NCBI RefSeq assembly: GCF_018409545.1 | Contig: NZ_AP024563.1 | Span: forward strand, 62,001 to 126,000 | DNA: 64,000 bases | Source of the DNA: Allochromatium tepidum | GTDB lineage: Bacteria > Pseudomonadota > Gammaproteobacteria > Chromatiales > Chromatiaceae | Direction of reading: 5' to 3' | Part shown: in pieces, positions 1-64,000 of the stretch | Position numbering within the stretch: position 1 is the stretch's first letter | Layout: every line of letters begins with the position of its first letter | Notes under the pieces: model-generated | What the model saw: only the letters and a program-made list of their open reading frames with translations | Database searches by the model: none | What the model was told of the DNA's origin: nothing | Translations under genes and position numbers: made by a program

Positions 1-416
1 ACCGGCGATTGCTGGTGCACCTGCCCGAGTGGCTGGAGCAGCCGTTGCCCGGCGGCTCGCTGGTGCTCATCCACGGCCATCAGATCCCGGCGCGCAACCG
101 TCATGCCCTGTTGCGCGCGCGCTTCCCCGAGGCGCGCGCCATCGTCTATGGTCACAGCCATCGGTTGGAAACGGATCTCGACGCACGGCCCTGGGTGCTC
201 AATCCGGGCGCGGCCGGGCGCTCGCGCACCCACGGCGGACCGTCCTGTCTGGTGCTGATCGCCGACGCCGACGAATGGCGCGTCGAGAGCTACCGCTTTC
301 CGCTGTCGGTCCCGAGACGGGGAGTGCGCTACACTCCGCGCCATGAACACTCCAAGCACCCCATCGGTCAAACCGCCCAAGTCATTGCTGCGCCAGGTCG
401 GGCGGGCCATCGCTGA
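1..416 (+). CDS. Metallophosphoesterase, YfcE/MJ0936-like (3' part)
   Basis: The reading frame is open from the window edge, so the N-terminal metal-binding half lies outside. The visible 138 or so residues carry the C-terminal metallophosphoesterase blocks: an IHGH motif, then VYGHSH about 30 residues later, then the NPGA(A)GRSR block that ends small YfcE/MJ0936 phosphodiesterases. These enzymes hydrolyse phosphodiesters with a two-metal centre; the physiological substrate is usually unknown. The frame runs 74 bases into ttcA before its TGA, giving an unusually long tail after the family's normal end (the conserved part stops near base 310), so the last 30 residues are probably not functionally constrained. 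Family assignment is secure, substrate is not. Confidence 0.8.
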   Translation, partial: RRLLVHLPEWLEQPLPGGSLVLIHGHQIPARNRHALLRARFPEARAIVYGHSHRLETDLDARPWVLNPGAAGRSRTHGGPSCLVLIADADEWRVESYRFPLSVPRRGVRYTPRHEHSKHPIGQTAQVIAAPGRAGHR

Positions 417-1137
417 TTTCCGCATGATCGGCGAGGGGGATCGCATCCTCCTCGGCGTCTCCGGCGGCAAGGACTCGCTCTCGCTCTTACAGATCCTGGC
501 CCATCTGCGCACCTATGCCCCGGTCCGTTTCGAGCTGGCGGTCCTCACCGTCGATCCCGAGGTGCCGGGCTATGATCCGCAGCGACTGAAGGATTATTAC
601 GACCGGCTCGGTCTGACCTGGCACTATGAACAGCAGCCGCTGATGGAACAGGCCAAGACGCACATGGACGGCGATTCGTTCTGTGCCTATTGCTCGCGCA
701 TGAAGCGCGGCATCATGTACCGGCTCTGTCGCGAACATGGCTACAACGTGCTGGCGCTGGGGCAGCATCTCGACGATCTGGCCGAGAGTCTGCTGATGTC
801 GCTGTTCCACGGCGGTCAGTTGCGCACCATGAAGGCGCACTATCGCAACCAGGACGGCGATGTGCGCATCATCCGTCCGCTGGTCTACTGCCGCGAGCGC
901 CAGACGGCCGACTTCGCCCGTCGTGCCGGCTTGCCCGTGATCCCGGATTCCTGCCCGGCCTGCTTCACCAGGCCGACCCGACGCGAGCACATGAAAGCCT
1001 TGCTGGCGCGCGAGGAAGCCGAACACAGCACGATCTTCTCCAGTATCCTCCATGCCCTCAGGCCGATCATGGTCGAGGGCGAACTGCCTGAACCGGGCTG
1101 GACATGCCGATCCGAGCCAAGCTCGCCCTCGGACTGA
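343..1137 (+). CDS. ttcA: tRNA 2-thiocytidine synthetase TtcA
   Basis: 264 residues. An ATP-PPi loop SGGKDS lies at residues 40-45, followed by two cysteine pairs, CAYC at 114-117 and CPAC at 204-207, which in TtcA hold the [4Fe-4S] cluster used to thiolate C32 of certain tRNAs. The QHLDDLAES block that follows nucleotide binding is also present. Length is somewhat below the ~310 residues of E. coli TtcA because the C-terminal tail is shorter. The start ATG lies inside the end of the preceding phosphodiesterase frame. The gene's 3' end overlaps the start of the broken kinase by 34 bases, suggesting co-transcription. Identification is firm from motif order and spacing. Confidence 0.95.
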   Translation: MNTPSTPSVKPPKSLLRQVGRAIADFRMIGEGDRILLGVSGGKDSLSLLQILAHLRTYAPVRFELAVLTVDPEVPGYDPQRLKDYYDRLGLTWHYEQQPLMEQAKTHMDGDSFCAYCSRMKRGIMYRLCREHGYNVLALGQHLDDLAESLLMSLFHGGQLRTMKAHYRNQDGDVRIIRPLVYCRERQTADFARRAGLPVIPDSCPACFTRPTRREHMKALLAREEAEHSTIFSSILHALRPIMVEGELPEPGWTCRSEPSSPSD

Positions 1138-2234
1138 TCGCGATCCTCGCGCTCAACCTGCTCGCCAGTCTCCACGGTTTCCACCGCCTCACTCAGGCCG
1201 CGAGCCGCGAGGCCGAGATCCTGGAGACCTCGTCGGACATCCTGACGCTGGCCCTGAAGCTTGAGGTCGACCGGCAGGTACGTGGCATCGACCGCGAACC
1301 GACCGACCTGCTCGACCGGGTGGTCGAGTCGGCGCTCGCCCATCGCGAGACGACCCTGGCGCGCGTGCAGATCGCCGCCCGTCAGCATCAGCTCTGGAAC
1401 CTGATCCTCACCGGCGCCCTGATGAGCGGCGCGGCGCTGCTGCTCATGTGGTTGGTCGATCGCTCCATCGGACGCCCGATCGCCACCGCGACGGCTGTGG
1501 CGTGACAGATGGATCGCGCGAACGCTGAGTTGGCGCGCGCCGCCCAGGCCAAGGACGAGTTCCTCGCCGCCATGAGCCATGAATTGCGCACGCCCCTGAC
1601 CTCCATCCTGGGACTCTCCGAGACCATGGGCGATGGCCTGCTCGGTCCGCTGAGCGCCCAGCAGGAAAAGGCGGCGCGCATGATCCACGAGAACGGCACC
1701 CATCTGCTGGAACTCATCAACGACATCCTCGACATGTCGCGCGTGGCCTCGGGCCAGATGCATCTGCGCTGGGATCAGGTGCCGGTCGATCAGATCTGCG
1801 AGGCCAGTCTGCGGCTGATCGGGCCGGCGGCCAAGCGCAAGGGACTCAGGGTTTCGCTGGCGATCGATCCTCAGGCGTGGTTGGTGCGCGGCGACAGTCG
1901 GCGGCTCAAGCAGATGCTGGTCAATCTGCTGGGCAATGCGGTCAAGTTCACGCCTGAGGGCGGGGCGATCGGACTCGACGTCCAGGCCGATCCCGAGCGT
2001 GGTGAGCTGTGTTTCGGCATCTGGGATACGGGTGTGGGCATCCCGCGCGAGCAGTTCGAGCGGTTGTTCCAGCCGTTCGTGCAGCTCGACAACCGGCCGG
2101 CGCGTCAGTACGACGGTACCGGACTGGGGTTGGCGCCAGGGCAATCGCACGGCTCGGACTCAAGGAGCTGCACGCGACCGTGGCGCAGTGGGTCGCGCGC
2201 ACGCGCACAGCGGCGGCGCGTGCGCTATCTTGAG
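1104..2234 (+). pseudogene. Sensor histidine kinase, broken
   Basis: A membrane kinase split by an in-frame TGA at 1503-1505. The first part (1104-1505) has a membrane segment near its N-terminus, a short periplasmic stretch and a second membrane segment ending in an R-S-I-G-R-P HAMP-like start. In the same frame after the stop comes the dimerisation box MSHELRTPLTS, the N box (LVNLLGNAVKFTPEG), the G1 box WDTGVGIP and the G2 start DGTGLGLA. Right after G2, near 2135, the frame is lost and what follows is not kinase-like in this frame; an adjacent frame shows weak tail similarity up to about 2234. Most of HAMP is also missing. With stop, HAMP deletion and lost G2 tail, no functional kinase can be made. 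No receiver partner gene is adjacent. Confidence 0.85.
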
Positions 2235-2264
2235 GCTCAACATTCAGTCTGGAGGAAGACGCCT

Positions 2265-2828
2265 ATGTCTCAAGCCGCCCTCGAGCCGGCCTGTTACGAT
2301 GACATACTCGACCTGCCAGAACATCTGGTGGGCGAAATTTTGAACGGCACCCTGTATACGCAACCGCGTCCGGCCGCCAAGCATGCGCGTGCTTATTCGG
2401 CTCTGGGCTACCTGATCGGCGGCCCGTTCGACGGCAGTATCGGTGGGCCGGGCGGCTGGTGGATCTTCGACGAACCGGAATTACACCTCGGCGCCGATGT
2501 CCTGGTGCCGGATCTGGCCGGTTGGCGGCGCGAGCGGATGCCCGCCATTCCGGATACGGCTTGGTTCGATTTGGCTCCCGATTGGGTGTGCGAAATCCTC
2601 TCGCCCTCCACGGCCGCCAAGGATCGCGCGATCAAGCGGCCGATCTATGCGCGCGAGGGCGTCGAACATCTGTGGCTGATCGATCCGCAGACGCGGACGC
2701 TGGAGGTCTACCGGCTCCAGGCCGACGGGCACTGGCTGCTGCTCGATACGCTCAAGGACGACAGCCCCGTCAGTCAGCCGCCGTTCGAGGCCGTGACCTT
2801 CCCCTTGAACGCGCTCTGGACCGATTGA
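2265..2828 (+). CDS. Uma2-family putative endonuclease (DUF820)
   Basis: 187 residues. The start ATG at 2265 is chosen because a GGAGG sits about ten bases upstream; the same frame is open further 5' only through the kinase remnant. The protein shows the PD-(D/E)xK arrangement of Uma2 proteins: an N-terminal helix with EIL.G, the block ending in LGADVLVPDLAGWR (acidic metal ligand), and WVCEILSPSTAAKDR...K with the E..S and K expected in the nuclease core, followed by YAREGVEHLWLIDP. Uma2 proteins are abundant in cyanobacteria and some proteobacteria; biological role and substrate are not established. Its 3' end overlaps the convergent transglutaminase gene by 55 bases. Confidence 0.85.
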   Translation: MSQAALEPACYDDILDLPEHLVGEILNGTLYTQPRPAAKHARAYSALGYLIGGPFDGSIGGPGGWWIFDEPELHLGADVLVPDLAGWRRERMPAIPDTAWFDLAPDWVCEILSPSTAAKDRAIKRPIYAREGVEHLWLIDPQTRTLEVYRLQADGHWLLLDTLKDDSPVSQPPFEAVTFPLNALWTD

Positions 2829-4864
2829 GCCTTGGGCTGGAAGTCACGCAGCAGATTGGACAGCCGTTGCAGCGTCTCGGGCGTGGATCGCTCGCCATAG
2901 CGCGCCGGGACATAGAGCGCGAGGAAACCGCCGACATCCGTGGCCAGATCCGGCCGCGCGGCGGCGATGCGCCGACCATAGTCGCCCGGCCCCTCGTGCG
3001 GCAGGCGCGGCAGTCCGACACCGGCCAGCCGCCGGCACAGACGCGCATAGAGCCGTTCGAGCGGGTCGCGCTCGGTGCGTTCGCGCATCAGGACCAGCAG
3101 GATGCCGCCCAGGGTCAGCGAGACGGCCAGCACCATCAGCACCGCCAGTCCATATTCCTGCCAGGCGCCCAGCCCGAGCCGATCCATGAGCCGGCGCTGA
3201 TCCTGAGCCGAGAAATCCAGCACCCAGTTCTGCCAGGTCGCTTCCAGAGTGTCGCCCAGCAAACGCAGATCGCGCATCCAGCGTGCCAGTGCCGCCGCCT
3301 CGCCGAGATCGAAGCGCACAGAGGCGCCGGCCCCGAGCAGCTCGGTGGCCACGCGATTGTCGATGCGCGACGGATCGACCGCCGCCGTCGGATCGACCCG
3401 CACCCAGCCGCGTCCCTCGATCAGCACCTCGACCCAGGCATGGGCGTCGGACTGACGCACGATGGTATAGCCGCCGAACTCGTTGGTCTCGCCGCCGAGA
3501 TAGCCGAGCACGATGCGCGACGGGATGCCCGCAATCCGCATCAGGAGCGCGAAACTGCCGGCATAGTGTTCGCAAAAGCCGCTACGGGTCTCGAACAGGA
3601 ACTCATCGGCCGGGTTGGCGCCGAGTTTGGGCGGCAGCAGAGTGTAATAGAAGTTCTCGCGGTTGAAATGGGCCAGCGCCCGTTGGACGAGTGTCCAGTC
3701 GTCGGCGCGTTCTTCGCGACCATCCGAGCCATTGCCGCCCGGGGTACGCCAGTCCTCGACCAGGGCTCGCATCCGGGGGGTGACATTGTCGGGCAGTGCG
3801 AGCGCCAGCGCGCGCACCCGCTCGTCCGGCTCAGCGGTGCGATAGCTGAGGACCGAGCGCGCGTTGTAGCGCTTGAGCGCCGTCACCGGCTGGTTCGACA
3901 GCAACTGGTGGTCCGGACTGATCGCCGTGCCCTCCGGCTCGCTGACCGGCATGTCGAGCGCGAACAGCCAGCGTTGCTTGGTCGGCTCCATGACCACTTC
4001 GTACTCGATCGGGTCGGACGATTCGATCAGTCGCGCCGGCTGCTGCCGGTCGGACGGCGGTGCACCCGGCGTCCAGCGGCGTCCATCCATCTTCCACAGC
4101 ACCGGACCGCGCCAGTAGAGCTGATTCGAATCCGGACGCCGGTCCGCGAAGCGCGCGCGAAAGGCCAGTTCGCCATTGACCGCCAGTTCGCTGATGTTGC
4201 CCGGCTCCATGCTGTCCGACATGCCCATCAAGCCCCTGGAACTGTCGATCCCCAGACTCCAGAGCGGCGCGGTCAGACGCGGAAAGAGCACGAAGAGCAC
4301 GATGGTGAGCGGGATGGCCTGGAGCGCCAGTCGCGCACTCACCCGCAGCGCCGGGCGCAGACCCGCCGCCCCCAGTCCGCCATTGAGTTCGGTCAGCAGC
4401 GTGACCAGACCCAGGGCGATCAGTCCCAGATAGAAGGTGAGCTGGAAGGATTCGTCGAACAGGAACTGCACCACGCTCAGAAACCCGAGCAGGATTAGCA
4501 CCAGACGCAGATCGCGCTTGGTGTCGAGCTCCAGCAGCTTGAGAACGATCATGGTCGCCAGTAGCGCCGAGCCGCCGTCCTGGCCGGTGACGGTGTGATA
4601 GGCCGCCAGACAGTTGCCCAGACCGGCGAAGGCCAGCAGGGCGCGAATCCGGCGGTTGGGTAGTGCCGCCGGCCGGTGCAGCGCCACCAGCCGGATGGCT
4701 AGGATCAGGGCCAGGAAGGCTGTTACCTGACCGTCGAGATAGCGCGCGAAGGGCGCGCACGCCGCCGCGACCAGTAGCGTGGTCCAGAGGATCTGATGAC
4801 GCTCGGGCCGTTCGTCCGCCGGGATGCGATCGATCTTGGGTGCGATGGAATCAGTCTTGTGCAT
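2774..4864 (-). CDS. TgpA-like membrane transglutaminase (DUF3488)
   Basis: 696 residues. The N-terminal ~200 residues form a set of hydrophobic segments (DUF3488 type). A transglutaminase-like core follows with the expected triad: Cys in SGFCEHYA (about residue 432), His in DAHAWVEV (about 475) and Asp in RVDPTAA (about 490). One further membrane segment follows near residue 570 and then a cytoplasmic DUF4129-like tail. In Pseudomonas the TgpA protein has a periplasmic transglutaminase domain and is essential. The start overlaps the end of the upstream DUF58 gene by 14 bases, so the two are translationally coupled; together with moxR this is the standard three-gene set. The substrate protein is not known. 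Confidence 0.9.
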   Translation of the reverse strand: MHKTDSIAPKIDRIPADERPERHQILWTTLLVAAACAPFARYLDGQVTAFLALILAIRLVALHRPAALPNRRIRALLAFAGLGNCLAAYHTVTGQDGGSALLATMIVLKLLELDTKRDLRLVLILLGFLSVVQFLFDESFQLTFYLGLIALGLVTLLTELNGGLGAAGLRPALRVSARLALQAIPLTIVLFVLFPRLTAPLWSLGIDSSRGLMGMSDSMEPGNISELAVNGELAFRARFADRRPDSNQLYWRGPVLWKMDGRRWTPGAPPSDRQQPARLIESSDPIEYEVVMEPTKQRWLFALDMPVSEPEGTAISPDHQLLSNQPVTALKRYNARSVLSYRTAEPDERVRALALALPDNVTPRMRALVEDWRTPGGNGSDGREERADDWTLVQRALAHFNRENFYYTLLPPKLGANPADEFLFETRSGFCEHYAGSFALLMRIAGIPSRIVLGYLGGETNEFGGYTIVRQSDAHAWVEVLIEGRGWVRVDPTAAVDPSRIDNRVATELLGAGASVRFDLGEAAALARWMRDLRLLGDTLEATWQNWVLDFSAQDQRRLMDRLGLGAWQEYGLAVLMVLAVSLTLGGILLVLMRERTERDPLERLYARLCRRLAGVGLPRLPHEGPGDYGRRIAAARPDLATDVGGFLALYVPARYGERSTPETLQRLSNLLRDFQPKAQSVQSAFKGKVTASNGG

Positions 4865-5861
4865 GGCCGAAGAGTGCCAATCGGGTCAGACAGCGTTCGG
4901 TATGAGCCGTGCCTTGGGACAGCCCCTCCACCGCGCCGGGCAGACGCAGACCGAAGCGCGTCTGGCCGGCGCTGACGTCGAGCACCTGCCGCGTCAGCAG
5001 TCCGAGCCGGATCTCGGGATCGGGCGCGTTGAGCCGTGCCCAGTCGATCCAGACCTCCTGGCCCTGCTCGCCGCCGTATTGCTTGACCACCAGCCCGCGT
5101 TCGCGCGCGTAAGCCTTCCAATCGATGTGTCGGATCGAGTCGCCCGGACGATAGCCGCGCGAGCCGAGATAGTCTTCCGCCCCTTCATGACGGGTGCGAT
5201 GCGGACGTGGGCTGTCGCCGGCGTCATGGCCCGGTTCGGGCGCCTGGGGTGCGGGTTTGGGGAAGACCAGCGTCTTGGCCTCAGTGGCGACATAGGTCCA
5301 GGCGCGAAACAATCCCATCGGATGGCGCGTCTCGACCATCACGTCGGTCAGCCGATGCCAGCCGCGCTTCTCGGTCGGCACGGCCAGGGCGACCAGCGCC
5401 TGATCCCCGGCGCCGATATGAACCGGCGTCGGCGTCTCGCCGTTCTTGCGCAGACGGATGTCATGGCGCGGACGTTCGCCCTCGGCGCGCACGGCCACCT
5501 CGAAGCGCGCCCGTTCCCCGGCGAATACGGGTGATCCGCCGCGCGCCTGCACCGCCAGCCCCAGCAGATTGAACCAAGCATGATGCATGGCCACCAGCCC
5601 GACCGAAGCCAGGAAGAAGGTCAGCAGCAGTCCCAGGTTGTTCTGATAGTTCAGTGATCCGAGCAGCATCACCAGCATCACCGCGCCATACATGAACCCG
5701 GCGCGGGTCGGCACGATATAGATCTGACGCCCGCCGACACGCGCCACGCCGTCCGGTCCGGGCGGCACCCGGCGCAGCAGGCCGTCGAAATAGCGGTATG
5801 CGCGCTCGCGGAGGCTGTCGGAGACTTGGGACATGGCGTCAGGACGTGTCGTTGCGCTCAA
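4851..5861 (-). CDS. DUF58 domain protein (MoxR partner)
   Basis: 336 residues. Two hydrophobic segments near residues 40-85 anchor the N-terminus. The DUF58 signature lies near residues 230-260: the GYRPGDSIRHIDWKAYAR block, which is the family hallmark and resembles a von Willebrand A-type fold. The function is unassigned; the constant partnership with MoxR AAA+ ATPases and transglutaminases suggests a chaperone-like role in maturing envelope or metalloprotein complexes. An alternative start is Met10 at 5834. The gene lies 54 bases downstream of moxR and overlaps the transglutaminase gene, consistent with one operon. Confidence 0.9.
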   Translation of the reverse strand: MSATTRPDAMSQVSDSLRERAYRYFDGLLRRVPPGPDGVARVGGRQIYIVPTRAGFMYGAVMLVMLLGSLNYQNNLGLLLTFFLASVGLVAMHHAWFNLLGLAVQARGGSPVFAGERARFEVAVRAEGERPRHDIRLRKNGETPTPVHIGAGDQALVALAVPTEKRGWHRLTDVMVETRHPMGLFRAWTYVATEAKTLVFPKPAPQAPEPGHDAGDSPRPHRTRHEGAEDYLGSRGYRPGDSIRHIDWKAYARERGLVVKQYGGEQGQEVWIDWARLNAPDPEIRLGLLTRQVLDVSAGQTRFGLRLPGAVEGLSQGTAHTERCLTRLALFGHAQD

Positions 5862-5915
5862 GATTCGGCTCGGGTGTCGGTTTGACAGAGGATGTGGCGT
5901 CCCGTCGCGTCCGAT

Positions 5916-6860
5916 TCAAACCGGCACGTTGGTCAGGATGAAACGCGCTACCTCGTCGTCTCCGATCCGCTGTCCGGGCTCGCCGCCCGTCAAACGATGC
6001 ACGGCCACCGAGGGTAGCACCGCCTGCACGTCCTCGGGCATCACATAGTCGCGCCCGGCGAGCAACGCCCAGGACTTGGCCGCATGCAGCAGACCCAGCC
6101 CGGCACGCGGCGAGAGTCCATAGGCGAAACGCTCCGAGCCGCGCGTGAACTGTAAGATCGCATGCACATAGTCGATGATCGGCGGTGCGGCATGGATGCG
6201 GATCACGGACTTCTGCAACTCGATCAGCTCGGCATTGGTCAGGGCCGGTCGTTGGCGCGCGACCATCTCGCGTCGGTCCTCGCCGGCGAGCAGCGCCTTT
6301 TCCTGCTCGGCGGCCGGATAGCCGAGATGGATACGCATCAGAAAGCGGTCGAGCTGCGACTCGGGCAGCGGAAAGGTGCCGACCTGGAACAGCGGATTCT
6401 GGGTCGCGATGACGAAGAAGGGTTCGGGCAGGCGCCGCGTCTCGCCCTCGACCGTGACCTGCCGTTCCTCCATCGCCTCCAGCAGCGCGCTCTGCGCCTT
6501 GGGCGTGGCGCGGTTGATCTCGTCGGCCAGGATCAGTTGCGAGAAGATCGGGCCGGAATGGAAGCGGAAGCTCTCGGAGGCGCGATCATAGACCGAGACG
6601 CCGATGACGTCGGCCGGCAGCAGGTCGCTGGTGAACTGGATGCGCGAATAGTCCAGCCCGAGCAGCCGCGCCAGCAGATGCGCGAGCGTGGTTTTGCCGA
6701 CGCCCGGCAGATCCTCGACCAGCAGATGACCGCGCGCGAGCAGGCAGGCCAGCGCCAGACGCAGCTCGCGATCCTTGCCGAGGATGACGGCGCCCGCCTC
6801 CTGCAGGATGCTCTCGGCGAGGTTGGGACGGGCGGGATTGGATTTCGGATGTAGGCTCAT
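5916..6860 (-). CDS. MoxR-family AAA+ ATPase
   Basis: The start at 6860 (beginning MSLHPKSN) gives 314 residues, the usual MoxR length; the frame is open another 37 codons upstream, but that extension has no family character. Walker A is LPGVGKTT at 51-58, the Walker B region is LILADEINR, sensor 1 is ATQNP, and the family's [11 protein letters not shown] block and the C-terminal lid with [18 protein letters not shown] are present. MoxR ATPases act as chaperones together with VWA/DUF58 partners; the next two genes on the same strand are such a DUF58 protein and a transglutaminase. It is divergent from mnmG, with a 195-base interval between the two starts. Confidence 0.92.
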
Positions 6861-7055
6861 CAGGCACTCGGTGAGATCGCTGGCGCTCGGCTCGAGGCCG
6901 AAACGCGGTTTTCGGATCGGGATCAACCGAATTCCACAGGATTTCCATGTCGTTTTCCAGGCCGCGTGCATGGCGTCCAGGGTGCAAGATCGGCGGCAAA
7001 TCGCCTAAACTGCCGATCCCTCTTTCGTCATCTCCCCACGGATCTGCTCTCCAAG

Positions 7056-8945
7056 ATGCTTGCAAGCGATACCTATGACGTGATCGTGGTCGGCGGCGGT
7101 CATGCCGGCACCGAGGCCGCGCTGGCCGCCGCGCGCTGCGGCGTGCGCACCCTGCTCCTGACCCAGAACATCGAGACCCTGGGCCAGATGAGCTGCAACC
7201 CGGCCATCGGCGGCATCGGCAAGGGGCATCTGGTGCGCGAGATCGACGCACTCGGCGGTCTGATGGCGCGCGCCGCCGATCGCGCCGGTATCCAGTTCCG
7301 CATCCTCAACGCCAGCAAGGGGCCGGCGGTGCGCGCGACCCGTGCCCAGGCCGACCGCCAGCTCTACAAGGCCGCCGTGCGTGCGGCGCTGGAGAACCAG
7401 CCGGGGCTGGCGATCTTCCAGCAGTCGGTCGAGGATCTCCTCGTCGACGGCGAGCGCGTGACCGGCGTGCGCACCCAGATGGGTCTGGAGTTCCGGGCGC
7501 GTGCCGTGGTGCTCACGGTCGGCACCTTCCTCGGCGGGCGCATCCATGTGGGTCTGTCCAACTATGAGGGCGGTCGGGCCGGTGATCCACCCTCCAACGG
7601 GCTGGCGCGACGGTTGCGCGAGCTGCCGTTTCGCATCGAGCGGCTCAAGACCGGGACACCGCCGCGCCTCGACGCGCGCAGCATCGACTACAGTCGGCTC
7701 GCCGAGCAGCCGGGCGACGATCCGGTGCCCGTGTTCTCCTTCCTGGGCCGGCCCGAAGACCATCCCCGTCAGGTCAGTTGTCACATCACCCATACCAGCG
7801 AGCGCACCCACGACATCATCCGCTCGGGGCTGTCGCGCTCGCCGTTGTTCACCGGGGTGATCGAAGGGGTCGGGCCGCGCTACTGTCCCTCGATCGAGGA
7901 CAAGATCGTGCGTTTCGCCGACAAGACCTCGCATCAGATCTTCCTGGAGCCGGAGGGACTCACGACCCACGAGGTCTATCCCAACGGCATCTCGACCAGT
8001 CTGCCCTACGACATCCAGGAGGCCCTGGTGCGCTCGATCGTCGGGCTGGAACACGCGCATCTGACCCGGCCCGGCTATGCGATCGAGTACGACTTCCTCG
8101 ATCCGCGCGATCTCAAACCCTCGCTGGAGACGCGTCCCCTGTCGGGGCTGTTCCTCGCCGGTCAGATCAACGGCACCACGGGCTATGAGGAAGCGGGCGC
8201 TCAGGGGCTGCTGGCCGGGGCCAATGCCGCGCTCCAGGTCCGGGAGCGCGAACCCTGGCATCCGCGCCGCGATGAATCCTATCTTGGGGTCATGGTCGAC
8301 GATCTCATCACGCGCGGAACGAATGAGCCCTATCGCATGTTCACCAGCCGTGCCGAATACCGGCTGCTGCTGCGCGAGGACAACGCCGATCTGCGTCTGA
8401 CCGAGATCGGGCGCAGACTCGGTCTGGTGGGCGATGAACAATGGCGTGCGTTCGAGCACAAGCGCGAGGCCATCGAGCGCGAGCGCGAGCGTCTGCGCGA
8501 CACCTGGGTGCGGCCCGAGGCGCTCGACCCGGCGTCGGCGACTCAGGTGCTGGGCGAGCCGCTGCGCCGCGAAGCGCGCGCGCTCGAGCTGCTGGCGCGG
8601 CCCAATGTCGGCTATGCCGGCATCCGGGTGCTGATCGGTGAACCGCCCGAGCCGGTCGCGCCCGAGGTCGCCGAGCAACTGGAGATCCAGACCCGCTACG
8701 CCGGTTACATCGACCGCCAGCGCGCCGAGATCGAGCGCCGGCGCGAGCAGGAGCTCAAGCCGCTGCCCGAGGGCTTCGACTATGCGCAGGTGCGCGGACT
8801 CTCGGTCGAGGTGCGCGAGAAGCTGATGCGGGTGCGCCCGGCGACCATCGGACAGGCCGCGCGCATTCCCGGTGTCACACCGGCGGCGGTCTCGCTGCTG
8901 CTGATCCATCTCAAGCGGCAGGCTGGTTCGAAGGGGATCGATTGA
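7056..8945 (+). CDS. mnmG: tRNA uridine-5-carboxymethylaminomethyl modification enzyme MnmG (GidA)
   Basis: 629 residues from the ATG at 7056; the frame is open 30 codons upstream, but conservation begins at [15 protein letters not shown]. The FAD-binding GGGHAG is at 13-18, followed by the [14 protein letters not shown] block and, later, [17 protein letters not shown], all diagnostic. With MnmE it builds the cmnm5 group on U34 of several tRNAs, using FAD and methylene-tetrahydrofolate. In many gammaproteobacteria rsmG and parAB follow; here mnmG is followed instead by the remains of a cation-efflux gene, so the usual neighbourhood is lost. The C-terminal [17 protein letters not shown] motif is complete. 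Confidence 0.97.
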
Positions 8946-9049
8946 TGTCGTTTGCGATCGACGCGCTTTCGATCAGCGTGTCGCTCGCCTTAACGCGCCG
9001 GGGCCATCTGTGGGTTGCAGCCGGATATGGAGCATGAGGTGTTGTCACA

Positions 9050-9390
9050 GGAAGTGTTGATCAGGCGATCCCCATCGCCCTGCTGGGACTCGTGGCGAAT
9101 CTGGTCTGCGCCTGGCTGCTAAGGGACGGTCATGACCATCATCACCACCACCATGACCACGATCATCATCACGCCGGGCATCAGGATCCGAATCTGCGCG
9201 CCGCCTATCTGCATGTGCTCACCGACGCGGCGACCTCGGTGTTCGCGATCCTGGCGCTGTTCGGCGGCAAGCTACGGACAGCCTCGAACCGGACGACGTC
9301 CGGCGGGCGCTGAGCATCCACGAGGAAGAGGAACCGGTCCACGTCACCGTGGAGATCAATCGGCGCGCCGCGCCCGGCCGGCGGACCTGA
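9050..9390 (+). pseudogene. Cation diffusion facilitator (DmeF-like) remnant
   Basis: A frame beginning around 9060 reads as a membrane helix (AIPIALLGLVANLVCAWLL) followed by a histidine-rich loop and then NLRAAYLHVLTDAATSVFAILALFGG, typical of the middle of DmeF/CzcD-type divalent-metal efflux proteins. The frame then breaks. In the next frame (about 9280-9390) the family's C-terminus appears, ending VHVTVEINR. The transmembrane/cytoplasmic domain that should lie between them (well over 100 residues) and most of the N-terminus are missing, so this is a deletion remnant and not a sequencing frameshift. The interval 8946-9050 between mnmG and this remnant contains no gene I can support. Confidence 0.75.
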
Positions 9391-9424
9391 CCGGGGCATC
9401 GCGACGGCGCATCACAGAATCGGT

Positions 9425-12205
9425 TCAGAACTCTTCCCACTGATCACCCTCGTCGGCGGCCAACGTCGGCTTGGGCCGTTTGGCGACCGAGGCGCTGCTC
9501 GTCTTGCGCGCGGGTTCGGGCGTTTGGGGGCGAGACTGGACCCTGGCTGGAGCCGAGGCGCGGGTGAGTTTGAAGATGGAGACGATCTGCGACAAGACGC
9601 GCGTCTGATCCTCCAGACTCTCGGCGGCGGCGGCGGCCTGTTCGACCAGAGCGGCGTTCTGCTGGGTGACTTCATCCATCTGGGCGATGGCCTTGGTCAC
9701 TTGCTCGATTCCCGAACTCTGCTCACGCGAGGCTCCACTGATCTCATCGACCAGCGTCGTGACCTGACGGAAGCTGTCGAGGATCTCGGACATGGTCGAG
9801 CCGGCCTGCGCGGCCAGCTCGGCGCCGCCCTCGACCTTGCCCACCGAGTCGGTGATGAGCTCCTTGATCTCCTTGGCCGCCTGGGCGCTGCGCTGGGCCA
9901 GATTGCGCACCTCGGCGGCGACCACCGCGAAGCCGCGCCCCTGCTCGCCGGCACGCGCCGCCTCCACGGCCGCGTTGAGCGCCAGAATGTTGGTCTGGAA
10001 GGCGATGCCGTCGATGACGCTGATGATGTCGGCGATGCGCCGGCTCGACTCCCGGATGTCGCTCATGGTGCCGACGACACGCTGGACCATGTCCCCGCCG
10101 CGCGCGGCGATGGTGTTGGCGTGCTGGGCCAGTGAGTTGGCCTGTTCGGCGTTCTGGGCGTTCTGCTTGACCGTGGCGTTGAGTTCCTCCATGGAACTGG
10201 CCGTTTCTTCCAGGCTTGCGGCCTGTTCCTCGGTGCGCTGACTGAGATCCTGGTTGCCCGAGGCGATCTCGCCCGCGGCGGTGCTGATGGCCTCCGAGAC
10301 TTCCAGGATGCGTCCGACCACCTCGCGCAGACGCGCGACCGTGGTGTTGGTGTCCTCCTTGACCTGACCGAAGGTGCCGCTGTAATCGGCCTCGATGGTG
10401 CGGTTGAGATCGCCCGAAGCCATGGCATTGAGCACGGCGGCGACATCGGCCAGCCCCCGGGCCATGATCTCGATCAGGCGGTTGAGTCCCTCGCCCAACT
10501 GTAAGAAAAAGCCGTCCTTGCCCTGGAGCTCGATGCGGCGCGTGAAGTCGCCGTTGGCCGCCGCCTGGACCAGCTCGGCGATCTCATGTTCGGCCGTGAC
10601 CTCATTGGTGCGATCACGCCATTGCGTGACCCGACCGGCATAATGACCGTCGTCGTCCCAGACCGGCGTGGCGATGAGCCTTAGATGGCGTTTGGCAAAG
10701 AGCATGTCGAAGTGTCGGGTCTCGGTGAGTTGCTCGCGATAGGCCGCGGCAACGGCCGGATCCTCGAAATGCTGCGCCAGGGTCGAGCCGATCAAGCGGT
10801 CGGGATCGAAATCCGGGCTGTGACGCCGGATCTCAGGCGTCAGGGCTCGCCACAGATCCATGCAAGCCTTGTTCATGTAGATCAACTGGTTGAGATTGTT
10901 CGAGATCGTGACCGGCAGGGTGGCATTGTTCAGACCGATACGGATGCGTAGATTCTCCTGCGCCACGCGCCGCGCGTCCTGGATATCGAAGTTGAGCCGG
11001 GCCTGGACCGACTTGACCGCCAGCATCATCTCACCGAGTTCGTCCTGGTTGTCGATGACGATGCGGGTGCTGTAGTCGCCGTTGGCGAGGGCTTCCAGAT
11101 AGCCGAGCGTCTTGCGTAGCGGACGGGTGATCTTACGCACCAGCCAGACGCCGAGCAGGATGGCCGTCACCAGCGCCAACAGTGAGAAGGCGATGGCCTG
11201 GCGTTCGGCCAGCTTCGCGGACGCAATGGCGGCGTCGCGCTCGGCTTGCGCGGCACGGCTGACCTTGCCGGCGGCGTCCATGATCAGATCCTTGTAGGAA
11301 CGCCAGACGACATTGTCCTGGGTGTCATAGATCTCCTTGGCGCCGATCAGGTCGCCGGTGCTGATCCGGATCAACACCTGACCCTGGATGCCGCTGTGGC
11401 GCTCGCGTTCCTGCTCGATGCGTTCGAGTACCTGGAGCGCCTCGCGGTCATCGGCCGAGAGCCGGCGCGCCGTTTCCAGATGCTGAGCGAATTGCCGGCT
11501 GCCTTTTTCGACATTGTTGCGCGCCTGCTTGTCGCTGGGTTCGAGCAGCAGATAGCGCATGGCGGCGGCCATCTGCAGACCCTCGCCGAGCATGCCGTCG
11601 TAGGCCTGTTCCAGGAGCTGGGTTTCATCGTTGATGTGCTGCAATTGCGCGGCGGCACGATCCAGGCTCATGAGCGAGAGCGCCAGCGCCAGCACGAAGA
11701 GCGCGGAGATGAGGAAGAGACCGCCCGGTAAGGCCCAGCCGATCGGTGTGTCGTTGATTTTGGCGATGATCCGGCGTAGCGGTCTTTGGGCCGGTTTGCC
11801 CGCGCGCAGCCGTGCATAGATCGCCTCGGCTTCGGCGATCTGCTCGCGCGTGGGCTTGCGGCGCACCGAGATATAGCCGGTGACTTTGCCATTCTCGCGT
11901 AGCGGCGAGACATTGGCCTCGACCCAGTAGAAGTCGCCGTTCTTGCAGCGGTTCTTGACCAGCCCGGTCCAGGGACGGCCGGACTGGATGGTCTGCCACA
12001 TGTCCTTGAAGGCCGCCGGCGGCATGTCGGGGTGACGGATGATATTCTGCGGGGCGCCCATCAGCTCCTGTTCGGTGAAGCCGCTGATGTCGACGAAATC
12101 CCGGTTGAAGTCGGTGATTCGTCCCTTGAGATCGGTCTTGGAGACGATCAGTTGGTCGTCACGCATCACATGCTCGGTGGCGGTGACGGGCAGATTCATG
12201 CGCAT
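9425..12205 (-). CDS. Methyl-accepting chemotaxis protein with PAS domains
   Basis: 926 residues. Order: an Aer-type PAS near residues 10-125 (GRITDFNRDF...MPPAAFKDMW, an FAD-binding type in Aer), a first membrane segment near 155-180, a four-helix-bundle-like periplasmic region, a second membrane segment near 335-357, HAMP, a second PAS-like segment (NLNQLIYMNKACMDLW), a second HAMP-like helix (ASGDLNRTIEADYSG), and a full chemoreceptor signalling hairpin with the conserved tip [20 protein letters not shown]. The C-terminus is QWEEF, resembling the NWETF pentapeptide that tethers CheR, so this is probably a major, adaptation-competent receptor. An energy- or redox-taxis role is an inference from the Aer-like PAS. 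It is transcribed away from the Sel1 lipoprotein gene; no che genes are adjacent. Confidence 0.92.
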   Translation of the reverse strand: MRMNLPVTATEHVMRDDQLIVSKTDLKGRITDFNRDFVDISGFTEQELMGAPQNIIRHPDMPPAAFKDMWQTIQSGRPWTGLVKNRCKNGDFYWVEANVSPLRENGKVTGYISVRRKPTREQIAEAEAIYARLRAGKPAQRPLRRIIAKINDTPIGWALPGGLFLISALFVLALALSLMSLDRAAAQLQHINDETQLLEQAYDGMLGEGLQMAAAMRYLLLEPSDKQARNNVEKGSRQFAQHLETARRLSADDREALQVLERIEQERERHSGIQGQVLIRISTGDLIGAKEIYDTQDNVVWRSYKDLIMDAAGKVSRAAQAERDAAIASAKLAERQAIAFSLLALVTAILLGVWLVRKITRPLRKTLGYLEALANGDYSTRIVIDNQDELGEMMLAVKSVQARLNFDIQDARRVAQENLRIRIGLNNATLPVTISNNLNQLIYMNKACMDLWRALTPEIRRHSPDFDPDRLIGSTLAQHFEDPAVAAAYREQLTETRHFDMLFAKRHLRLIATPVWDDDGHYAGRVTQWRDRTNEVTAEHEIAELVQAAANGDFTRRIELQGKDGFFLQLGEGLNRLIEIMARGLADVAAVLNAMASGDLNRTIEADYSGTFGQVKEDTNTTVARLREVVGRILEVSEAISTAAGEIASGNQDLSQRTEEQAASLEETASSMEELNATVKQNAQNAEQANSLAQHANTIAARGGDMVQRVVGTMSDIRESSRRIADIISVIDGIAFQTNILALNAAVEAARAGEQGRGFAVVAAEVRNLAQRSAQAAKEIKELITDSVGKVEGGAELAAQAGSTMSEILDSFRQVTTLVDEISGASREQSSGIEQVTKAIAQMDEVTQQNAALVEQAAAAAESLEDQTRVLSQIVSIFKLTRASAPARVQSRPQTPEPARKTSSASVAKRPKPTLAADEGDQWEEF

Positions 12206-12366
12206 GGTTGGTCGTGTCCCCTCATGTCGTTACGGCTTGGGCGCGATTCGGCAAAATCGACCAAGCATTGAATGTCGTGCCGGACAAGTCAAGCCTCGGA
12301 AAGGGTTCGATCGGCCTATACTCATCATCTTCCGATCGCAATCTGGAATCCGCCGAGGTGGCTCAC

Positions 12367-13353
12367 ATGGTCCGTTTCGCGTCTAGTCGTTTCCTATCGC
12401 TGTCCGGTTCCGCCTTGATGGTCGTGACGCTCGGCGCCTGCGTTTCCACGCCCGATTCGGGTGAGGGTCTGGGCATCGAGCCCATCGCGCCCGGTCGCGG
12501 CATCGATGATTTCGTCCTGGTCGACTGCCTGCTGCCGGGCCGGATCCGCCAACTCGGAACCCGGATGACCTATCTGAGTCCGCGCCGTATGGTCAAGTCG
12601 ACCAAGAGCGACTGCGCCATCCGGGGAGGGGAGTTCGTGCTCTTCGATCGCTCGGATTACTCCAGCGCCCTCGCCACCCTGCTGCCTAAGGCACGCGCGG
12701 GCGATCCCGTGGCCCAGACCTATGTCGGCGAGATCTATGAAAAGGGGTTGGGACTGCCCGCGCCCGATTACGCCGGCGCCGCCGACTGGTATCGCCGGGC
12801 GGCCGAGCAGAATCATGCCCCGGCCCAGATCAATCTGGGGACGCTCTATGAACGCGGTCTGGGGGTTCCGGCCGACAAGGCCAGGGCGCTCGATCTCTAT
12901 CGCCGTGCCTCGGGGCTGACCGAGGATCGCCTGATCTTCGAGTCCAGACTCAACGCCGAACGCGAGGCCTTCCAGCGCGAGCTTGCGGTGCGCAACCGGG
13001 TCGCCGCCTCACTGCGCACCCAGTTGCAGCAGTCCAAGGCCGTCGCCGAAGCGGCTCCGTCGCCGACCCCGGCTCCAGCCTCTCCGAGACCGACCGCGCC
13101 GAAAGCGGCCCCGATGACCACACCCGCCCCGGTCGATCCGGTGCAATTGCGGCGTCAGGCCCAGAGTCAGGCGCTCGACGCCAAGAGCGAGGCCGAGCGC
13201 ATCGAGAGGGAGCTGCATGCCATCGAGCAGCTCAAGCAGAGCGAGGCCGGCGCCTCGGGCAAGGCCGCGCAGCTCGGCAAGCTGGAACTCGTGCGTCGAG
13301 ATCAACGCCGGTCGTTGCTCGACACCTCGCTTCAGCTCTCGCAGGTCCAGTAG
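12367..13353 (+). CDS. Sel1-repeat lipoprotein
   Basis: 328 residues. The start at 12367 is chosen because it opens a lipoprotein signal: basic N-terminus, hydrophobic core and lipobox LGAC. After the signal comes a region of unknown type, then two adjacent Sel1-like repeats (PVAQTYVGEIYEKGLGL and APAQINLGTLYERGLGV), then a proline/alanine-rich linker and a charged, probably coiled-coil C-terminal segment. Sel1 repeats mediate protein-protein contacts; the protein is probably an outer-membrane or periplasmic scaffold. Six bases after its stop the 5'-nucleotidase gene starts, so both are likely one transcript. I recognise the architecture but no specific function. Confidence 0.8.
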   Translation: MVRFASSRFLSLSGSALMVVTLGACVSTPDSGEGLGIEPIAPGRGIDDFVLVDCLLPGRIRQLGTRMTYLSPRRMVKSTKSDCAIRGGEFVLFDRSDYSSALATLLPKARAGDPVAQTYVGEIYEKGLGLPAPDYAGAADWYRRAAEQNHAPAQINLGTLYERGLGVPADKARALDLYRRASGLTEDRLIFESRLNAEREAFQRELAVRNRVAASLRTQLQQSKAVAEAAPSPTPAPASPRPTAPKAAPMTTPAPVDPVQLRRQAQSQALDAKSEAERIERELHAIEQLKQSEAGASGKAAQLGKLELVRRDQRRSLLDTSLQLSQVQ

Positions 13354-13359
13354 GTGCGT

Positions 13360-15270
13360 ATGAGTCATCGACGGATGATCGGGGCGCTGACAGGACTGGC
13401 GCTCCTCGTCTCGGTCGCGACGGCGGCCGAGACGGACACGGACGCTTTCGACCTAACCATTCTGCATATCAACGACCACCATTCGCATCTCGAACCCAGG
13501 CTGGACGCGCGGCTGGAGTTCCCTGACCCCCTCGGCGCCATCGAGGTCGAGATGGGTGGTTTCGCCCGTGTCGTGGCCGGAATCCGGGAACTGCGCGCGC
13601 GCTATCCGGCGAGTCTGGCCCTGCACGCCGGCGATGCCGTCACAGGCACGCTCTATTACACGCTGTTCAAGGGCGAGGCCGACGCGGCGGCCATGAATCA
13701 GGTCTGCTTCGACGCCTATGCGTTGGGTAATCACGAGTTCGACGATGGCGACGCCGGGTTGGCGCATTTTCTCCGGATGCTCACCGGCGATCCGTCCGGC
13801 TGCCGGACTCCGGTGCTGGCGGCGAACGTCGTTCCGGCGCTGGGGACACCGCTCTATCCGCGTGCGGGTGAACGCCTGATCCAGCCTGAGGTGGTGCTGA
13901 GGGTCGCCGGCCGGCGCATCGGGATCATCGGACTCGACATCTCGGGCAAGACCCGGCGCTCGTCGCGTCCGCTCGACTCGACGGTCTTCCTCGACGAACT
14001 CACGACCGCGCAACAGCGGATCGATGCACTCACGGCCCAGGGGATCGACAAGATCCTGCTGCTGACCCATCGGCAGTATCTCAACGATCTCGACATGGCG
14101 CTGCGTCTGCGCGGAGTCGATGCCATCATCGGCGGCGATTCGCACAGTCTGCTCGGCGAGTCATTCGCGGGCTGGGGGCTGAATCCGAGCGGTCCCTATC
14201 CGACCGAGACACGCGATCCGGACGGCAACCGCGTCTGTGTCGTGCAGGCCTGGCAGTACGCGAGTGTCGTCGGCGAGCTGCATCTGAGCTTTGACGCCGA
14301 CGGGCATGTGACGCGCTGCGCGGGGACGCCGCATCTGCTCCTGGGCGAGCGATTCGCGCGCGATGGCCGGCCGCTGGACGGCGAGGCGCGTCAGGCGGTG
14401 CTCGATGCCGTCGCGGCGGCGCCCGAACTTGGGATCGTCGCGCCCGATCCGTCCACCCTGGCCCTGATCGGGCGCTATTCCGAGCAGGTCGAGCGGCTCA
14501 AGCAGACCATCGTCGGGGTAGCGGTTCAGGATCTCTGTCTGGAGCGGGTGCCGGGGCAGGGGTTGAGTGCCATCTGTGACCTGCGCGCGACCCAGGCCCA
14601 TGGCGGGGACATCCAGCAACTGGTGACGGCGGCCTATCTGGCGCGTGTTCCGGCGGCGGACGTGGCGATCCAGAACGCGGGCGGGGCGCGGATCGACATC
14701 CCCGCCGGCCCGATCAGCATCAGCGACGTCTACAGCCTTTTGCCCTTCGCCAATACCCTGGTCGAGCTGCGTTTGACCGGCACCGAGATCAAGAGCGCGC
14801 TGGAAGAGGCCGTCGCCGGCTTCATGGATCAGGCGGACGGATCGGGCGGCGCCTATCCGGTGGCGGCCAATCTGCGCTGGGAACTGGATCTGAGCCGGCC
14901 GCGCGGACAACGCTTCAGCCGCATCGAGATCCGGCGGCGCGGTGCGCCTGACTGGCGGCCGCTGGAGGACGCCGAGGAAGTGGTCGTCGTGACCAACAGT
15001 TTCCTGGCCGGTGGTGGTGATGGTTACGCGACCTTCAAGCGCGCGAGCGAGGAGGGGCGCGCCACCGATACCTTCATCGATTATGCTCAGGGCTTCATCG
15101 ATTATTTGCAGCAGGATCTCGGCGGCGCGGCGCCCGGTGATCCGATCCTTGCCACGCCGCCCGAGGTTCGGGCGCTTCCCTGCGCCGATTACAGCACCCA
15201 GCGCTTCGTCGATGGGTTGGGCCGACCGTTGCAGCCGGACCCGGCGGTGCTTCAGAACTGCGGCGGCTAA
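13360..15270 (+). CDS. Periplasmic 5'-nucleotidase / NAD nucleotidase-like protein
   Basis: 636 residues from ATG 13360 (a GTG two codons upstream, directly after the previous stop, is an alternative). It has a signal peptide of about 25 residues ending in ATAA. The N-terminal calcineurin-like metallophosphatase domain carries [18 protein letters not shown] and [11 protein letters not shown]; the C-terminal 5'-nucleotidase domain carries [25 protein letters not shown] and [10 protein letters not shown]. This is the UshA/NadN family, which hydrolyses nucleotides (or NAD) in the periplasm for phosphate and nucleoside scavenging. Several features ([10 protein letters not shown], long C-terminal extension with cysteine) resemble NadN, but substrate cannot be decided from sequence. 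It converges with the oadB remnant, with a 4-base 3' overlap. Confidence 0.9.
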
Positions 15271-16076
15271 CCGCCCACCAGGGCCAGCAGCACGCCGGCC
15301 GCAACCGCCGAACCGATGACGCCGGCCGCCCCGATCAGCGGATTGACCTTGCCGCCCGTGACCCGATGCATGATCTTGCCCATGATGACGCCGGCGGCGG
15401 TGCCGATGCAGAAGGCGAGCGCCCCCAGCAGCAGGATGCCCAGCGTCTCCATGGTCAGGAACTTGTCGGCCGAGAGCCTGGAGCCGACCGCCAGACCCAG
15501 CAGGATGGTGACGATGTTGATGATCTCGTTCTGCGCCGCGCGGCTCAGACGCTCGACCACGCCGCCTCGCGCAGCAGATTGCCGAAGGTCAGCATCCCGA
15601 TCAGAGGCGCGGCCGAGGGCAGCAGCAGGGCACAGAGGATCAGCACCACGAAGGGGAAGACGATGCGCTCCAGCCGCGAGACCGGACGCAACTGCTGCAT
15701 GACCACCGCACGCTCCTTCTTGGTCGTCAGAGCGCGCATAATCGGCGGCTGGATGATCGGCACCGGGGCCATGTAGGAATAGGCCGCGACCGCGATCGCC
15801 CCGAGCAGCTCGGGCGCGAGCTCGGAGGCCAGGAAGATGGCGGTGGGACCGTCGGCGCCGCCGATGATGGCGATCGCCGAGGCCTCCTTGAGCGTGAAAT
15901 CGAAGCCCGGCAGAAAATTGAGCGCCATGGCCCCGAGCAGCGTGCCGAAGATGCCGAACTGTGCCGCCGCCCCCCAGCAGCAGGGTCGAGGGCCGCGCGA
16001 TCAGGGCGCTGAAGTCGGTCAGCGCCCCGACGCCCATGAAGATCAGCAGCGGAAAGACTCCGGTCTCGATTCCATC
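15267..16076 (-). pseudogene. oadB: Oxaloacetate decarboxylase beta subunit (oadB) remnant
   Basis: Reading the minus strand from about 16076, homology starts mid-protein ([17 protein letters not shown]), so the N-terminal half is gone. Near 15970 an extra base in a G run shifts the frame; the correct continuation ([20 protein letters not shown], then [20 protein letters not shown] and [13 protein letters not shown]) is in the next frame until about 15555, where a one-base loss shifts it again. The third piece runs from [12 protein letters not shown] to the C-terminus ALVGG but lacks about 35 conserved residues between NPLIGAAG and VIGSAVAAG. OadB is the membrane Na+-pumping subunit; the alpha and gamma subunits are not adjacent. 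Truncation plus two frameshifts plus internal deletion means a true pseudogene. Confidence 0.88.
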
Positions 16077-16102
16077 ATGGCGTCAGCCCAGCACGATCAG
16101 GC

Positions 16103-16270
16103 TTACTTGATCTTGCCTTCCTTGTACATGACGTGCTGGCGGATGACGGGATCGAACTTCTTGATCTCCATCTTGCCGGGCTGATTGCGCTTGTTCTTGG
16201 TCGTGGTGTAGAAGTGACCGGTTCCGGCGCTGGAGTTCAGGCGGATCTTTTCGCGTGCGGCCTTGGCCAT
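16103..16270 (-). CDS. rpmG: 50S ribosomal protein L33
   Basis: 55 residues beginning [17 protein letters not shown] and ending VMYKEGKIK. The [12 protein letters not shown] block and the [10 protein letters not shown] tail are characteristic of L33 of the zinc-independent (C-) type: no CxxC pairs are present. It lies 15 bases downstream of rpmB on the same strand, the normal rpmB-rpmG operon order. It is short enough to be missed by length-filtered gene finding. Confidence 0.96.
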
Positions 16271-16285
16271 GGGGGAATCCTCCGG

Positions 16286-16522
16286 TTAGACCTTGACGCC
16301 GTCGGCGCGCAGGTCGACGAGCACCGCATCGATGCCCTTCTTGTCGATGGTGCGCATGGCCTTGGTGGTCAGGCGCAGCTTCACCCAGCGCTTCTCGGCC
16401 TCGACCCAGAACCGCTTTTCGTGCAGATTCGGCAGGAAACGGCGTTTGGTTTTGTTGTTCGCGTGCGAGACGTTGTTGCCGGTGAGGGGGCGCTTACCGG
16501 TAACCTGACAGACCTTGGACAT
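16286..16522 (-). CDS. rpmB: 50S ribosomal protein L28
   Basis: 78 residues, the same length as E. coli L28, starting [20 protein letters not shown] and containing [13 protein letters not shown] and [15 protein letters not shown]. The start is fixed by homology at 16522; the open frame upstream of it has no family similarity. No CxxC zinc pairs are seen, matching the zinc-free paralogue type also seen for L33 here. It forms an operon with rpmG and is divergent from the DUF423 gene. Confidence 0.97.
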
Positions 16523-16685
16523 GGCGGGAATCCCTACAAGTCGGCGTTGTTCAGTGCTAAAGACCGCGCACTCTAACACAGTGGTCAAAATCGACGCAAC
16601 AGAAAACCCGATTCTCGTCATCGCCGGCGAGTTGTTGCAGAATGCTGCTCGAACCGCGTCTTTCGACGCTCCAGCGAGGAAAACC

Positions 16686-17078
16686 ATGTATCCCGCATCG
16701 CTCTGGATGACACTCGGTGCCGTCGGCGGTCTGCTGACGGTGGCGCTCGGCGCCTTTGGCGCGCACGGACTCAAGGGCCGGATCGATCCGGCGCTCCTGG
16801 CCAACTGGAACACCGCCGCCGATTATCTGGGCCTGCACGCGCTGGCACTGCTGGCCTGTGGTCTGACCCTGCTGCATCGGCCCGAGGCCGGGCTGGTGAA
16901 CTGGGCCGGTTGGGCCTTTGTGATCGGCGTCTGTCTGTTCAGCGGCAGTCTGTTCGCCATGACGCTCACCGGGCTGCGTCAGTTGGGCATGATCACGCCC
17001 ATCGGCGGTGTCCTGCTGATCCTGGCCTGGGCGCTGCTGGCCGTGGGCGCGGCGCGTCTGGCCGGCCCGTTGGTCTGA
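16686..17078 (+). CDS. DUF423 small membrane protein (YgdD-like)
   Basis: 130 residues with four hydrophobic segments. The family blocks [11 protein letters not shown] (here [11 protein letters not shown]), HALALLA and [16 protein letters not shown]...[13 protein letters not shown] are all present. DUF423/YgdD proteins are conserved inner-membrane proteins of unknown function. Start ATG 16686 follows an AGGAAA ribosome-binding site; an upstream open frame exists but is not conserved. The gene lies 22 bases before rsmE and is probably co-transcribed with it. Confidence 0.9.
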
Positions 17079-17100
17079 GTACGGAGCGAGACCGAGCCTC

Positions 17101-17847
17101 ATGCGTCTGACCCGTCTCCATGTCGACCTCGAGCTGACGCCCGGCGCCGAGTTCGATCTACCGAGCGCCCAGGCCCGTCATGCGGTGCAGGTACTGCGGC
17201 TCGAACGCGATGCATCCCTGGTGCTGTTCAATGGCGATGGACACGACTATCCGGCCCGTTTGATCGAGGTGCGGCGCGATCGGGTGCGTGTCCTGATCGA
17301 GTCGCGCGGCGACCCGGAGCCGGAATCCAGGCTCGACATCCATCTGGCGCTCGGCATCTCCAAGGGCGAGCGCATGGACTTCGCGATCCGGAAGGCCGTC
17401 GAACTGGGCGTGACCCGGATCACGCCGCTCTTCACCCGCCGCGCTCAGGTGCGGCTCGATGGGGCGCGACTCGACAAGCGGCTGGAGCACTGGCGCGGTG
17501 TGGTCATCGCAGCCTGCGAACAATCGGGGCGCAGACGCCTGCCGGTGCTGGAGCCGGCGGCCGATCTGGAATCCTGGCTGGTGACGGCGCTCGGGGAGGG
17601 CCGGACGCGCGGACTGCTGCTCGACCCGCTCGCCGAGCGGGCGCTACCGGCATTGCCGACGCCCGAATCGGGTCTGACGTTGTTGATCGGGCCGGAAGGT
17701 GGACTCGATTCGCGCGAGTGTGACCTAGCGCGGAACCACGGCTTTCAGGGCGTGCGTCTCGGCCCGCGCATCCTGCGCACGGAGACCGCTCCGCTGGCCG
17801 CCATTGCCGTGATCCAGGCGCTCTGGGGCGACTTCCGCGATCCCTGA
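17101..17847 (+). CDS. rsmE: 16S rRNA (uracil-1498-N3)-methyltransferase RsmE
   Basis: 248 residues. An N-terminal PUA-like part (HAVQVLRLERDASLVLFNGDG) precedes a SPOUT methyltransferase core. The trefoil-knot signature LLIGPEGGLDSREC and the C-terminal LGPRILRTETAPLAAIAVIQ are diagnostic, as is the KGERMDFAIRKAVELGV block. The enzyme methylates N3 of U1498 in 16S rRNA using S-adenosylmethionine. It converges with chpA, leaving only 16 bases between the two stops. Confidence 0.95.
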   Translation: MRLTRLHVDLELTPGAEFDLPSAQARHAVQVLRLERDASLVLFNGDGHDYPARLIEVRRDRVRVLIESRGDPEPESRLDIHLALGISKGERMDFAIRKAVELGVTRITPLFTRRAQVRLDGARLDKRLEHWRGVVIAACEQSGRRRLPVLEPAADLESWLVTALGEGRTRGLLLDPLAERALPALPTPESGLTLLIGPEGGLDSRECDLARNHGFQGVRLGPRILRTETAPLAAIAVIQALWGDFRDP

Positions 17848-17863
17848 GTCCGGATTCCGTGCT

Positions 17864-20800
17864 TCAGCCCGACTTCTTGCCGATCAGGGCGTTGATCTCA
17901 TCGAGCAGCTGCGACTCCTGATAAGGCTTGCCCAGATAGCGATTCACACCGAGCTGGGTGGCATAGTCGCGATGCTTGGCCCCGGTGCGCGAGGTGATCA
18001 TGATGATCGGCAGATTCCTGAGCCGCTCCGAACGCCGGATGTGGCGCGTGAGCTCGTAGCCGTCCATGCGCGGCATCTCGACGTCGAGCAGCACCACGTC
18101 CGGAATCCGCTCGTCGAGCAGTGTCAGCGCCTCGACGCCGTCCTTCGCGGTCAAGACCTCCATGTTCTGCCGGCGCAGCAGACGGCTGGTGACGCGCCGC
18201 ACGGTCAGCGAGTCGTCCACCACCATGACGCAGACCGATTCGTTCGCCGGCTCGGGCGCAATCAGCACCGGCGCCTGCTCGCGAATGGCCCCCGAGCGCA
18301 CCAGCGCCAGCGCATCGAGGATGAGTGCGACCCGCCCGTCCGGCAGGATGGTCCCGCCGCTCAACCAACGCACCCCCGCCAACTGTGGTCCCAGCGGCTT
18401 GACCAGGATGCGCTGACTCTCCAGCAGGGTATCGGCCTGAAGCGCCACACGCTGATCGCCGATGCGCGCCAGCAGGACCGGCAGCCAGCGCCGCTCGCCG
18501 AGTTCCGGTTCCGGCCCGTTCGCCTCCAGCGCCTGACCCAGATAGGCGACGCGATAGCGATGACCGCGCACCGTATAGGTCTTGGTCGGATCGGCATAGA
18601 TGGCCAGCAGCTCTTCGCGATTGATGCGCGCCAGCCCCTCGACCGTGCTGTGCGGCACGGCATAGACGGTGTCGCCGACCGAGACCAGGAAGGCGTCGAT
18701 GATGGCCAGGGTCAGCGGCAAACGGATGGTGAAGCGCGCCCCCTTGCCGGGCACCGACTCCAGGCTCATGGTGCCGTTGGCCGCCTTGATCTCGGAGGCG
18801 ACCACGTCCAGACCCACGCCGCGCCCCGAGATCTGCGTGACCTTGCCCGAGGTGGTGAAGCCCGGCTCCATGATGAATTGCAGCACGGCCTCGTCCGGGA
18901 GCTTGGAATCGGCCGTCATCAGACCGCGCGCGATGGCCTTGCTGCGAATGGCCTCCAGGTCCAGACCCTTGCCGTCGTCGCCCAGACTGATGACGGCATC
19001 GTTGCCCTCGCGCCTTAGCGCCAGCGTCACCATGCCGGTCGCCGGCTTGCCGCGCGCCACGCGCGTCTTGGTGTCCTCCAGTCCGTGATCGACGGCATTG
19101 CGCAGCAGGTGTTCGAGCGGCGCGACCAAGCGGTCGAGGATGGTGCGGTCGAGCTCGACCTCGGGGCCGATGACCTCCAGCCGCGCCGATTTGCCGAGCG
19201 TCTCGGCGGTCTGGCGCACCAGACGATGCAGTCGCGGCACCACCTGCACGAAGGGCACCAGGCGCGTGCGCAGCAACCCGTCCTGCAGGTCGTCGGCCAG
19301 ACGCGCCTGCTGGTTCAGCAGATCGGTCATCTCGCGCTGATAGCCGGCGAGCATCTCCTTGACGCTGATCAAGTCGTTGACCGTCTCGGCCAGAGAGCCG
19401 GAGAGCTGCTGGAGACGCGAGAAGCGGTCGAACTCCAGCGGGTCGAACTCGGCGTCATAGTCCGAAGCGGTCTCGGTGCGCTCCGCCGCCTCGCCGCCGC
19501 GCTCGAAGCGATACAGGATCTGGGCCTGGGTCTCGATCTCGAGCTGGCGCAGCTGCTCGCGCAGTCGCACCACGGTCTGATCGAGTTCGCCCAGTCCGAA
19601 ACCGAGCTGGCCGTTGCGCTGGGTCAGACGCCCGCGATAGATGCTGATCTCGCCGGCATGGTTGACCAGACGGTTGAGCAGGTCGGAACGCACCCGGATC
19701 TGGGGGACGGCGGCGATGGCTCCGGCTCCCTCGCGGGTGGCGGCTTCGGTCGGAGCGGCCGCCGGTGTCGGGAGCGGTCGCTCCATCGCTGCCGGCGCGC
19801 CGGGTTCGGCCGTCTCCGCCGGGCGCATCAGGGCGACCTCGGGCGTGGCGGCTTCCGTCGTCGCTTCGCCGTGCGGTGTGCGCGACAGATGGTCGATGAG
19901 CTCGGTCATGCGCGGGATGGCCGCACCCTGTTCGAGTGCGTCGACCTGGAGCGAGAGCATGTCGACGGCGCGCTGCGCCAGTTCCAGCGTGACGTCGTTG
20001 ATGCCGCTCTGGTCCTCGTCGAGCGCCTTGAGCCGCGTCTCGAGCGCATGGCTGAGGTCGCCGATCGCCGGCAGTCCGGTCAGGCGCGCGCTGCCCTTGA
20101 GCGTGTGCAGCAGACGATTGACGCCGGCGAGCGCCGCGCCGTCCTGGGGAGCGAGCAGCCAGTCACGGAACTGACGGTCCAGCTTGTCGAGCAGGTCGCG
20201 CGCATCCTCCAGGAAGAGTGCGGCCAACTCGGGGTCGGGGGCGGCCTGCGGCTCCTCCGGTTCGGTGCTCGTTTCCGACTCCAGCGCCGGATCCGTTGCG
20301 GGCGGCGGCTCCGGCGCCTCGTCCGCCGTCACTTCTGTCGTGGGCTCCTCGCACTCGGCTTCCGCGAGCTCGAGCGCTCCGAACTCGCCCTCTACGAGCT
20401 CGACGAACGACTCGGGCAGGGTCTCTTCGATCGTGACCTGGGTCTCGTGTGCGAAGTCGTCGGCGAATTCGATGCCTTCGGGTTCGAGATCCGGGGACGC
20501 GAGTTCCGGCGGTTCGAACTCCTCCGGAATCGACTCGATGCCGGGTGCGGCCGGCGCGTCGACGGACGGTTCGCTCGGTTCCGGGCCGGCCTCGGGCTCC
20601 GGGGGCTGAGGTTCGGGCTGGGTCAGTTCGGGCAGCAGCGCCTTGAGCGCGGCGGCACCGAGACCGGAAGCCGGCAGTTCATCGACGCGCTGCTCGATGG
20701 CCTCGGCGGCGCGCCGAAAGAGCGCGACGAGCGGCGCGCTCAGCGGCGCGTCACCGGCCAGGAGCGGCTTGACGCAGGATTCCATGGCCTTGGTGACGCG

Positions 20801-23200
20801 CGCGATGGAGTCGATACCCGACATGCGGGCGCTGCCGGTCAGGGTATGGAGCGCGCGCTCGATGGATTCGTCGACGCGCCGCTCCTCATCGGGTTCGCCG
20901 CTGTCCAGGAAGGCGCGCAGAACACTCAGGTGCTCCCTGGTCTCGGTACGGAAGATGTCGAGCAGTTCCGCGTCGGCGGCGAACAGGCTGTCGTGATCGA
21001 CGACCTCCTCGGCGGCGGCCGGTGTCGCCGCCGCGGGGCCGGTCTCGGGTTCGGCGGTGAGCCGGGGCTCCTCGGGCGGACGTTCGGCGCCGACGCCGTC
21101 GCGCAGTCGGGTGGCGCGGAGCACATGGGGTTCGATGTCGAACGGACGGCCCTCGGCCTCGGCCTCGACCAGCTCGGGCAGGACGCGCACCGCCTCGGTG
21201 ATGCAGTCCAGGATCTCCGCAGAAGGCAGGCGCCGGGTCTCGATGAGCCGGTTGAGCAGGAACTCCATGGCCTGCGCGAAGTCGCCGACCTGGAGCGCAC
21301 CGACCAGTCGGCCGCTGCCCTTGAGCGTATGGAAACTGCGCCTCAGCGCGGCCAGGGCCTCGGCGTCGGACGGATCGGCTTGCCAGCGCGCCAACTGCAT
21401 ATCGGCCGACTCGAGCTCCTCGCGCACCTCCTCCAGGAAGATGTCCAGGAACTCGGTCTCGCCATCCTCGGACTCCAGATCCGACTCATCGGCCGGACGC
21501 TCGGGTTCCGCCGTCATCTCCGGAGTCGCGACCCTGTCCTCGGGGGCTTCGCCCAACTCACCGAGTTCGGCCTGGAGTGCCGATATGGCGCGTCCGGCAC
21601 GGTCGATCAGGGTGTCGCCGAGCGGCATCGGTTGCTGGAGATGGCCGATATACAGTTCCAGTCCGGCGATGGCGTCGGCCAGATGATCGACCTGGGCGTC
21701 GGTCGGGAGACGCCGGCGGCGCACATAGGCCTCCTGCACCAGGGTGCCCACCACCTCGGCCAGATCGGCGGCAGGGTTCTCGCCGAGGATGCGCAGGGCG
21801 CCCGACACGCTCGTCAGATATCCCTGGATGGGTCGCAGCGGTTCTTGAGCGCCGGGTTCCTTCTGCCAGTCGGCGATGGCCTCCTTGACCCGCAACAGCT
21901 CATAGCCGGCCTCGCGCAGCGTGGCGGCGGTCAGGTCCGAGAGGTCCATGTCCGGGGCGATGAGTCGCTCGGCGCCCGCGTCGCGCCGGTCGGCCAGGGC
22001 CAGCAGCACGGATTCGATCCCCAGCAGCTCCATCGCGTAGGACTCGAGCCGCGCGGTCTGACTCCCGAGATCGGCCGCGTCGAGCGTCTGGAAGCGATCG
22101 CCCAGGGTGCGCAGACGCGCCGGCAGATTGCCGACCTCGACGTCATCGAGTCGCGCGGCCAGAAGACGCAGTCGATCACTGAAGCCCTGGATCACGTCCT
22201 GGGCGACGGTCTCCATGAGCATGAGGCGATCGAAGGTCTGCTTGAGGTCGGCGATCTCGGCGACGAGCTCGCTCGCCAGTCCGGCCGGCGCCGCGTCGGC
22301 CTCCAGGATGGTCTGGGTCTCGGCGGTGCTCGGCATGGCCGGCTCAGGGCCGTATTTCATGCGCGCCTCGGCGAGCGCGGCCTCCTCGATCCCGGCGGCG
22401 GTCAGGAGTTCGAGCAGCTGTTCGATCAGGGTCTTGGCATCGACCTCGGGCCAGACCGGGGGACGCTGGGTCAGAGGCTTGAGCGCCCAGTCCAGATGAC
22501 CCATGAGGGTGCGCGCGCGCGGCCCGGATTCGAGTCGGCCATCGTGGAGCGCGGTGCAGAAACACTCGGAGAGTGCGAAGAGATCGGCGAGGGTTCCGTC
22601 CTTGAGATAGTCGTGGAGCTGGCGGAACAGCCGGCCGAGCTGGACGAGTCCATGGCCCTCACCCCGGTACCACTCGACCAGATGACGGTGGAACTGGGGA
22701 CGCACCTGACGCATCACCTCGGCCAGGATGTCCAGTTCCTCCGGAATCCACTGCGAGTCGCCGTCACGATCGGGGATCGCGAAGTTCAGCAGTTCCGAGC
22801 GCGTCAGCGGGAGCTGGTCGCAGGCCGAGCGCAGACTGTTGATGATCGACCACAGGCTCAGCGGCGGCTCCTCGAATCCGGCGTCCAGCCGGTCGAGATG
22901 ATTGCCGAGCTGATCGAGTGCCTGCCCCATGACGACCGTGGCCTCGGCATAGTGCCCCGGATCCGTCTCGTCCAAACGCTCGGCGAGCCTGTGCATTTCC
23001 TCGACCAGACGCGCCGGCGTCGTCAGACGCAGGGCCAGCAGCACGCCCTGGACCTGACTCAGGGATTTGAGCACGGCGGCCAGTTCGGTCTCGACATCGA
23101 AGTCGGCGCCGGCCTCGACCAGATCGCGGACCGGACGCAGGGTGGCGCCGATCTCGCCCTTGACCCATTTCAGGCCGCCGATCAGCTCTTTGTTCGCCAT
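17864..23200 (-). CDS. chpA: ChpA-type hybrid chemosensory kinase of the type IV pilus system
   Basis: 1,778 residues. A long N-terminal region without canonical Hpt boxes is followed by three Hpt domains with phospho-acceptor motifs HTLKGSGRL (about residue 623), HTLTGSARM (about 783) and HTLKGSARL (about 1032), separated by acidic proline/glutamate-rich linkers. Then come the CheA-type dimerisation helix, an HATPase domain (NAVDHGLED near 1370, GRGVGLDVV), a CheW-like domain and a C-terminal receiver (MVVDDSLTVRR near 1658, LLDVEMPRMDGYEL, GKPYQ). This is the ChpA/PilL architecture that phosphorylates PilG and PilH to control type IV pilus extension and twitching, and in Pseudomonas cAMP signalling. 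It is downstream of pilJ by 30 bases. No pilK (methyltransferase) or chpB (methylesterase) gene is found after it; rsmE follows convergently. Confidence 0.94.
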   Translation of the reverse strand: MANKELIGGLKWVKGEIGATLRPVRDLVEAGADFDVETELAAVLKSLSQVQGVLLALRLTTPARLVEEMHRLAERLDETDPGHYAEATVVMGQALDQLGNHLDRLDAGFEEPPLSLWSIINSLRSACDQLPLTRSELLNFAIPDRDGDSQWIPEELDILAEVMRQVRPQFHRHLVEWYRGEGHGLVQLGRLFRQLHDYLKDGTLADLFALSECFCTALHDGRLESGPRARTLMGHLDWALKPLTQRPPVWPEVDAKTLIEQLLELLTAAGIEEAALAEARMKYGPEPAMPSTAETQTILEADAAPAGLASELVAEIADLKQTFDRLMLMETVAQDVIQGFSDRLRLLAARLDDVEVGNLPARLRTLGDRFQTLDAADLGSQTARLESYAMELLGIESVLLALADRRDAGAERLIAPDMDLSDLTAATLREAGYELLRVKEAIADWQKEPGAQEPLRPIQGYLTSVSGALRILGENPAADLAEVVGTLVQEAYVRRRRLPTDAQVDHLADAIAGLELYIGHLQQPMPLGDTLIDRAGRAISALQAELGELGEAPEDRVATPEMTAEPERPADESDLESEDGETEFLDIFLEEVREELESADMQLARWQADPSDAEALAALRRSFHTLKGSGRLVGALQVGDFAQAMEFLLNRLIETRRLPSAEILDCITEAVRVLPELVEAEAEGRPFDIEPHVLRATRLRDGVGAERPPEEPRLTAEPETGPAAATPAAAEEVVDHDSLFAADAELLDIFRTETREHLSVLRAFLDSGEPDEERRVDESIERALHTLTGSARMSGIDSIARVTKAMESCVKPLLAGDAPLSAPLVALFRRAAEAIEQRVDELPASGLGAAALKALLPELTQPEPQPPEPEAGPEPSEPSVDAPAAPGIESIPEEFEPPELASPDLEPEGIEFADDFAHETQVTIEETLPESFVELVEGEFGALELAEAECEEPTTEVTADEAPEPPPATDPALESETSTEPEEPQAAPDPELAALFLEDARDLLDKLDRQFRDWLLAPQDGAALAGVNRLLHTLKGSARLTGLPAIGDLSHALETRLKALDEDQSGINDVTLELAQRAVDMLSLQVDALEQGAAIPRMTELIDHLSRTPHGEATTEAATPEVALMRPAETAEPGAPAAMERPLPTPAAAPTEAATREGAGAIAAVPQIRVRSDLLNRLVNHAGEISIYRGRLTQRNGQLGFGLGELDQTVVRLREQLRQLEIETQAQILYRFERGGEAAERTETASDYDAEFDPLEFDRFSRLQQLSGSLAETVNDLISVKEMLAGYQREMTDLLNQQARLADDLQDGLLRTRLVPFVQVVPRLHRLVRQTAETLGKSARLEVIGPEVELDRTILDRLVAPLEHLLRNAVDHGLEDTKTRVARGKPATGMVTLALRREGNDAVISLGDDGKGLDLEAIRSKAIARGLMTADSKLPDEAVLQFIMEPGFTTSGKVTQISGRGVGLDVVASEIKAANGTMSLESVPGKGARFTIRLPLTLAIIDAFLVSVGDTVYAVPHSTVEGLARINREELLAIYADPTKTYTVRGHRYRVAYLGQALEANGPEPELGERRWLPVLLARIGDQRVALQADTLLESQRILVKPLGPQLAGVRWLSGGTILPDGRVALILDALALVRSGAIREQAPVLIAPEPANESVCVMVVDDSLTVRRVTSRLLRRQNMEVLTAKDGVEALTLLDERIPDVVLLDVEMPRMDGYELTRHIRRSERLRNLPIIMITSRTGAKHRDYATQLGVNRYLGKPYQESQLLDEINALIGKKSG

Positions 23201-23230
23201 TGGCTCATCCCTCGCGATGAAGTCCGCCGA

Positions 23231-25276
23231 TCACTCCGGCAACCGGAAGCCGGCCACCGATTTCTGCAGGTCGCTGGCCAGGCCGGCCAGCACCTCGACC
23301 GATTCGGCGGCCTTGCGCGTGCCGTCGGTGTTCTCCTCGGTGATGGCGCGGATGGCCTGCACCATGTCGTTGATCTCGGCCGACTGGCGCGACTGACGCT
23401 GCGAGGAGTCGGCGATGCGCTTGGTCAGCTCGGCGATATAGGCCGAGACGTTCTCGATCTCACGCAGGGCCTCGCCGGCGTTCTCCGCGAGGTTCGCCCC
23501 CTCGACCACGCCCGCCGTGCTCGCCTCCATGGAGCTGACGGCCTCGTTGGTGTCGGCCTGGATGGTGCGCACCAGCACCTCGATCTGCTTGGTGGCATTG
23601 CGCGAGCGCTCGGCCAGACGCTGCACTTCGTCGGCGACCACCGCGAAGCCGCGCCCGGCCTCGCCGGCCATGGCCGCCTGCATGGCCGCGTTCAGGGCCA
23701 GGATATTGGTCTGGTCGGCGATGTCGTCGATGAGCTCGACGATCTCACCGATCTCCTGCGAGGACTCGCCCAGCCGCTTGATGCGCTTGGAGGTCTCCTG
23801 GATCTGCTCGCGGATGGCGTCCATGCCCTGGATGGTGTCGCGCACCGTCTGGGCGCCGCGTCCGGCCACCTCGACCGAGCGTGAGGCGACCTCGGCCGAC
23901 TCAGCCGCGTTGCGCGCCACCTCGTCGATCTGCACGGTCAGCGACTGCACGGCGGCCGAGGCCTGGGTGATCTGGAGCGACTGGGCGCTGCTGGCATCGG
24001 CCAGACGCAGCGAGATGGAGCGGCTGTCCTGAGCCGAGCGGGCGACCTGGGTCGCGGTCTGGTTGATGGTGGCCACCAGTCCGCGCAGGGCCTCGATGGC
24101 ATAGTTGAAGGCGTCGGCGATGGCGCCGGTCTTGTCCTCTGTGACCGTGGCCTCGACCGTGAGATCGCCGTCGGCCAGATCGCCCAGCTCGTCGAGCAGA
24201 CGCAGGATGGCGCGCTCGTCGCGCTCGGTCTGCGCCCGGTAGGCCGCCTCGCGGGTCTTGGAGTCGCGCAGGAAGATCAGGACCAGGGCGGCGAGGCTCA
24301 GGAGCGACAGGGCCGCGAACACGAGCACCGCGCCCGTGCCGACCGGCAACCCGAGCAGGATGAAGCGACGTCCGGCCTCGCGATAGTGGGTCAACAGCGC
24401 CGACAGGGCCGACTCCAGGCCGCCGGCGGACGTCTGGATGCCCGGCAGTTGCGCGATGGCCGTGCGCACGCCGTCCATCCGCCGCAGGATCTCGGTCGAG
24501 CGGGTCTCGAGCGTGGCGAACTGCTCGGTCATCTCTTCGAGCGCCGCGCGCGATCCGGCCGTCTCGCTATGTCCGCGCGACCCCGAGATCAGGGCCGAGA
24601 GTCCCTCGGCGAAGGCGTTGGTCGATTTGACGACCTCGTCGAGTGACTGACCGGCCTCGGCGCCGCCGAGCAGATAGCGATCCAGCGCCGATTCCAGACG
24701 TTCCAGCCGCGAGAGCTGGAGTCCGGCCTCCAGCACCAGGGTCGGCGCGGCGCCCTCGGCGGCGAGCCGCTTGGCCACCTTGGTCATGGTCTCGCGCAGA
24801 CGCGGGAGCTGCTCGCGCGACTCTCCGATCAGCTTGTGCACCGCCAGGATCGGCTCGCGTGCGGCCAGGATGGCATCGATGCCCTGGGCGAACGGCGTCC
24901 AGGATTGCTCGATCTTGCGCAGATCGGCGCGCAGCAGACCGGTCGCCACCTGCTGGGTGGACTCCTCGATGCCCTGGGTCAGATCCACCAGCGTGGCCTG
25001 GAAGCGCTGGCGCTCACGACGCAGGCGATCGAGCGTCTCGGCCTCGCCGGTCGCGGCCTCGCGTGCCGAGCGCATCATCTGCTGTGTCAGGATCCGCTGC
25101 TCGGCGGCGGTGAAGCCCTGGCGCGCGTTCAGTTGGTCGAGCTGGGCCAGCTCGAGATAGCTGAACAGCGCCAGGATGGCGAAGAACAGCGCGCCGAATC
25201 CAAAGGCGATCGCGACCAGCAGATGCGAGCCATCCAGCGCGGGCTTGCCAAGATTGAGTTTGAAGCGTTTCGCCAT
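23231..25276 (-). CDS. pilJ: Type IV pilus chemoreceptor PilJ
   Basis: 681 residues. First membrane segment about residues 16-40, a long helical periplasmic region containing two similar helical segments (PilJ-type), second membrane segment about 300-335, a HAMP-like stretch ([15 protein letters not shown]) and a chemoreceptor signalling domain with [23 protein letters not shown] and [18 protein letters not shown]. In PilJ the receptor senses pilus retraction state and feeds ChpA. It lies between pilI and chpA on the same strand, the conserved order. No C-terminal CheR-tethering pentapeptide is present (it ends GFRLPE), in line with the absence of a PilK gene nearby. Confidence 0.93.
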
Positions 25277-25370
25277 CTCGTGCCGACTCCTCGGATGAAC
25301 CCCGACGGAACCGGCGCCTTGGCGATCCGGGACCGACGGGGTTCGACTGCTTTGGATGTATGTGCCGGGA

Positions 25371-25973
25371 TCAGGTGAGCGCGGCGTTGAGCAGCGGATC
25401 GGCCATCAGGGCCGTCAGCTCGATCACCGGCAGCGACTGACCGTCGAGCCGATAGGCGGTCTCGACATAGCGCCCGATCGATCCCCAACCCTCGACGTTC
25501 CCGGCGACCCGGTCGCTGTTCCGGATATACCGCATACCCACGGCCTCGGAGACGACCAGGCCGCAGGGCAGGTCGTCCTGCCGCACGACCAGGACGCGCT
25601 CGCGGCTGCGGACGTGTTCGCGCCGACGCTCGGGCGCGCCGTCCGGAAGACGCTTGCGACTCCGCGGCGGTCCGCCCGTGATCAGGGACGCCAGGTCGTA
25701 GATGGGCAGGAGCGTACCGCGATTGTTGGCCACGCCGAGCAGCCAGGGCTTGGTGCCCGGAACGCGCGTGATCTCCCAGGGCAGCTCCAGCACCTCGGCG
25801 ATCTGCTCCAGGGGCGTGAGCAGGAAATGCCTGTCGACCCGGAACAGCACGGCGGTCCAACTGTCCGGCGGGCGCGCCTCGTCGGGGAGTCCGGCGGCGC
25901 GGGCACGGCAGCGCGCGTCGAGCTTCCGGATCAGCTCGTGCAGATCGGTGCGGGCGCGTTGGGTTCTAGCCAT
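25371..25973 (-). CDS. pilI: CheW-like adaptor PilI
   Basis: 200 residues with a single CheW fold from about residue 50: [21 protein letters not shown], then [15 protein letters not shown], typical of CheW/PilI adaptors, and a C-terminal [12 protein letters not shown] block. It couples the PilJ receptor to the ChpA kinase. The start overlaps the pilH stop by 8 bases, so translation is coupled; pilJ begins about 95 bases downstream. An unusual basic insertion ([16 protein letters not shown]) sits inside the fold between the two sub-barrels. Confidence 0.9.
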
Positions 25974-26355
25974 GGCTCGCCGGGCCTTCCAGCAGGGTGC
26001 GGATGCGTTCGAGCAACAGCGCGTGATCGACCGGCTTGGTCAGATAGTCGGTCGCGCCCTGGCGCAGACCCCAGGTGCGATCGGTCTGGAGATCCTTGGT
26101 CGTCACCATGATGATGGGGATGTCGGCGGTCTCGGCATCGCGCCTCAGCAGGCGGGTGGCCTGATAACCGTTGAGCACCGGCATGATGACGTCCATGAGG
26201 ATGAGGTCCGGGCGAAGCTCGCGGGCGCGCGCGACGCCCTCCTCGCCATTGCAGGCGGTCTCGACCCGATAACCGGCCTTCTTCAGCGTGGTCGAGAGGA
26301 TGTGCGTCTCGGTCGGCGAATCGTCGACGATCAGGACGATCGGGGGCGTCTCCAT
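25966..26355 (-). CDS. pilH: Response regulator PilH
   Basis: 129 residues, a stand-alone receiver domain. VLIVDDSPTETHIL carries the acidic pocket, LILMDVIMPVLNGYQAT the phospho-Asp, VTTKD the switch Thr, and DYLTKPVD the conserved Lys. The TKDLQTDRTWGLRQGATDYLTKPVD stretch (here described, not quoted in full elsewhere) is characteristic of PilH, not PilG. Start at 26355 is set by homology; a Met at 26415 would give a 20-residue extension and cannot be excluded, because the 172 bases between pilG and pilH are otherwise empty. Confidence 0.9.
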   Translation of the reverse strand: METPPIVLIVDDSPTETHILSTTLKKAGYRVETACNGEEGVARARELRPDLILMDVIMPVLNGYQATRLLRRDAETADIPIIMVTTKDLQTDRTWGLRQGATDYLTKPVDHALLLERIRTLLEGPASHG

Positions 26356-26527
26356 GGTCGTCGCGGCGGCGCCCAGATCCCGGTGCGGATTCGGTTTGTC
26401 TAGGATGCGTCTCATGGCGTGCTCGGGATTCGAGTGCTTGATATCCTTGCGCATCGATCTCGGCTGGGATCGAACGATGGCTTGGCTGAGGGGCTTGGGG
26501 TTCGATTCATGGGCGCTGACGATCGAT

Positions 26528-26938
26528 TCAGGGCGATTCCGTGGATGAGGATGGGGCCAGGCTGGCACGCACGGCGCCGATGAGTTCGTCGGCGGTGAAG
26601 GGCTTGGAGAGATAGAGCCGGGCGCCGACCAGACGCCCCTTGGCGCGATCGAAGAGTCCGTCCTTGCTCGAGAGCATGACCACGGGGGTGTCCTTGAACT
26701 GCGGGTTGTTCTTGATCAGGGCGCAGGTGTGATAGCCGTCGAGCCGTGGCATCATGATGTCGACGAAGACGAGATCGGGCTTGAAGCTGACGACCTTGCC
26801 GAGCGCCTCGAAGCCGTCCTCGGCCAGCCGCACCTCACAGCCGACCTTGGTGAGCAGGACTTCGGCACTGCGGCGGATGGTCTTGCTGTCGTCGACGACC
26901 AGAACCCTGGTGCCGCGCAGATCTAGTTCGTCCGGCAT
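26528..26938 (-). CDS. pilG: Response regulator PilG
   Basis: 136 residues, a single receiver domain. VLVVDDSKTIRRSAEVLL, LVFVDIMMPRLDGYHTCALIK and VVMLSSKDGLFDRAKGRLVG followed by YLSKPFT match PilG closely. As first gene of the pilGHIJ-chpA set it is the likely direct output regulator that promotes pilus extension. The region 26939-27177 separates it from the divergent gshB; this holds both promoters, but I see no confident -35/-10 pair. Confidence 0.93.
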   Translation of the reverse strand: MPDELDLRGTRVLVVDDSKTIRRSAEVLLTKVGCEVRLAEDGFEALGKVVSFKPDLVFVDIMMPRLDGYHTCALIKNNPQFKDTPVVMLSSKDGLFDRAKGRLVGARLYLSKPFTADELIGAVRASLAPSSSTESP

Positions 26939-27177
26939 GGTGGCTCCTGGTCGGGATGCGGCATGATGAGGATTCGTGCCGCGCCGGAGAGGGCGGCGAA
27001 GCCGGTGATGTCAAATGTCTCGAAGCTGGGCGCCATGGTCATCGATGCTGGAGTTCCTTCGCTCGGGTGGAATTCCTGATGCATGGAATGTATCCGGATG
27101 CTAGGGTCAAGCGTCCTCCCATGCAAGCGACTCGACTCGGTTTTTCACTTTGTTCGGTTTTTCACTCTGGGCAAGCT
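26939..27177. promoter_or_regulatory. Divergent pilG/gshB promoter region
   Basis: The interval between the divergent pilG and gshB starts must carry both promoters. It contains a direct 12-base repeat CGGTTTTTCACT at 27138-27149 and 27155-27166, 17 bases apart (start to start), ending 12 bases before the gshB ATG. The repeat spacing of about 1.6 helical turns could suit a dimeric regulator or may be a simple duplication. No sigma-70 consensus pair convinced me. Confidence 0.35.
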
Positions 27178-28152
27178 ATGAATACTCGAATCGGTTTCGT
27201 GATGGATCCGATCGGCTCCATCCGGATCAAGAAGGATAGCACCTTCGCCATGCTGCTCGCCGCCCAAAGGCGCGGCTGGTCGCTCTGGTACATGGAGGTC
27301 GGCGATCTGTCGTTGCTCGACGGTCAGGCCATGGCGCGAATGCGCGCCGTCGAGGTCGTCGACGATCCGCTCGGCTGGTTCCGGCTCGGCGAGGAGATCG
27401 AACGGCCGCTCGGCTGGCTCGACACCCTGCTGATGCGCAAGGATCCGCCCTTCGACATGGAATACGTCTACACGACCTATCTGCTCGAACGTGCCCAGCA
27501 GGCCGGCTGTCTGGTCGTCAACGACCCGCGCAGTCTGCGCGACGCCAACGAGAAGGTCTTCACCGCCGCCTTTCCGCAGTGCGCGCCGCCGACGCTCGTC
27601 ACGCGCCGGGCGCGCGACATCCGCGCCTTCCAGGCCGAGCACGGCGAGATCGTGCTCAAGCCGCTGCACGGCATGGGCGGGGCCTCGATCTTTCGTCTGC
27701 GTCCGGACGATCCCAACCTGAGCGTCGTCATCGAGACCCTGACCCGGCATGGTCGGGCCTTCTGCATGGTCCAGCGCTTCATCCCCGAGATCGAGGCCGG
27801 AGACAAGCGCATCCTCATGGTCGACGGCGAGCCCGTGCCCTATTGTCTGGCGCGCATCCCGGCCCCCGGCGAGACGCGCGGCAATCTGGCCGCCGGCGCC
27901 TCGGCCGAGGCGCGTCCGTTGAGCGCGCGCGATCGCTGGATCGCCGAACAGGTCGGTCCCGAACTGCGCGCACGCGGTATCCTCTTCGCCGGACTGGACG
28001 TGATCGGCGACTATCTCACCGAGATCAATGTCACCAGCCCGACCTGTATTCGCGAGCTGGACGCGGCCTATGACCTGGACATCGCGGGCGATCTCATGGA
28101 CTGCATCGCGGCCCGGCTGCTGGGCGAGCGCGCGGATCGCTCCGATCAGTGA
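27178..28152 (+). CDS. gshB: Glutathione synthetase
   Basis: 324 residues starting MNTRIGFVMDPIGSIRIKKD, the normal GshB N-terminus, hence start at 27178. LMRKDPPFDMEYVYTTYLLE, VNDPRSLRDANEKVF, LKPLHGMGG (ATP-grasp loop), GDKRILMVDGEPVPYCLARIP and NVTSPTCIRELD are all family blocks. The enzyme adds glycine to gamma-glutamylcysteine with ATP. Its place beside pilG and upstream of tonB-algH-ruvX-pyrRBC matches the arrangement I recall from Pseudomonas aeruginosa. Confidence 0.96.
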   Translation: MNTRIGFVMDPIGSIRIKKDSTFAMLLAAQRRGWSLWYMEVGDLSLLDGQAMARMRAVEVVDDPLGWFRLGEEIERPLGWLDTLLMRKDPPFDMEYVYTTYLLERAQQAGCLVVNDPRSLRDANEKVFTAAFPQCAPPTLVTRRARDIRAFQAEHGEIVLKPLHGMGGASIFRLRPDDPNLSVVIETLTRHGRAFCMVQRFIPEIEAGDKRILMVDGEPVPYCLARIPAPGETRGNLAAGASAEARPLSARDRWIAEQVGPELRARGILFAGLDVIGDYLTEINVTSPTCIRELDAAYDLDIAGDLMDCIAARLLGERADRSDQ

Positions 28153-28239
28153 CGTCCGTCCTGGAGGGCGCGTCCTTGAAACCAGGTGCGCCATCGGAAA
28201 CGGGGCGCGCGTATGAGATTCAACCTGGGAGCCATCATC

Positions 28240-29343
28240 ATGGGGTTTGTGCTGTCCCCCTCGACTCTGGTCCGACCGGCGCGCGTGCTCCCGCTGCTGC
28301 TCGTGCTGTCGCTGACGCTCGTCGCCTGTCGCGACAAGGCGCCGGTCATGCTCTCGCGCTTCACCGCCTTCGAGACCCAGGTGGATGTGAGTCTGGTCGC
28401 CGTGACCCGCGATCAGGCCGAGCGGGCCGCCGCCCTCGTCGCCCAGGACTTCGCCTATCTGGAGCGGGACTGGGCGAGCGACGGCGAGGCCATGGAGCGC
28501 GTGAACCGGCTCCTGGCCCAGGGCGAGCCCTTCGTGCCGCCGCCGTCCGTCCGGCGTCTGGTCCGGCTCGGTCAGACGCTGGAAGTCGAGAGCGAGGGGC
28601 TGGTCGATCTGGGTCTCGGACGACTGGTTCGGCTCTGGGGCTTCGACTCGGCGAGCGAGTCCGTCCGTCGTCCGCCGACGGGCGAGCGGATCTCGGCTCT
28701 GGTCGCCGCCGCGCCGTCCATGGCCTCGATCGAGATCGAGGGTCTGACCCTGCGCGGACGCGATCCGGCCCTGAGTCTGGATTTCAGTCCCATCGCTCGG
28801 AGTCAGGCCATCGATCTGGCGATCCGGCATCTCAAGGATCTCGGCGTGCGTAACGCACTCATCCAGGCGGGTGGGGAACTGCGTGCCATCGGCGAGCGCA
28901 GCGGCCAGCCCTGGCGCATCCCCGTGCTCCGTCCCAGCGGATCGGCGGTCCTGGCGATCGTGCCGTTGCGCGGCGACGAGGCGCTGGCGACCCTGGGCGA
29001 GCAGGAGCGTGCCTTCACGGATCGGGGCCGCCTCTATCACGCCATCCTCGATCCGCGCACGGGGCGGCCGGCCATCGGGGCCCGCTCGGTCACGGTCCTG
29101 AGCACGGAGACCACGCACGCGGCCGTGGCGGCGCGGGCGCTCTTCATCGCCGGCCCCAAGGACTGGCGGCGTCTGGCGGCGCGACTGGGTGTGCGACAGG
29201 CGCTGCTCGTCGACGCCGAGGGACGTCTGCACATGACGCCGGCGATGGCCGGGCGTCTCGAACTGGTCGACGTCGACGAGCCGATCGAGATCGTCGAACC
29301 CGAATGGCCGGCGCCCGATGGGCAGGACGATCGGCCGTCATGA
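28240..29343 (+). CDS. ApbE-like lipoprotein (FAD:protein FMN transferase family, divergent)
   Basis: 367 residues from ATG 28240 (GGGAG eight bases upstream; ATG 28213 in the same frame is an alternative). A signal peptide ends in a lipobox LVAC about residue 30. The rest follows ApbE: an N-terminal FETQVDVSL/TAFET block, DLGLGRLVRLWGF, DFSPIARSQAIDLAIRHLKDLGVRNALIQAGGELRAIG-type central motif, and HAILDPRTGRPAIGARSVTVL. ApbE attaches FMN to threonine in Rnf/Nqr/Nos-type proteins in the periplasm. Aligned by eye, the usual Lys-Gly of the central motif and the Asp and Thr of the C-terminal Mg site look replaced (Ala and Arg in THAAVAARALFIAG), so transferase activity is doubtful. Its stop overlaps the tonB start (ATGA). 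Confidence 0.75.
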   Translation: MGFVLSPSTLVRPARVLPLLLVLSLTLVACRDKAPVMLSRFTAFETQVDVSLVAVTRDQAERAAALVAQDFAYLERDWASDGEAMERVNRLLAQGEPFVPPPSVRRLVRLGQTLEVESEGLVDLGLGRLVRLWGFDSASESVRRPPTGERISALVAAAPSMASIEIEGLTLRGRDPALSLDFSPIARSQAIDLAIRHLKDLGVRNALIQAGGELRAIGERSGQPWRIPVLRPSGSAVLAIVPLRGDEALATLGEQERAFTDRGRLYHAILDPRTGRPAIGARSVTVLSTETTHAAVAARALFIAGPKDWRRLAARLGVRQALLVDAEGRLHMTPAMAGRLELVDVDEPIEIVEPEWPAPDGQDDRPS

Positions 29344-30350
29344 TCGGAAGTCCCGTCACGATGCTGGAACCGTCGCGTGAACTGGCCACCCAGGGCACGG
29401 GCGTCTCGAGCACGCCCTTCATCGCGGCCCTGGCCGGGGCCGGCTGGCTGCATCTGCTGCTGATCCTGGCCGTCTCCTTCGTGTGGCCCGAGCCGGGGCC
29501 GCCGCCCGAATCGGCGATGGAGGTGATCCTGCTCAAGGACATCGGCGCCGGTGCGCCGAATCGCGCCTCCGAGGCCGCGCTGGCGCAGCGCGATCAGGTG
29601 GGTGAGTCACCGCGCGGCGACGCGGCGATCCCGACCTTCGGTGATGCCCCCGAGGAGACGTCCGATACGCGCGCGGAGACGGATGGACCGGCCACGGAGT
29701 CCGTGCATCCGGCCGAGCCCCCCGAACGCGCGGACGAATCGACGCCGACCGAGGCGCCGCCGCACGACGACCCCTTGGCCCGTCCGGACGCCATGACGCT
29801 GCCGCTGCGGGAGCCGCCGACCGCGCCCGTACTCGCCACCGAGGCCGAGGCCCCGCCCCGCCCGGAGGTCGACCCGCTCACGCCGCGTCAGACGGTCGTC
29901 GACGCGGCCCAGATCCTCTCCAGCCAGGGGCCGGAGGTCGCGCGGCTCACGTCCAGCCGGACAGCCGGCACCGCCAACGGCGCCAAACGCGCGCGACGCA
30001 AGTCGATCAGCGCCAGCACGCGCGAGTTCCGCTACGCCAGCTATCTGGCCGCCTGGGCGCAGAAGGTCGAACGCATCGGCAATCTCAACTATCCGCAGGC
30101 CGCGCGCGATCAGCGTCTCTACGGCAGCCTGATCCTACATGTCGCGGTGCGCGCCGACGGCAGTCTGGAGAACATCCGCGTGGTGCGCTCCTCCGGCTTC
30201 GAGCTGCTCGACGAGGCGGCGATCCGGATCGTCGAGCTGGCCGCGCCCTTCTCGCCCTTTCCGCCCGACATCGCCGCCGAGACCGACGTGCTCGACATCG
30301 TGCGTACCTGGCAGTTCATGCGCGGCGACGTGCTCGGGTGGGAGCGGTGA
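29340..30350 (+). CDS. TonB-family energy transducer (TonB3-like)
   Basis: 336 residues. One N-terminal membrane segment (about residues 28-48) is followed by a long proline/glutamate-rich periplasmic spacer and a C-terminal TonB domain: YPQAARDQRLYGSLILHVAV, RADGSLENIRVVRSSGFELLDEAAIRIV and a closing TWQFMRG. The N-terminal SxxxH-type TonB helix is poorly conserved. The position between gshB and algH matches tonB3 of P. aeruginosa, reported there to be needed for twitching motility; such a link to the adjacent pil cluster is inference here. No exbB/exbD is nearby. Start 29340 overlaps the ApbE-like stop as ATGA; a Met at 29361 is an alternative. Confidence 0.85.
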   Translation: MIGSPVTMLEPSRELATQGTGVSSTPFIAALAGAGWLHLLLILAVSFVWPEPGPPPESAMEVILLKDIGAGAPNRASEAALAQRDQVGESPRGDAAIPTFGDAPEETSDTRAETDGPATESVHPAEPPERADESTPTEAPPHDDPLARPDAMTLPLREPPTAPVLATEAEAPPRPEVDPLTPRQTVVDAAQILSSQGPEVARLTSSRTAGTANGAKRARRKSISASTREFRYASYLAAWAQKVERIGNLNYPQAARDQRLYGSLILHVAVRADGSLENIRVVRSSGFELLDEAAIRIVELAAPFSPFPPDIAAETDVLDIVRTWQFMRGDVLGWER

Positions 30351-30489
30351 ACATGCGGTTCCATGGGACAGCGGGACGAAAGGGCCGTATGATCGTCCTA
30401 TCGAACTGGGGCCGGACGGACGCGACTCGCGTCCCGAGGATGGCTTGTCGCGCTTGCCTCATCATGAGCCGATCAGGATACTAACGCCC

Positions 30490-31053
30490 ATGTCTTTCAG
30501 TACTTCATTGACCAACCATCTCTTGATCGCGATGCCGGGTCTGCAAGACCCCAACTTCGCGCGCACGGTCACCTATATCTGTGAGCACACGGAGCATGGG
30601 GCCATGGGCATCGTGATCAACCGCCCGCTGGAGGTGACGCTCGGCGCACTCCTGGACCAGCTGGAGATCCCGGCCCTGCGTCCGGGCGTGGGTTCCACGC
30701 CCGTCTATCAGGGCGGTCCGGTGCAGACCGACCGCGGCTTCGTGCTGCACACGGCCGGTTACAGCTACGACTCCACGCTCAACATTACGCCCGACATCAG
30801 CGTCACCACCTCGCGCGATATCCTGGAAGCGATCGCCGGCGGCGAGGGGCCGGATCAGGTGCTGATCGCGCTCGGCTATGCCGGCTGGGGCAGCGGTCAG
30901 CTCGAACAGGAGATGAGCGCCAACGCCTGGCTCAACGGCCCGGCGAGCAATGAGATCATCTTCCGCATGGACCCGAGCGCGCGCTGGATGGCCGCCGCCC
31001 AGTTGCTCGGCGTGGATCTGAACCTGATGAGCGGCGAGGCCGGGCACGCTTGA
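30490..31053 (+). CDS. algH: YqgE/AlgH family protein
   Basis: 187 residues starting at ATG 30490; the open frame upstream is not conserved. The family blocks NHLLIAMPGLQDPNFARTV, EHGAMGIVINRP, VYQGGPV, GFVLH and ALGYAGWGSGQLEQEM are all present. The biochemical function is unknown; in Pseudomonas AlgH influences alginate and virulence factor expression. It is followed 16 bases later by ruvX, an arrangement seen in most gammaproteobacteria. The 139 bases before it hold no gene. Confidence 0.95.
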   Translation: MSFSTSLTNHLLIAMPGLQDPNFARTVTYICEHTEHGAMGIVINRPLEVTLGALLDQLEIPALRPGVGSTPVYQGGPVQTDRGFVLHTAGYSYDSTLNITPDISVTTSRDILEAIAGGEGPDQVLIALGYAGWGSGQLEQEMSANAWLNGPASNEIIFRMDPSARWMAAAQLLGVDLNLMSGEAGHA

Positions 31054-31069
31054 CGCGCCAGGGTCGCTC

Positions 31070-31477
31070 ATGACGCTGCTCGGATTCGACTTCGGCCCGC
31101 GCAAGATCGGCGTGGCCGTGGGCCAGACGATCACCCGCTCGGCCACGCCTCTGACCACGCTGCGCAGTCGGGGCGAGCAGCCGGACTGGACGCGCATCGA
31201 GGCCCTGATCCGCGAATGGCGGCCGAGCGCCCTGGTCGTCGGTCTGCCGTTCCGGATGGACGACAAGGAAGTCGAGTGGTCGCCGCGCGTACATCGCTTC
31301 GCCCGCCAGTTGGAAGGACGCTATCGTCTGCCCGTGCATCTGGTCGACGAGCGTCTGACCTCGCGCGAGGCCCATCGTCAACTCGCCGAGCGCGATCGGC
31401 GCACGCCCACGCCGGAAGCCGTGGACGCGCTCGCGGCGGCCCTGATCCTGGAAACCTGGCTCTGTGAGCAAGTCTGA
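31070..31477 (+). CDS. ruvX: Putative pre-16S rRNA nuclease / Holliday junction resolvase RuvX (YqgF)
   Basis: 135 residues. The RNase H-like fold is marked by [17 protein letters not shown] at the N-terminus (first catalytic Asp), [23 protein letters not shown] (second acidic pair) and [14 protein letters not shown] at the C-terminus. In E. coli YqgF processes the 5' end of pre-16S rRNA. It sits between algH and pyrR, overlapping the pyrR start by 14 bases. Confidence 0.94.
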
Positions 31478-32003
31478 CATCTGGAAGGATGCCGCCGCCA
31501 TCGAGGCGGCCATCGACACCATGACCGAGCGGCTGCGCGAGCGTCTGGAGCGGCGCGGCATCGAGCGTCCGCTCATGATCGGCATCCACACCGGCGGGGT
31601 CTGGGTCGCCGACCGGCTGCACGGGCGGCTGTGACTGGCCGAACCGCTGGGCCATCTGGACATCTCCTTCTATCGCGACGACTTCAGCCGGGTCGGCATG
31701 CATCCGCAGGTGCGCCCGTCCTATCTGCCGGTCGGGGTCGATGACCGGCATCTGATCCTGGTCGACGACGTGCTTCAGAGCGGTCGCACCATCCGCGCCG
31801 CGCTCAACGTGCTGTTCGACTATGGACGGCCGGCCTCGGTGACGCTGGCCGTGCTGGTCGAGCGCGACGGACGCGAGCTGCCGATCGCCGCCGATGTCGC
31901 CGGGTTCGAGGCCGGTTTCGGCATCGATGAACAGATCAAGCTCAGCGGGCCCGAGCCGTTGCTCATGCTGCGCGCCCGCCGGGGCGCACACCCGGTTCGC
32001 TGA
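31464..32003 (+). pseudogene. pyrR: PyrR bifunctional pyrimidine regulator/UPRTase, interrupted by TGA
   Basis: GTG start at 31464 inside the end of ruvX. The product reads as a normal PyrR ([20 protein letters not shown], then [38 protein letters not shown] with the PRPP-binding motif, and [10 protein letters not shown]) except that codon 57, at 31632-31634, is TGA where relatives have a small residue, usually glycine (GGA to TGA is one base). No frameshift is seen and everything downstream is intact. As written only a 56-residue peptide lacking the PRPP loop would be made. No selenocysteine logic applies to this family. Either a recent nonsense mutation or a sequence error. Confidence 0.8.
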
Positions 32004-32046
32004 TCCGTACAGTCCGGCTCAGTCCATCCATCCGTACCGGAATTCC

Positions 32047-33048
32047 ATGACGACGCCCAATCCACAGCTCGACGCCCAAGGTCGGCTCAAGCACTTCCTC
32101 ACCATCGACGGACTGAGCCGTGAACTCCTGACCGAAATCCTCGATCAGTCCGAGGGCTTCCTCGGCGTGTCCCGGCAGGCGGTCAAGAAGGTGCCGCTGT
32201 GTCGCGGCAAGGTCGTGGCCAATCTGTTCTTCGAGACCAGCACCCGCACCCGTACCACCTTCGAGCTCGCGGCCAAACGGCTCTCGGCCGACGTGCTCAA
32301 TCTCAACATCTCGACCTCGGCCACGGCCAAGGGCGAGACCCTGCTCGACACCCTGCGCAATCTGGAAGCCATGCACGTCGACATGTTCGTGGTGCGTCAT
32401 GCGTCCAGCGGCACCGCGCACTTCATGGCCGCCCATGCCGCGCCGCACGTGAGCATCGTCAACGCCGGCGACGGACGTCATGCGCATCCGACCCAGGCCA
32501 TGCTCGACATGCTCACCATCCGTCGCCACAAGCCGGACTTCAGCCGACTGCGTGTGGCCATCGTCGGCGACATCCTGCACTCGCGCGTGGCGCGCTCGCA
32601 GATGATCGCGCTCAGGACGCTCGGCGTGCCCGATGTGCGCGTCATCGCCCCGCGCACCCTGCTGCCGACACGGGTCGAGGAGGCGTTCGGAGTCACGGCC
32701 TATCATGATCTGAGCGAGGGCGTGCGCGATGCCGACGTGGTCATCATGCTGCGCATCCAGCGCGAGCGCATGAACAGCGCACTCCTGCCGAGCGAGCACG
32801 AATACTTCCAGCTCTTCGGGCTGACCGAGGAGCGGCTCTCGACCGCGCGCCCGGATGCCATCGTCATGCATCCGGGGCCGATCAATCGCGGGGTCGAGAT
32901 GGATTCGCAGGTCGCCGACGGGCGTCGCTCGGTGATCCTGGAGCAGGTGACGAACGGCATCGCGGTGCGCATGGCGGTGATGTCCATGTGTCTCGGCAAT
33001 CAGCATCTCGGCAACAGCCAGAGCCAGGAAGAAGCGACCCATGCTTAA
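32047..33048 (+). CDS. pyrB: Aspartate carbamoyltransferase catalytic subunit
   Basis: 333 residues from ATG 32047. The carbamoyl-phosphate loop STRTRTTFE is at about 65-73, followed by [37 protein letters not shown]-type block ([16 protein letters not shown]), [12 protein letters not shown] and [12 protein letters not shown]. It catalyses the first committed step of pyrimidine synthesis. No pyrI regulatory subunit is present; as in Pseudomonas, this class A-type enzyme is expected to assemble with the pyrC' product encoded directly downstream with an 8-base overlap. Confidence 0.97.
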
Positions 33049-34327
33049 CGCCCCCCGCCTCAGCATCCGTCACGGACGGCTCATCGATCCGGCCGGCGGG
33101 CACGATGCCGTCGCCGACATCCATCTCGCCGAGGGCCGGGTGCTGGCCATCGGCGCCGCGCCCAGCGGCTTCCAGCCCGACCGCACGCTGGATGCGCGCG
33201 GGCAGGTGGTCTGTCCGGGGTTCGTCGATCTGTGCGCGCGGGTGCGTGAACCCGGTCTCGAACAGAAGGCGACCATCGCCAGCGAGGGGCGCGCGGCGGC
33301 CGCATCCGGCGTCACCACGCTCTGCTGTCCGCCCGACACCCGTCCGGTCATCGACAATCCGGCGGTGGCGCGGCTGATCCATCAGATCTCCAAGCGCCAT
33401 GGTCTGACGCGCGTACTGCCGATCGGGGCCATGACCGTGGGGCTGGAGGGCAAGTCCATCACCGAGATGGCCGCGCTCAAGCTCGCCGGCTGTCCGGCGC
33501 TCGGTCAGGCCGATCGCCCGATCCGCGACACCCAGGTCCAGCGCCGTGCGCTCGAATATGCCGCGACCTTCGGACTGACGCTGTTCCTGCTGCCGCTCGA
33601 CCCCGAACTGAGCGCGGGCGGTTGCGCGCACGAGGGCGTCGTCAGCACTCGACTCGGGTTGCCCGGCATCCCCGAGGCCGCCGAGACCGTGGCCGTGGCG
33701 CGTGATCTGGCGCTGGCCGAGCAGACCGGGGCGCGCATCCATTTCCGCGGACTCTCGACCGCGCGCGGGGTCGAGATGCTGGCCGAGGCGCGTGCGCGCG
33801 GGGTGCGGGCAAGCGGCGACGTGGCGCTGCATCAGCTCTTTCTCACCGAGCATGACCTGGAACATTTCGACGCCAACTGTCATCTCGTCCCGCCGCTGCG
33901 CACGCCGGCCGATCGCGATGCGCTACGCGCGGCGCTGGCCGATGGGGTGCTGACGGCGGTCTGCTCGGACCATCAGCCGCACGACCCGGATGCCAAGCTC
34001 GGCCCCTTCCCCGAGACCGCGCCCGGACTCTCGGGCCTGGAGACCGTGCTGCCGCTGGCGCTGCGGCTGGTCGAGGAGGGCGTGCTCGATCTCATGGGCA
34101 TGATCGAGCGGCTCACGGTCGGACCGGCCGCCATCCTGGAGCGTGACCTGGGACGCCTCGCGCCCGGTACTGCGGCTGATCTCTGTGTCTTCGACCCTGA
34201 AGCGCTCTGGACGCCGTCGCCGGCGACCTGGATCAGTCAGGGACACAACACGCCCTTCATGGGGCACGAGTTGCGCGGACGGGTGAGCTGGACGCTGCTC
34301 GGGGGGCGGATCGTCTTCGAGCGTTGA
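33041..34327 (+). CDS. Dihydroorotase-like protein, probably non-catalytic (PyrC'/PyrX)
   Basis: 428 residues with the type I dihydroorotase layout. At the first metal site, where active enzymes have D-x-H-x-H followed by REPG, this protein has [10 protein letters not shown]: residues 65 and 67 are Cys and Arg instead of His. The later CSDHQPHD site is kept, as is [13 protein letters not shown]. Loss of the HxH pair is the hallmark of the pseudo-dihydroorotase PyrC' that forms a dodecameric complex with PyrB in Pseudomonas and serves a structural role. A true pyrC should exist elsewhere in the genome. Translationally coupled to pyrB. Confidence 0.9.
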
Positions 34328-34408
34328 TCCCGATACAACGTAAACAGTGAGCCGCCGGGCGCGTTCTTCCAGCGCACTGGTGTCTCCCGACTGGTGGAGG
34401 CATGGCCA

Positions 34409-36286
34409 ATGCAACGCTATCTGATCCGCTTCACGATGCTCTTGGTCCTGATCCTGGGATGGTCGCTCAGGCTCTCAACGGCCGATGCCGTGACACTCGT
34501 CGCCGATCGGCCTTCGCCGCAACCCGCCGGCACCACCATCACCTTCACCATCGACGCGCAAGGGACGACGAACGCGCTCTACCGCCTGAGCGCCGGTCCG
34601 GCACAGGGGCCGGGACAGCCCGAGATCGTCTACGACGGCTCGCGCGACGACACCCTGGAATGGACGCGGATCGATCCGGGTGTCTATCGCATCGTGGCGA
34701 CGGTCCTGAACGCCGACACCGGCGAGGAACAGGTCGTCGAGCAACTCTTCAACATCGAGCCGGCCGTGCCGCCGGATACCTCCTGGGCGATGGTGCTGCC
34801 GACCTCAAACCCGCTGGTGGCGCTCTATGTCGCGCCGCCCTGTCCGCCGCCGGCACGGATGCACGTGCGCTTCGAGGCTCCGGGTGACGGACGGGTCCAG
34901 GCGACCGGCCCGAAACGCTGTGAACCGGGCGTTCCGCTGCATTTCCTGGTGGCCGGGATGCGCGAACGGACCACCTACCGGATGCGGCACGAGATCCTCG
35001 GGCCGTTCGATGAGGTCATGGTCGGCTCGGACGCGATCGATTTCACCACCGGCGAGGCGCTGATCGCGATCTCGGAGCATCATCCCGTGTCGCTCGATAG
35101 CGGACAGGACGCGACGACCGAACCCCTGATCTGGAGCTCGACCCTCATCGGCAATCCGACGCTCGGACTCGGTCCCTACATCCACGCGACCGATCTCGAG
35201 GGGCGACTGGTTTGGTATCTGGATACACCCACATGGGCGATTCGACCGAGCCACGGCGGTACGCTCTGGGTCGTCCGGCCCGACCCGATCAGCGGCGTCC
35301 GCGACACCGTGCCGGCCAAGGTCGATCTGCTGGGGCGGGTCGTCAGGCAGACCACGGTCGAGGCGCTCAACCGCCAGCTCGCGCGTCTCGGATACGCGGA
35401 TCGCATCAACGACATCCATCACGACGTGCGCGACCTGCCGGATGGCCGGATCGCCTTCATCTCGACGGTCGAGCGTCTGGTCACGGACGTGCAGGGACCG
35501 GGGACGGTCTCGGTGCTCGGCGACATGATCCTCGTCACCGATCAGAATTTCGTGATCCAGTGGGTCTGGAACGGTTGGGATCATCTGGATCCGACCCGGC
35601 CGGCGACGCTCGGCGAGGTCTGCGCGATCGGTGACGCCGGCTGTCCGCCCTTTCATCTGGCCGAGCAGTCAAACGACTGGATGCATTCCAACAGTCTGGC
35701 CTATACGCCGGACGGCAATCTGATTCTCTCGGTCAGACATCAGGACTGGATCGTCAAGGTCGAGTATGCCGACGGCGCCGGGGATGGGCATGTGCTGTGG
35801 CGGCTCGGACCCGAAGGGGATTTCGCTCTGGTCGGCGGCACGGCGGATGACTGGTTCTCGCACACCCATGACGCGCAGTTCATCAGCGAGAACCGGATTC
35901 TGGTCTACGACAACAGCAATCTGCGTTGCGCGGGAGAGACCCCGCCGCCCGACTGCCGGAGTCGGGGTCAGGTGTGGGAGATCGACGAGCGGACGATGAC
36001 GGCCGAGCTGGTCTTCGATCAGGATCTCGGCGACTTCGCCTTCGCGGTCGGTTCGGCGCAGCGACTGCTGGACGGCGGCTACTGGTTCAATTCCGGAATG
36101 CTCGGCAGCTTCGCCGAACCGCGCACGACCTTTCTGGACGTCGGACCGGATGGGGCGACGCGACGCCGGATCGAACTCGATATGTTCCACTACCGCTCCT
36201 ATCGTCTGCGCGACCTCTACTCGGTTCCGCCGTCCTGGGACACGCCGGCCTGGAACAGCCATCCGCGCCGGCTGTCCACCTGGTAG
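34409..36286 (+). CDS. Aryl-sulfate sulfotransferase (AssT) family protein
   Basis: 625 residues; start at ATG 34409 with GGAGG nine bases upstream. A signal peptide of about 25-30 residues leads to an Ig-like N-terminal domain and then a beta-propeller arylsulfotransferase domain. The propeller carries INDIHHDVRDLPDGRIAF, NDWMHSNSLAYTPDGNLILS, SVRHQDWIVKVEY and WFSHTHDAQFISENRILVYDNSN; the histidines in HHD, WMHSN, RHQ and SHTHD correspond in order to active-site histidines known from bacterial PAPS-independent ASST, where one His is transiently sulfurylated. Such enzymes move sulfate between phenols in the periplasm. No DsbA/DsbB-like partner, often encoded beside assT, is adjacent. Cysteines are present in several pairs. 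Confidence 0.85.
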   Translation: MQRYLIRFTMLLVLILGWSLRLSTADAVTLVADRPSPQPAGTTITFTIDAQGTTNALYRLSAGPAQGPGQPEIVYDGSRDDTLEWTRIDPGVYRIVATVLNADTGEEQVVEQLFNIEPAVPPDTSWAMVLPTSNPLVALYVAPPCPPPARMHVRFEAPGDGRVQATGPKRCEPGVPLHFLVAGMRERTTYRMRHEILGPFDEVMVGSDAIDFTTGEALIAISEHHPVSLDSGQDATTEPLIWSSTLIGNPTLGLGPYIHATDLEGRLVWYLDTPTWAIRPSHGGTLWVVRPDPISGVRDTVPAKVDLLGRVVRQTTVEALNRQLARLGYADRINDIHHDVRDLPDGRIAFISTVERLVTDVQGPGTVSVLGDMILVTDQNFVIQWVWNGWDHLDPTRPATLGEVCAIGDAGCPPFHLAEQSNDWMHSNSLAYTPDGNLILSVRHQDWIVKVEYADGAGDGHVLWRLGPEGDFALVGGTADDWFSHTHDAQFISENRILVYDNSNLRCAGETPPPDCRSRGQVWEIDERTMTAELVFDQDLGDFAFAVGSAQRLLDGGYWFNSGMLGSFAEPRTTFLDVGPDGATRRRIELDMFHYRSYRLRDLYSVPPSWDTPAWNSHPRRLSTW

Positions 36287-36313
36287 GTGTGCGTCTCCAT
36301 CGGCAGGTGCACC

Positions 36314-36327
36314 TTGACTTACATCAA
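36314..36327. promoter_or_regulatory. FNR/DNR-like operator
   Basis: TTGAC-TTAC-ATCAA differs from the FNR-type consensus TTGAT-N4-ATCAA at one position. It lies 28 bases after the arylsulfotransferase stop, so it should serve the downstream gene hcp, a typical FNR/DNR target, yet hcp starts 470 bases away. Removing the hairpin-bounded element between them (36407-36785) would bring it to about 91 bases, a normal activation distance. Confidence 0.55.
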
Positions 36328-36328
36328 G

Positions 36329-36370
36329 TCGTTCGATGGCGCGAAATGAGATGCTCGCGCCATCGAACGA
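36329..36370 (+). terminator. Long perfect hairpin after the arylsulfotransferase gene
   Basis: Arms 36329-36344 and 36355-36370 pair over 16 bases with a 10-base loop. The stem is GC-rich, but no T run follows, so it may be a terminator of the upstream gene, an mRNA-end stabiliser, or an operator-like element next to the FNR-like box. Confidence 0.5.
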
Positions 36371-36406
36371 TCCTGTTGATCCGAAGCGAGAGCGAGTCTG
36401 CCGTCA

Positions 36407-36785
36407 ACTACCCCGCCCTGAAGGGCGGAGCTTGTGAGAGCAAGCTGGGTTGACCAGCCTCAGCCCGCCTGACCGGGACGGTCGAAAGGGGCTCCGTGTG
36501 CCACAGGTCGTCAAGACTCACCGGCGGATGCTTCCTCAGTCCGCCGCTCTGAAAGGTCGGGATCATGCAGGCGCAAGGTAAAGCGCCGAAGGTTTTGATC
36601 GCCGCGCCGGCGGGAGCCGGTTGCACACATTGGCGAGGGGAGCGACCACGCCGCGAGGTGTCGTCCGTCACCAGGCCCTTACGGGCAGAGCCTCACGGCC
36701 CGGCAGGTGGAAAGCCTGCACCTGTTTCCGGCGGCTGCACGGTCGTAGCCGCTCTCCCTCCCCGCCCTGAAGGACGGGGTTTCTC
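36407..36785. mobile_element. Hairpin-bounded non-coding element, IS200/IS605-like remnant or MITE
   Basis: The left end has a CCGCCCT-GA-AGGGCGG hairpin (36413-36428) immediately followed by AGCTTG-TGAGAG-CAAGCT (36429-36446). The right end has a near-identical hairpin CCCCGCCCT-GA-AGGACGGGG (36760-36779). Subterminal hairpins of this 'CCCTGAAGGG' kind are typical of IS200/IS605-family ends. The ~330 bases between contain no transposase or TnpB sequence and only chance open frames. It is best explained as a deletion derivative or non-autonomous element, perhaps retaining the right-end non-coding RNA region of a TnpB element. Ends are placed by eye. Confidence 0.5.
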
Positions 36786-36797
36786 GCGGAGGAACTG

Positions 36798-38429
36798 ATG
36801 AGTATGTTCTGTTTCCAGTGCGAAGAAGCGTCCAAGGGTTTTGGCTGCACCACCAACAAGGGTGTCTGCGGCAAGCATTCCAAGACCGCCCATTTGCAGG
36901 ATCTGTTGGTCTATCTGCTCAAGGGACTGGCGGTCGTCGCCGAAGAAGCCGCCAGACAGGGCACGCCAGATCCGGGCGTGGGGCGCTTCGTCACCGAAGC
37001 GCTCTTCATGACCATCACCAATTCCAACTTCGACGACGCGCGGCTCGAAGATCGGATCCGGGCGATCATCGCCCGCCGCGACGCGCTCAAGGCCGCCATC
37101 GGCTATTCCGGCGAACTGGAGGCCGTTGACTGGACCGGCACGCCCGATCACTACGACACCAAGGGCCTGGCCGTCGGCGTGCTGTCGCAGGCCAACGAGG
37201 ACGTGCGCTCACTGCGCGAACTGTTGGTCTACGGTCTCAAGGGCATGGCGGCCTATACCGATCATGCCGCCGTGCTCGGTTTCGAGAAGCCCGAGATCTA
37301 TGACTTCATGGTCTCGGCCCTGGCCGCCTCGCTGACCGAGTCCGACATCCAGACCCTGATCGGCTGGGTGCTCAAGTGCGGCGAGTTCGGCGTCACCGCC
37401 ATGGCGTTGCTCGACGAGGCCAATACCGCCAGCTACGGCAACCCCGAGATCACCAAGGTCAATCTCGGTGTGCGCAACAACCCCGGCATCCTCATCTCGG
37501 GTCACGATCTCAAGGACATGGAGGAACTGCTCAAGCAGACCGAGGGCACGGGCATCGACGTCTACACCCACAGCGAGATGCTGCCGGCGCACTACTATCC
37601 GGCGTTCAAGAAATACGCACACTTCGTCGGCAACTACGGCGGCGCTTGGTGGGAGCAGGACAAGGAGTTCGCCTCCTTCAACGGCCCGATCCTGATGACC
37701 ACCAACTGCATCACGCCGGTCAAGGACAGCTATCGCGACCGGATCTTCACCACCGGACAAGCCGGCTGGCCGGGCGCCATGCACATCGCCGACCGTCCCG
37801 AGGGCGGGGTCAAGGACTTCTCGCCGCTGATCGAGCGCGCCAAGACCTGTGCGCCCCCGACCGAGTTGGAGCAAGGCGAGATCGTCGGCGGCTTCGCCCA
37901 TGCGCAGGTGATGGCCCTGGCCGACAAGGTGATCGACGCCGTCAAATCCGGCGCCATCAAGCGCTTCGTCGTCATGGGCGGCTGCGATGGGCGTCACAAG
38001 CAGCGCTCCTATTACACCGATGTCGCCAGGGCGCTGCCCAAGGAGGCGGTGATCCTCACCGCCGGCTGCGCCAAGTATCGCTACAACAAGCTCGATCTCG
38101 GCGACATCGGCGGCATCCCGCGTCTGCTCGACGCCGGGCAGTGCAACGACTCCTATTCACTGGCCTATATCGCCTTGAAGCTCAAGGAGGTCTTCGGCCT
38201 GGACGACATCAACGAACTGCCGATCTCCTACGACATCGCCTGGTACGAACAGAAGGCGATCATCGTCCTGCTGGCGCTGCTCTCTCTGGGCGTGAAGCAC
38301 ATCCGGCTCGGCCCGACCCTGCCGGCCTTCCTGTCGCCGAATGTGGCCAAGGTGCTGATCGAGAACTTCGACATCAAGCCGATCGGCGAGGTGGAAGAGG
38401 ACGTGCGGGCGATGATGGCGGCAGCCTGA
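36798..38429 (+). CDS. hcp: Hydroxylamine reductase / hybrid cluster protein Hcp
   Basis: 543 residues. The N-terminal cluster cysteines are C5, C8, C17 and C24 (CFQC...[11 protein letters not shown]), and the hybrid-cluster ligands appear in the C-terminal half: [55 protein letters not shown] and GQCNDSYS. Hcp is now regarded mainly as a nitric-oxide reductase active in anaerobic nitrosative stress. A strong GGAGG ribosome-binding site lies six bases before ATG 36798, directly after the hairpin element. No hcr reductase gene is adjacent, so the electron donor is unknown. Confidence 0.97.
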
Positions 38430-38445
38430 AATCGGTTGGAACCGA

Positions 38446-38471
38446 GCGAGTGGATCACAACATCCACTCGC
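38446..38471 (+). terminator. Hairpin terminator after hcp
   Basis: GCGAGTGGAT and ATCCACTCGC form a perfect 10-bp stem around a 6-base loop, 16 bases after the hcp stop. No T run follows, so termination may be weak. It separates hcp from the three-gene island beginning about 100 bases further on. Confidence 0.55.
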
Positions 38472-38571
38472 GACCGTCGCTGTCTCCGACGCCATCCTGT
38501 TGCGAGTCCTTTGCGTTATCATCCTGCATTCCTTTGGTTGAGTGTCGAGCGGATGAAAAGGAATGCACAGC

Positions 38572-38988
38572 ATGCAGGCAGATTTTCTGGATGCCCATGA
38601 GCGTCACTGGGATGATGCCGAGTTCTTGTTTCTGGCTCAGCGCTGGGCGAATGCCGACCATCTGTACGGTATGGCGACCGAATGTGGTTTGAAGCAGCTC
38701 ATGCTCGCCTTTGGGATGCCTTACGACATGAACAAGGATCGCCCCAGCCAAAAAGAGGATCGGCAGCACGCCACAGGGGTTTGGACGCGCTTCGAGACCT
38801 ATCGCGACGGTCATCACCTGGGGGCCGGTTATGTCCTGCCCAACTCCAACCCATTCCGCGATTGGGACGTGTCCCAACGCTATGCCCATCGATCCGGCTT
38901 CGATCAGGCACGGGCACTCTCTCACCAAGCCGGTGCACGACAAGTCCGTGATTTGGTCCGGAAGGCTCAACGAGAGGGACTGCTGTGA
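38572..38988 (+). CDS. HEPN-like domain protein (island gene 1)
   Basis: 138 residues from ATG 38572, chosen because AAGGA lies nine bases upstream (ATG 38563 would add three residues). The first 40 residues, with DDAEFLFLAQRWANADHLYGMATECGLKQLML, have the two-helix pattern of HEPN proteins (…A..hYGhA.ECaLKahh…). The canonical RNase motif R-x4-6-H is not convincing, so catalytic activity is uncertain. The middle is rich in His and aromatic residues (RQHATGVWTRFETYRDGHH). It overlaps the next gene by four bases (GTGA), so it is co-translated with the ATPases. In defence and toxin-antitoxin modules HEPN proteins are frequently RNA-cleaving or regulatory subunits; the role here is inference. Confidence 0.65.
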   Translation: MQADFLDAHERHWDDAEFLFLAQRWANADHLYGMATECGLKQLMLAFGMPYDMNKDRPSQKEDRQHATGVWTRFETYRDGHHLGAGYVLPNSNPFRDWDVSQRYAHRSGFDQARALSHQAGARQVRDLVRKAQREGLL

Positions 38989-40337
38989 CCACCTTCGATG
39001 GGATCCTGCCGATCGTGGCCGAGGTGCTGGATGGGCACCGCGAAGCGATGACCGAACTCGACTGGCTCCTGATCAATCGCGACCTCAATGGGCGGGTTCG
39101 CCTGATCGTGCCCGAGACCGTCGAAGCCGACCCGGTCATGCGTGATCATGTGCGTGTCGTGGCCGAGCAACTCGCCGAGCGGCTCGGGTGCCATGCCTAT
39201 CCAGCGGATCGGGCCATCCTCTATGAGATCAGCCGGGAGCCGGCCTGTCAGGATGCGACCTGCTATCCATTGGATGGCTTCGACAGGGTCTGGATCGTGG
39301 ATCGTCTGGCCACCGAGGGACGCTGGGAGCGGATCGCCCCTGAAACCGAGGGTGCGCGGCGCATCGTGTTTTTCTCCATCAAGGGTGGTGTCGGTCGCTC
39401 CACCGCGTTGGCTGCCACCGCCTGGCACCTGGCCCAAGCAGGCAAGCGTGTGCTGGTGCTCGATCTCGACCTGGAGTCACCTGGATTGTCTTCCAGCCTG
39501 CTGCCTCCCGAGCGTCAACCCAAATACGGCATTACCGACTGGCTGGTAGAGGATCTGGTCGACAACACCGATGGGATGCTCGACGGTTTGATTGCCATGA
39601 GCAATCTGTCCCACGACGGTGAAATCTATGTCGTTCCTGCCCATGGCGCGGATCCGGGCGAATACATCGCCAAGCTCGGTCGGGTCTGGATGCCCAAAGT
39701 GAAGTCGGACGGTTCGCGTGAGGACTGGTCCGCGCGCTTGCAGCGGTTGTTGACGGACTTGGAGCAGCGCCTCCAACCGGATGTCGTTCTCATCGACTCG
39801 CGCGCCGGTATCGACGAGGTGGCCTCGACCTGTGTGACGGATCTGGGAGCGAACCTAGTGTTGCTGTTCGCGCTGGAAGGCGATCAGACCTGGAACGGTT
39901 ATCGTCTGTTGTTCGACTACTGGCGGCAAACGCGCGTGGCGGAAGCCATGCGTGAGCGCTTGCAAATCGTCGCTGCCCTGGTGCCTGAACTCGAACGTGT
40001 GGCTTACCTTTCAGGTCTGCGCGAACACGCCTACGGGATCTTCGTCTATTCGCTATACGATGAGATCGCACCACCTTCGACCGAAGCCATTGGGCCAACA
40101 CCTGATGGTTCGCAGAGATGGCGTGTCGGTGAGCTGGTGGAGGGCTGGAGTTTCGATGAGGCCGACACTGGGGCGCCTCATCATCCCTGGGTGGTGTACT
40201 GGCATCGTAGCTTTGCCGGACTCCGTTCGCTGCAAGGTCGACTTGCGGTCATCGATCGCCAAGAAGTGAACTCGATCTTCGGTTCATTACTCGATGGAGT
40301 CGGTACCGTCCTTGGGCTGGAGTCTATCCATGACTGA
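38985..40337 (+). CDS. KGGVGR-motif ParA/MinD-like ATPase (island gene 2)
   Basis: 450 residues, GTG start overlapping gene 1. Residues 1-130 form a domain I do not recognise. From 127 the protein is a deviant-Walker P-loop ATPase: IKGGVGRST at 132-140, where the signature first lysine (133) remains but the second, normally Lys, is Arg138; LVLDLDLESPGLSS is the Walker A' acidic strand, VVLIDSRAGIDEV the Walker B strand, and LVLLFALEGDQTW follows. This is the 'KGGVGR-variant' branch of the ParA/MinD/SIMIBI class, seen in accessory islands. It may act as an ATP-dependent dimerisation switch or sensor. Composition is less GC-rich than the surrounding housekeeping genes, suggesting horizontal transfer. 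Overlaps gene 3 by eight bases. Confidence 0.75.
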   Translation: MTTFDGILPIVAEVLDGHREAMTELDWLLINRDLNGRVRLIVPETVEADPVMRDHVRVVAEQLAERLGCHAYPADRAILYEISREPACQDATCYPLDGFDRVWIVDRLATEGRWERIAPETEGARRIVFFSIKGGVGRSTALAATAWHLAQAGKRVLVLDLDLESPGLSSSLLPPERQPKYGITDWLVEDLVDNTDGMLDGLIAMSNLSHDGEIYVVPAHGADPGEYIAKLGRVWMPKVKSDGSREDWSARLQRLLTDLEQRLQPDVVLIDSRAGIDEVASTCVTDLGANLVLLFALEGDQTWNGYRLLFDYWRQTRVAEAMRERLQIVAALVPELERVAYLSGLREHAYGIFVYSLYDEIAPPSTEAIGPTPDGSQRWRVGELVEGWSFDEADTGAPHHPWVVYWHRSFAGLRSLQGRLAVIDRQEVNSIFGSLLDGVGTVLGLESIHD

Positions 40338-41733
40338 AGCGCAAGCCTTGCGTGAAGCCATTTTGGCCGCGCCGCTAGAGACCAGCAATTTCGGTGAAAC
40401 CCCACGGCCGGGAACGCTCTACTTGCCGCCATCCCACCTCAAGGCTCTGCGGCTCGACGCGCATGTCGTGGTGGGGAGTCGGGGCGTCGGCAAGTCCTTT
40501 TGGACGGCGGCGCTGCAATCCGCTGAGTTGCGCGGACTCTTGGGAACCGCTGCGTCAGAGCTGGCGGGGATCGAGGTTCACGCCGGCTTCGCCAATCGGG
40601 AAGCCATCGCCGACTATCCGAATACCGATGTGTTTTCGGTCTTTCTCGATCAGGGAGGCGACCCCTACGACCTGTGGCGTGCAGTGGTCTTGCGTTGGGT
40701 GGCAGAGCGTGCAGGGCAAAGCATTCCCAGCGAAAGCTGGGCCGCCACGACCGCCTGGCTGAGGTCCGATCCCGAGGCCGCCGCACGTCTGATGCAGCAT
40801 CCGCGTGACTGGCGCGGGCTGATCCTGTTCGATGCCCTGGATCGCACCAGCAATGTCTGGCAGCGTATGGACGATATCGTGCGTGGTTTGCTGCGTGCTG
40901 TGCTCTGGCTCAAAACCTTCCCAGGCCTCCATGCCAAGGTGTTCTTGCGCGAGGATCAAGCAGAGCGCACCGTCTTCAACTTTCCGGATGCCTCCAAGCT
41001 TACGGCTACCAAGGCCGAGCTGACCTGGGCCAGACACGATCTGCACGGACTGCTGTGGCAACGACTGGTCAACGCACCGGATAGGCATGGTCAAAGGCTA
41101 CGCGGAATTTGCCGAGCGCGCGAAGATTCCGGTATCTGGTTGCTGCCGGATGACATGAAACGCGAAACCGATACGCAGCGATCAGCGTTTGGGCGGCTCG
41201 CCGGTCCCTGGATGGGGCGAGACAGGCGGCGAGGCGTACCTTATACCTGGTCGGTCAGCCACTTGGCGGACGGTCGCGGTCAGACTTCGCCGCGTTCGTT
41301 TCTAGCGGCGATTCATCAAGCGGCGGAAGATTCCGGCGAACGCTATCCGCAACACGACTATGCGCTGCATTACGAAAGTCTCAAGCGGGGCATCCAGAAG
41401 GCTTCAGAGATCCGCGTGACCGAGGTCGCCGAAGATTACCCCTGGGTTCCGGAGGTGCTTTCGGAGTTGAAGGGCATGAATGTTCCCTGTGTCTATGAAG
41501 AGATGCTGGCGCGCTGGTGTGAACGCTTTCCTGGTGGACCTCAGGATATTCACCTGGACCGTCTGCCCGCGCAGCATGCGACCCGTGGCTGGGAAGGCAT
41601 TCGCGAGGATCTACAGCGTCTCGGTTTGATCGAGACCAAAAAGGATGGGCGTATCGACATGCCGGATCTCTACCGGGTCGGGTTTGGCCTGGGCCGCAAG
41701 GGAGGTGTCAAACCGCGTAACCGAGGCTCATAG
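40330..41733 (+). CDS. P-loop ATPase with possible winged-helix C-terminus (island gene 3)
   Basis: 467 residues. The ATG at 40330 overlaps the gene 2 stop region (bases 40330-40337). Walker A GSRGVGKS is at residues 49-56; a hydrophobic strand ending in LILFDALDRTS near residue 170 looks like Walker B with a following Asp-Arg. The middle contains FLREDQAERTVFNFPD and ATKAELTWARHDLHGLLWQRL, which resembles the sensor/lid region of STAND-like or ORC/Cdc6-like ATPases. The last 80 residues (GWEGIREDLQRLGLIETKKDGRIDMPDLYRVGFGLGRKGG) look like a winged helix with a basic tail, possibly nucleic-acid binding. I know no named family member; the same neighbourhood with genes 1 and 2 should be searched. 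Confidence 0.7.
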   Translation: MTEAQALREAILAAPLETSNFGETPRPGTLYLPPSHLKALRLDAHVVVGSRGVGKSFWTAALQSAELRGLLGTAASELAGIEVHAGFANREAIADYPNTDVFSVFLDQGGDPYDLWRAVVLRWVAERAGQSIPSESWAATTAWLRSDPEAAARLMQHPRDWRGLILFDALDRTSNVWQRMDDIVRGLLRAVLWLKTFPGLHAKVFLREDQAERTVFNFPDASKLTATKAELTWARHDLHGLLWQRLVNAPDRHGQRLRGICRAREDSGIWLLPDDMKRETDTQRSAFGRLAGPWMGRDRRRGVPYTWSVSHLADGRGQTSPRSFLAAIHQAAEDSGERYPQHDYALHYESLKRGIQKASEIRVTEVAEDYPWVPEVLSELKGMNVPCVYEEMLARWCERFPGGPQDIHLDRLPAQHATRGWEGIREDLQRLGLIETKKDGRIDMPDLYRVGFGLGRKGGVKPRNRGS

Positions 41734-41759
41734 AGACTTTGCGTGTCACCGGACACGCG

Positions 41760-41807
41760 AAGGCCGCGTCCGCCGGATGGTCATGAACCATCGGCGGACG
41801 CGGCCTT
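41760..41807. terminator. Bidirectional terminator
   Basis: Arms 41760-41780 and 41788-41807 pair over about 20 bases with one bulged C and a 7-base loop. The stem begins AAGGCCGCG and ends CGCGGCCTT followed by ATTT, so it can work in both directions. It lies between the island's last gene and the convergent RRM gene. Confidence 0.85.
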
Positions 41808-41844
41808 ATTTCAGTCACAGCCCGAAAGGAGCTGGACCCGGCTG

Positions 41845-42126
41845 TTACCAGCGCGAGCCGCCGCCGCTACGTGCCGGACGGTCGGAACGCGGCTTGGCCT
41901 GGTTGACGCGCAGCGGACGCCCCTTGAGCGGGGTCTCGTTCAGACCCTTGATGGCCGCGTCGGCCTCGGAATTGCTGGGCATTTCGACGAACGCGAAACC
42001 CTTGGAATCACCGGTGAACTTATCGGTGATCAGGTTCGCGCTCTCGACATTGCCGTAGGCACCGAAAGCCTCGCGCAGATCGTCCTGGGTCACGCTATAG
42101 GCCAGGTTGCCAACATAAATATTCAT
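41845..42126 (-). CDS. RRM RNA-binding protein (cold-inducible Rbp type)
   Basis: 93 residues starting MNIYVGNLAY. RNP2 is IYVGNL at residues 3-8, RNP1 is KGFAFVEM near 44-51, and the C-terminal tail is short, basic and glycine/serine-rich (RPARSGGGSRW). These single-RRM proteins resemble cyanobacterial and proteobacterial Rbp proteins induced in the cold. It lies 130 bases downstream of rhlE on the same strand; a DEAD-box helicase plus RRM protein pair suits an RNA-remodelling cold-response role, which is inference. Confidence 0.92.
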   Translation of the reverse strand: MNIYVGNLAYSVTQDDLREAFGAYGNVESANLITDKFTGDSKGFAFVEMPSNSEADAAIKGLNETPLKGRPLRVNQAKPRSDRPARSGGGSRW

Positions 42127-42255
42127 CAGTCTCGGTCTCTTGGGGAACTTGCGCATCGATTAGAAGGAACTCCGGTGCCGGCCGATGCGCCCGCCGGCTG
42201 GAGTGGCAGCGGTTCGGCCTGAGCCGTTCCGCAAAACTGGGATCTCGAACCTACA

Positions 42256-43572
42256 TCAAACCGTCGCGCGTGGACGCGAGCTGCCGCTACGTCCGCCGGG
42301 CTTACGCGCATGACTGCGCGGATGCCGGGTCTGGGCGCGATTGCCGTTCTGGTCGCGTCCGTCGGAACGCGGGCGGGCGTGATGCTTGCGCAGCGATTGC
42401 GACTGGCGGCGCAGATCGGCCTGGAGTGTCTCGTCGGTCGAGCCGCGTTCCTCGAAGCCGTCGATACGCTGGACGTCGATCCGACGTCCGAGCACACGCT
42501 CGATCCCGGCCAGGAGTCCGCGTTCGTCGGGGCTGATCAGCGACACGGCGGTGCCGTCCGAGCCGGCGCGCCCGGTGCGGCCGATGCGATGCACATAGTC
42601 TTCGGGCACGTTCGGCAGCTCGAAATTGACCACATGCGGCAGGCGGTCGATGTCGAGTCCGCGCGCGGCGATGTCGGTGGCGACCAGGGCGCGCAGTGAG
42701 CCGGCCTTGAAGTCGGCGAGCGCGCGGGTGCGGGCACCCTGACTCTTGTTGCCGTGGATGGCGGCGGCGGTGATGCCGTCGCGTCCGAGCTGTTCGGCCA
42801 GCCGGTTGGCGCCGTGCTTGGTGCGGGTGAAGATCAGCACCTGCCGCCAGTCGCCCTGAAGGATCAGATGCGAAAGGAGCGAGCGCTTGGCGTCACGTGC
42901 CACCGGATGGACCACCTGGGTCACTGTCTCGGCGGCGGTGTTGCGCGGGGCGACCTCGATGCGCAGCGGGTCGCGCAGCAGACCGACGGCCAGTTGCTCG
43001 ATCTCGCGTGAATAGGTGGCCGAGAACAGCAGGTTCTGACGTTTGGACGGCAGCAGCTTGAGCACGCGGCGGATGTCGTGGATAAAGCCCATGTCGAGCA
43101 TGCGGTCGGCTTCGTCCAGGACGAAGAATTCGATCTTGGACAGATCGACATGGCCCTGACCGACGTGGTCGAGCAGCCGGCCCGGCGTGGCGACCAGGAT
43201 ATCGACACCGCGACGCAGGGCCGTGGTCTGGGGCACCATGCCGACGCCGCCGAAGATCTGGAGCGCGCGCAGCGGCAGATGCTGACCATGGGTGCTGACG
43301 CTCTCGCCGACCTGGGCCGCGAGTTCGCGGGTCGGAGTCAGGACCAGGGCGCGCGGGGCACGCTGACGCGGGTCGGACTGACTCAGCAGATGCAGCATCG
43401 GCAGGGTGAAGGCGGCGGTCTTGCCGGTGCCGGTCTGGGCGGCGGCGAGCACGTCGCGGCGGGCCAGGACGGCGGGAATGGCTTTGGATTGGATCGGCGT
43501 GGGCTGAGTGTAGCCCTGCGCAGCGATCGCGCGCAGCAGTTCGGCCGAGAGGCCGAGCGCGGAAAACGACAT
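42256..43572 (-). CDS. rhlE: DEAD-box ATP-dependent RNA helicase RhlE
   Basis: 438 residues. Q motif ([14 protein letters not shown]), motif [13 protein letters not shown], Ia [25 protein letters not shown] (III), [37 protein letters not shown] and [10 protein letters not shown] are in order. The C-terminal tail is basic and asparagine/arginine-rich, as in RhlE. It acts on RNA secondary structure in ribosome assembly and mRNA turnover. A short RRM-protein gene follows on the same strand. Confidence 0.93.
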
Positions 43573-45743
<2,171 letters not shown>

Positions 45744-45747
<4 letters not shown>

Positions 45748-46619
45748 AGATCGCGGTATTGGGCATGGGGCTTCTGGGTTCGGAGATCGCGCTGCGACTC
45801 AAGCGCCAGGGGCATGAAGTCATCGGCTGGAATCGCAGTACCGAGCGGGCCGAGTCGGCGCGTCAGCGCGGTCTGAACGTGGCGGCGAGCGCCTGGGAGG
45901 CGATCGAGGCCGCCGAGATGACGCTGCTGCTCCTGAGCGATGCGCGCGCCATCCTCGATACCCTGTTCGAGCAGGGCGACGCCGACGCGCTCGCCGGACG
46001 CATCCTGGTGCAGATGGGCACCATCGCGCCGCGTGAGAGCCGGGAGATCGCCGATCATGTGGCGGCGCAGGGCGGCGAGTATCTGGAAGCGCCGGTGCTC
46101 GGCAGTCTGCCCGAGGCGCGCGAGGGTTCGCTCATCCTCATGGCCGGCGGCGACCCGGATCTCTACGAACGCTGTCTGCCCGTCTTCCGCGACCTGAGCC
46201 GCGATCCGCGCCTGATCGGTGAGGTCGGGCAGGGCGCGACGCTCAAACTGGCCATGAACCAGTTGATCGCGGGACTGACGGCGACCTTCTCGCTGAGCCT
46301 GGGATTGGTGCGCCGCGAGGGGTTGGAGGTCGAGACTTTCATGGAGCTGTTACGCGCCAGTGCGCTCCATGCCAAGACCTTCGACAAGAAACTCGACAAG
46401 TATCTGGCCCACGACTATGGCTCGGCCAACTTCCCGCTCAAGCATCTGCACAAGGATGTCGCGCTGTTCAGGCGCGTGGCCGAGGAGGGCGGACTCGATA
46501 CCCGAATGATCGAGGCCATCGAGTCCGGCTGTCTCCAGGCCGAGGGCATGGGCTATGCCGACGCGGACTATTCGGCGCTCTACGAAGCGCTCGCGCCGCG
46601 TCGGACGGAGGAGGATTAG
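45744..46619 (+). CDS. NAD(P)-binding beta-hydroxyacid dehydrogenase (GarR/HIBADH family)
   Basis: 291 residues from ATG 45744, overlapping the aroE stop (ATGA). The dinucleotide fold opens with [17 protein letters not shown] and WNRSTERA; the family's catalytic segments are [32 protein letters not shown] (the conserved Lys) and [15 protein letters not shown]. Members include 3-hydroxyisobutyrate dehydrogenase, tartronate semialdehyde reductase and glyoxylate/succinic semialdehyde reductases. The NRS after the second strand suggests NADP preference. Substrate cannot be told. Confidence 0.88.
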
Positions 46620-46630
46620 CCGACCGCCGC

Positions 46631-46756
46631 TCAGGCGGCGCGGCGCGCCCAGGGCAGCATGCGCTCCAGGGCGTGATCGCGCAGGATGTACCGGTGCCGG
46701 AAGGCGGCGGCCACATGCAGACCGACGAGCACATAGCGCAGGATCTCCATAACCAT
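46631..46756 (-). pseudogene. Cytochrome b561-like C-terminal stub
   Basis: A 41-codon frame beginning MVMEILRYVLVGLHVAAAFRH and ending RMLPWARRAA. The GLHVAAAFRHRYILRDHALERMLP segment matches the last helix and tail of bacterial di-haem cytochrome b561 (HxxAAlyHhfvLrD…l.RMLP). Everything N-terminal is missing, replaced directly upstream by the recD end. It is a fragment and not a small gene. Confidence 0.6.
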
Positions 46757-46786
46757 GGGTCTTTCAGGGTTGTAACGGTTCGGCCT

Positions 46787-48955
46787 TCAATCCCGGTCCA
46801 GCGCCATCGACAGCCCGCTGACACGCTCGACCCGCCGCCCGAGCGCCTCGCGCACCACGGAATCACGGCTGTAGAGCAGGGTGAAGACCGACTTGGAGCG
46901 CGTGATGCCGGTATAGATCAGCTCGCGCGTCAGCACCGGATTGGAGACATCCGGCAGCACGAGCGCGGTATGGGTGAACTCCGATCCCTGCGACTTGTGC
47001 ACCGTCATGGCGAACACGGTCTCGACCGCCTGCAGGCGGCTCGGCAGGATCCAGCGAATGGCGCCCGTGCCGTCGCCGGCCGGAAAGGCCACGCGCAGCA
47101 CCATCGGCGCGCCGCCGCCCTCGCCGCGTCGGGACGGCACGCGCAGGGTGAGGCCGATGTCGCCGTTCATCAGACCCAGACCATAGTCGTTGCGGGTGAT
47201 GAGTACCGGACGCCCCTCGAACCACTGACGCTCGTCGACGCCGGCGATGGGGGCCTTCGCTCCCTGACTCAACAGATGCTGGATGCGCCGGTTCAGACCC
47301 TCGACGCCCCAAGGCCCCTGACGCAGCGGGGTGAGCAGCTGAAATCCCGCCTGCGCATCGAGCACGGCGCGCGCCCAGGCATCGAAGGCTTCGGGAGCCG
47401 CATCGTCCGGAGGGCGCTGTGCGTGCAGCACCGCGAGATAGCCCGCGTGCTCAGGGCCGCGCCAATAGCCCGCGCGCACCAGTTGGTCGAGCTGGGTGTC
47501 CTGTTCGCCGGTCAGACGAATCCGCCGGATGTGGCCGAGACCCGGATCAGTGCGGGCGGCCGGATCGGACTGACGGGCGAAGAGCGTATCGAGCGCCGTC
47601 AATGGATCGCGCACCGGTTGACCATCCAGTACCCCCGTATTGACCAGTTCGGCCAGAGCACCGATGCCGCCCTCGGCGCGGAAACGGTAGCTGTGACGCA
47701 ACATGACGATGGCCTGATCCGGCGGGCGGCCGGCCGGGTCGATCAGATCCTCGGGAAGCCGCGCGCCGGTCACGCGCTCCAGCCACGCGCGCGTCTGTGG
47801 GGTGTAATGGGCCGCGCGCGCGTGTCGGCACAGATCCCCCAGCACCGCGCCGGCCTCGACCGAGGCCAACTGGTCCTTGTCGCCGAGCATGATCAGGCGC
47901 GCGTCGGGGCGCAACGCCTCCAGCAGTGCCGCCATCATCTCCACGTCGATCATCGAGGCTTCGTCGACGACGACGATGTCGGCCGGCAGCGGCTGACCGG
48001 CGTGATAGCGGAAGTGCCGGCTGTCGGGTCGGGTGCCGAGCAGGCGATGCAGGGTGGTGGCCTGGGTCGGGATCGCCGGGCGTAGCGCGTCCTCGCCGCC
48101 GGGGAGTCGGTCGAAGGGCAGGTTGGCGACCTGACCGGCGATGGATTCGTTGAGCCGTGCGGCGGCCTTGCCGGTCGGGGCGGCCAGACGGATGCGCAGC
48201 GGCGGTCCGCCGGCCTCCAGCGCCAGTCCTTGCAGCAGGGCGAGCAGACGCACGACCGTGGTGGTCTTGCCGGTGCCCGGACCGCCGGTGACGATGGCAA
48301 AGGCACGGCGCGCGGCCAGCGCACAGGCGATCCGCTGCCAGGGCGGTATGTCGGCGTTCTCCTTGGCGAAGAGCACATCGAGCAGTGCACGCGCGGCGTC
48401 TTCGGGCAGGGTGAGCGGTCGGCTCAGACGCGCCTCGATGCCCGCGCGGATACGTTGCTCATAGGTCCAGTAACGGCGCAGATAGAGCAACGGACGTTCG
48501 GGCGTGCCGGCGAGGATCAGCGGGGCTTGTTCGGACTCCGGCGTCGCGGCGATCTCCAGCCTTGCGGTCGTAACGGGCGTCGTGTCCGGGTCGGGAGTCG
48601 ACCCGATGCCGAGCCGATCCTCAATAGCGCCGCTGTGCGCCAGACGCGCGATCCAGTCATTCAGCGTCAGGGTCGCAAGCTGTTCGGCCAGCTCGGAGCT
48701 TGGACCGGGTGGCGGCGTCAGCCAATCGCTGCGGTGCGCGAGCAGGGCGTGCGGATGCTCCAGGGCGCCGGTCAGATCCAGACAGACATGGCCGTGACCG
48801 TTGCGCTCGCTGGTCAGGGCGACGGCCAGCAGCACCGCCGGATCGCTCTCGGGCGTCTGTTCCTCGATGAAGCGCGTCAGGGCCAGATCCAGCGGGCGCA
48901 GGGCGCCGGATTCGGTCCAGGACTCCAGGCGTGACATCAGGGTTTTCGTATCCAT
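46787..48955 (-). CDS. recD: Exodeoxyribonuclease V subunit alpha, RecD
   Basis: 722 residues. Walker A GGPGTGKTTTV is preceded by the QRIACALAARRAFAIV helix, Walker B is VVVDEASMID, motif III is MLGDKDQLASVEAGAVLGDL, and the C-terminal superfamily 1B motif is MTVHKSQGSEFTHTALVLP with YTGITRSK. RecD is the fast 5'-3' helicase of RecBCD. The gene follows recB by three bases. RecC is not encoded in the window. Confidence 0.95.
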   Translation of the reverse strand: MDTKTLMSRLESWTESGALRPLDLALTRFIEEQTPESDPAVLLAVALTSERNGHGHVCLDLTGALEHPHALLAHRSDWLTPPPGPSSELAEQLATLTLNDWIARLAHSGAIEDRLGIGSTPDPDTTPVTTARLEIAATPESEQAPLILAGTPERPLLYLRRYWTYEQRIRAGIEARLSRPLTLPEDAARALLDVLFAKENADIPPWQRIACALAARRAFAIVTGGPGTGKTTTVVRLLALLQGLALEAGGPPLRIRLAAPTGKAAARLNESIAGQVANLPFDRLPGGEDALRPAIPTQATTLHRLLGTRPDSRHFRYHAGQPLPADIVVVDEASMIDVEMMAALLEALRPDARLIMLGDKDQLASVEAGAVLGDLCRHARAAHYTPQTRAWLERVTGARLPEDLIDPAGRPPDQAIVMLRHSYRFRAEGGIGALAELVNTGVLDGQPVRDPLTALDTLFARQSDPAARTDPGLGHIRRIRLTGEQDTQLDQLVRAGYWRGPEHAGYLAVLHAQRPPDDAAPEAFDAWARAVLDAQAGFQLLTPLRQGPWGVEGLNRRIQHLLSQGAKAPIAGVDERQWFEGRPVLITRNDYGLGLMNGDIGLTLRVPSRRGEGGGAPMVLRVAFPAGDGTGAIRWILPSRLQAVETVFAMTVHKSQGSEFTHTALVLPDVSNPVLTRELIYTGITRSKSVFTLLYSRDSVVREALGRRVERVSGLSMALDRD

Positions 48956-48958
48956 CGA

Positions 48959-51900
48959 TCACACTCCTGCAAAGAGCCGGTCGAGCGACTCGATCAGCAC
49001 GCGCGACGGTCGGTCCATGAACAGCCCCTGGCTCGCCGACCGGCCGCCGCGCAGAAAGACATAGATCGCCCCGCCGAGATGGCGGTCGTAGTCGTAGTCC
49101 GGCAGTCGCGCCTTGAGCTGACGGTGCAGGGCGAGCAGATAGAGGACGTATTGCAGATCGTAGCGCCGCTCGGCGATGGCCGCGCGCATGGCCTCCGGGG
49201 TGTAGGCGTTGTCGTCCGGGCCGAGCCGGTTGGATTTCCAGTCGAGCACGTAATAACGTCCCTGATGCTCGAACACCAGATCGATAAAGCCCTTGATCAT
49301 CCCGTTCAGGTAGGTCGTGTTGAGTTGGGGGCGTTCGAGACCGGCGAGCGTGTGCTGAGTGACGAGTTGATCGAGTCGGCGCAGATCGACGGCGCGGCCC
49401 TCGATCCAGAACTCCAGTTCGACCTGATAGCGGCTGGGATCGAGGTCGGCGAATCGCAGTCGTGGAACCGTGCCGTCGGGCAGGGCGAGTGCGTCGAGAT
49501 GCCAGGTGCGATCGAGCAGTGTGGTCAGCCAGGCGTCGAGCGGTTCGACCCAGTCGCCCAGTCGGCGCGGTGTGCAGCGCTGTTCGAGCATCCGGCGCCG
49601 CGCATCGGCTCTGGCCAGCGCGGCGGCGAAGCCGTGTCGGCCCGCGTCGGGGTGATCGGTTCGCTTCGGTGCGCGCTGAGTCGCCGCCCATTCCAGCAGC
49701 CCATGCAGGAAGGTGCCATAGCGTCCGCCGCGCGGGAAGGCGTGCAAGGTGCCTGGGGGAGACTGGATCTCCTGGGATTCGCCGGCGTCCGACTCCTCGC
49801 GTGCGGTCTCATCGCTCGCCGTTTCGACCGAATCGACGGGTGACACGGGCAGGGAGGTCGCGGATGCCTCGGCCTCGATTCCATCGCTCTCGGCCAACTG
49901 CGCGCCTCGGCTCAGCGCCGAGTAACTGCTGATCCACCAGGCACGCGGGCGCCAGTCGGGCGCGGGGCGGGCGTCTTCGAGTTCGACCTCGGTCTCGGCC
50001 TGATAGGGCGCAGGATCGGCGGCGGGCGGGTCGATCAGGGTCACGCAGGACAGTCGGCGCAGTCGGGCGGCCAGATCGCCGTTGCCGGTTGCATGGGCCT
50101 CGTTCCCCGAACCCTCGGTTTCGGGCTGATCGTCCCCGGACCACGCGACCGTCCGGCCGTCGAGTCCGAGCAGATAACCGAGCGCCGAGTGTTCGAGATC
50201 CGAGATCGCCCCCAGCCCCAGCCAGTTGGCGTGACGCGCGCGCGTCAGTCCCACGTAGAGTTTGCGCAGATCCTCGCCCAGACGCTCGCGGTCGGCCTGG
50301 GCGACGAGCGCGTCGTCTCCGCCCAGATGCACCTGGAGCCGATGCGCGGCGTCATGGGTCTTGAGCGGTCGATCCTTGGACTGGGTGCGCCGGCAGTCGG
50401 CGATGAAGGGCAGGAACACCAGCGGATATTCGAGTCCCTTGGATTTGTGGATGGTGACGACCCGCACCAGACGCGCATCGCTTTCGAGTCGCAGCTGGCG
50501 CGCCTCGGCTGTCTCGCCGGTGGCCGCATCACTGTCGGCGATCGCTTCTTCGAGAAAACGCACCAGGGCCTGTTCACCGTCGAGTTCCTCGCTCGCGCGC
50601 TGGAGCAGCTCGCCCAGATGCAGTAGATCCGTCATGGCCCGCTCGCCGTCCGTGGTTCCGAGCAGACGGGCGGCGATCCGGAACTCGCCGATCAGCCGGT
50701 AGAGCATGGGCAGGAATCCCTGACGACGCCAGCGTCCGTTGAGGTCGCGCAGCCGCTCGCCCTGGGTCTCCCAATGGAGTTCGTCGCGATTGAGCCGGTC
50801 CAGATCCGTCAAGCCCTGGCCGAGCAGGCGGGTGGCCAAGGCCTGACGCATCAGCCGGTCGTCGAAGGGGTCGGCGATGGCGCGCAGCAGCACCGCCAGG
50901 TCGCGTGCGATTTGGGTGTCGAAGACGTTGCCGCGCTCGGAGAGGTAGACGCTGGCCACGTCGAGCCGGCGCAGCTCGGTGCGGATGGCATCGGCCTCGC
51001 CGCGATTGTTGACCAGAACCGCCAGATCGCTGGGTTCGAGCGGGCGTTCGCCGTCCTGACCCACAGGCAGCAGGGCGCGTCCCTCCTGTCCGAGCCGCAG
51101 CAGCTCGGCGATGGTGCGGGCGGCGGCCTCGGCGGTGCGCGCGCGATAGGCGTCCTTGCTCAGCCGGCCGTTGGGGCCGGGTGGGATGACCCAGCCCTGG
51201 AGCGGCGGACAGGGCCGGCCGTCGATGGTCAGGGTGCGCTCGGCCTGATCGCGCGGGCGCGCCGGATGGAAGGGAACCGGGTTGCCCTGGCCGTTCGGTT
51301 CGCGAAACAGGAAGGCGCCGTGCGTGGCGGTGCGCTCGCCATGCTCGAAGAGGGCGTTGACCGCCGTGATCAGGCCGGTCGAGGAGCGATAGTTGACGTC
51401 GAGCGTGTAGTGACGGCCCTGGGTGGCGGCGCGCGCGATCAGATAGGTGTGGATGTCGGCGCCGCGGAAGGCATAGATCGCCTGCTTGGGGTCGCCGATC
51501 ATGAAGAAGCCGGTGGCGGCGTGATTGGCGTGAATGTCGTAGATGGACGAGAAGATGCGGTACTGGAGCGGGTCGGTGTCCTGGAATTCGTCGACCAGCG
51601 CGACCGGGAACTGTCGGCGGATGGCGGCGGCGAGCCGTTCGCGGCCCTCGCCCTGGAGTGCCTGATCGAGCCGGATCAGCAGGTCGTTCTGGGTCAGGAT
51701 CGCGCTTTGGCGCTTCTCGCGCTCGACGTGGCTCTTGAGCCAGTGGACGGCGTGGGTCAGCAGATCCTCGGTGGGATCGGGCAGGGTGGTGAGTGTTTCA
51801 TGCAGGTCGGCCAGCGCGCGGCAGGCCGGATCGTCGACCGGGGCCTTGGCGGGATCGTTCCAGATCTCGCCGATGGCCAGTGAGGACATCCGTTGCCAGG

Positions 51901-52795
51901 ACTGGCCGCCGAAGATGTCGGGTTCGGTCTGATCCGGCGTCTCCAGCCAGACCCGCAAGCCCTCCAGCACCTTGGCGCGGTGGTTTTTGTTGAGCGAGTT
52001 TTGCTTGAAGGCCTTGTTCTTGACCGCCTGCTCGAAGAGTCGCTCCAGGGCGGCGATATGATCCTGCGTGCGCCAGTCGGTCTTGAGCGTGGCGATCGTG
52101 TGTCGGCGGGTCTCCAGACAGCGTCCGACGATCACGTCCGGCGGGTCGGCGATCGGCGGCAGATACTCGGCCAGGGACAGCAGACCTCGGACCGCCTTGG
52201 CCAGATCCGATGGCTGCGACCATTGCTCCAGCACGGGTTCCAGACGCTCGGCGGGAAGTCCGAGCAGGAAGGTGCGCCAGTAGTCCTCGGCGGCGTGTTG
52301 CAGACGTTCGGCGTCGTCGTTTTCCAGCGTCTGTTCGAAGGCGTTGGCGCTGTCGAAGGCGTGTTCGCGCAGCATCCGGTAGCACCAGGCATGGATGGTG
52401 GAGATGGCCGCCTCGTCCATCCATTCGGCGGCCAGTTCCAGGCGGCGGGCGGAGTGCGCTCGATTGTCAGGGGCTATCTGGTCGCGCAGTTCGAGCAACA
52501 GGGGGTCGTCCGGACCGGGCGACAGCGGATCACGAAAGATCGCCGCCGCCTCCACCAGCCGGCGCCGGATGCGGTCGCGCAGCTCGTCGGTGGCGGCATT
52601 GGTGAAGGTCACGACCAGGATCTCGGGCGGCATGAGCGGGCGCGGGAAGGCCGCTTCGCCGCCATGTCCCAGGATCAGGCGCAGATAGAGCATGGCCAGG
52701 GTGAAGGTCTTGCCGGTGCCGGCGCTGGCCTCGATCAGCCGTGAGCCGTGCAGGGGGACTTCGAGCGGGTTCAGTCGCTGGATGGTGGTGTTCAT
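48959..52795 (-). CDS. recB: Exodeoxyribonuclease V subunit beta, RecB
   Basis: 1,278 residues from ATG 52795 (MNTTIQRLNPLEVPL), the normal RecB N-terminus; the frame continues open upstream through the integrase region but is not RecB there. Motifs: IEASAGTGKTFTLAMLY (I), VVTFTNAATDELRDRIRR (Ia), ISTIHAWCYRML, VALVDEFQDTDPLQYRIF (II), GDPKQAIYAFRGADI (III), VTIHKSKGLEYPLVFLPF (V), YVGLTRARHANWLGLG (VI), and the C-terminal nuclease with GFIDLVFEHQGRYYVLDWKSN. RecB normally lies between recC and recD; here the gene upstream is an integron integrase that stops five bases before recB, so recB translation must start from sequence inside or just after the integrase gene. Confidence 0.96.
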   Translation of the reverse strand: MNTTIQRLNPLEVPLHGSRLIEASAGTGKTFTLAMLYLRLILGHGGEAAFPRPLMPPEILVVTFTNAATDELRDRIRRRLVEAAAIFRDPLSPGPDDPLLLELRDQIAPDNRAHSARRLELAAEWMDEAAISTIHAWCYRMLREHAFDSANAFEQTLENDDAERLQHAAEDYWRTFLLGLPAERLEPVLEQWSQPSDLAKAVRGLLSLAEYLPPIADPPDVIVGRCLETRRHTIATLKTDWRTQDHIAALERLFEQAVKNKAFKQNSLNKNHRAKVLEGLRVWLETPDQTEPDIFGGQSWQRMSSLAIGEIWNDPAKAPVDDPACRALADLHETLTTLPDPTEDLLTHAVHWLKSHVEREKRQSAILTQNDLLIRLDQALQGEGRERLAAAIRRQFPVALVDEFQDTDPLQYRIFSSIYDIHANHAATGFFMIGDPKQAIYAFRGADIHTYLIARAATQGRHYTLDVNYRSSTGLITAVNALFEHGERTATHGAFLFREPNGQGNPVPFHPARPRDQAERTLTIDGRPCPPLQGWVIPPGPNGRLSKDAYRARTAEAAARTIAELLRLGQEGRALLPVGQDGERPLEPSDLAVLVNNRGEADAIRTELRRLDVASVYLSERGNVFDTQIARDLAVLLRAIADPFDDRLMRQALATRLLGQGLTDLDRLNRDELHWETQGERLRDLNGRWRRQGFLPMLYRLIGEFRIAARLLGTTDGERAMTDLLHLGELLQRASEELDGEQALVRFLEEAIADSDAATGETAEARQLRLESDARLVRVVTIHKSKGLEYPLVFLPFIADCRRTQSKDRPLKTHDAAHRLQVHLGGDDALVAQADRERLGEDLRKLYVGLTRARHANWLGLGAISDLEHSALGYLLGLDGRTVAWSGDDQPETEGSGNEAHATGNGDLAARLRRLSCVTLIDPPAADPAPYQAETEVELEDARPAPDWRPRAWWISSYSALSRGAQLAESDGIEAEASATSLPVSPVDSVETASDETAREESDAGESQEIQSPPGTLHAFPRGGRYGTFLHGLLEWAATQRAPKRTDHPDAGRHGFAAALARADARRRMLEQRCTPRRLGDWVEPLDAWLTTLLDRTWHLDALALPDGTVPRLRFADLDPSRYQVELEFWIEGRAVDLRRLDQLVTQHTLAGLERPQLNTTYLNGMIKGFIDLVFEHQGRYYVLDWKSNRLGPDDNAYTPEAMRAAIAERRYDLQYVLYLLALHRQLKARLPDYDYDRHLGGAIYVFLRGGRSASQGLFMDRPSRVLIESLDRLFAGV

Positions 52796-52800
52796 TGGAA

Positions 52801-53826
52801 TTAGAGATCGGGCGGACTCTTGGCGTCTTTCTGCGTCACGCTCGGTATCGTGTGCGTGTAGATCATGGTGGTGCGAACATCGCTGTGGCCGAGGAGTTCC
52901 TGGATCGTGCGGATATCGTAGTTGGCCTGGAGCAGATGACTCGCATAACTGTGACGCAGTGTGTGGGCGCCGGCTCGCTTGCGAAGCGCGATCTGGCGCA
53001 CGGCCTGTTTGATCGCTTTCTGCACATGGGATTCGTGCAGGTGGAAGCGGCGGAATTCGACGGTGTCGGCGATCTCGGTCAAGGTCTTGGCCGGGAACAG
53101 CCATTGCCGGACCGGTTCCTTGGCGGCGCGTGTGTATTTGGCGTCCGGGGCGTGTGGTAGGAAGGTTCCGGCGTAGCCGTTGGCCAAATCCTGTTTGCGG
53201 ATGTGCGCGACCTGTTCCAGTTGGAGTTCGATTTCGGTGCGCAACGATTGTGGGAGGGGCAGGGTTCGATCTTTTTGGCCTTTGCCGTCGTGGACCTTCA
53301 GGATCATCATCTCCAGGTTGATGTCCTGTACGCGCAGTTGCAGGCATTCGAAGAGCCGCAGGCCGCAGCCGTACAGGAGTTTGGCGACCAGATCGTAGGG
53401 GTAGCTCAGGGCGCCGATGAGCCGGTCGACCTCCCGGCGCGATAGGACGACTGGAATGTAGGGCTTGCGCTTGGCGCGCACCACGCTTTCGACCTGGCCG
53501 AATTCCTTCCCCAGGACATGACGAAACAGGAACAGCAGGGCATTGAAGGCTTGGTTCCGGCTGGAGGCCGAGACCTGTTTTTCGACGGCCAGGAAGCTCA
53601 GGAAGGCTTTGACGTCTTCGGTCGTCAGTGAGTTTGGCGGCCGATTTTGGACATAGGCGTGCAGTTGGCGGGTCCGGCCGCGATAGGATTTGAGTGTTTT
53701 GGGTGAGTAATGTCGGACCTTGATCGCGGTTTCCAGTTGGTCGTAGACGTCTCGCCAGTGCAGGTCGGTGGTGGGTGTTGTCGGCGTCGATGAGCCGTAG
53801 GGAGCCGGTTGGGTACTTTGCACCAT
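52801..53826 (-). CDS. Integron integrase (IntI-type tyrosine recombinase)
   Basis: 341 residues, the usual IntI length. A core-binding domain (HYSPKTLKSYRGRTRQLHAYV) precedes a catalytic domain with Arg in LLYGCGLRLFECLQLRV, the Lys in KVHDGKGQKDR, HTLRHSYASHLL, LLGHSDVRTT and the tyrosine in MIYTH. Between boxes it has the extra IntI-specific helix region (RRFHLHESHVQKAIKQAVRQIA), which separates integron integrases from XerC/D. It is transcribed away from the cassettes, as in integrons. An upstream frame (53910-54128) resembles a detached N-terminal segment. The stop lies five bases before recB. Confidence 0.85.
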   Translation of the reverse strand: MVQSTQPAPYGSSTPTTPTTDLHWRDVYDQLETAIKVRHYSPKTLKSYRGRTRQLHAYVQNRPPNSLTTEDVKAFLSFLAVEKQVSASSRNQAFNALLFLFRHVLGKEFGQVESVVRAKRKPYIPVVLSRREVDRLIGALSYPYDLVAKLLYGCGLRLFECLQLRVQDINLEMMILKVHDGKGQKDRTLPLPQSLRTEIELQLEQVAHIRKQDLANGYAGTFLPHAPDAKYTRAAKEPVRQWLFPAKTLTEIADTVEFRRFHLHESHVQKAIKQAVRQIALRKRAGAHTLRHSYASHLLQANYDIRTIQELLGHSDVRTTMIYTHTIPSVTQKDAKSPPDL

Positions 53827-53909
53827 CGTTGGCGGTGTCTTGTTGTCGGCCGTGGCTCGCTTCTCGCAGGTGGCCTGGGGTGATTTCGAGGGGCGTCGTT
53901 GAGTGGGGG

Positions 53910-54128
53910 CTACGGTGGTTGTTTGAACGGTCGGGGGGCTTGTTCCCGGAGCTTGGCGTCGAAGGCGGTGAGGCTTGAATGATGGGTGGAGTCTTGTTGG
54001 TACTTCCGGAAAAAGTCCGGATAGAACCGCAGCCGGCGGCGAAAATATGGCCGATGATTCTCCGCGATTCCGGCGGCGACCATGGCGGAATCGAAGCGGG
54101 ACGCTAGGGCTGGAGGGGTCTCGCGCAT
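53910..54128 (-). pseudogene. Detached N-terminal segment of the integrase
   Basis: A 72-codon frame, MRETPPALASRFDSAM...ENHRPYFRRRLRFYPDFFRKYQQD...FDAKLREQAPRPF, has the look of the N-terminal extension carried by some long chromosomal integron integrases: a helical SAM-like core-binding piece. It ends at a stop 83 bases before the integrase ATG and is in a different frame. Either the ancestral integrase was longer and lost this part by frameshift, or this is an independent small protein of unknown role. Confidence 0.45.
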
Positions 54129-54139
54129 AGGCAGAACTC

Positions 54140-54176
54140 TGCGGGATAACCTATGTCCTGTGAATGTTATCCCGCA
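54140..54176. repeat. Perfect palindrome in the integron attI region
   Basis: TGCGGGATAAC (54140-54150) and GTTATCCCGCA (54166-54176) are exact inverted repeats of 11 bases around a 15-base spacer. The right arm begins with GTTA, similar to a recombination half-site. It lies upstream of the integrase N-terminal frame and 53 bases before the cassette junction, so it could be an integrase-binding site, or an operator for the divergent transcripts. Confidence 0.65.
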
Positions 54177-54235
54177 AAATCCCCAGTGTCCACAGCTATA
54201 TTGTCTGGAGGACGCTGCGTGTGGTAGGGTTAGCC
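54177..54235 (+). other. Presumptive attI and cassette junction
   Basis: The core-like GTTAGCC at 54229-54235 matches the attC core GTTAGCT at 54876-54882 in its first six bases. Insertion between G and TT at 54229/54230 would define the start of the first cassette. The site lies on the correct (upstream) side of the integrase. No second simple site could be defined with confidence. Confidence 0.5.
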
Positions 54236-54876
54236 GGAAACATTGTCATACAATCACTGGTTGGAGCCACAAAGGCGCAACATCAAACTCCCTGACGGTC
54301 AGAAACGCGGGCTGGCCGTCGGGGCTTAACCAGTCCCGCAAATAGGAGACACATCATGGCACTAATTAAATGGGAACCATTGCGTGAGATTGAGGACATG
54401 TTCGACCGTTACACGAAGGCGATGGGCTGGCCTATGAGTCGAGGGCAGGAACTCATTAACACAGGCGACTGGACTCCCCGAGTTGACATCAGTGAGACTG
54501 ACAACGAATTTATGATCAAGGCGGAAATCCCCGAGGTCAATAAGGAGGATGTCAAAGTCAGTGTGGACAACGGGGTTCTTACCATCCAAGGGGAAAGGAA
54601 ACAGGAGAAGGAAGAGAAAGGGAAAAAATTCCATCGAGTCGAGCGATATTATGGAAGTTTTGTTCGTAGCTTTACGTTGCCCGACAATATCGACGCAACC
54701 AAGATTAAGGCGTCGTTCAAGGATGGCATGCTGAACCTCCAGATTCCAAAGACTGGGGAGGCAAGGCCAAAAGCCATTGAGGTGAAAGTTGAGTAAATAA
54801 AGCTCCAACAAAATGCTCCACCGGACGCGCCAAAAGCGGCGCTTCGCTTGCTTTTGGCGCGCCGGTGAGCTTTACG
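54230..54876 (+). mobile_element. Integron gene cassette 1 (Hsp20)
   Basis: About 647 bases from the attI junction to the attC cleavage point, with one gene in the cassette orientation. The composition (more A/T, lysine- and isoleucine-rich coding) contrasts with the GC-rich flanks, as expected for a captured cassette. A 126-base leader precedes the gene, so it may carry its own promoter. Confidence 0.65.
54356..54796 (+). CDS. Small heat-shock protein, Hsp20/alpha-crystallin
   Basis: 146 residues with a complete alpha-crystallin domain: WTPRVDISETDNEFMIKAEIPEV, VDNGVLTIQGERKQEKEEKG, FHRVERYYGSFVRSFTLPDNID and FKDGMLNLQIPK, ending with the I-x-V tail IEVKVE. N-terminal MALIKWEPLREIEDMFDR is the usual class A start. 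AGGAG lies ten bases before the ATG. It is an ATP-independent holdase. Base composition is clearly lower in GC than neighbouring genes. The stop codon directly abuts the attC site, the normal position in a cassette. Confidence 0.95.
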   Translation: MALIKWEPLREIEDMFDRYTKAMGWPMSRGQELINTGDWTPRVDISETDNEFMIKAEIPEVNKEDVKVSVDNGVLTIQGERKQEKEEKGKKFHRVERYYGSFVRSFTLPDNIDATKIKASFKDGMLNLQIPKTGEARPKAIEVKVE

Positions 54877-54882
54877 TTAGCT
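54800..54882 (+). other. attC recombination site of cassette 1
   Basis: An imperfect inverted repeat starts AAAGCTCCAAC and ends ACGTTAGCTTT, giving R''/R' boxes (…CCAAC / GTTAGC). Inner arms ATGCTCcACCGGaCGCGCC and GGCGCGCCGGTGAGCTTTAC pair with one or two unpaired bases in the left arm (the extra C in GCTCCACC and the A in CGGACG), the extrahelical-base feature of attC folding, and a further stem AAAAGC/GCTTTT closes a terminal loop. Total about 80 bases, in the range of attC sites. Confidence 0.75.
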
Positions 54883-54910
54883 TTACCAAGCAGATTTCCG
54901 GCACAATCAC

Positions 54911-55240
54911 ATGAACCTTCGCGCAGCCATCGAACAACTGGACAAATTCTGCCAAGAGCGTGGCTGGAACGGCCGGGAATTAAAGACGGGAATAAACTAT
55001 CGCGTCGGCGGAAAAACAGCAGTATCAATCTACTCCTCTGGCACAGACAAACCAGGCACTATTGAGGTTGCGTTTGAAGTCGACACAATCAGTAAAATCG
55101 CCAACGTATCAACATCAACCGTAAACGCCTGGATACGTCAACTTCAAGAGAACATCGGCAGCTACGCAAGGCCAAAGACTCAGTATCAATATCCGAGAGT
55201 CGCACTCGCCAGCAATCAGCAACTACAAGAATTCTGGTAG
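54911..55240 (+). CDS. Hypothetical cassette protein with possible helix-turn-helix
   Basis: 109 residues, beginning 34 bases after the attC cleavage point, as a second cassette gene would. The N-terminus (LRAAIEQLDKFCQERGWNGRELKTGINYRVGGKT) is unlike anything I know; residues near 63-80 (ISKIANVSTSTVNAWIRQL) look like a helix-turn-helix. The stop codon TAG lies exactly at the edge of the IS66 insertion, so the C-terminus and attC may have been lost to that insertion. GC content is again low. Confidence 0.6.
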   Translation: MNLRAAIEQLDKFCQERGWNGRELKTGINYRVGGKTAVSIYSSGTDKPGTIEVAFEVDTISKIANVSTSTVNAWIRQLQENIGSYARPKTQYQYPRVALASNQQLQEFW

Positions 55241-56900
55241 CGGTTTATCCCCCCCGCTCATCAGCCCGCATCTCGTGCTCAAAACGCCGTGAAGGTTAAG
55301 CCGCGAGCGGCAAGGCTGGGGCAGGCAATCCTTGGCGACGCTGACGCAAGGCGTCGGTCAGATAAGGCCAAGGGGAGAGACCGCGCCGGCGGCAGGTGTC
55401 GATGACGCCGGCCAAGGCGCAGAAGGCGCGCGAGCCCTGCTCGGTGCGCGGGCCTTGACTGACCCGACGCAGAATCACCCAGGGGCGCAAGGCGCGCTCG
55501 GCCTCGTTGTTGGTCAGCGGCAGGTGCGGATGCTCCAGCACGACCCGGAAGCCGTCCCAGTCGTTGCGCAACTCGCGCGCAAGCACCTGGGCCTTGTCGG
55601 GATAGGGGCCGGCGGCCACGCGCACACAGCACTGCCGGAGGGCCTGGAGCCTCTGACTGTAAGTCTGTCGCAGGCCGTGGGGGCCGGGGGCGGCGCGCGC
55701 GGCGTAGACGGCCTGCATCAGCGTCTCGAAGGTGCTCGGAAGCTCCCGGCCAAAGGCTTGGGTCGGGGTGTGGAGGCGCTCGGCCGGGCCGCGGGCCTTG
55801 CGCAGGATGGGCGCCCAACAGCGTAGCCGGTGTCCGTAGGCGCGGTAGACCGAGTAACCATCGCTCATGATCCACGGGCTGGGGGTGGGACCGAGGATGG
55901 AGTGCAACAGCTCCCGGGTGCGCCGACCGATCACATAGAGGAGGGTGTTGGCGGTCACGAACGCCCACAACCACAACGCCTGATCGTGCTGCGGCCGGCC
56001 GGTTTCATCCACAGGCACCGGTTCGGCGTCGCTCAACGCCGCGCGCAACGCCTCCTCGACCACCGGTTCCAGCGCGCGCCCGAGTTCATGGCGGCACTGA
56101 CTGATGAGCGCCGTCGACAGCGACAGCCCGAACCGGTCGGCGAGAAACTCTTGAATCCGTCGGTGTGAGCCGCCCAGACGCAACGACAGCGCCACGATAA
56201 AGCTCGACAAACGTGGTCCGACCAGATGCCGTTCGGTCAGCTCCACCGTCCAGTCCGCCTCGGCGAGCGCGCGTCCCGGTTCGGCGCGCGTGCGATGCCC
56301 ACACCCACAGCGCACCTCGAAATAGGTGTGCTTGGTCTGGGTGACGACTACACCGGCGTTCCCCGACTCGGGACGCTCCAGTTCCAGTTCATAGCGCCCG
56401 GTATAGGCCACCGCCTCCAGACCCTCCAACGCCGCCCCGCAACCGGCGCAATGACTCGGCGCGTGGGACTGTTCCTGATCGATCGGCAACACCCGGCGAC
56501 GGCTCACCCCCGGATGACCGGGCCGGCGACCCGGGCGACCTTTCGGCTTCACCCCCGCCTTTGAATCACCCCCCACGCTCGCTTCCCGTTTGGGCCTCTC
56601 CGATTCTGGGGCCGACTCCGACACCCTATCCGTCGCGCTCCCCGCGCTCGCGTCATCCTCCTCCTCCACTCCCAGCGCCAGACTCTCTCCGCCTCGTTCC
56701 CACGGCGCCCGGCTGCTCGGCGGACGCGAACTGTTCTCCGGACTCCGGTTCAGCCGCTCGCGCGCCTCCTTCAGATCCGACAGCAACCGCTTCGATAACG
56801 CGCGCAACACCTCGCGCGGCAGTCCGTCAAGACGCGCCTCGTCGAGTTGGCGTAGATCGTTATCCTTCAGGTACATCGTGGCCGGTCGCTCTCAAACCGC
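55241..56900 (-). mobile_element. IS66-family insertion (single-transposase type)
   Basis: The element contains one IS66-type transposase gene without the usual tnpA and tnpB accessory frames. A seven-base GCGGTTT (55240-55246) is matched in inverted orientation by AAACCGC at 56894-56900, which may mark the ends; I could not find a clear 8-base target duplication, so limits are provisional. Insertion appears to have cut the second integron cassette. Confidence 0.6.
55296..56876 (-). CDS. IS66 family transposase (TnpC-like)
   Basis: 526 residues. The N-terminus is a helical region with [11 protein letters not shown], typical of IS66, then a basic/proline-rich linker ([12 protein letters not shown]). 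A zinc-finger-like CAGCGAAL and [12 protein letters not shown] come next, and then the DDE transposase core: VPVDETGRP region, [13 protein letters not shown], and the glutamate in [18 protein letters not shown] with the closing [12 protein letters not shown]. The frame is intact, so the element may still be active. It is transcribed toward the integron. Confidence 0.9.
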
Positions 56901-56984
56901 AAACCGGTGCAATGGCGCTGTTGCAGCAAATCTCGACATCCTCGTCACGCTCCGATCGGCACGAAACGTCGGGCAGCAAAGGGT

Positions 56985-57264
56985 GGGGGGTAAACGGTTA
57001 CTGATCACCCAGATCCGCCAGAATATGCACAACAAACTCATGCCCTTGATGGATAAGCTGTTATTGCGCAAGCGCGCCATCATCGAAAGCATCAACGATC
57101 AGCTCAAGAACATCCAACAGATTGAGCATACCCGCCATCGCAGTGTCATCAATGCCCTGGTCAATGTCCTCGCCGCCTTGGTCGCGTACACCTATCAACC
57201 CTCCAAGCCGTCCCTCAACCTCACCAAAAAGCAGCTTATCCTATTGAATTCTCAAGATTCTTAA
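56985..57264 (+). mobile_element. IS982 transposase C-terminal stub
   Basis: The last ~85 codons, [33 protein letters not shown]… described by blocks [31 protein letters not shown] and [13 protein letters not shown], are the C-terminus of an IS982 family transposase. The N-terminal two thirds are missing, apparently lost when the IS66 element or a deletion came in. AT-rich relative to the surroundings. Confidence 0.75.
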
Positions 57265-58500
57265 ACAAAACTCACGTTGGGTTATATCCGGCCCCTGGAT
57301 CTGCGCGCCGCCCTCTCGGCCCAGAAGGAAGCGGAATTCCAGGGCAAGCGGCTCGGCGAGATCCTGCTCGAAAAACGTCTGATCCAGGAATATCAGCTCA
57401 TCGAGGTGCTGGCCGATCAGCTCGGGTTCCTCCACGAGGAACCCAGTTTTTCCACCATCGAGCGCGATCTCCTGTTCCAGGTCAATCCCAACTGGTGCAA
57501 ACGCTTTCAAGCGGTTACCATGCGCCGCGACGACGAAGGCGTCGTCTTCGCCTTTCGCAATCCGCTCGATGCCGCCGCCCGACAGGCCGCCGAAGGGGTC
57601 TTCGGCACTGTGGTCGCCGCGATCAGTACCAGGCGTGCCGTCGAGGACGCCATCAGGAACTACGAGGAAGGCCGCCAGAACGCCCCCAAGGTGCGGTGGA
57701 GGTCGACGAGGCCAGCGCAGCGAGCGTCATCGACGGCCTGATCGTCGATGCCCTGACGCTCGGCGCCAGCGACATCCATATCGAGCCGATGCGCCAGCAG
57801 ATCCGTGTGCGCATGCGCCAGGACGGCATCCTCATGCTGCGCAAGGAATTCGACCTCGCCATGGCGCCGGCCGTCAGTAGCCGGCTCAAGCTGCTGTGTC
57901 AGGCCGACATCACTGAGAAGCGCCGCCACCAGGGCGGCGGCTTCCGCTTCGAGGATGTGCAAAAGGGTCTGAAGACCGATGTCCGCGCCTCCTTCTATTC
58001 CACCATCTTCGGCGAGAAGATCGTACTGCGCCTGCTCAGCCTCAAGGACGAGCTGCTCGACATCAAGGAGGTCGGACTCTCGCCGCGCGTGCTCGAACGC
58101 TTCATCGAGGATGCCCTGGAGCTTCCGAGCGGGGTCATCCTGATCACAGGCCCCACGGGGTTCGGCAAGACCACGACGCTCTACGGCTGCGTCAACTATC
58201 TCAACGACATGGAGCGCAGCATCATCACGGCCGAGGATCCGGTCGAATACGTCATCGACGGCATCGCCCAGTGCAATCTCAACCCCAGGATCAACCTCAC
58301 CTTCGAGGAGACGCTGCGCCACATGGTCCGCCGGGATCCGGACGTCATCGTCCTCGGCGAGATCCGCGATCAGCACTCGGCCGAATCGGCCATCCAGGCG
58401 GCCCTGACCGGTCACAAGGTTCTGACGACCTTCCATACGGAAGACAGCATCGGCGGTCTGCTGCGGCTGATGAACATGCAGATCGAGACCTTCGGCCGGC
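57265..58500 (+). pseudogene. Type II/IV secretion ATPase (PilB/GspE family), broken
   Basis: First piece 57277-57700: the N-terminal MshEN-type domain (KRLGEILLEKRLIQEYQLIEVLADQ, then a second block with FGTVVAAISTRRAVEDAI). At about 57690, in a C run (GCCCCCAAGG), the frame shifts; the second piece continues with VIDGLIVDALTLGASDIHIEPM, ITGPTGFGKTTTLYG (Walker A with Phe instead of the usual Ser), ITAEDPVEYVIDGIAQ, DPDVIVLGEIRD (Walker B) and LTTFHTEDS. It ends abruptly after LRLMNMQIETF where LxSSxxxVxAQRLxR and the zinc tetracysteine should follow. The 5' end abuts the IS982 stub. Frameshift plus C-terminal loss make it non-functional. Confidence 0.85.
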
Positions 58501-58559
58501 CATCACCCACGACTTGCGAGACATCCGGCGTGCCTGCCCCATCCACCGACACCCCTAAG

Positions 58560-58920
58560 CCCAGCCAATCCAAGTCGATCAAGGAATTGATCGAAGAGTA
58601 GTTCCACCGACTCCCTGTTGAACGAGATCCTGGACAGCCTGCACACCGACATCGGCTATCGGCTGATGACCAAGCGGCAACTGCCGAAGGTCTATGCCCG
58701 GATCGCCCTTGATCATCATGCCGAACGCTTCGACGAGGGCGATCCGCTCCTGATCATCATCCGCCTGATGGATGTCCTCTGTCGTAAGCTCGGCGTGGGT
58801 CAAGCGGCCGATCCCGAGATCGAACTCGCGGCCACACCCGAGGCCCAGGTGCTGGGCCTCAAGGACATCAAGCTGGCCGAGCTGGAGCAAAAAACAGCAA
58901 CGCGCTGCTGTCGGCCTAGA
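58560..58920 (+). pseudogene. HDOD domain protein C-terminal stub
   Basis: A frame opening at about 58591 gives NEILDSLHTDIGYRLM, LPKVYARIALDHHAERFDEGDPLLIIIRLMDVLCRKLGVG and LGLKDIKLAELE, the C-terminal half of HDOD signalling proteins. Before it a TAG (58600-58602) interrupts KSIKELIEE-FHRL. After it a frame change in a run of A's would give the natural end …KNSNALLSA at 58920. With the truncated PilB before it, this looks like leftovers of a deletion event. Confidence 0.6.
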
Positions 58921-58922
58921 CG

Positions 58923-61268
58923 TCAGGGCGCGCGCGCCGCCCACAGCCGCAGACCGATCAGCACCGCGACGAAGAGTCCCAGCCCGCCGCCGATCCAGAG
59001 TCCGGCCGTGAGCGGGTCGCGTTCGAAGGTGGCGGTCTGATAGAAGACGGTCGCGGTCAGGAAGGCGATGCCCGTGGTCCAGGCGCCGACGAAGCCCGCC
59101 CAGGCTGCGCCCGACTCGCGCACGATGGCGCCGATGGTGGCCACACAGGGGAAATAGAGCAGCACGAACAGCAGATAGGCAAAGGCCCCGGCCTGCCCAT
59201 CGAAGCGCTCGGCCATGGCGCCGAAGGTGCCGGTCTGGACGCCCTGCTCGGCGGCGGCCGTCTCGCGGTCGCCGGCCTCACCGATGTCGAGTCCGAGCGG
59301 GTCGAGCAGACGTTCGCCGAGCCGGCCGAGATTCTCGCCGATCGAGCCGACCGCCGCGCCCAGTGCGTGCCACAGATCGAAGGGTTCGGGTTCCTCGATC
59401 GGATTCGACTCGGCGGCCAGACGACCATAGAGCGAATCGAGCGTGCCGACGATCACCTCCTTGGCCAGCACACCCGAGAAGATGCCGAGCACCGCCGGCC
59501 AGTTGTCCTCGCGAATCCCCATGGGCGCAAACAGCGGCGTGGCGGTCCGGCTGACCTCGGCCAGGATCGAATGCTCGCTGTCCCGGTTGCCCAGGCTGCC
59601 GTCACTACCGATGGTCGCCAGCAGGTTGAGCGCCAGCACCATGAGCACGATCACCTTACCGGCCTCGCGCAGAAAGAGCTTCACCCGGTCCCAGGTGCGC
59701 AGCAGCACGCCCTTGACGGTCGGCAGATGATAGGGCGGCAGTTCCATCAGCAGCCCCGAGCTGTCGCCCTTGAGCAGCGTATGCTTCATCGCCAGACCCG
59801 AGAGGATGGCCACCGCGATCCCGGTCAGATAGAGCACGAACACCAGATTCCGACCCGAGTGCGGAAAAAAGGCGGCGGCGAACAGCGCATAGACCGGCAG
59901 CCGCGCCCCGCAGGACATGAAGGGATTCATCAGAATCGTCAGCTTGCGTTCGCGCTCGCTCTCCAGGGTGCGTGTGGCCATCACCGCCGGCACGTTGCAG
60001 CCGAAGCCGACGATCAGCGGCACGAACGCCTTGCCCGGCAGCCCGATCGAGCGCATGAAGCGGTCCATGACGAAGGCCGCGCGCGCCATGTAGCCCGAGT
60101 CCTCCAGGATCGAGAGCACGATATAGAGACTGGCGATGATCGGGATGAAGGTGCCGACCACCTGGAGACCGCCGCCGATGCCCGTGGCCAGCACCAGGGT
60201 CAGCCGGTCGGGCGCGCCGACCCGGCCCAGCAGCTCGCCGAGCCCGTCGACGAACAGCGCCTGCCCGACCTGATCGAAGAAATCGATGAAGGCCCCGCCG
60301 ATGTTCATGGTGAACATGAACATCAGATAGATCATCAGCAGGAACAGCGGGATGCCGAATACCCGGCTGAGCACCACCTGATCGATGCGATCCGAGACCG
60401 TGCGCTCGACGCGCCGCTCCTCGCGCACCACGCGCCGGGCGAGTGCATGGGCATGGCCGAAACGGGTGTCGGCGATGTGAAGATCCGCATCCTCGCCCGT
60501 GCGTTCGGCGATCTGCCGGCGCAGTGACTCGGCGAGCTTCAGGGTCTCGGGACCGACGGCGTGTTCGGCGATGGGGTCGGACTCCAGCAGCTTGAGCGCC
60601 AGCCAGCGGGCGTTGGCGTGTCCGGCGTCTGTGTCGCCGTCCCCCGCGCCCGCGAGCCGGGGCAGTAGTTCCAGCACCGCCGCCTCGACGCATTCGCCAT
60701 GCGTGAGCGCCATGCCGGCCGGCTCGCGTCCCTCGGCCACGGCCAGCAGCCGTGCCTGCAACTCGGTCAGACCTTCCTTGCTGACCGCCACCAGCGGCAC
60801 CACCGGACAGCCGAGCGCCTCGGCCAGCGCCTCGGTATCGATCCGGATGCCGCGCTTGCGCGCGATGTCCATCATGTTGAGCGCGATCAGGACCGGCACG
60901 CCCATCTCCAGCAACTGCACCGTCAGATAGAGATGACGCTCCAGGTTGCCGGCATCGAGCACGTTGACGATGAGATCGGCCTCGCGCCCGAGCAGATAGT
61001 CGCGCGTGACCATCTCGTCGAGCGAGCCGGCATCGAGCGAATAGATACCGGGCAGATCGATCACCCGCACCTTGCGGCCGTCCAGTTCCAGCGAGCCTTC
61101 CTTGCGCTCGACCGTCACGCCCGGCCAGTTGCCCGTGGTCTGGCGGATGCCGGTCAGGGCGTTGAAGAGGGCCGACTTGCCGCAGTTGGGATTGCCGGCC
61201 AGGGCGAGCGTCAGTGGAGGGCATAGCTTGACGACGTTGGCGGCCGTGTCGTGATCGGTTCCTTTCAT
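58923..61268 (-). CDS. feoB: Ferrous iron transport protein B (FeoB)
   Basis: 781 residues. N-terminal G domain: G1 GNPNCGKSALFNAL, switch region TGNWPGVTVERKEG, G3 DLPGIYSL, G4 NMMDIA. A helical GDI-like spacer precedes the membrane part, with paired Gate motifs (GFGCNVPAVMATRTLES, MSCGARLPVYALFAAAFF) and a second core near PCVATIGAIVRE. The protein transports Fe2+ into the cell with NTP hydrolysis. The C-terminus is membrane-bound, without a FeoC-like cysteine tail. It overlaps feoA by four bases. Confidence 0.97.
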   Translation of the reverse strand: MKGTDHDTAANVVKLCPPLTLALAGNPNCGKSALFNALTGIRQTTGNWPGVTVERKEGSLELDGRKVRVIDLPGIYSLDAGSLDEMVTRDYLLGREADLIVNVLDAGNLERHLYLTVQLLEMGVPVLIALNMMDIARKRGIRIDTEALAEALGCPVVPLVAVSKEGLTELQARLLAVAEGREPAGMALTHGECVEAAVLELLPRLAGAGDGDTDAGHANARWLALKLLESDPIAEHAVGPETLKLAESLRRQIAERTGEDADLHIADTRFGHAHALARRVVREERRVERTVSDRIDQVVLSRVFGIPLFLLMIYLMFMFTMNIGGAFIDFFDQVGQALFVDGLGELLGRVGAPDRLTLVLATGIGGGLQVVGTFIPIIASLYIVLSILEDSGYMARAAFVMDRFMRSIGLPGKAFVPLIVGFGCNVPAVMATRTLESERERKLTILMNPFMSCGARLPVYALFAAAFFPHSGRNLVFVLYLTGIAVAILSGLAMKHTLLKGDSSGLLMELPPYHLPTVKGVLLRTWDRVKLFLREAGKVIVLMVLALNLLATIGSDGSLGNRDSEHSILAEVSRTATPLFAPMGIREDNWPAVLGIFSGVLAKEVIVGTLDSLYGRLAAESNPIEEPEPFDLWHALGAAVGSIGENLGRLGERLLDPLGLDIGEAGDRETAAAEQGVQTGTFGAMAERFDGQAGAFAYLLFVLLYFPCVATIGAIVRESGAAWAGFVGAWTTGIAFLTATVFYQTATFERDPLTAGLWIGGGLGLFVAVLIGLRLWAARAP

Positions 61269-61555
61269 GCCGCCTCGTCTCCCGATTGTGCCGGCATTGC
61301 GAACGCCGCTTGCTCGCCCTCAGGTGTCACCCAGAGTTTCTCGGCGATCCCGGTCCCGATGGCGATGCGCAGTTCACCACTGGCCAGCACCAGCCCCTTG
61401 CCGCGCCGCCGGACGATGCACAGCGGACTGCCCTGACGCAGTCCGAGCGCCAGCAGACGGCGCGTGAGCCGGCGTCCACCCCGGATCTCGGCGAGTCGCG
61501 CCGGGGTGTCGTCTGGAAGATCGGTGAGACGGAGCGGATCTGAGGACTGAGACAT
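61265..61555 (-). CDS. feoA: Ferrous iron transport protein A (FeoA)
   Basis: 96 residues from ATG 61555 (MSQSSDPLRLTDLPDDTPA). The SH3-like FeoA fold is seen in ARLAEIRGGRRLTRRLLALGLRQGSPLCIVRR and GKGLVLASGELRIAIGTGIAEKLWV. FeoA is a small cytoplasmic partner of FeoB. Overlap with feoB as ATGA implies coupled translation. No feoC is present. The 189 bases upstream (61556-61744) should contain the promoter; I saw no Fur box I would defend. Confidence 0.93.
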   Translation of the reverse strand: MSQSSDPLRLTDLPDDTPARLAEIRGGRRLTRRLLALGLRQGSPLCIVRRRGKGLVLASGELRIAIGTGIAEKLWVTPEGEQAAFAMPAQSGDEAA

Positions 61556-61744
61556 GGGTCGGTACGGCTCGGAGCGATCGGTCACGGCATTGAATGAGAA
61601 ACTGAAGCATAACCCGAACGCGAGCGACTCGCCCGATCGAATCGGCTGGATTTTCGGCCGGTACGGCACTCACGCGGCCTTGCCATGTCGTGCACGCCAG
61701 AGATCTCGGCTGGCTGGCCTATCGTCTGGCGCGACGCTCGAACC

Positions 61745-62389
61745 TCACTTGATCGGGATCGTCATGCCGTCCTGACCATGGCGCTTGAGCAGGGCACGCA
61801 CCTGCTCGGCCTCCGAGCGGTTGGCATAGCCGCCGGTTCGCACCCGATAGGCCGTCTTGCCGTTCTGCAGGGTGGCGGTCTGGATGCTGGTCGACAGACC
61901 GAGTTGGGCGAGTCGCTCCCTGAGCCGCTCGGCGTCCGCCGGACGGCTGAAGGAGGCGACCTGCACCACATAGGTTCCATTACTCGGCGTGGTCGGAGGC
62001 GGAAGCTGGTCCGACGCCGCCGGCTCGGCCGCTGGAGCCGGTTCGGACGCCGCCACGGAGTCGATGCCGATCTGCGGCGGTTGTGCCTGTGGCTGTGGTC
62101 GCGGTGCCGGCGGCGGCGGCGGCGGCCCCTTGCTGATGTCGACTTCGGTTTCTCTCAGGATTCGCTCATAGGTGAAGGTCGGCTGGGGCACGGGCTGGCC
62201 GGCGCGCGTCGTGCCGCCCCCGTCCTCGGGCGATTCACCCTTGGGCGCGAGAACCTGGGAGCCGACCACGCCCAGCGCCACGCCGCCGACCATCCAGCCG
62301 ATACAGGAACGGCTGGGCTTGCGCCGGATGGGCGGCGTCGATGGCGGGGAGGGCGGCGCGGGTTTGCCGCGATAATAGTCCTTGGGCAT
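61745..62389 (-). CDS. SPOR-domain cell-division/envelope protein (FtsN-like)
   Basis: 214 residues: a short basic cytoplasmic start, one membrane segment (about residues 28-47), a proline-rich periplasmic linker and a C-terminal SPOR domain (residues 138-214: YVVQVASFSRPADAERLRERL, KTAYRVRTGGYANRSEAEQV). SPOR domains bind denuded glycan strands at the septum. The protein is encoded immediately downstream of argS, a neighbourhood common in gammaproteobacteria for FtsN-like proteins. Identity as FtsN itself is likely but not proven. Confidence 0.88.
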   Translation of the reverse strand: MPKDYYRGKPAPPSPPSTPPIRRKPSRSCIGWMVGGVALGVVGSQVLAPKGESPEDGGGTTRAGQPVPQPTFTYERILRETEVDISKGPPPPPPAPRPQPQAQPPQIGIDSVAASEPAPAAEPAASDQLPPPTTPSNGTYVVQVASFSRPADAERLRERLAQLGLSTSIQTATLQNGKTAYRVRTGGYANRSEAEQVRALLKRHGQDGMTIPIK

Positions 62390-62390
62390 C

Positions 62391-64000
62391 TCACATGCTC
62401 TCCGGTGCCGAGACGCCGATCAGACCCAGTCCGTTGCGCAGTACCTGGCGTGTGGCCAGGATCAGCTTGATCCGGGCGTCGCGCAGATCGGCGTCCTCGA
62501 CCAGAAAGGGATGGGCGTTGTAATAGGTGTGCAGATCATTGGCCAGCTCGCGCAGATAGTGCGTGATCTGGTGCGGCTCGGCCTTGAGCGCGGCCTGCTC
62601 GACGGTCTCGGGGTAGCGGCTCAGGGTGCGCAGCAGATCCTGTTCGTGGGCCTCGGTGAGGCGTTCCAGGTTGTGCGTGCCCGCACTCGGTTCGATCACC
62701 AGTCCGCGTTCGGCGGCCTGACGCAGCACGGCACAGATGCGCGCATGGGCGTACTGGACATAGTAGACCGGGTTGTCGGAGGACTCGGACTTGGCCAGAT
62801 CCAGGTCGAAGTCCATGTGCTGCTCGCAGCGGCGCATCACGTAGAAGAAGCGCGCGGCGTCGCGTCCGACTTCCTGACGCAGCTCGCGCAGGGTCACGAA
62901 CTCGCCGGAGCGGGTCGACATCTGCGCCTTCTCGCCGCCGCGATAGAGGATGGCGAACTGCACCAGCAGCACGTCGAGCCTGTCGGCGTCGTCGCCGAGC
63001 GCCTGGAGCGCGGCCTTGATGCGCGGGATGTAGCCGTGATGGTCCGCGCCCCAGATGTCGATCACCCGGTCGAAGCCGCGTTCGAGCTTGTCCATGTGAT
63101 AGGCGATGTCGGAGGCGAAATAGGTGCTCTGACCGTTCTCGCGCACGACGACCCGATCCTTCTCGTCGCCGAAAGCGGTCGAGCGGAACCAGAGTGCGCC
63201 GTTCTGCTCGTAGACGTGCCCGGACTCGCGCAACCGCTCGATGGCGCGATTGACCGCGCCGCTCTCGGTCAGCGAGCGCTCCGAGTACCACTCCTGATAG
63301 GTCACGCCGAACTGGGCCAGATCCTCGCGGATGTCGTCGAGGATGGTGTTCAGGCCCAGTTCTAAGACATAGCGATAACGGTTGTCGCCCAAGAGCCGCT
63401 TGGCCGCCGCGATCAGGCCGTCGATATGGGCTTCCTTGTCGCCCGGCTGATCCTGCGGCTCGCCCTCGACCGGGGCGTCGGCGGGAAGCCCCGCGAACAC
63501 CTGCTCGGCCTCGACCCGGTAGGCATCGCCGTGCTCGCGGTGCAGTGTGGCGGCGATGTCCCAGACATAGTCGCCCTTGTAGCCGTTGCTCGGGAAACGC
63601 AGTTGCTCGCCGCACAGCTCCAGATAGCGCAGCCAGACCGAGGTGCCCAGGATGTCCATCTGGCGTCCGGCGTCGTTGACGTAGTACTCGCGATGCACGT
63701 CGAAGCCGACCGCTTCGAGCAGATCGGCGACCACGGCGCCATAGGCCGCCCCGCGACCGTGGCCGACATGGAGCGGCCCGGTCGGGTTGGCGGAGACGAA
63801 CTCGACCTGCACCCGTTGACCGGCACCGAGGCGGCTACGGCCATAGTCGGGACCGGCGTCGAGGATGCGCGGCACCAGGCTGCGATAGGCGTCCTCGGCG
63901 AGGAAGAAGTTGATGAATCCGGGGCCGGCGATCTCCACCCGCGCCACGAGCGGTGAGGCGGGCAGGGCGTCGACCAGGTGCTGGGCCAGATCGCGCGGCT
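62391..64000 (-). CDS. argS: Arginyl-tRNA synthetase (N-terminus outside window)
   Basis: The frame runs to the right-hand window edge, so the N-terminal 50 or so residues are missing. Class I motif HVGHGRG follows SANPTGPLH, and the ATP-binding loop equivalent to KMSKS is [25 protein letters not shown]-type and [29 protein letters not shown] segments and the C-terminal ALL-type anticodon domain ending [14 protein letters not shown] are present. One base separates its stop from the SPOR gene start, so the two form an operon. Confidence 0.97.

Follow-up and report, generated by a model that had tools for sequence, protein, structure and literature searches.

By profile match, the three overlapping genes at positions 38572–41733 of the window (the whole 64,000-nucleotide stretch of Allochromatium tepidum DNA analysed here) are a solitary copy of PDC-M28, a PADLOC candidate anti-phage system (PADLOC-DB v2.0.0), and as far as sequence can tell they very probably form a defence module. 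The profiles M28A, M28B and M28C all match within the one operon and over nearly their full length (E 1.8e-57 for gene A, 4.6e-182 for gene B and 4.3e-204 for gene C). An earlier note on this DNA could place the locus in no named system; that claim falls, all three proteins being PDC-M28, with gene B above and gene C below the NCBIfam cut-offs. PDC-M28 is a 'guilt-by-embedding' phage defence candidate. Relatives of the trio are indeed embedded in other defence systems, whereas the window copy, which has all three proteins in common with PDC-M28, is not. The listing as a candidate was already known; we found no proposed mechanism for PDC-M28 and, in the main texts of journal papers, none naming it or reporting nuclease activity or an anti-phage assay. 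The genes and the elements around them are:

Gene A (PDC-M28A), 38572..38988, + strand: 138 aa, predicted HEPN fold
Gene B (PDC-M28B), 38985..40337, + strand: 450 aa, MinD/ParA-like ATPase by sequence, GTG start
Gene C (PDC-M28C), 40330..41733, + strand: 467 aa, predicted STAND/ORC-Cdc6-like P-loop ATPase with a C-terminal winged-helix region
Left hairpin, 38446..38471, + strand: most likely the terminator of the upstream gene 36798–38429 (hcp by sequence reading)
Right hairpin, 41760..41807, − strand: most likely the terminator of the downstream minus-strand gene 41845–42156 (RRM-type by sequence reading)
11-bp perfect inverted repeat, 38525..38567, + strand: spans the Shine–Dalgarno-like AAGGA of gene A

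The coordinates, frames and overlaps first described for the genes (4 bases between A and B, 8 bases between B and C) are all correct, with the start of gene A set at the ATG at 38572, and not at 38563 as in the open reading frame list, because most homologues begin at the fourth residue of the listed frame. The cassette had also been described as bounded by hairpins on both sides. Hairpins do flank it, but two congeners without the trio have counterparts of both at the empty site, which makes it most likely that the hairpins are features of the flanking genes. The inverted repeat is a weak candidate for local control of the coupled cassette. Its folding z-score is unremarkable (0.81) and the relatives scanned have no comparable hairpin over the start of gene A; we therefore treat a hairpin masking the Shine–Dalgarno sequence as local and unproven.

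The composition of the cassette is foreign, though low GC is not unique to it within the window. As had been claimed, it is less GC-rich than its surroundings (60.7% versus 66.4% in the rest of the window), with low GC3 in all three genes (A, 64%; B, 70%; C, 67%) compared with hcp (88%), a DEAD-box gene (83%) and hemB (87%), these names being given by sequence reading. GC is as low in 60 of 1,217 sliding windows of the same length, 54 of which lie at about 51.6–57.7 kb. The cassette is missing at the same site in two congeners, and the reading of the locus as a three-gene module is upheld, now as a horizontally acquired one. A target-site duplication at the insertion was considered and rejected: the longest repeat shared by the ends is 8 bp, within chance, and it is not seen in the empty-site sequence. 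The neighbours are hcp-, RRM- and DEAD-box-type genes (by sequence reading) that resemble housekeeping genes. No known defence genes lie beside the cassette, no core genes of BREX type 2 or BREX-related type 2 adjoin it among the neighbouring open reading frames, and no PLD helicase is found in the A. tepidum genome at E 1e-150. An Hma-type system is present elsewhere in the genome.

Gene A is predicted to have the HEPN helical fold, as the earlier note had proposed. Its AF2 model has a mean pLDDT of 89.8 and its best structural matches in VIA are HEPN-type chains (Z 9.7–12.3), a Z of about 12 being within the range that the tool warns about for helical bundles. Five of the eight best chains are titled HEPN; 1ufb, also among the eight, is presumably a HEPN protein. 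Another chain, 2q00, is listed as HEPN-T in PMC3710099, and 2jpu is the same target. The VIA list names no MAE_18760-type chain, an absence that is no test. Foldseek returned no match for the model at E 0.001 (best E about 0.5), Pfam had no match to gene A and no solved structure was credibly matched by sequence; two gene A relatives are annotated as HEPN in public records. An alignment of 46 sequences shows R11, E37, K41, H66, R103 and Y104 to be invariant, so that the Ex3K pair (E37 and K41), H66 and R103 are each present in 46/46. The RX4-6H motif occurs at R103 in only three of the 46 sequences and at R24 in 27, and is thus not conserved at R24 either. We therefore rejected a classical HEPN RNase identity for gene A. 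An alternative site of the AF0298/AbiV type keeps the arginine, lacks the motif histidine and has a second conserved histidine upstream, with Ex3[KR] also common (PMC3710099); the invariant R103, H66, E37 and K41 suggest that gene A follows this pattern.

Gene B is, by its sequence, MinD/ParA-like with a variant Walker A motif. KGGVGRS lies at residues 133–139 behind an unfamiliar N-terminal domain of about 130 residues, both as first described, and the protein scores 201.8 bits against NCBIfam NF047398 (KGGVGR-motif variant AAA ATPase; cut-off 90). All 56 aligned sequences have KGGxGR[ST], with Arg138 in place of the P-loop lysine; the deviant Walker A KGGxGK[ST] of MinD/ParA (SIMIBI) ATPases is found in none of them. 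At one locus B is fused to C.

The model of gene C, which is of moderate confidence (mean pLDDT 74.4), resembles STAND/ORC-Cdc6 ATPases. Walker A and B motifs and a winged-helix-like C terminus are present, bearing out in sequence and model the claim of a second P-loop ATPase with such a tail, and the Walker residues K55 and D168 are each conserved in 60/60 aligned sequences. The score against NCBIfam NF047389 (Sll1717 family P-loop ATPase) is 61.7 bits, below the cut-off of 75, and a sequence search of solved structures found nothing credible. The model matches CED-4, NLR and archaeal STAND-type chains (VIA Z 10.6 to CED-4 and 10.4 to the archaeal ATPase 2qen), and among PDB chains in Foldseek those of BrxC-containing entries ranked third to seventh (E 0.005–0.024). 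About 300 residues align with STAND/NLR proteins such as CED-4, plant NLRs and bacterial NACHT proteins at Z about 10, and one clade fuses C to a metallophosphatase-NACHT (five proteins at five loci). Unlike these proteins, the window copy ends at residue 467 after the winged helix, with no C-terminal repeat sensor domain or fused effector.

The three genes are conserved together beyond chance. A-B-C occur in the same order at 48 of 62 other loci, and profiles detect A at seven more, so the homologues are found together elsewhere, which the earlier note had left to be checked. The class sample has C in 8/369 genomes (A. tepidum included) at nine places, with B adjoining at all nine; B occurs without C at one of ten places, as a weak partial match. 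Each gene's alignment takes in just the loci with a tblastn match to that gene. Near-copies (L035–L037, L108 and L127) were left out of the conservation counts, as were sequences of wrong length or broken: L032, L033, L105 and L113 for A, L105, L106, L109 and L126 for B, and L033 for C.

We consider the locus most likely to be an abortive-infection-type guard module whose HEPN effector is kept in check by B and C, a reading to which we give about an even chance. The detailed mechanism that we propose falls somewhat short of that. C, the STAND/ORC-Cdc6-like ATPase with its winged helix, would be the sensor and switch; it would assemble on DNA that is invading or being replicated, or in response to a block of a partner restriction system. 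B, whose P-loop has arginine where lysine is usual, would sit between C and A as a latch that works slowly and depends on ATP, and A would be the output, cleaving or binding RNA and so stopping the infected cell. Behind the guard reading stand the gene order and overlaps, the conserved nucleotide-binding residues of B and C, the predicted folds of A and C, the embedded relatives, the plasmid and prophage copies and the empty sites in two congeners. Against it stand the RX4-6H count at R103 (3/46), the housekeeping-like neighbours, the 47/58 loci without the partners searched for, and embedding itself, which could mean that the trio is an accessory of its host systems and not a separate effector.

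The embedded relatives lie in methylase-based operons. Three of 14 annotated plasmid regions have the trio inside type-2 BREX operons. At 7/58 loci it is flanked by a DUF1156 methylase on one side and a PLD helicase on the other (BREX-related type 2; tblastn, with PADLOC profiles for two); in the two of these that were followed further, the cluster also contains DUF499 and DUF3780 genes. At one locus the trio adjoins type I RM genes. Overall, tblastn places BREX-2 or BREX-related type-2 genes by the trio at 10/58 loci, and at 47/58 it finds no BREX-2, BREX-related type-2 or type I RM genes; its queries were BREX-2, DUF1156/PLD-helicase, DarG, Ppl and one type I RM set, so systems of other kinds may have escaped it. 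In these operons the trio is an insert and not a core gene, and its repeated transplantation into BREX-2 and BREX-related operons is shown here. By its model, gene C shares the STAND/ORC-Cdc6 fold class with the BrxC and DUF499 ATPases of these systems. The main text of PMC12839542, on type-2 BREX and its relatives, has no matches for 'MinD' or 'SIMIBI', though B may be mentioned there under another name.

This placement between methylase and helicase could mean that the trio serves methylase-based systems as an accessory machine rather than as an effector, helping BREX-2, BREX-related type 2 or type I RM with loading on DNA or recognition of sites, with C a BrxC-like DNA-bound ATPase, B positioning C, and A a non-catalytic RNA- or protein-binding adaptor. 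The ORC/Cdc6-like structure of C, the BrxC-containing chains in its Foldseek ranking and the missing RX4-6H motif of A all fit such a role, which we nevertheless regard as unlikely. Most loci, the window included, show no such partner beside the trio. The PLD helicase occurs in 8/369 genomes of the class, and C in only two of those eight (both counts being taken to come from one draw), so the host systems can do without C. On the tree of C, moreover, embedding arose repeatedly, with at least four changes for BREX-related and three for BREX-2 systems.

Outside the 11 embedded loci, PADLOC-type neighbours may be enriched, but the signal is no more than suggestive: roughly 8–13 of the 82 nearest genes match, compared with 1–3 of 82 control genes (p 0.008 for 13 versus 3, or 0.066 for 9 versus 3), and the counts are rough because the tallies are by family and cover 25 of 79 and 25 of 31 families, and one protein can match several families. 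Of the 104 nearest genes listed, each 200 aa or longer, 82 were used after exclusion of 21 genes of the embedded loci and one from L102 (length; no PADLOC match); the controls were 82 genes out of 119, drawn from 20 stretches in four genomes. Among 30 hand-picked large flanking genes, nearly all from loci lacking an obvious partner, seven match a PADLOC model at E 1e-15. The suggestion that the locus resembles a defence or toxin module stands in part: some relatives have a defence-type context, but the putative toxin gene A lacks the classical HEPN RNase motif.

Relatives of the trio are also found on plasmids, some of them conjugative, and in a lambdoid-type prophage; in 4 of the 14 plasmid regions an integrase gene immediately precedes A. 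Two near-identical viral contigs carry the trio; alignment-based scans of viral contigs gave no further trio, but with A as the query one more short contig came up, carrying a relative of A. With B alone as query, 50,697 phage records yielded no match, and the Enterobacter trio DNA had no DNA-level match in 5,426 E. coli genomes.

The plasmid copies and the integrase genes beside some of them would suit a toxin–antitoxin-like addiction module with plasmid maintenance as its main role, in which the HEPN toxin A is silenced by B, and C is a further regulator. A HEPN gene of the MAE_18760 family next to a ParA/Soj gene has been predicted to be such a toxin–antitoxin dyad (PMC3710099), and the trio likewise has a HEPN gene adjoining a ParA-like ATPase gene. 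It differs from the dyad in its third gene, in the variant Walker A of B and in the AF0298/AbiV-like motif pattern of A. We hold this explanation to be improbable: a third large ATPase is unusual for a toxin–antitoxin system, B is hardly ever found without C in the class sample, in the closest relatives C resembles its window counterpart no less closely than A and B resemble theirs, and repeated insertion into restriction-type operons would be unexpected. A plasmid or chromosome partition locus with a ParA-type B, to which the MinD/ParA likeness might point, has a negligible probability and is rejected, together with a housekeeping role, on conservation and context, given the arginine in every aligned B sequence, the joint travel of the three genes into chromosomes, BREX operons and a prophage, and the 14 annotated plasmid regions, where the trio is part of no partition locus and has no ParB annotated beside it (in an incomplete gene table), the annotated ParB of B. 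glumae lying about 11 kb away.

The guard reading has a parallel in PrrC, a HEPN RNase under NTPase control that guards the type I RM system PrrI as a second line of defence (PMC3710099). The trio shares with it a HEPN output, NTPase control and, in part of its relatives, a position inside restriction-type operons. It differs in consisting of three separate proteins, in that C is STAND/ORC-like and not ABC-like, in that B has no counterpart, and in that RX4-6H is not conserved in A. More tentatively still, and well short of an even chance, the trio may be a portable split NLR, with C as STAND switch, B as MinD-type latch with its arginine P-loop and A as HEPN effector with the alternative His/Arg/Ex3K site, that plugs repeatedly into methylase-based operons as a second-line guard and can also quit them to work alone, as it would in A. 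tepidum. If so, a MinD/ParA-type switch would, for the first time to our knowledge, be seen to gate a STAND–HEPN immune output, and if B gates C and A, MinD-type switches would be linked with STAND immunity. Each part can now be given testable roles, at H66, R103 and E37 in A, K133 and R138 in B, and K55 and D168 in C. The window copy nests among BREX-related-embedded copies, and this grouping of a solitary copy with embedded inserts offers a natural test of whether the module needs a host system.

The island is real and is already catalogued as PDC-M28. Its three proteins match the PADLOC-DB profiles over nearly their full length (PDC-M28A, E = 1.8e-57; PDC-M28B, 4.6e-182; PDC-M28C, 4.3e-204), and the gene coordinates and the 4- and 8-base overlaps of the earlier note hold, including the start of gene A, which is at 38563 in the ORF list versus 38572 in most homologues:

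38572-38988, forward strand: gene A (predicted HEPN protein), start codon 38572
38985-40337, forward strand: gene B (MinD/ParA-like ATPase), overlapping A by 4 bases
40330-41733, forward strand: gene C (STAND/ORC-Cdc6-like P-loop ATPase), overlapping B by 8 bases

B also scores above the cut-off of NCBIfam NF047398, 'KGGVGR-motif variant AAA ATPase', and C scores under that of NF047389 (Sll1717 family). PDCs are presented in PMC10855318 and PMC12988326 as candidates from 'guilt-by-embedding' that are mostly untested, and a full-text search found no paper containing either PDC-M28 or KGGVGR. The guess of a defence-type module made from sequence alone is well supported by what follows; new here are the reading of folds and motifs, the transplant history and concrete tests.

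The three genes travel together. A, B and C were all detected by tblastn in 48 of 62 other loci (near-copies dropped), always in the order A-B-C on a single strand, and most adjacent genes overlap or are separated by a few bases; in one of the 48 (L105), A and B are reduced to one 220-residue frame. A profile search recovered A in 7 of 13 re-examined remaining loci, weakly in L118 (E = 2.4e-5), and left seven in which the trio is incomplete. In L032 and L126 the contig end truncates C (B is short too in L126), L106 starts at a contig end inside B, L109 retains just the end of B, L089 and L090 yielded C alone, and L096 has a fused C with A and B absent. Because most loci were collected with B or C as query, the fairest figure comes from the class sample, in which C occurs in 8 of 369 genomes (our own included) at 9 places, with B adjacent at all nine. 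B occurs there in 9 genomes at 10 places, of which the tenth is weak and partial. C was found in 20 of 398 genomes of the phylum sample, and a search of 14 control genomes gave no match in any.

The AlphaFold2 model of A (pLDDT 89.8) has HEPN-type chains as its eight best VIA matches (Z 9.7-12.3), followed by Csm6 and AbiV. Five of the eight are titled HEPN, and some of the other three are so called following PMC3710099. The rest are HEPN chains as well. Foldseek also places HEPN chains first, at a weak E of about 0.5. Among 46 aligned sequences the RX4-6H motif is not conserved, and R11, E37, K41, H66, R103 and Y104 are each invariant (46/46). This pattern is the same as that described for AF0298 and AbiV in PMC3710099, where the motif histidine is missing, the arginine is retained and a second conserved histidine lies upstream; Ex3[KR] is reported there for many HEPN families. 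In B, arginine replaces the Walker A lysine in 56 of 56 sequences, and K133, D160, D162, D271 and R273 are invariant. C keeps K55 and D168 in 60 of 60; its model (pLDDT 74.4) aligns best with CED-4, plant NLRs, archaeal STAND-type ATPases and ORC/Cdc6 (Z 8-10.6), and BrxC chains are among the top Foldseek matches. B and C form a single protein in one locus. Five loci from a single genus group form one clade (support 99) in which C is fused in frame to a downstream calcineurin-like metallophosphatase and NACHT:

L093, 9266-14638
L094, 5478-10787, reverse strand
L095, 10156-14142
L096, 5942-10219, reverse strand
L097, 7515-12590

The unit is a co-inherited, overlapping cassette that combines an active-looking ATPase, a variant ATPase and a protein of predicted HEPN fold whose alternative site is invariant.

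This cassette has been placed repeatedly inside methylase-based defence operons. It lies within a BREX type-2 operon on three plasmids (Candidatus Thiodictyon syntrophicum, Streptomyces sp. NBC_01334 and Sphaerotilus sulfidivorans). In 7 of 58 loci it is flanked by a DUF1156 methylase on one side and a PLD helicase on the other (tblastn, with PADLOC profiles for two; the helicase is partial and close to a contig end in L022 and L119), and type I restriction genes adjoin it in one. Two methylase-helicase loci examined further (G193 and G127) carry DUF499 and DUF3780 genes in the same cluster, and we take these to be the type-2 BREX-related system set out in PMC12839542. None of the context genes looked for was found at 47 of the 58 loci; outside the 11 embedded loci, PADLOC-type neighbours are commoner than in control genes, which is suggestive only. 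In 4 of 14 plasmid regions examined, an integrase gene immediately precedes A, in either orientation. One IMG/VR contig, represented also by a near-copy, has the trio among lambdoid-type prophage genes, named by reading of their translations, followed directly by:

L034, 7587-8468, forward strand: gene matching PD-(D/E)XK and NucC nuclease profiles

In a quick tree built from 60 C proteins, the window copy falls with BREX-related-embedded copies, to which its five nearest rows all belong. The set has seven rows (SH-aLRT 98), the sole other member being L128, where the contig ends just upstream and no helicase is seen downstream. BREX-related embedding needs at least 4 changes on this tree, and the three BREX-2 rows need 3. 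From this grouping and these counts, several moves of the trio among hosts are most likely, and a BREX-related context is the probable origin of the window copy. The same genome holds, outside the window:

L164, 8147-19092 (C1:2243146-2254091), reverse strand: Hma-type (DUF499) system with embedded HEC-02 candidate genes

We envisage that C would sense invading DNA or failure of a host system, that B would time the response and that A, a putative nuclease, would act on RNA and arrest the cell, in a way similar to the guarding of PrrI by PrrC; phage protection by the trio is likewise putative. One main rival is that the trio is an accessory for its host systems. C and the PLD helicase share two genomes (the chance of at least two in common is 0.011): the helicase occurs in 8 of 369 genomes and C in two of those, both times directly upstream of it. 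The other six, taken as the same 369-genome draw, have no C at E 1e-20 anywhere, nor in the 1.5-kb helicase flanks (in G265 the contig begins 155 bases upstream); the host systems can therefore do without the trio. The other main rival is a toxin-antitoxin role.

At the insertion site, the upstream gene (hcp, named by reading of the sequence) is present in all 8 genus genomes searched and the downstream DEAD-box gene in 5 of 8; the site is comparable in three congeners. In two (G001 and G004), 157 bases separate the conserved hcp end from the equivalent of position 41829, versus about 3.4 kb in the window. Counterparts of both hairpins that flank the cassette are present at these empty sites, so the hairpins are most likely part of the neighbouring genes, with the cassette between two terminators. 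No credible target-site duplication was found at the insertion. In the third congener (G002) a different gene occupies the gap, by eye a relative of the gene upstream of hcp:

Window 34394-36286: gene upstream of hcp, arylsulfotransferase-like by reading of the sequence
L161, 3028-4941: its relative in G002, in the hcp-RRM gap that is the trio's site in the window
Window 36403-36646, forward strand: full-length HEARO (IscB-associated omega) RNA, 100 bits, just upstream of hcp

HEARO RNA gives 24 matches in the genome, 18 of them copies over the Rfam cut-off.

The cassette has a GC content of 60.7% versus 66.4% in the remaining window, and third-position GC of 64-70% in its genes versus 83-88% in three neighbouring genes. 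GC as low as this occurs in 60 of 1217 sliding windows, 54 of them at about 51.6-57.7 kb. That stretch (51600-57700; GC down to 51.8%) also has the strongest positive GC skew of the window, and the skew then turns negative at about 56 kb.
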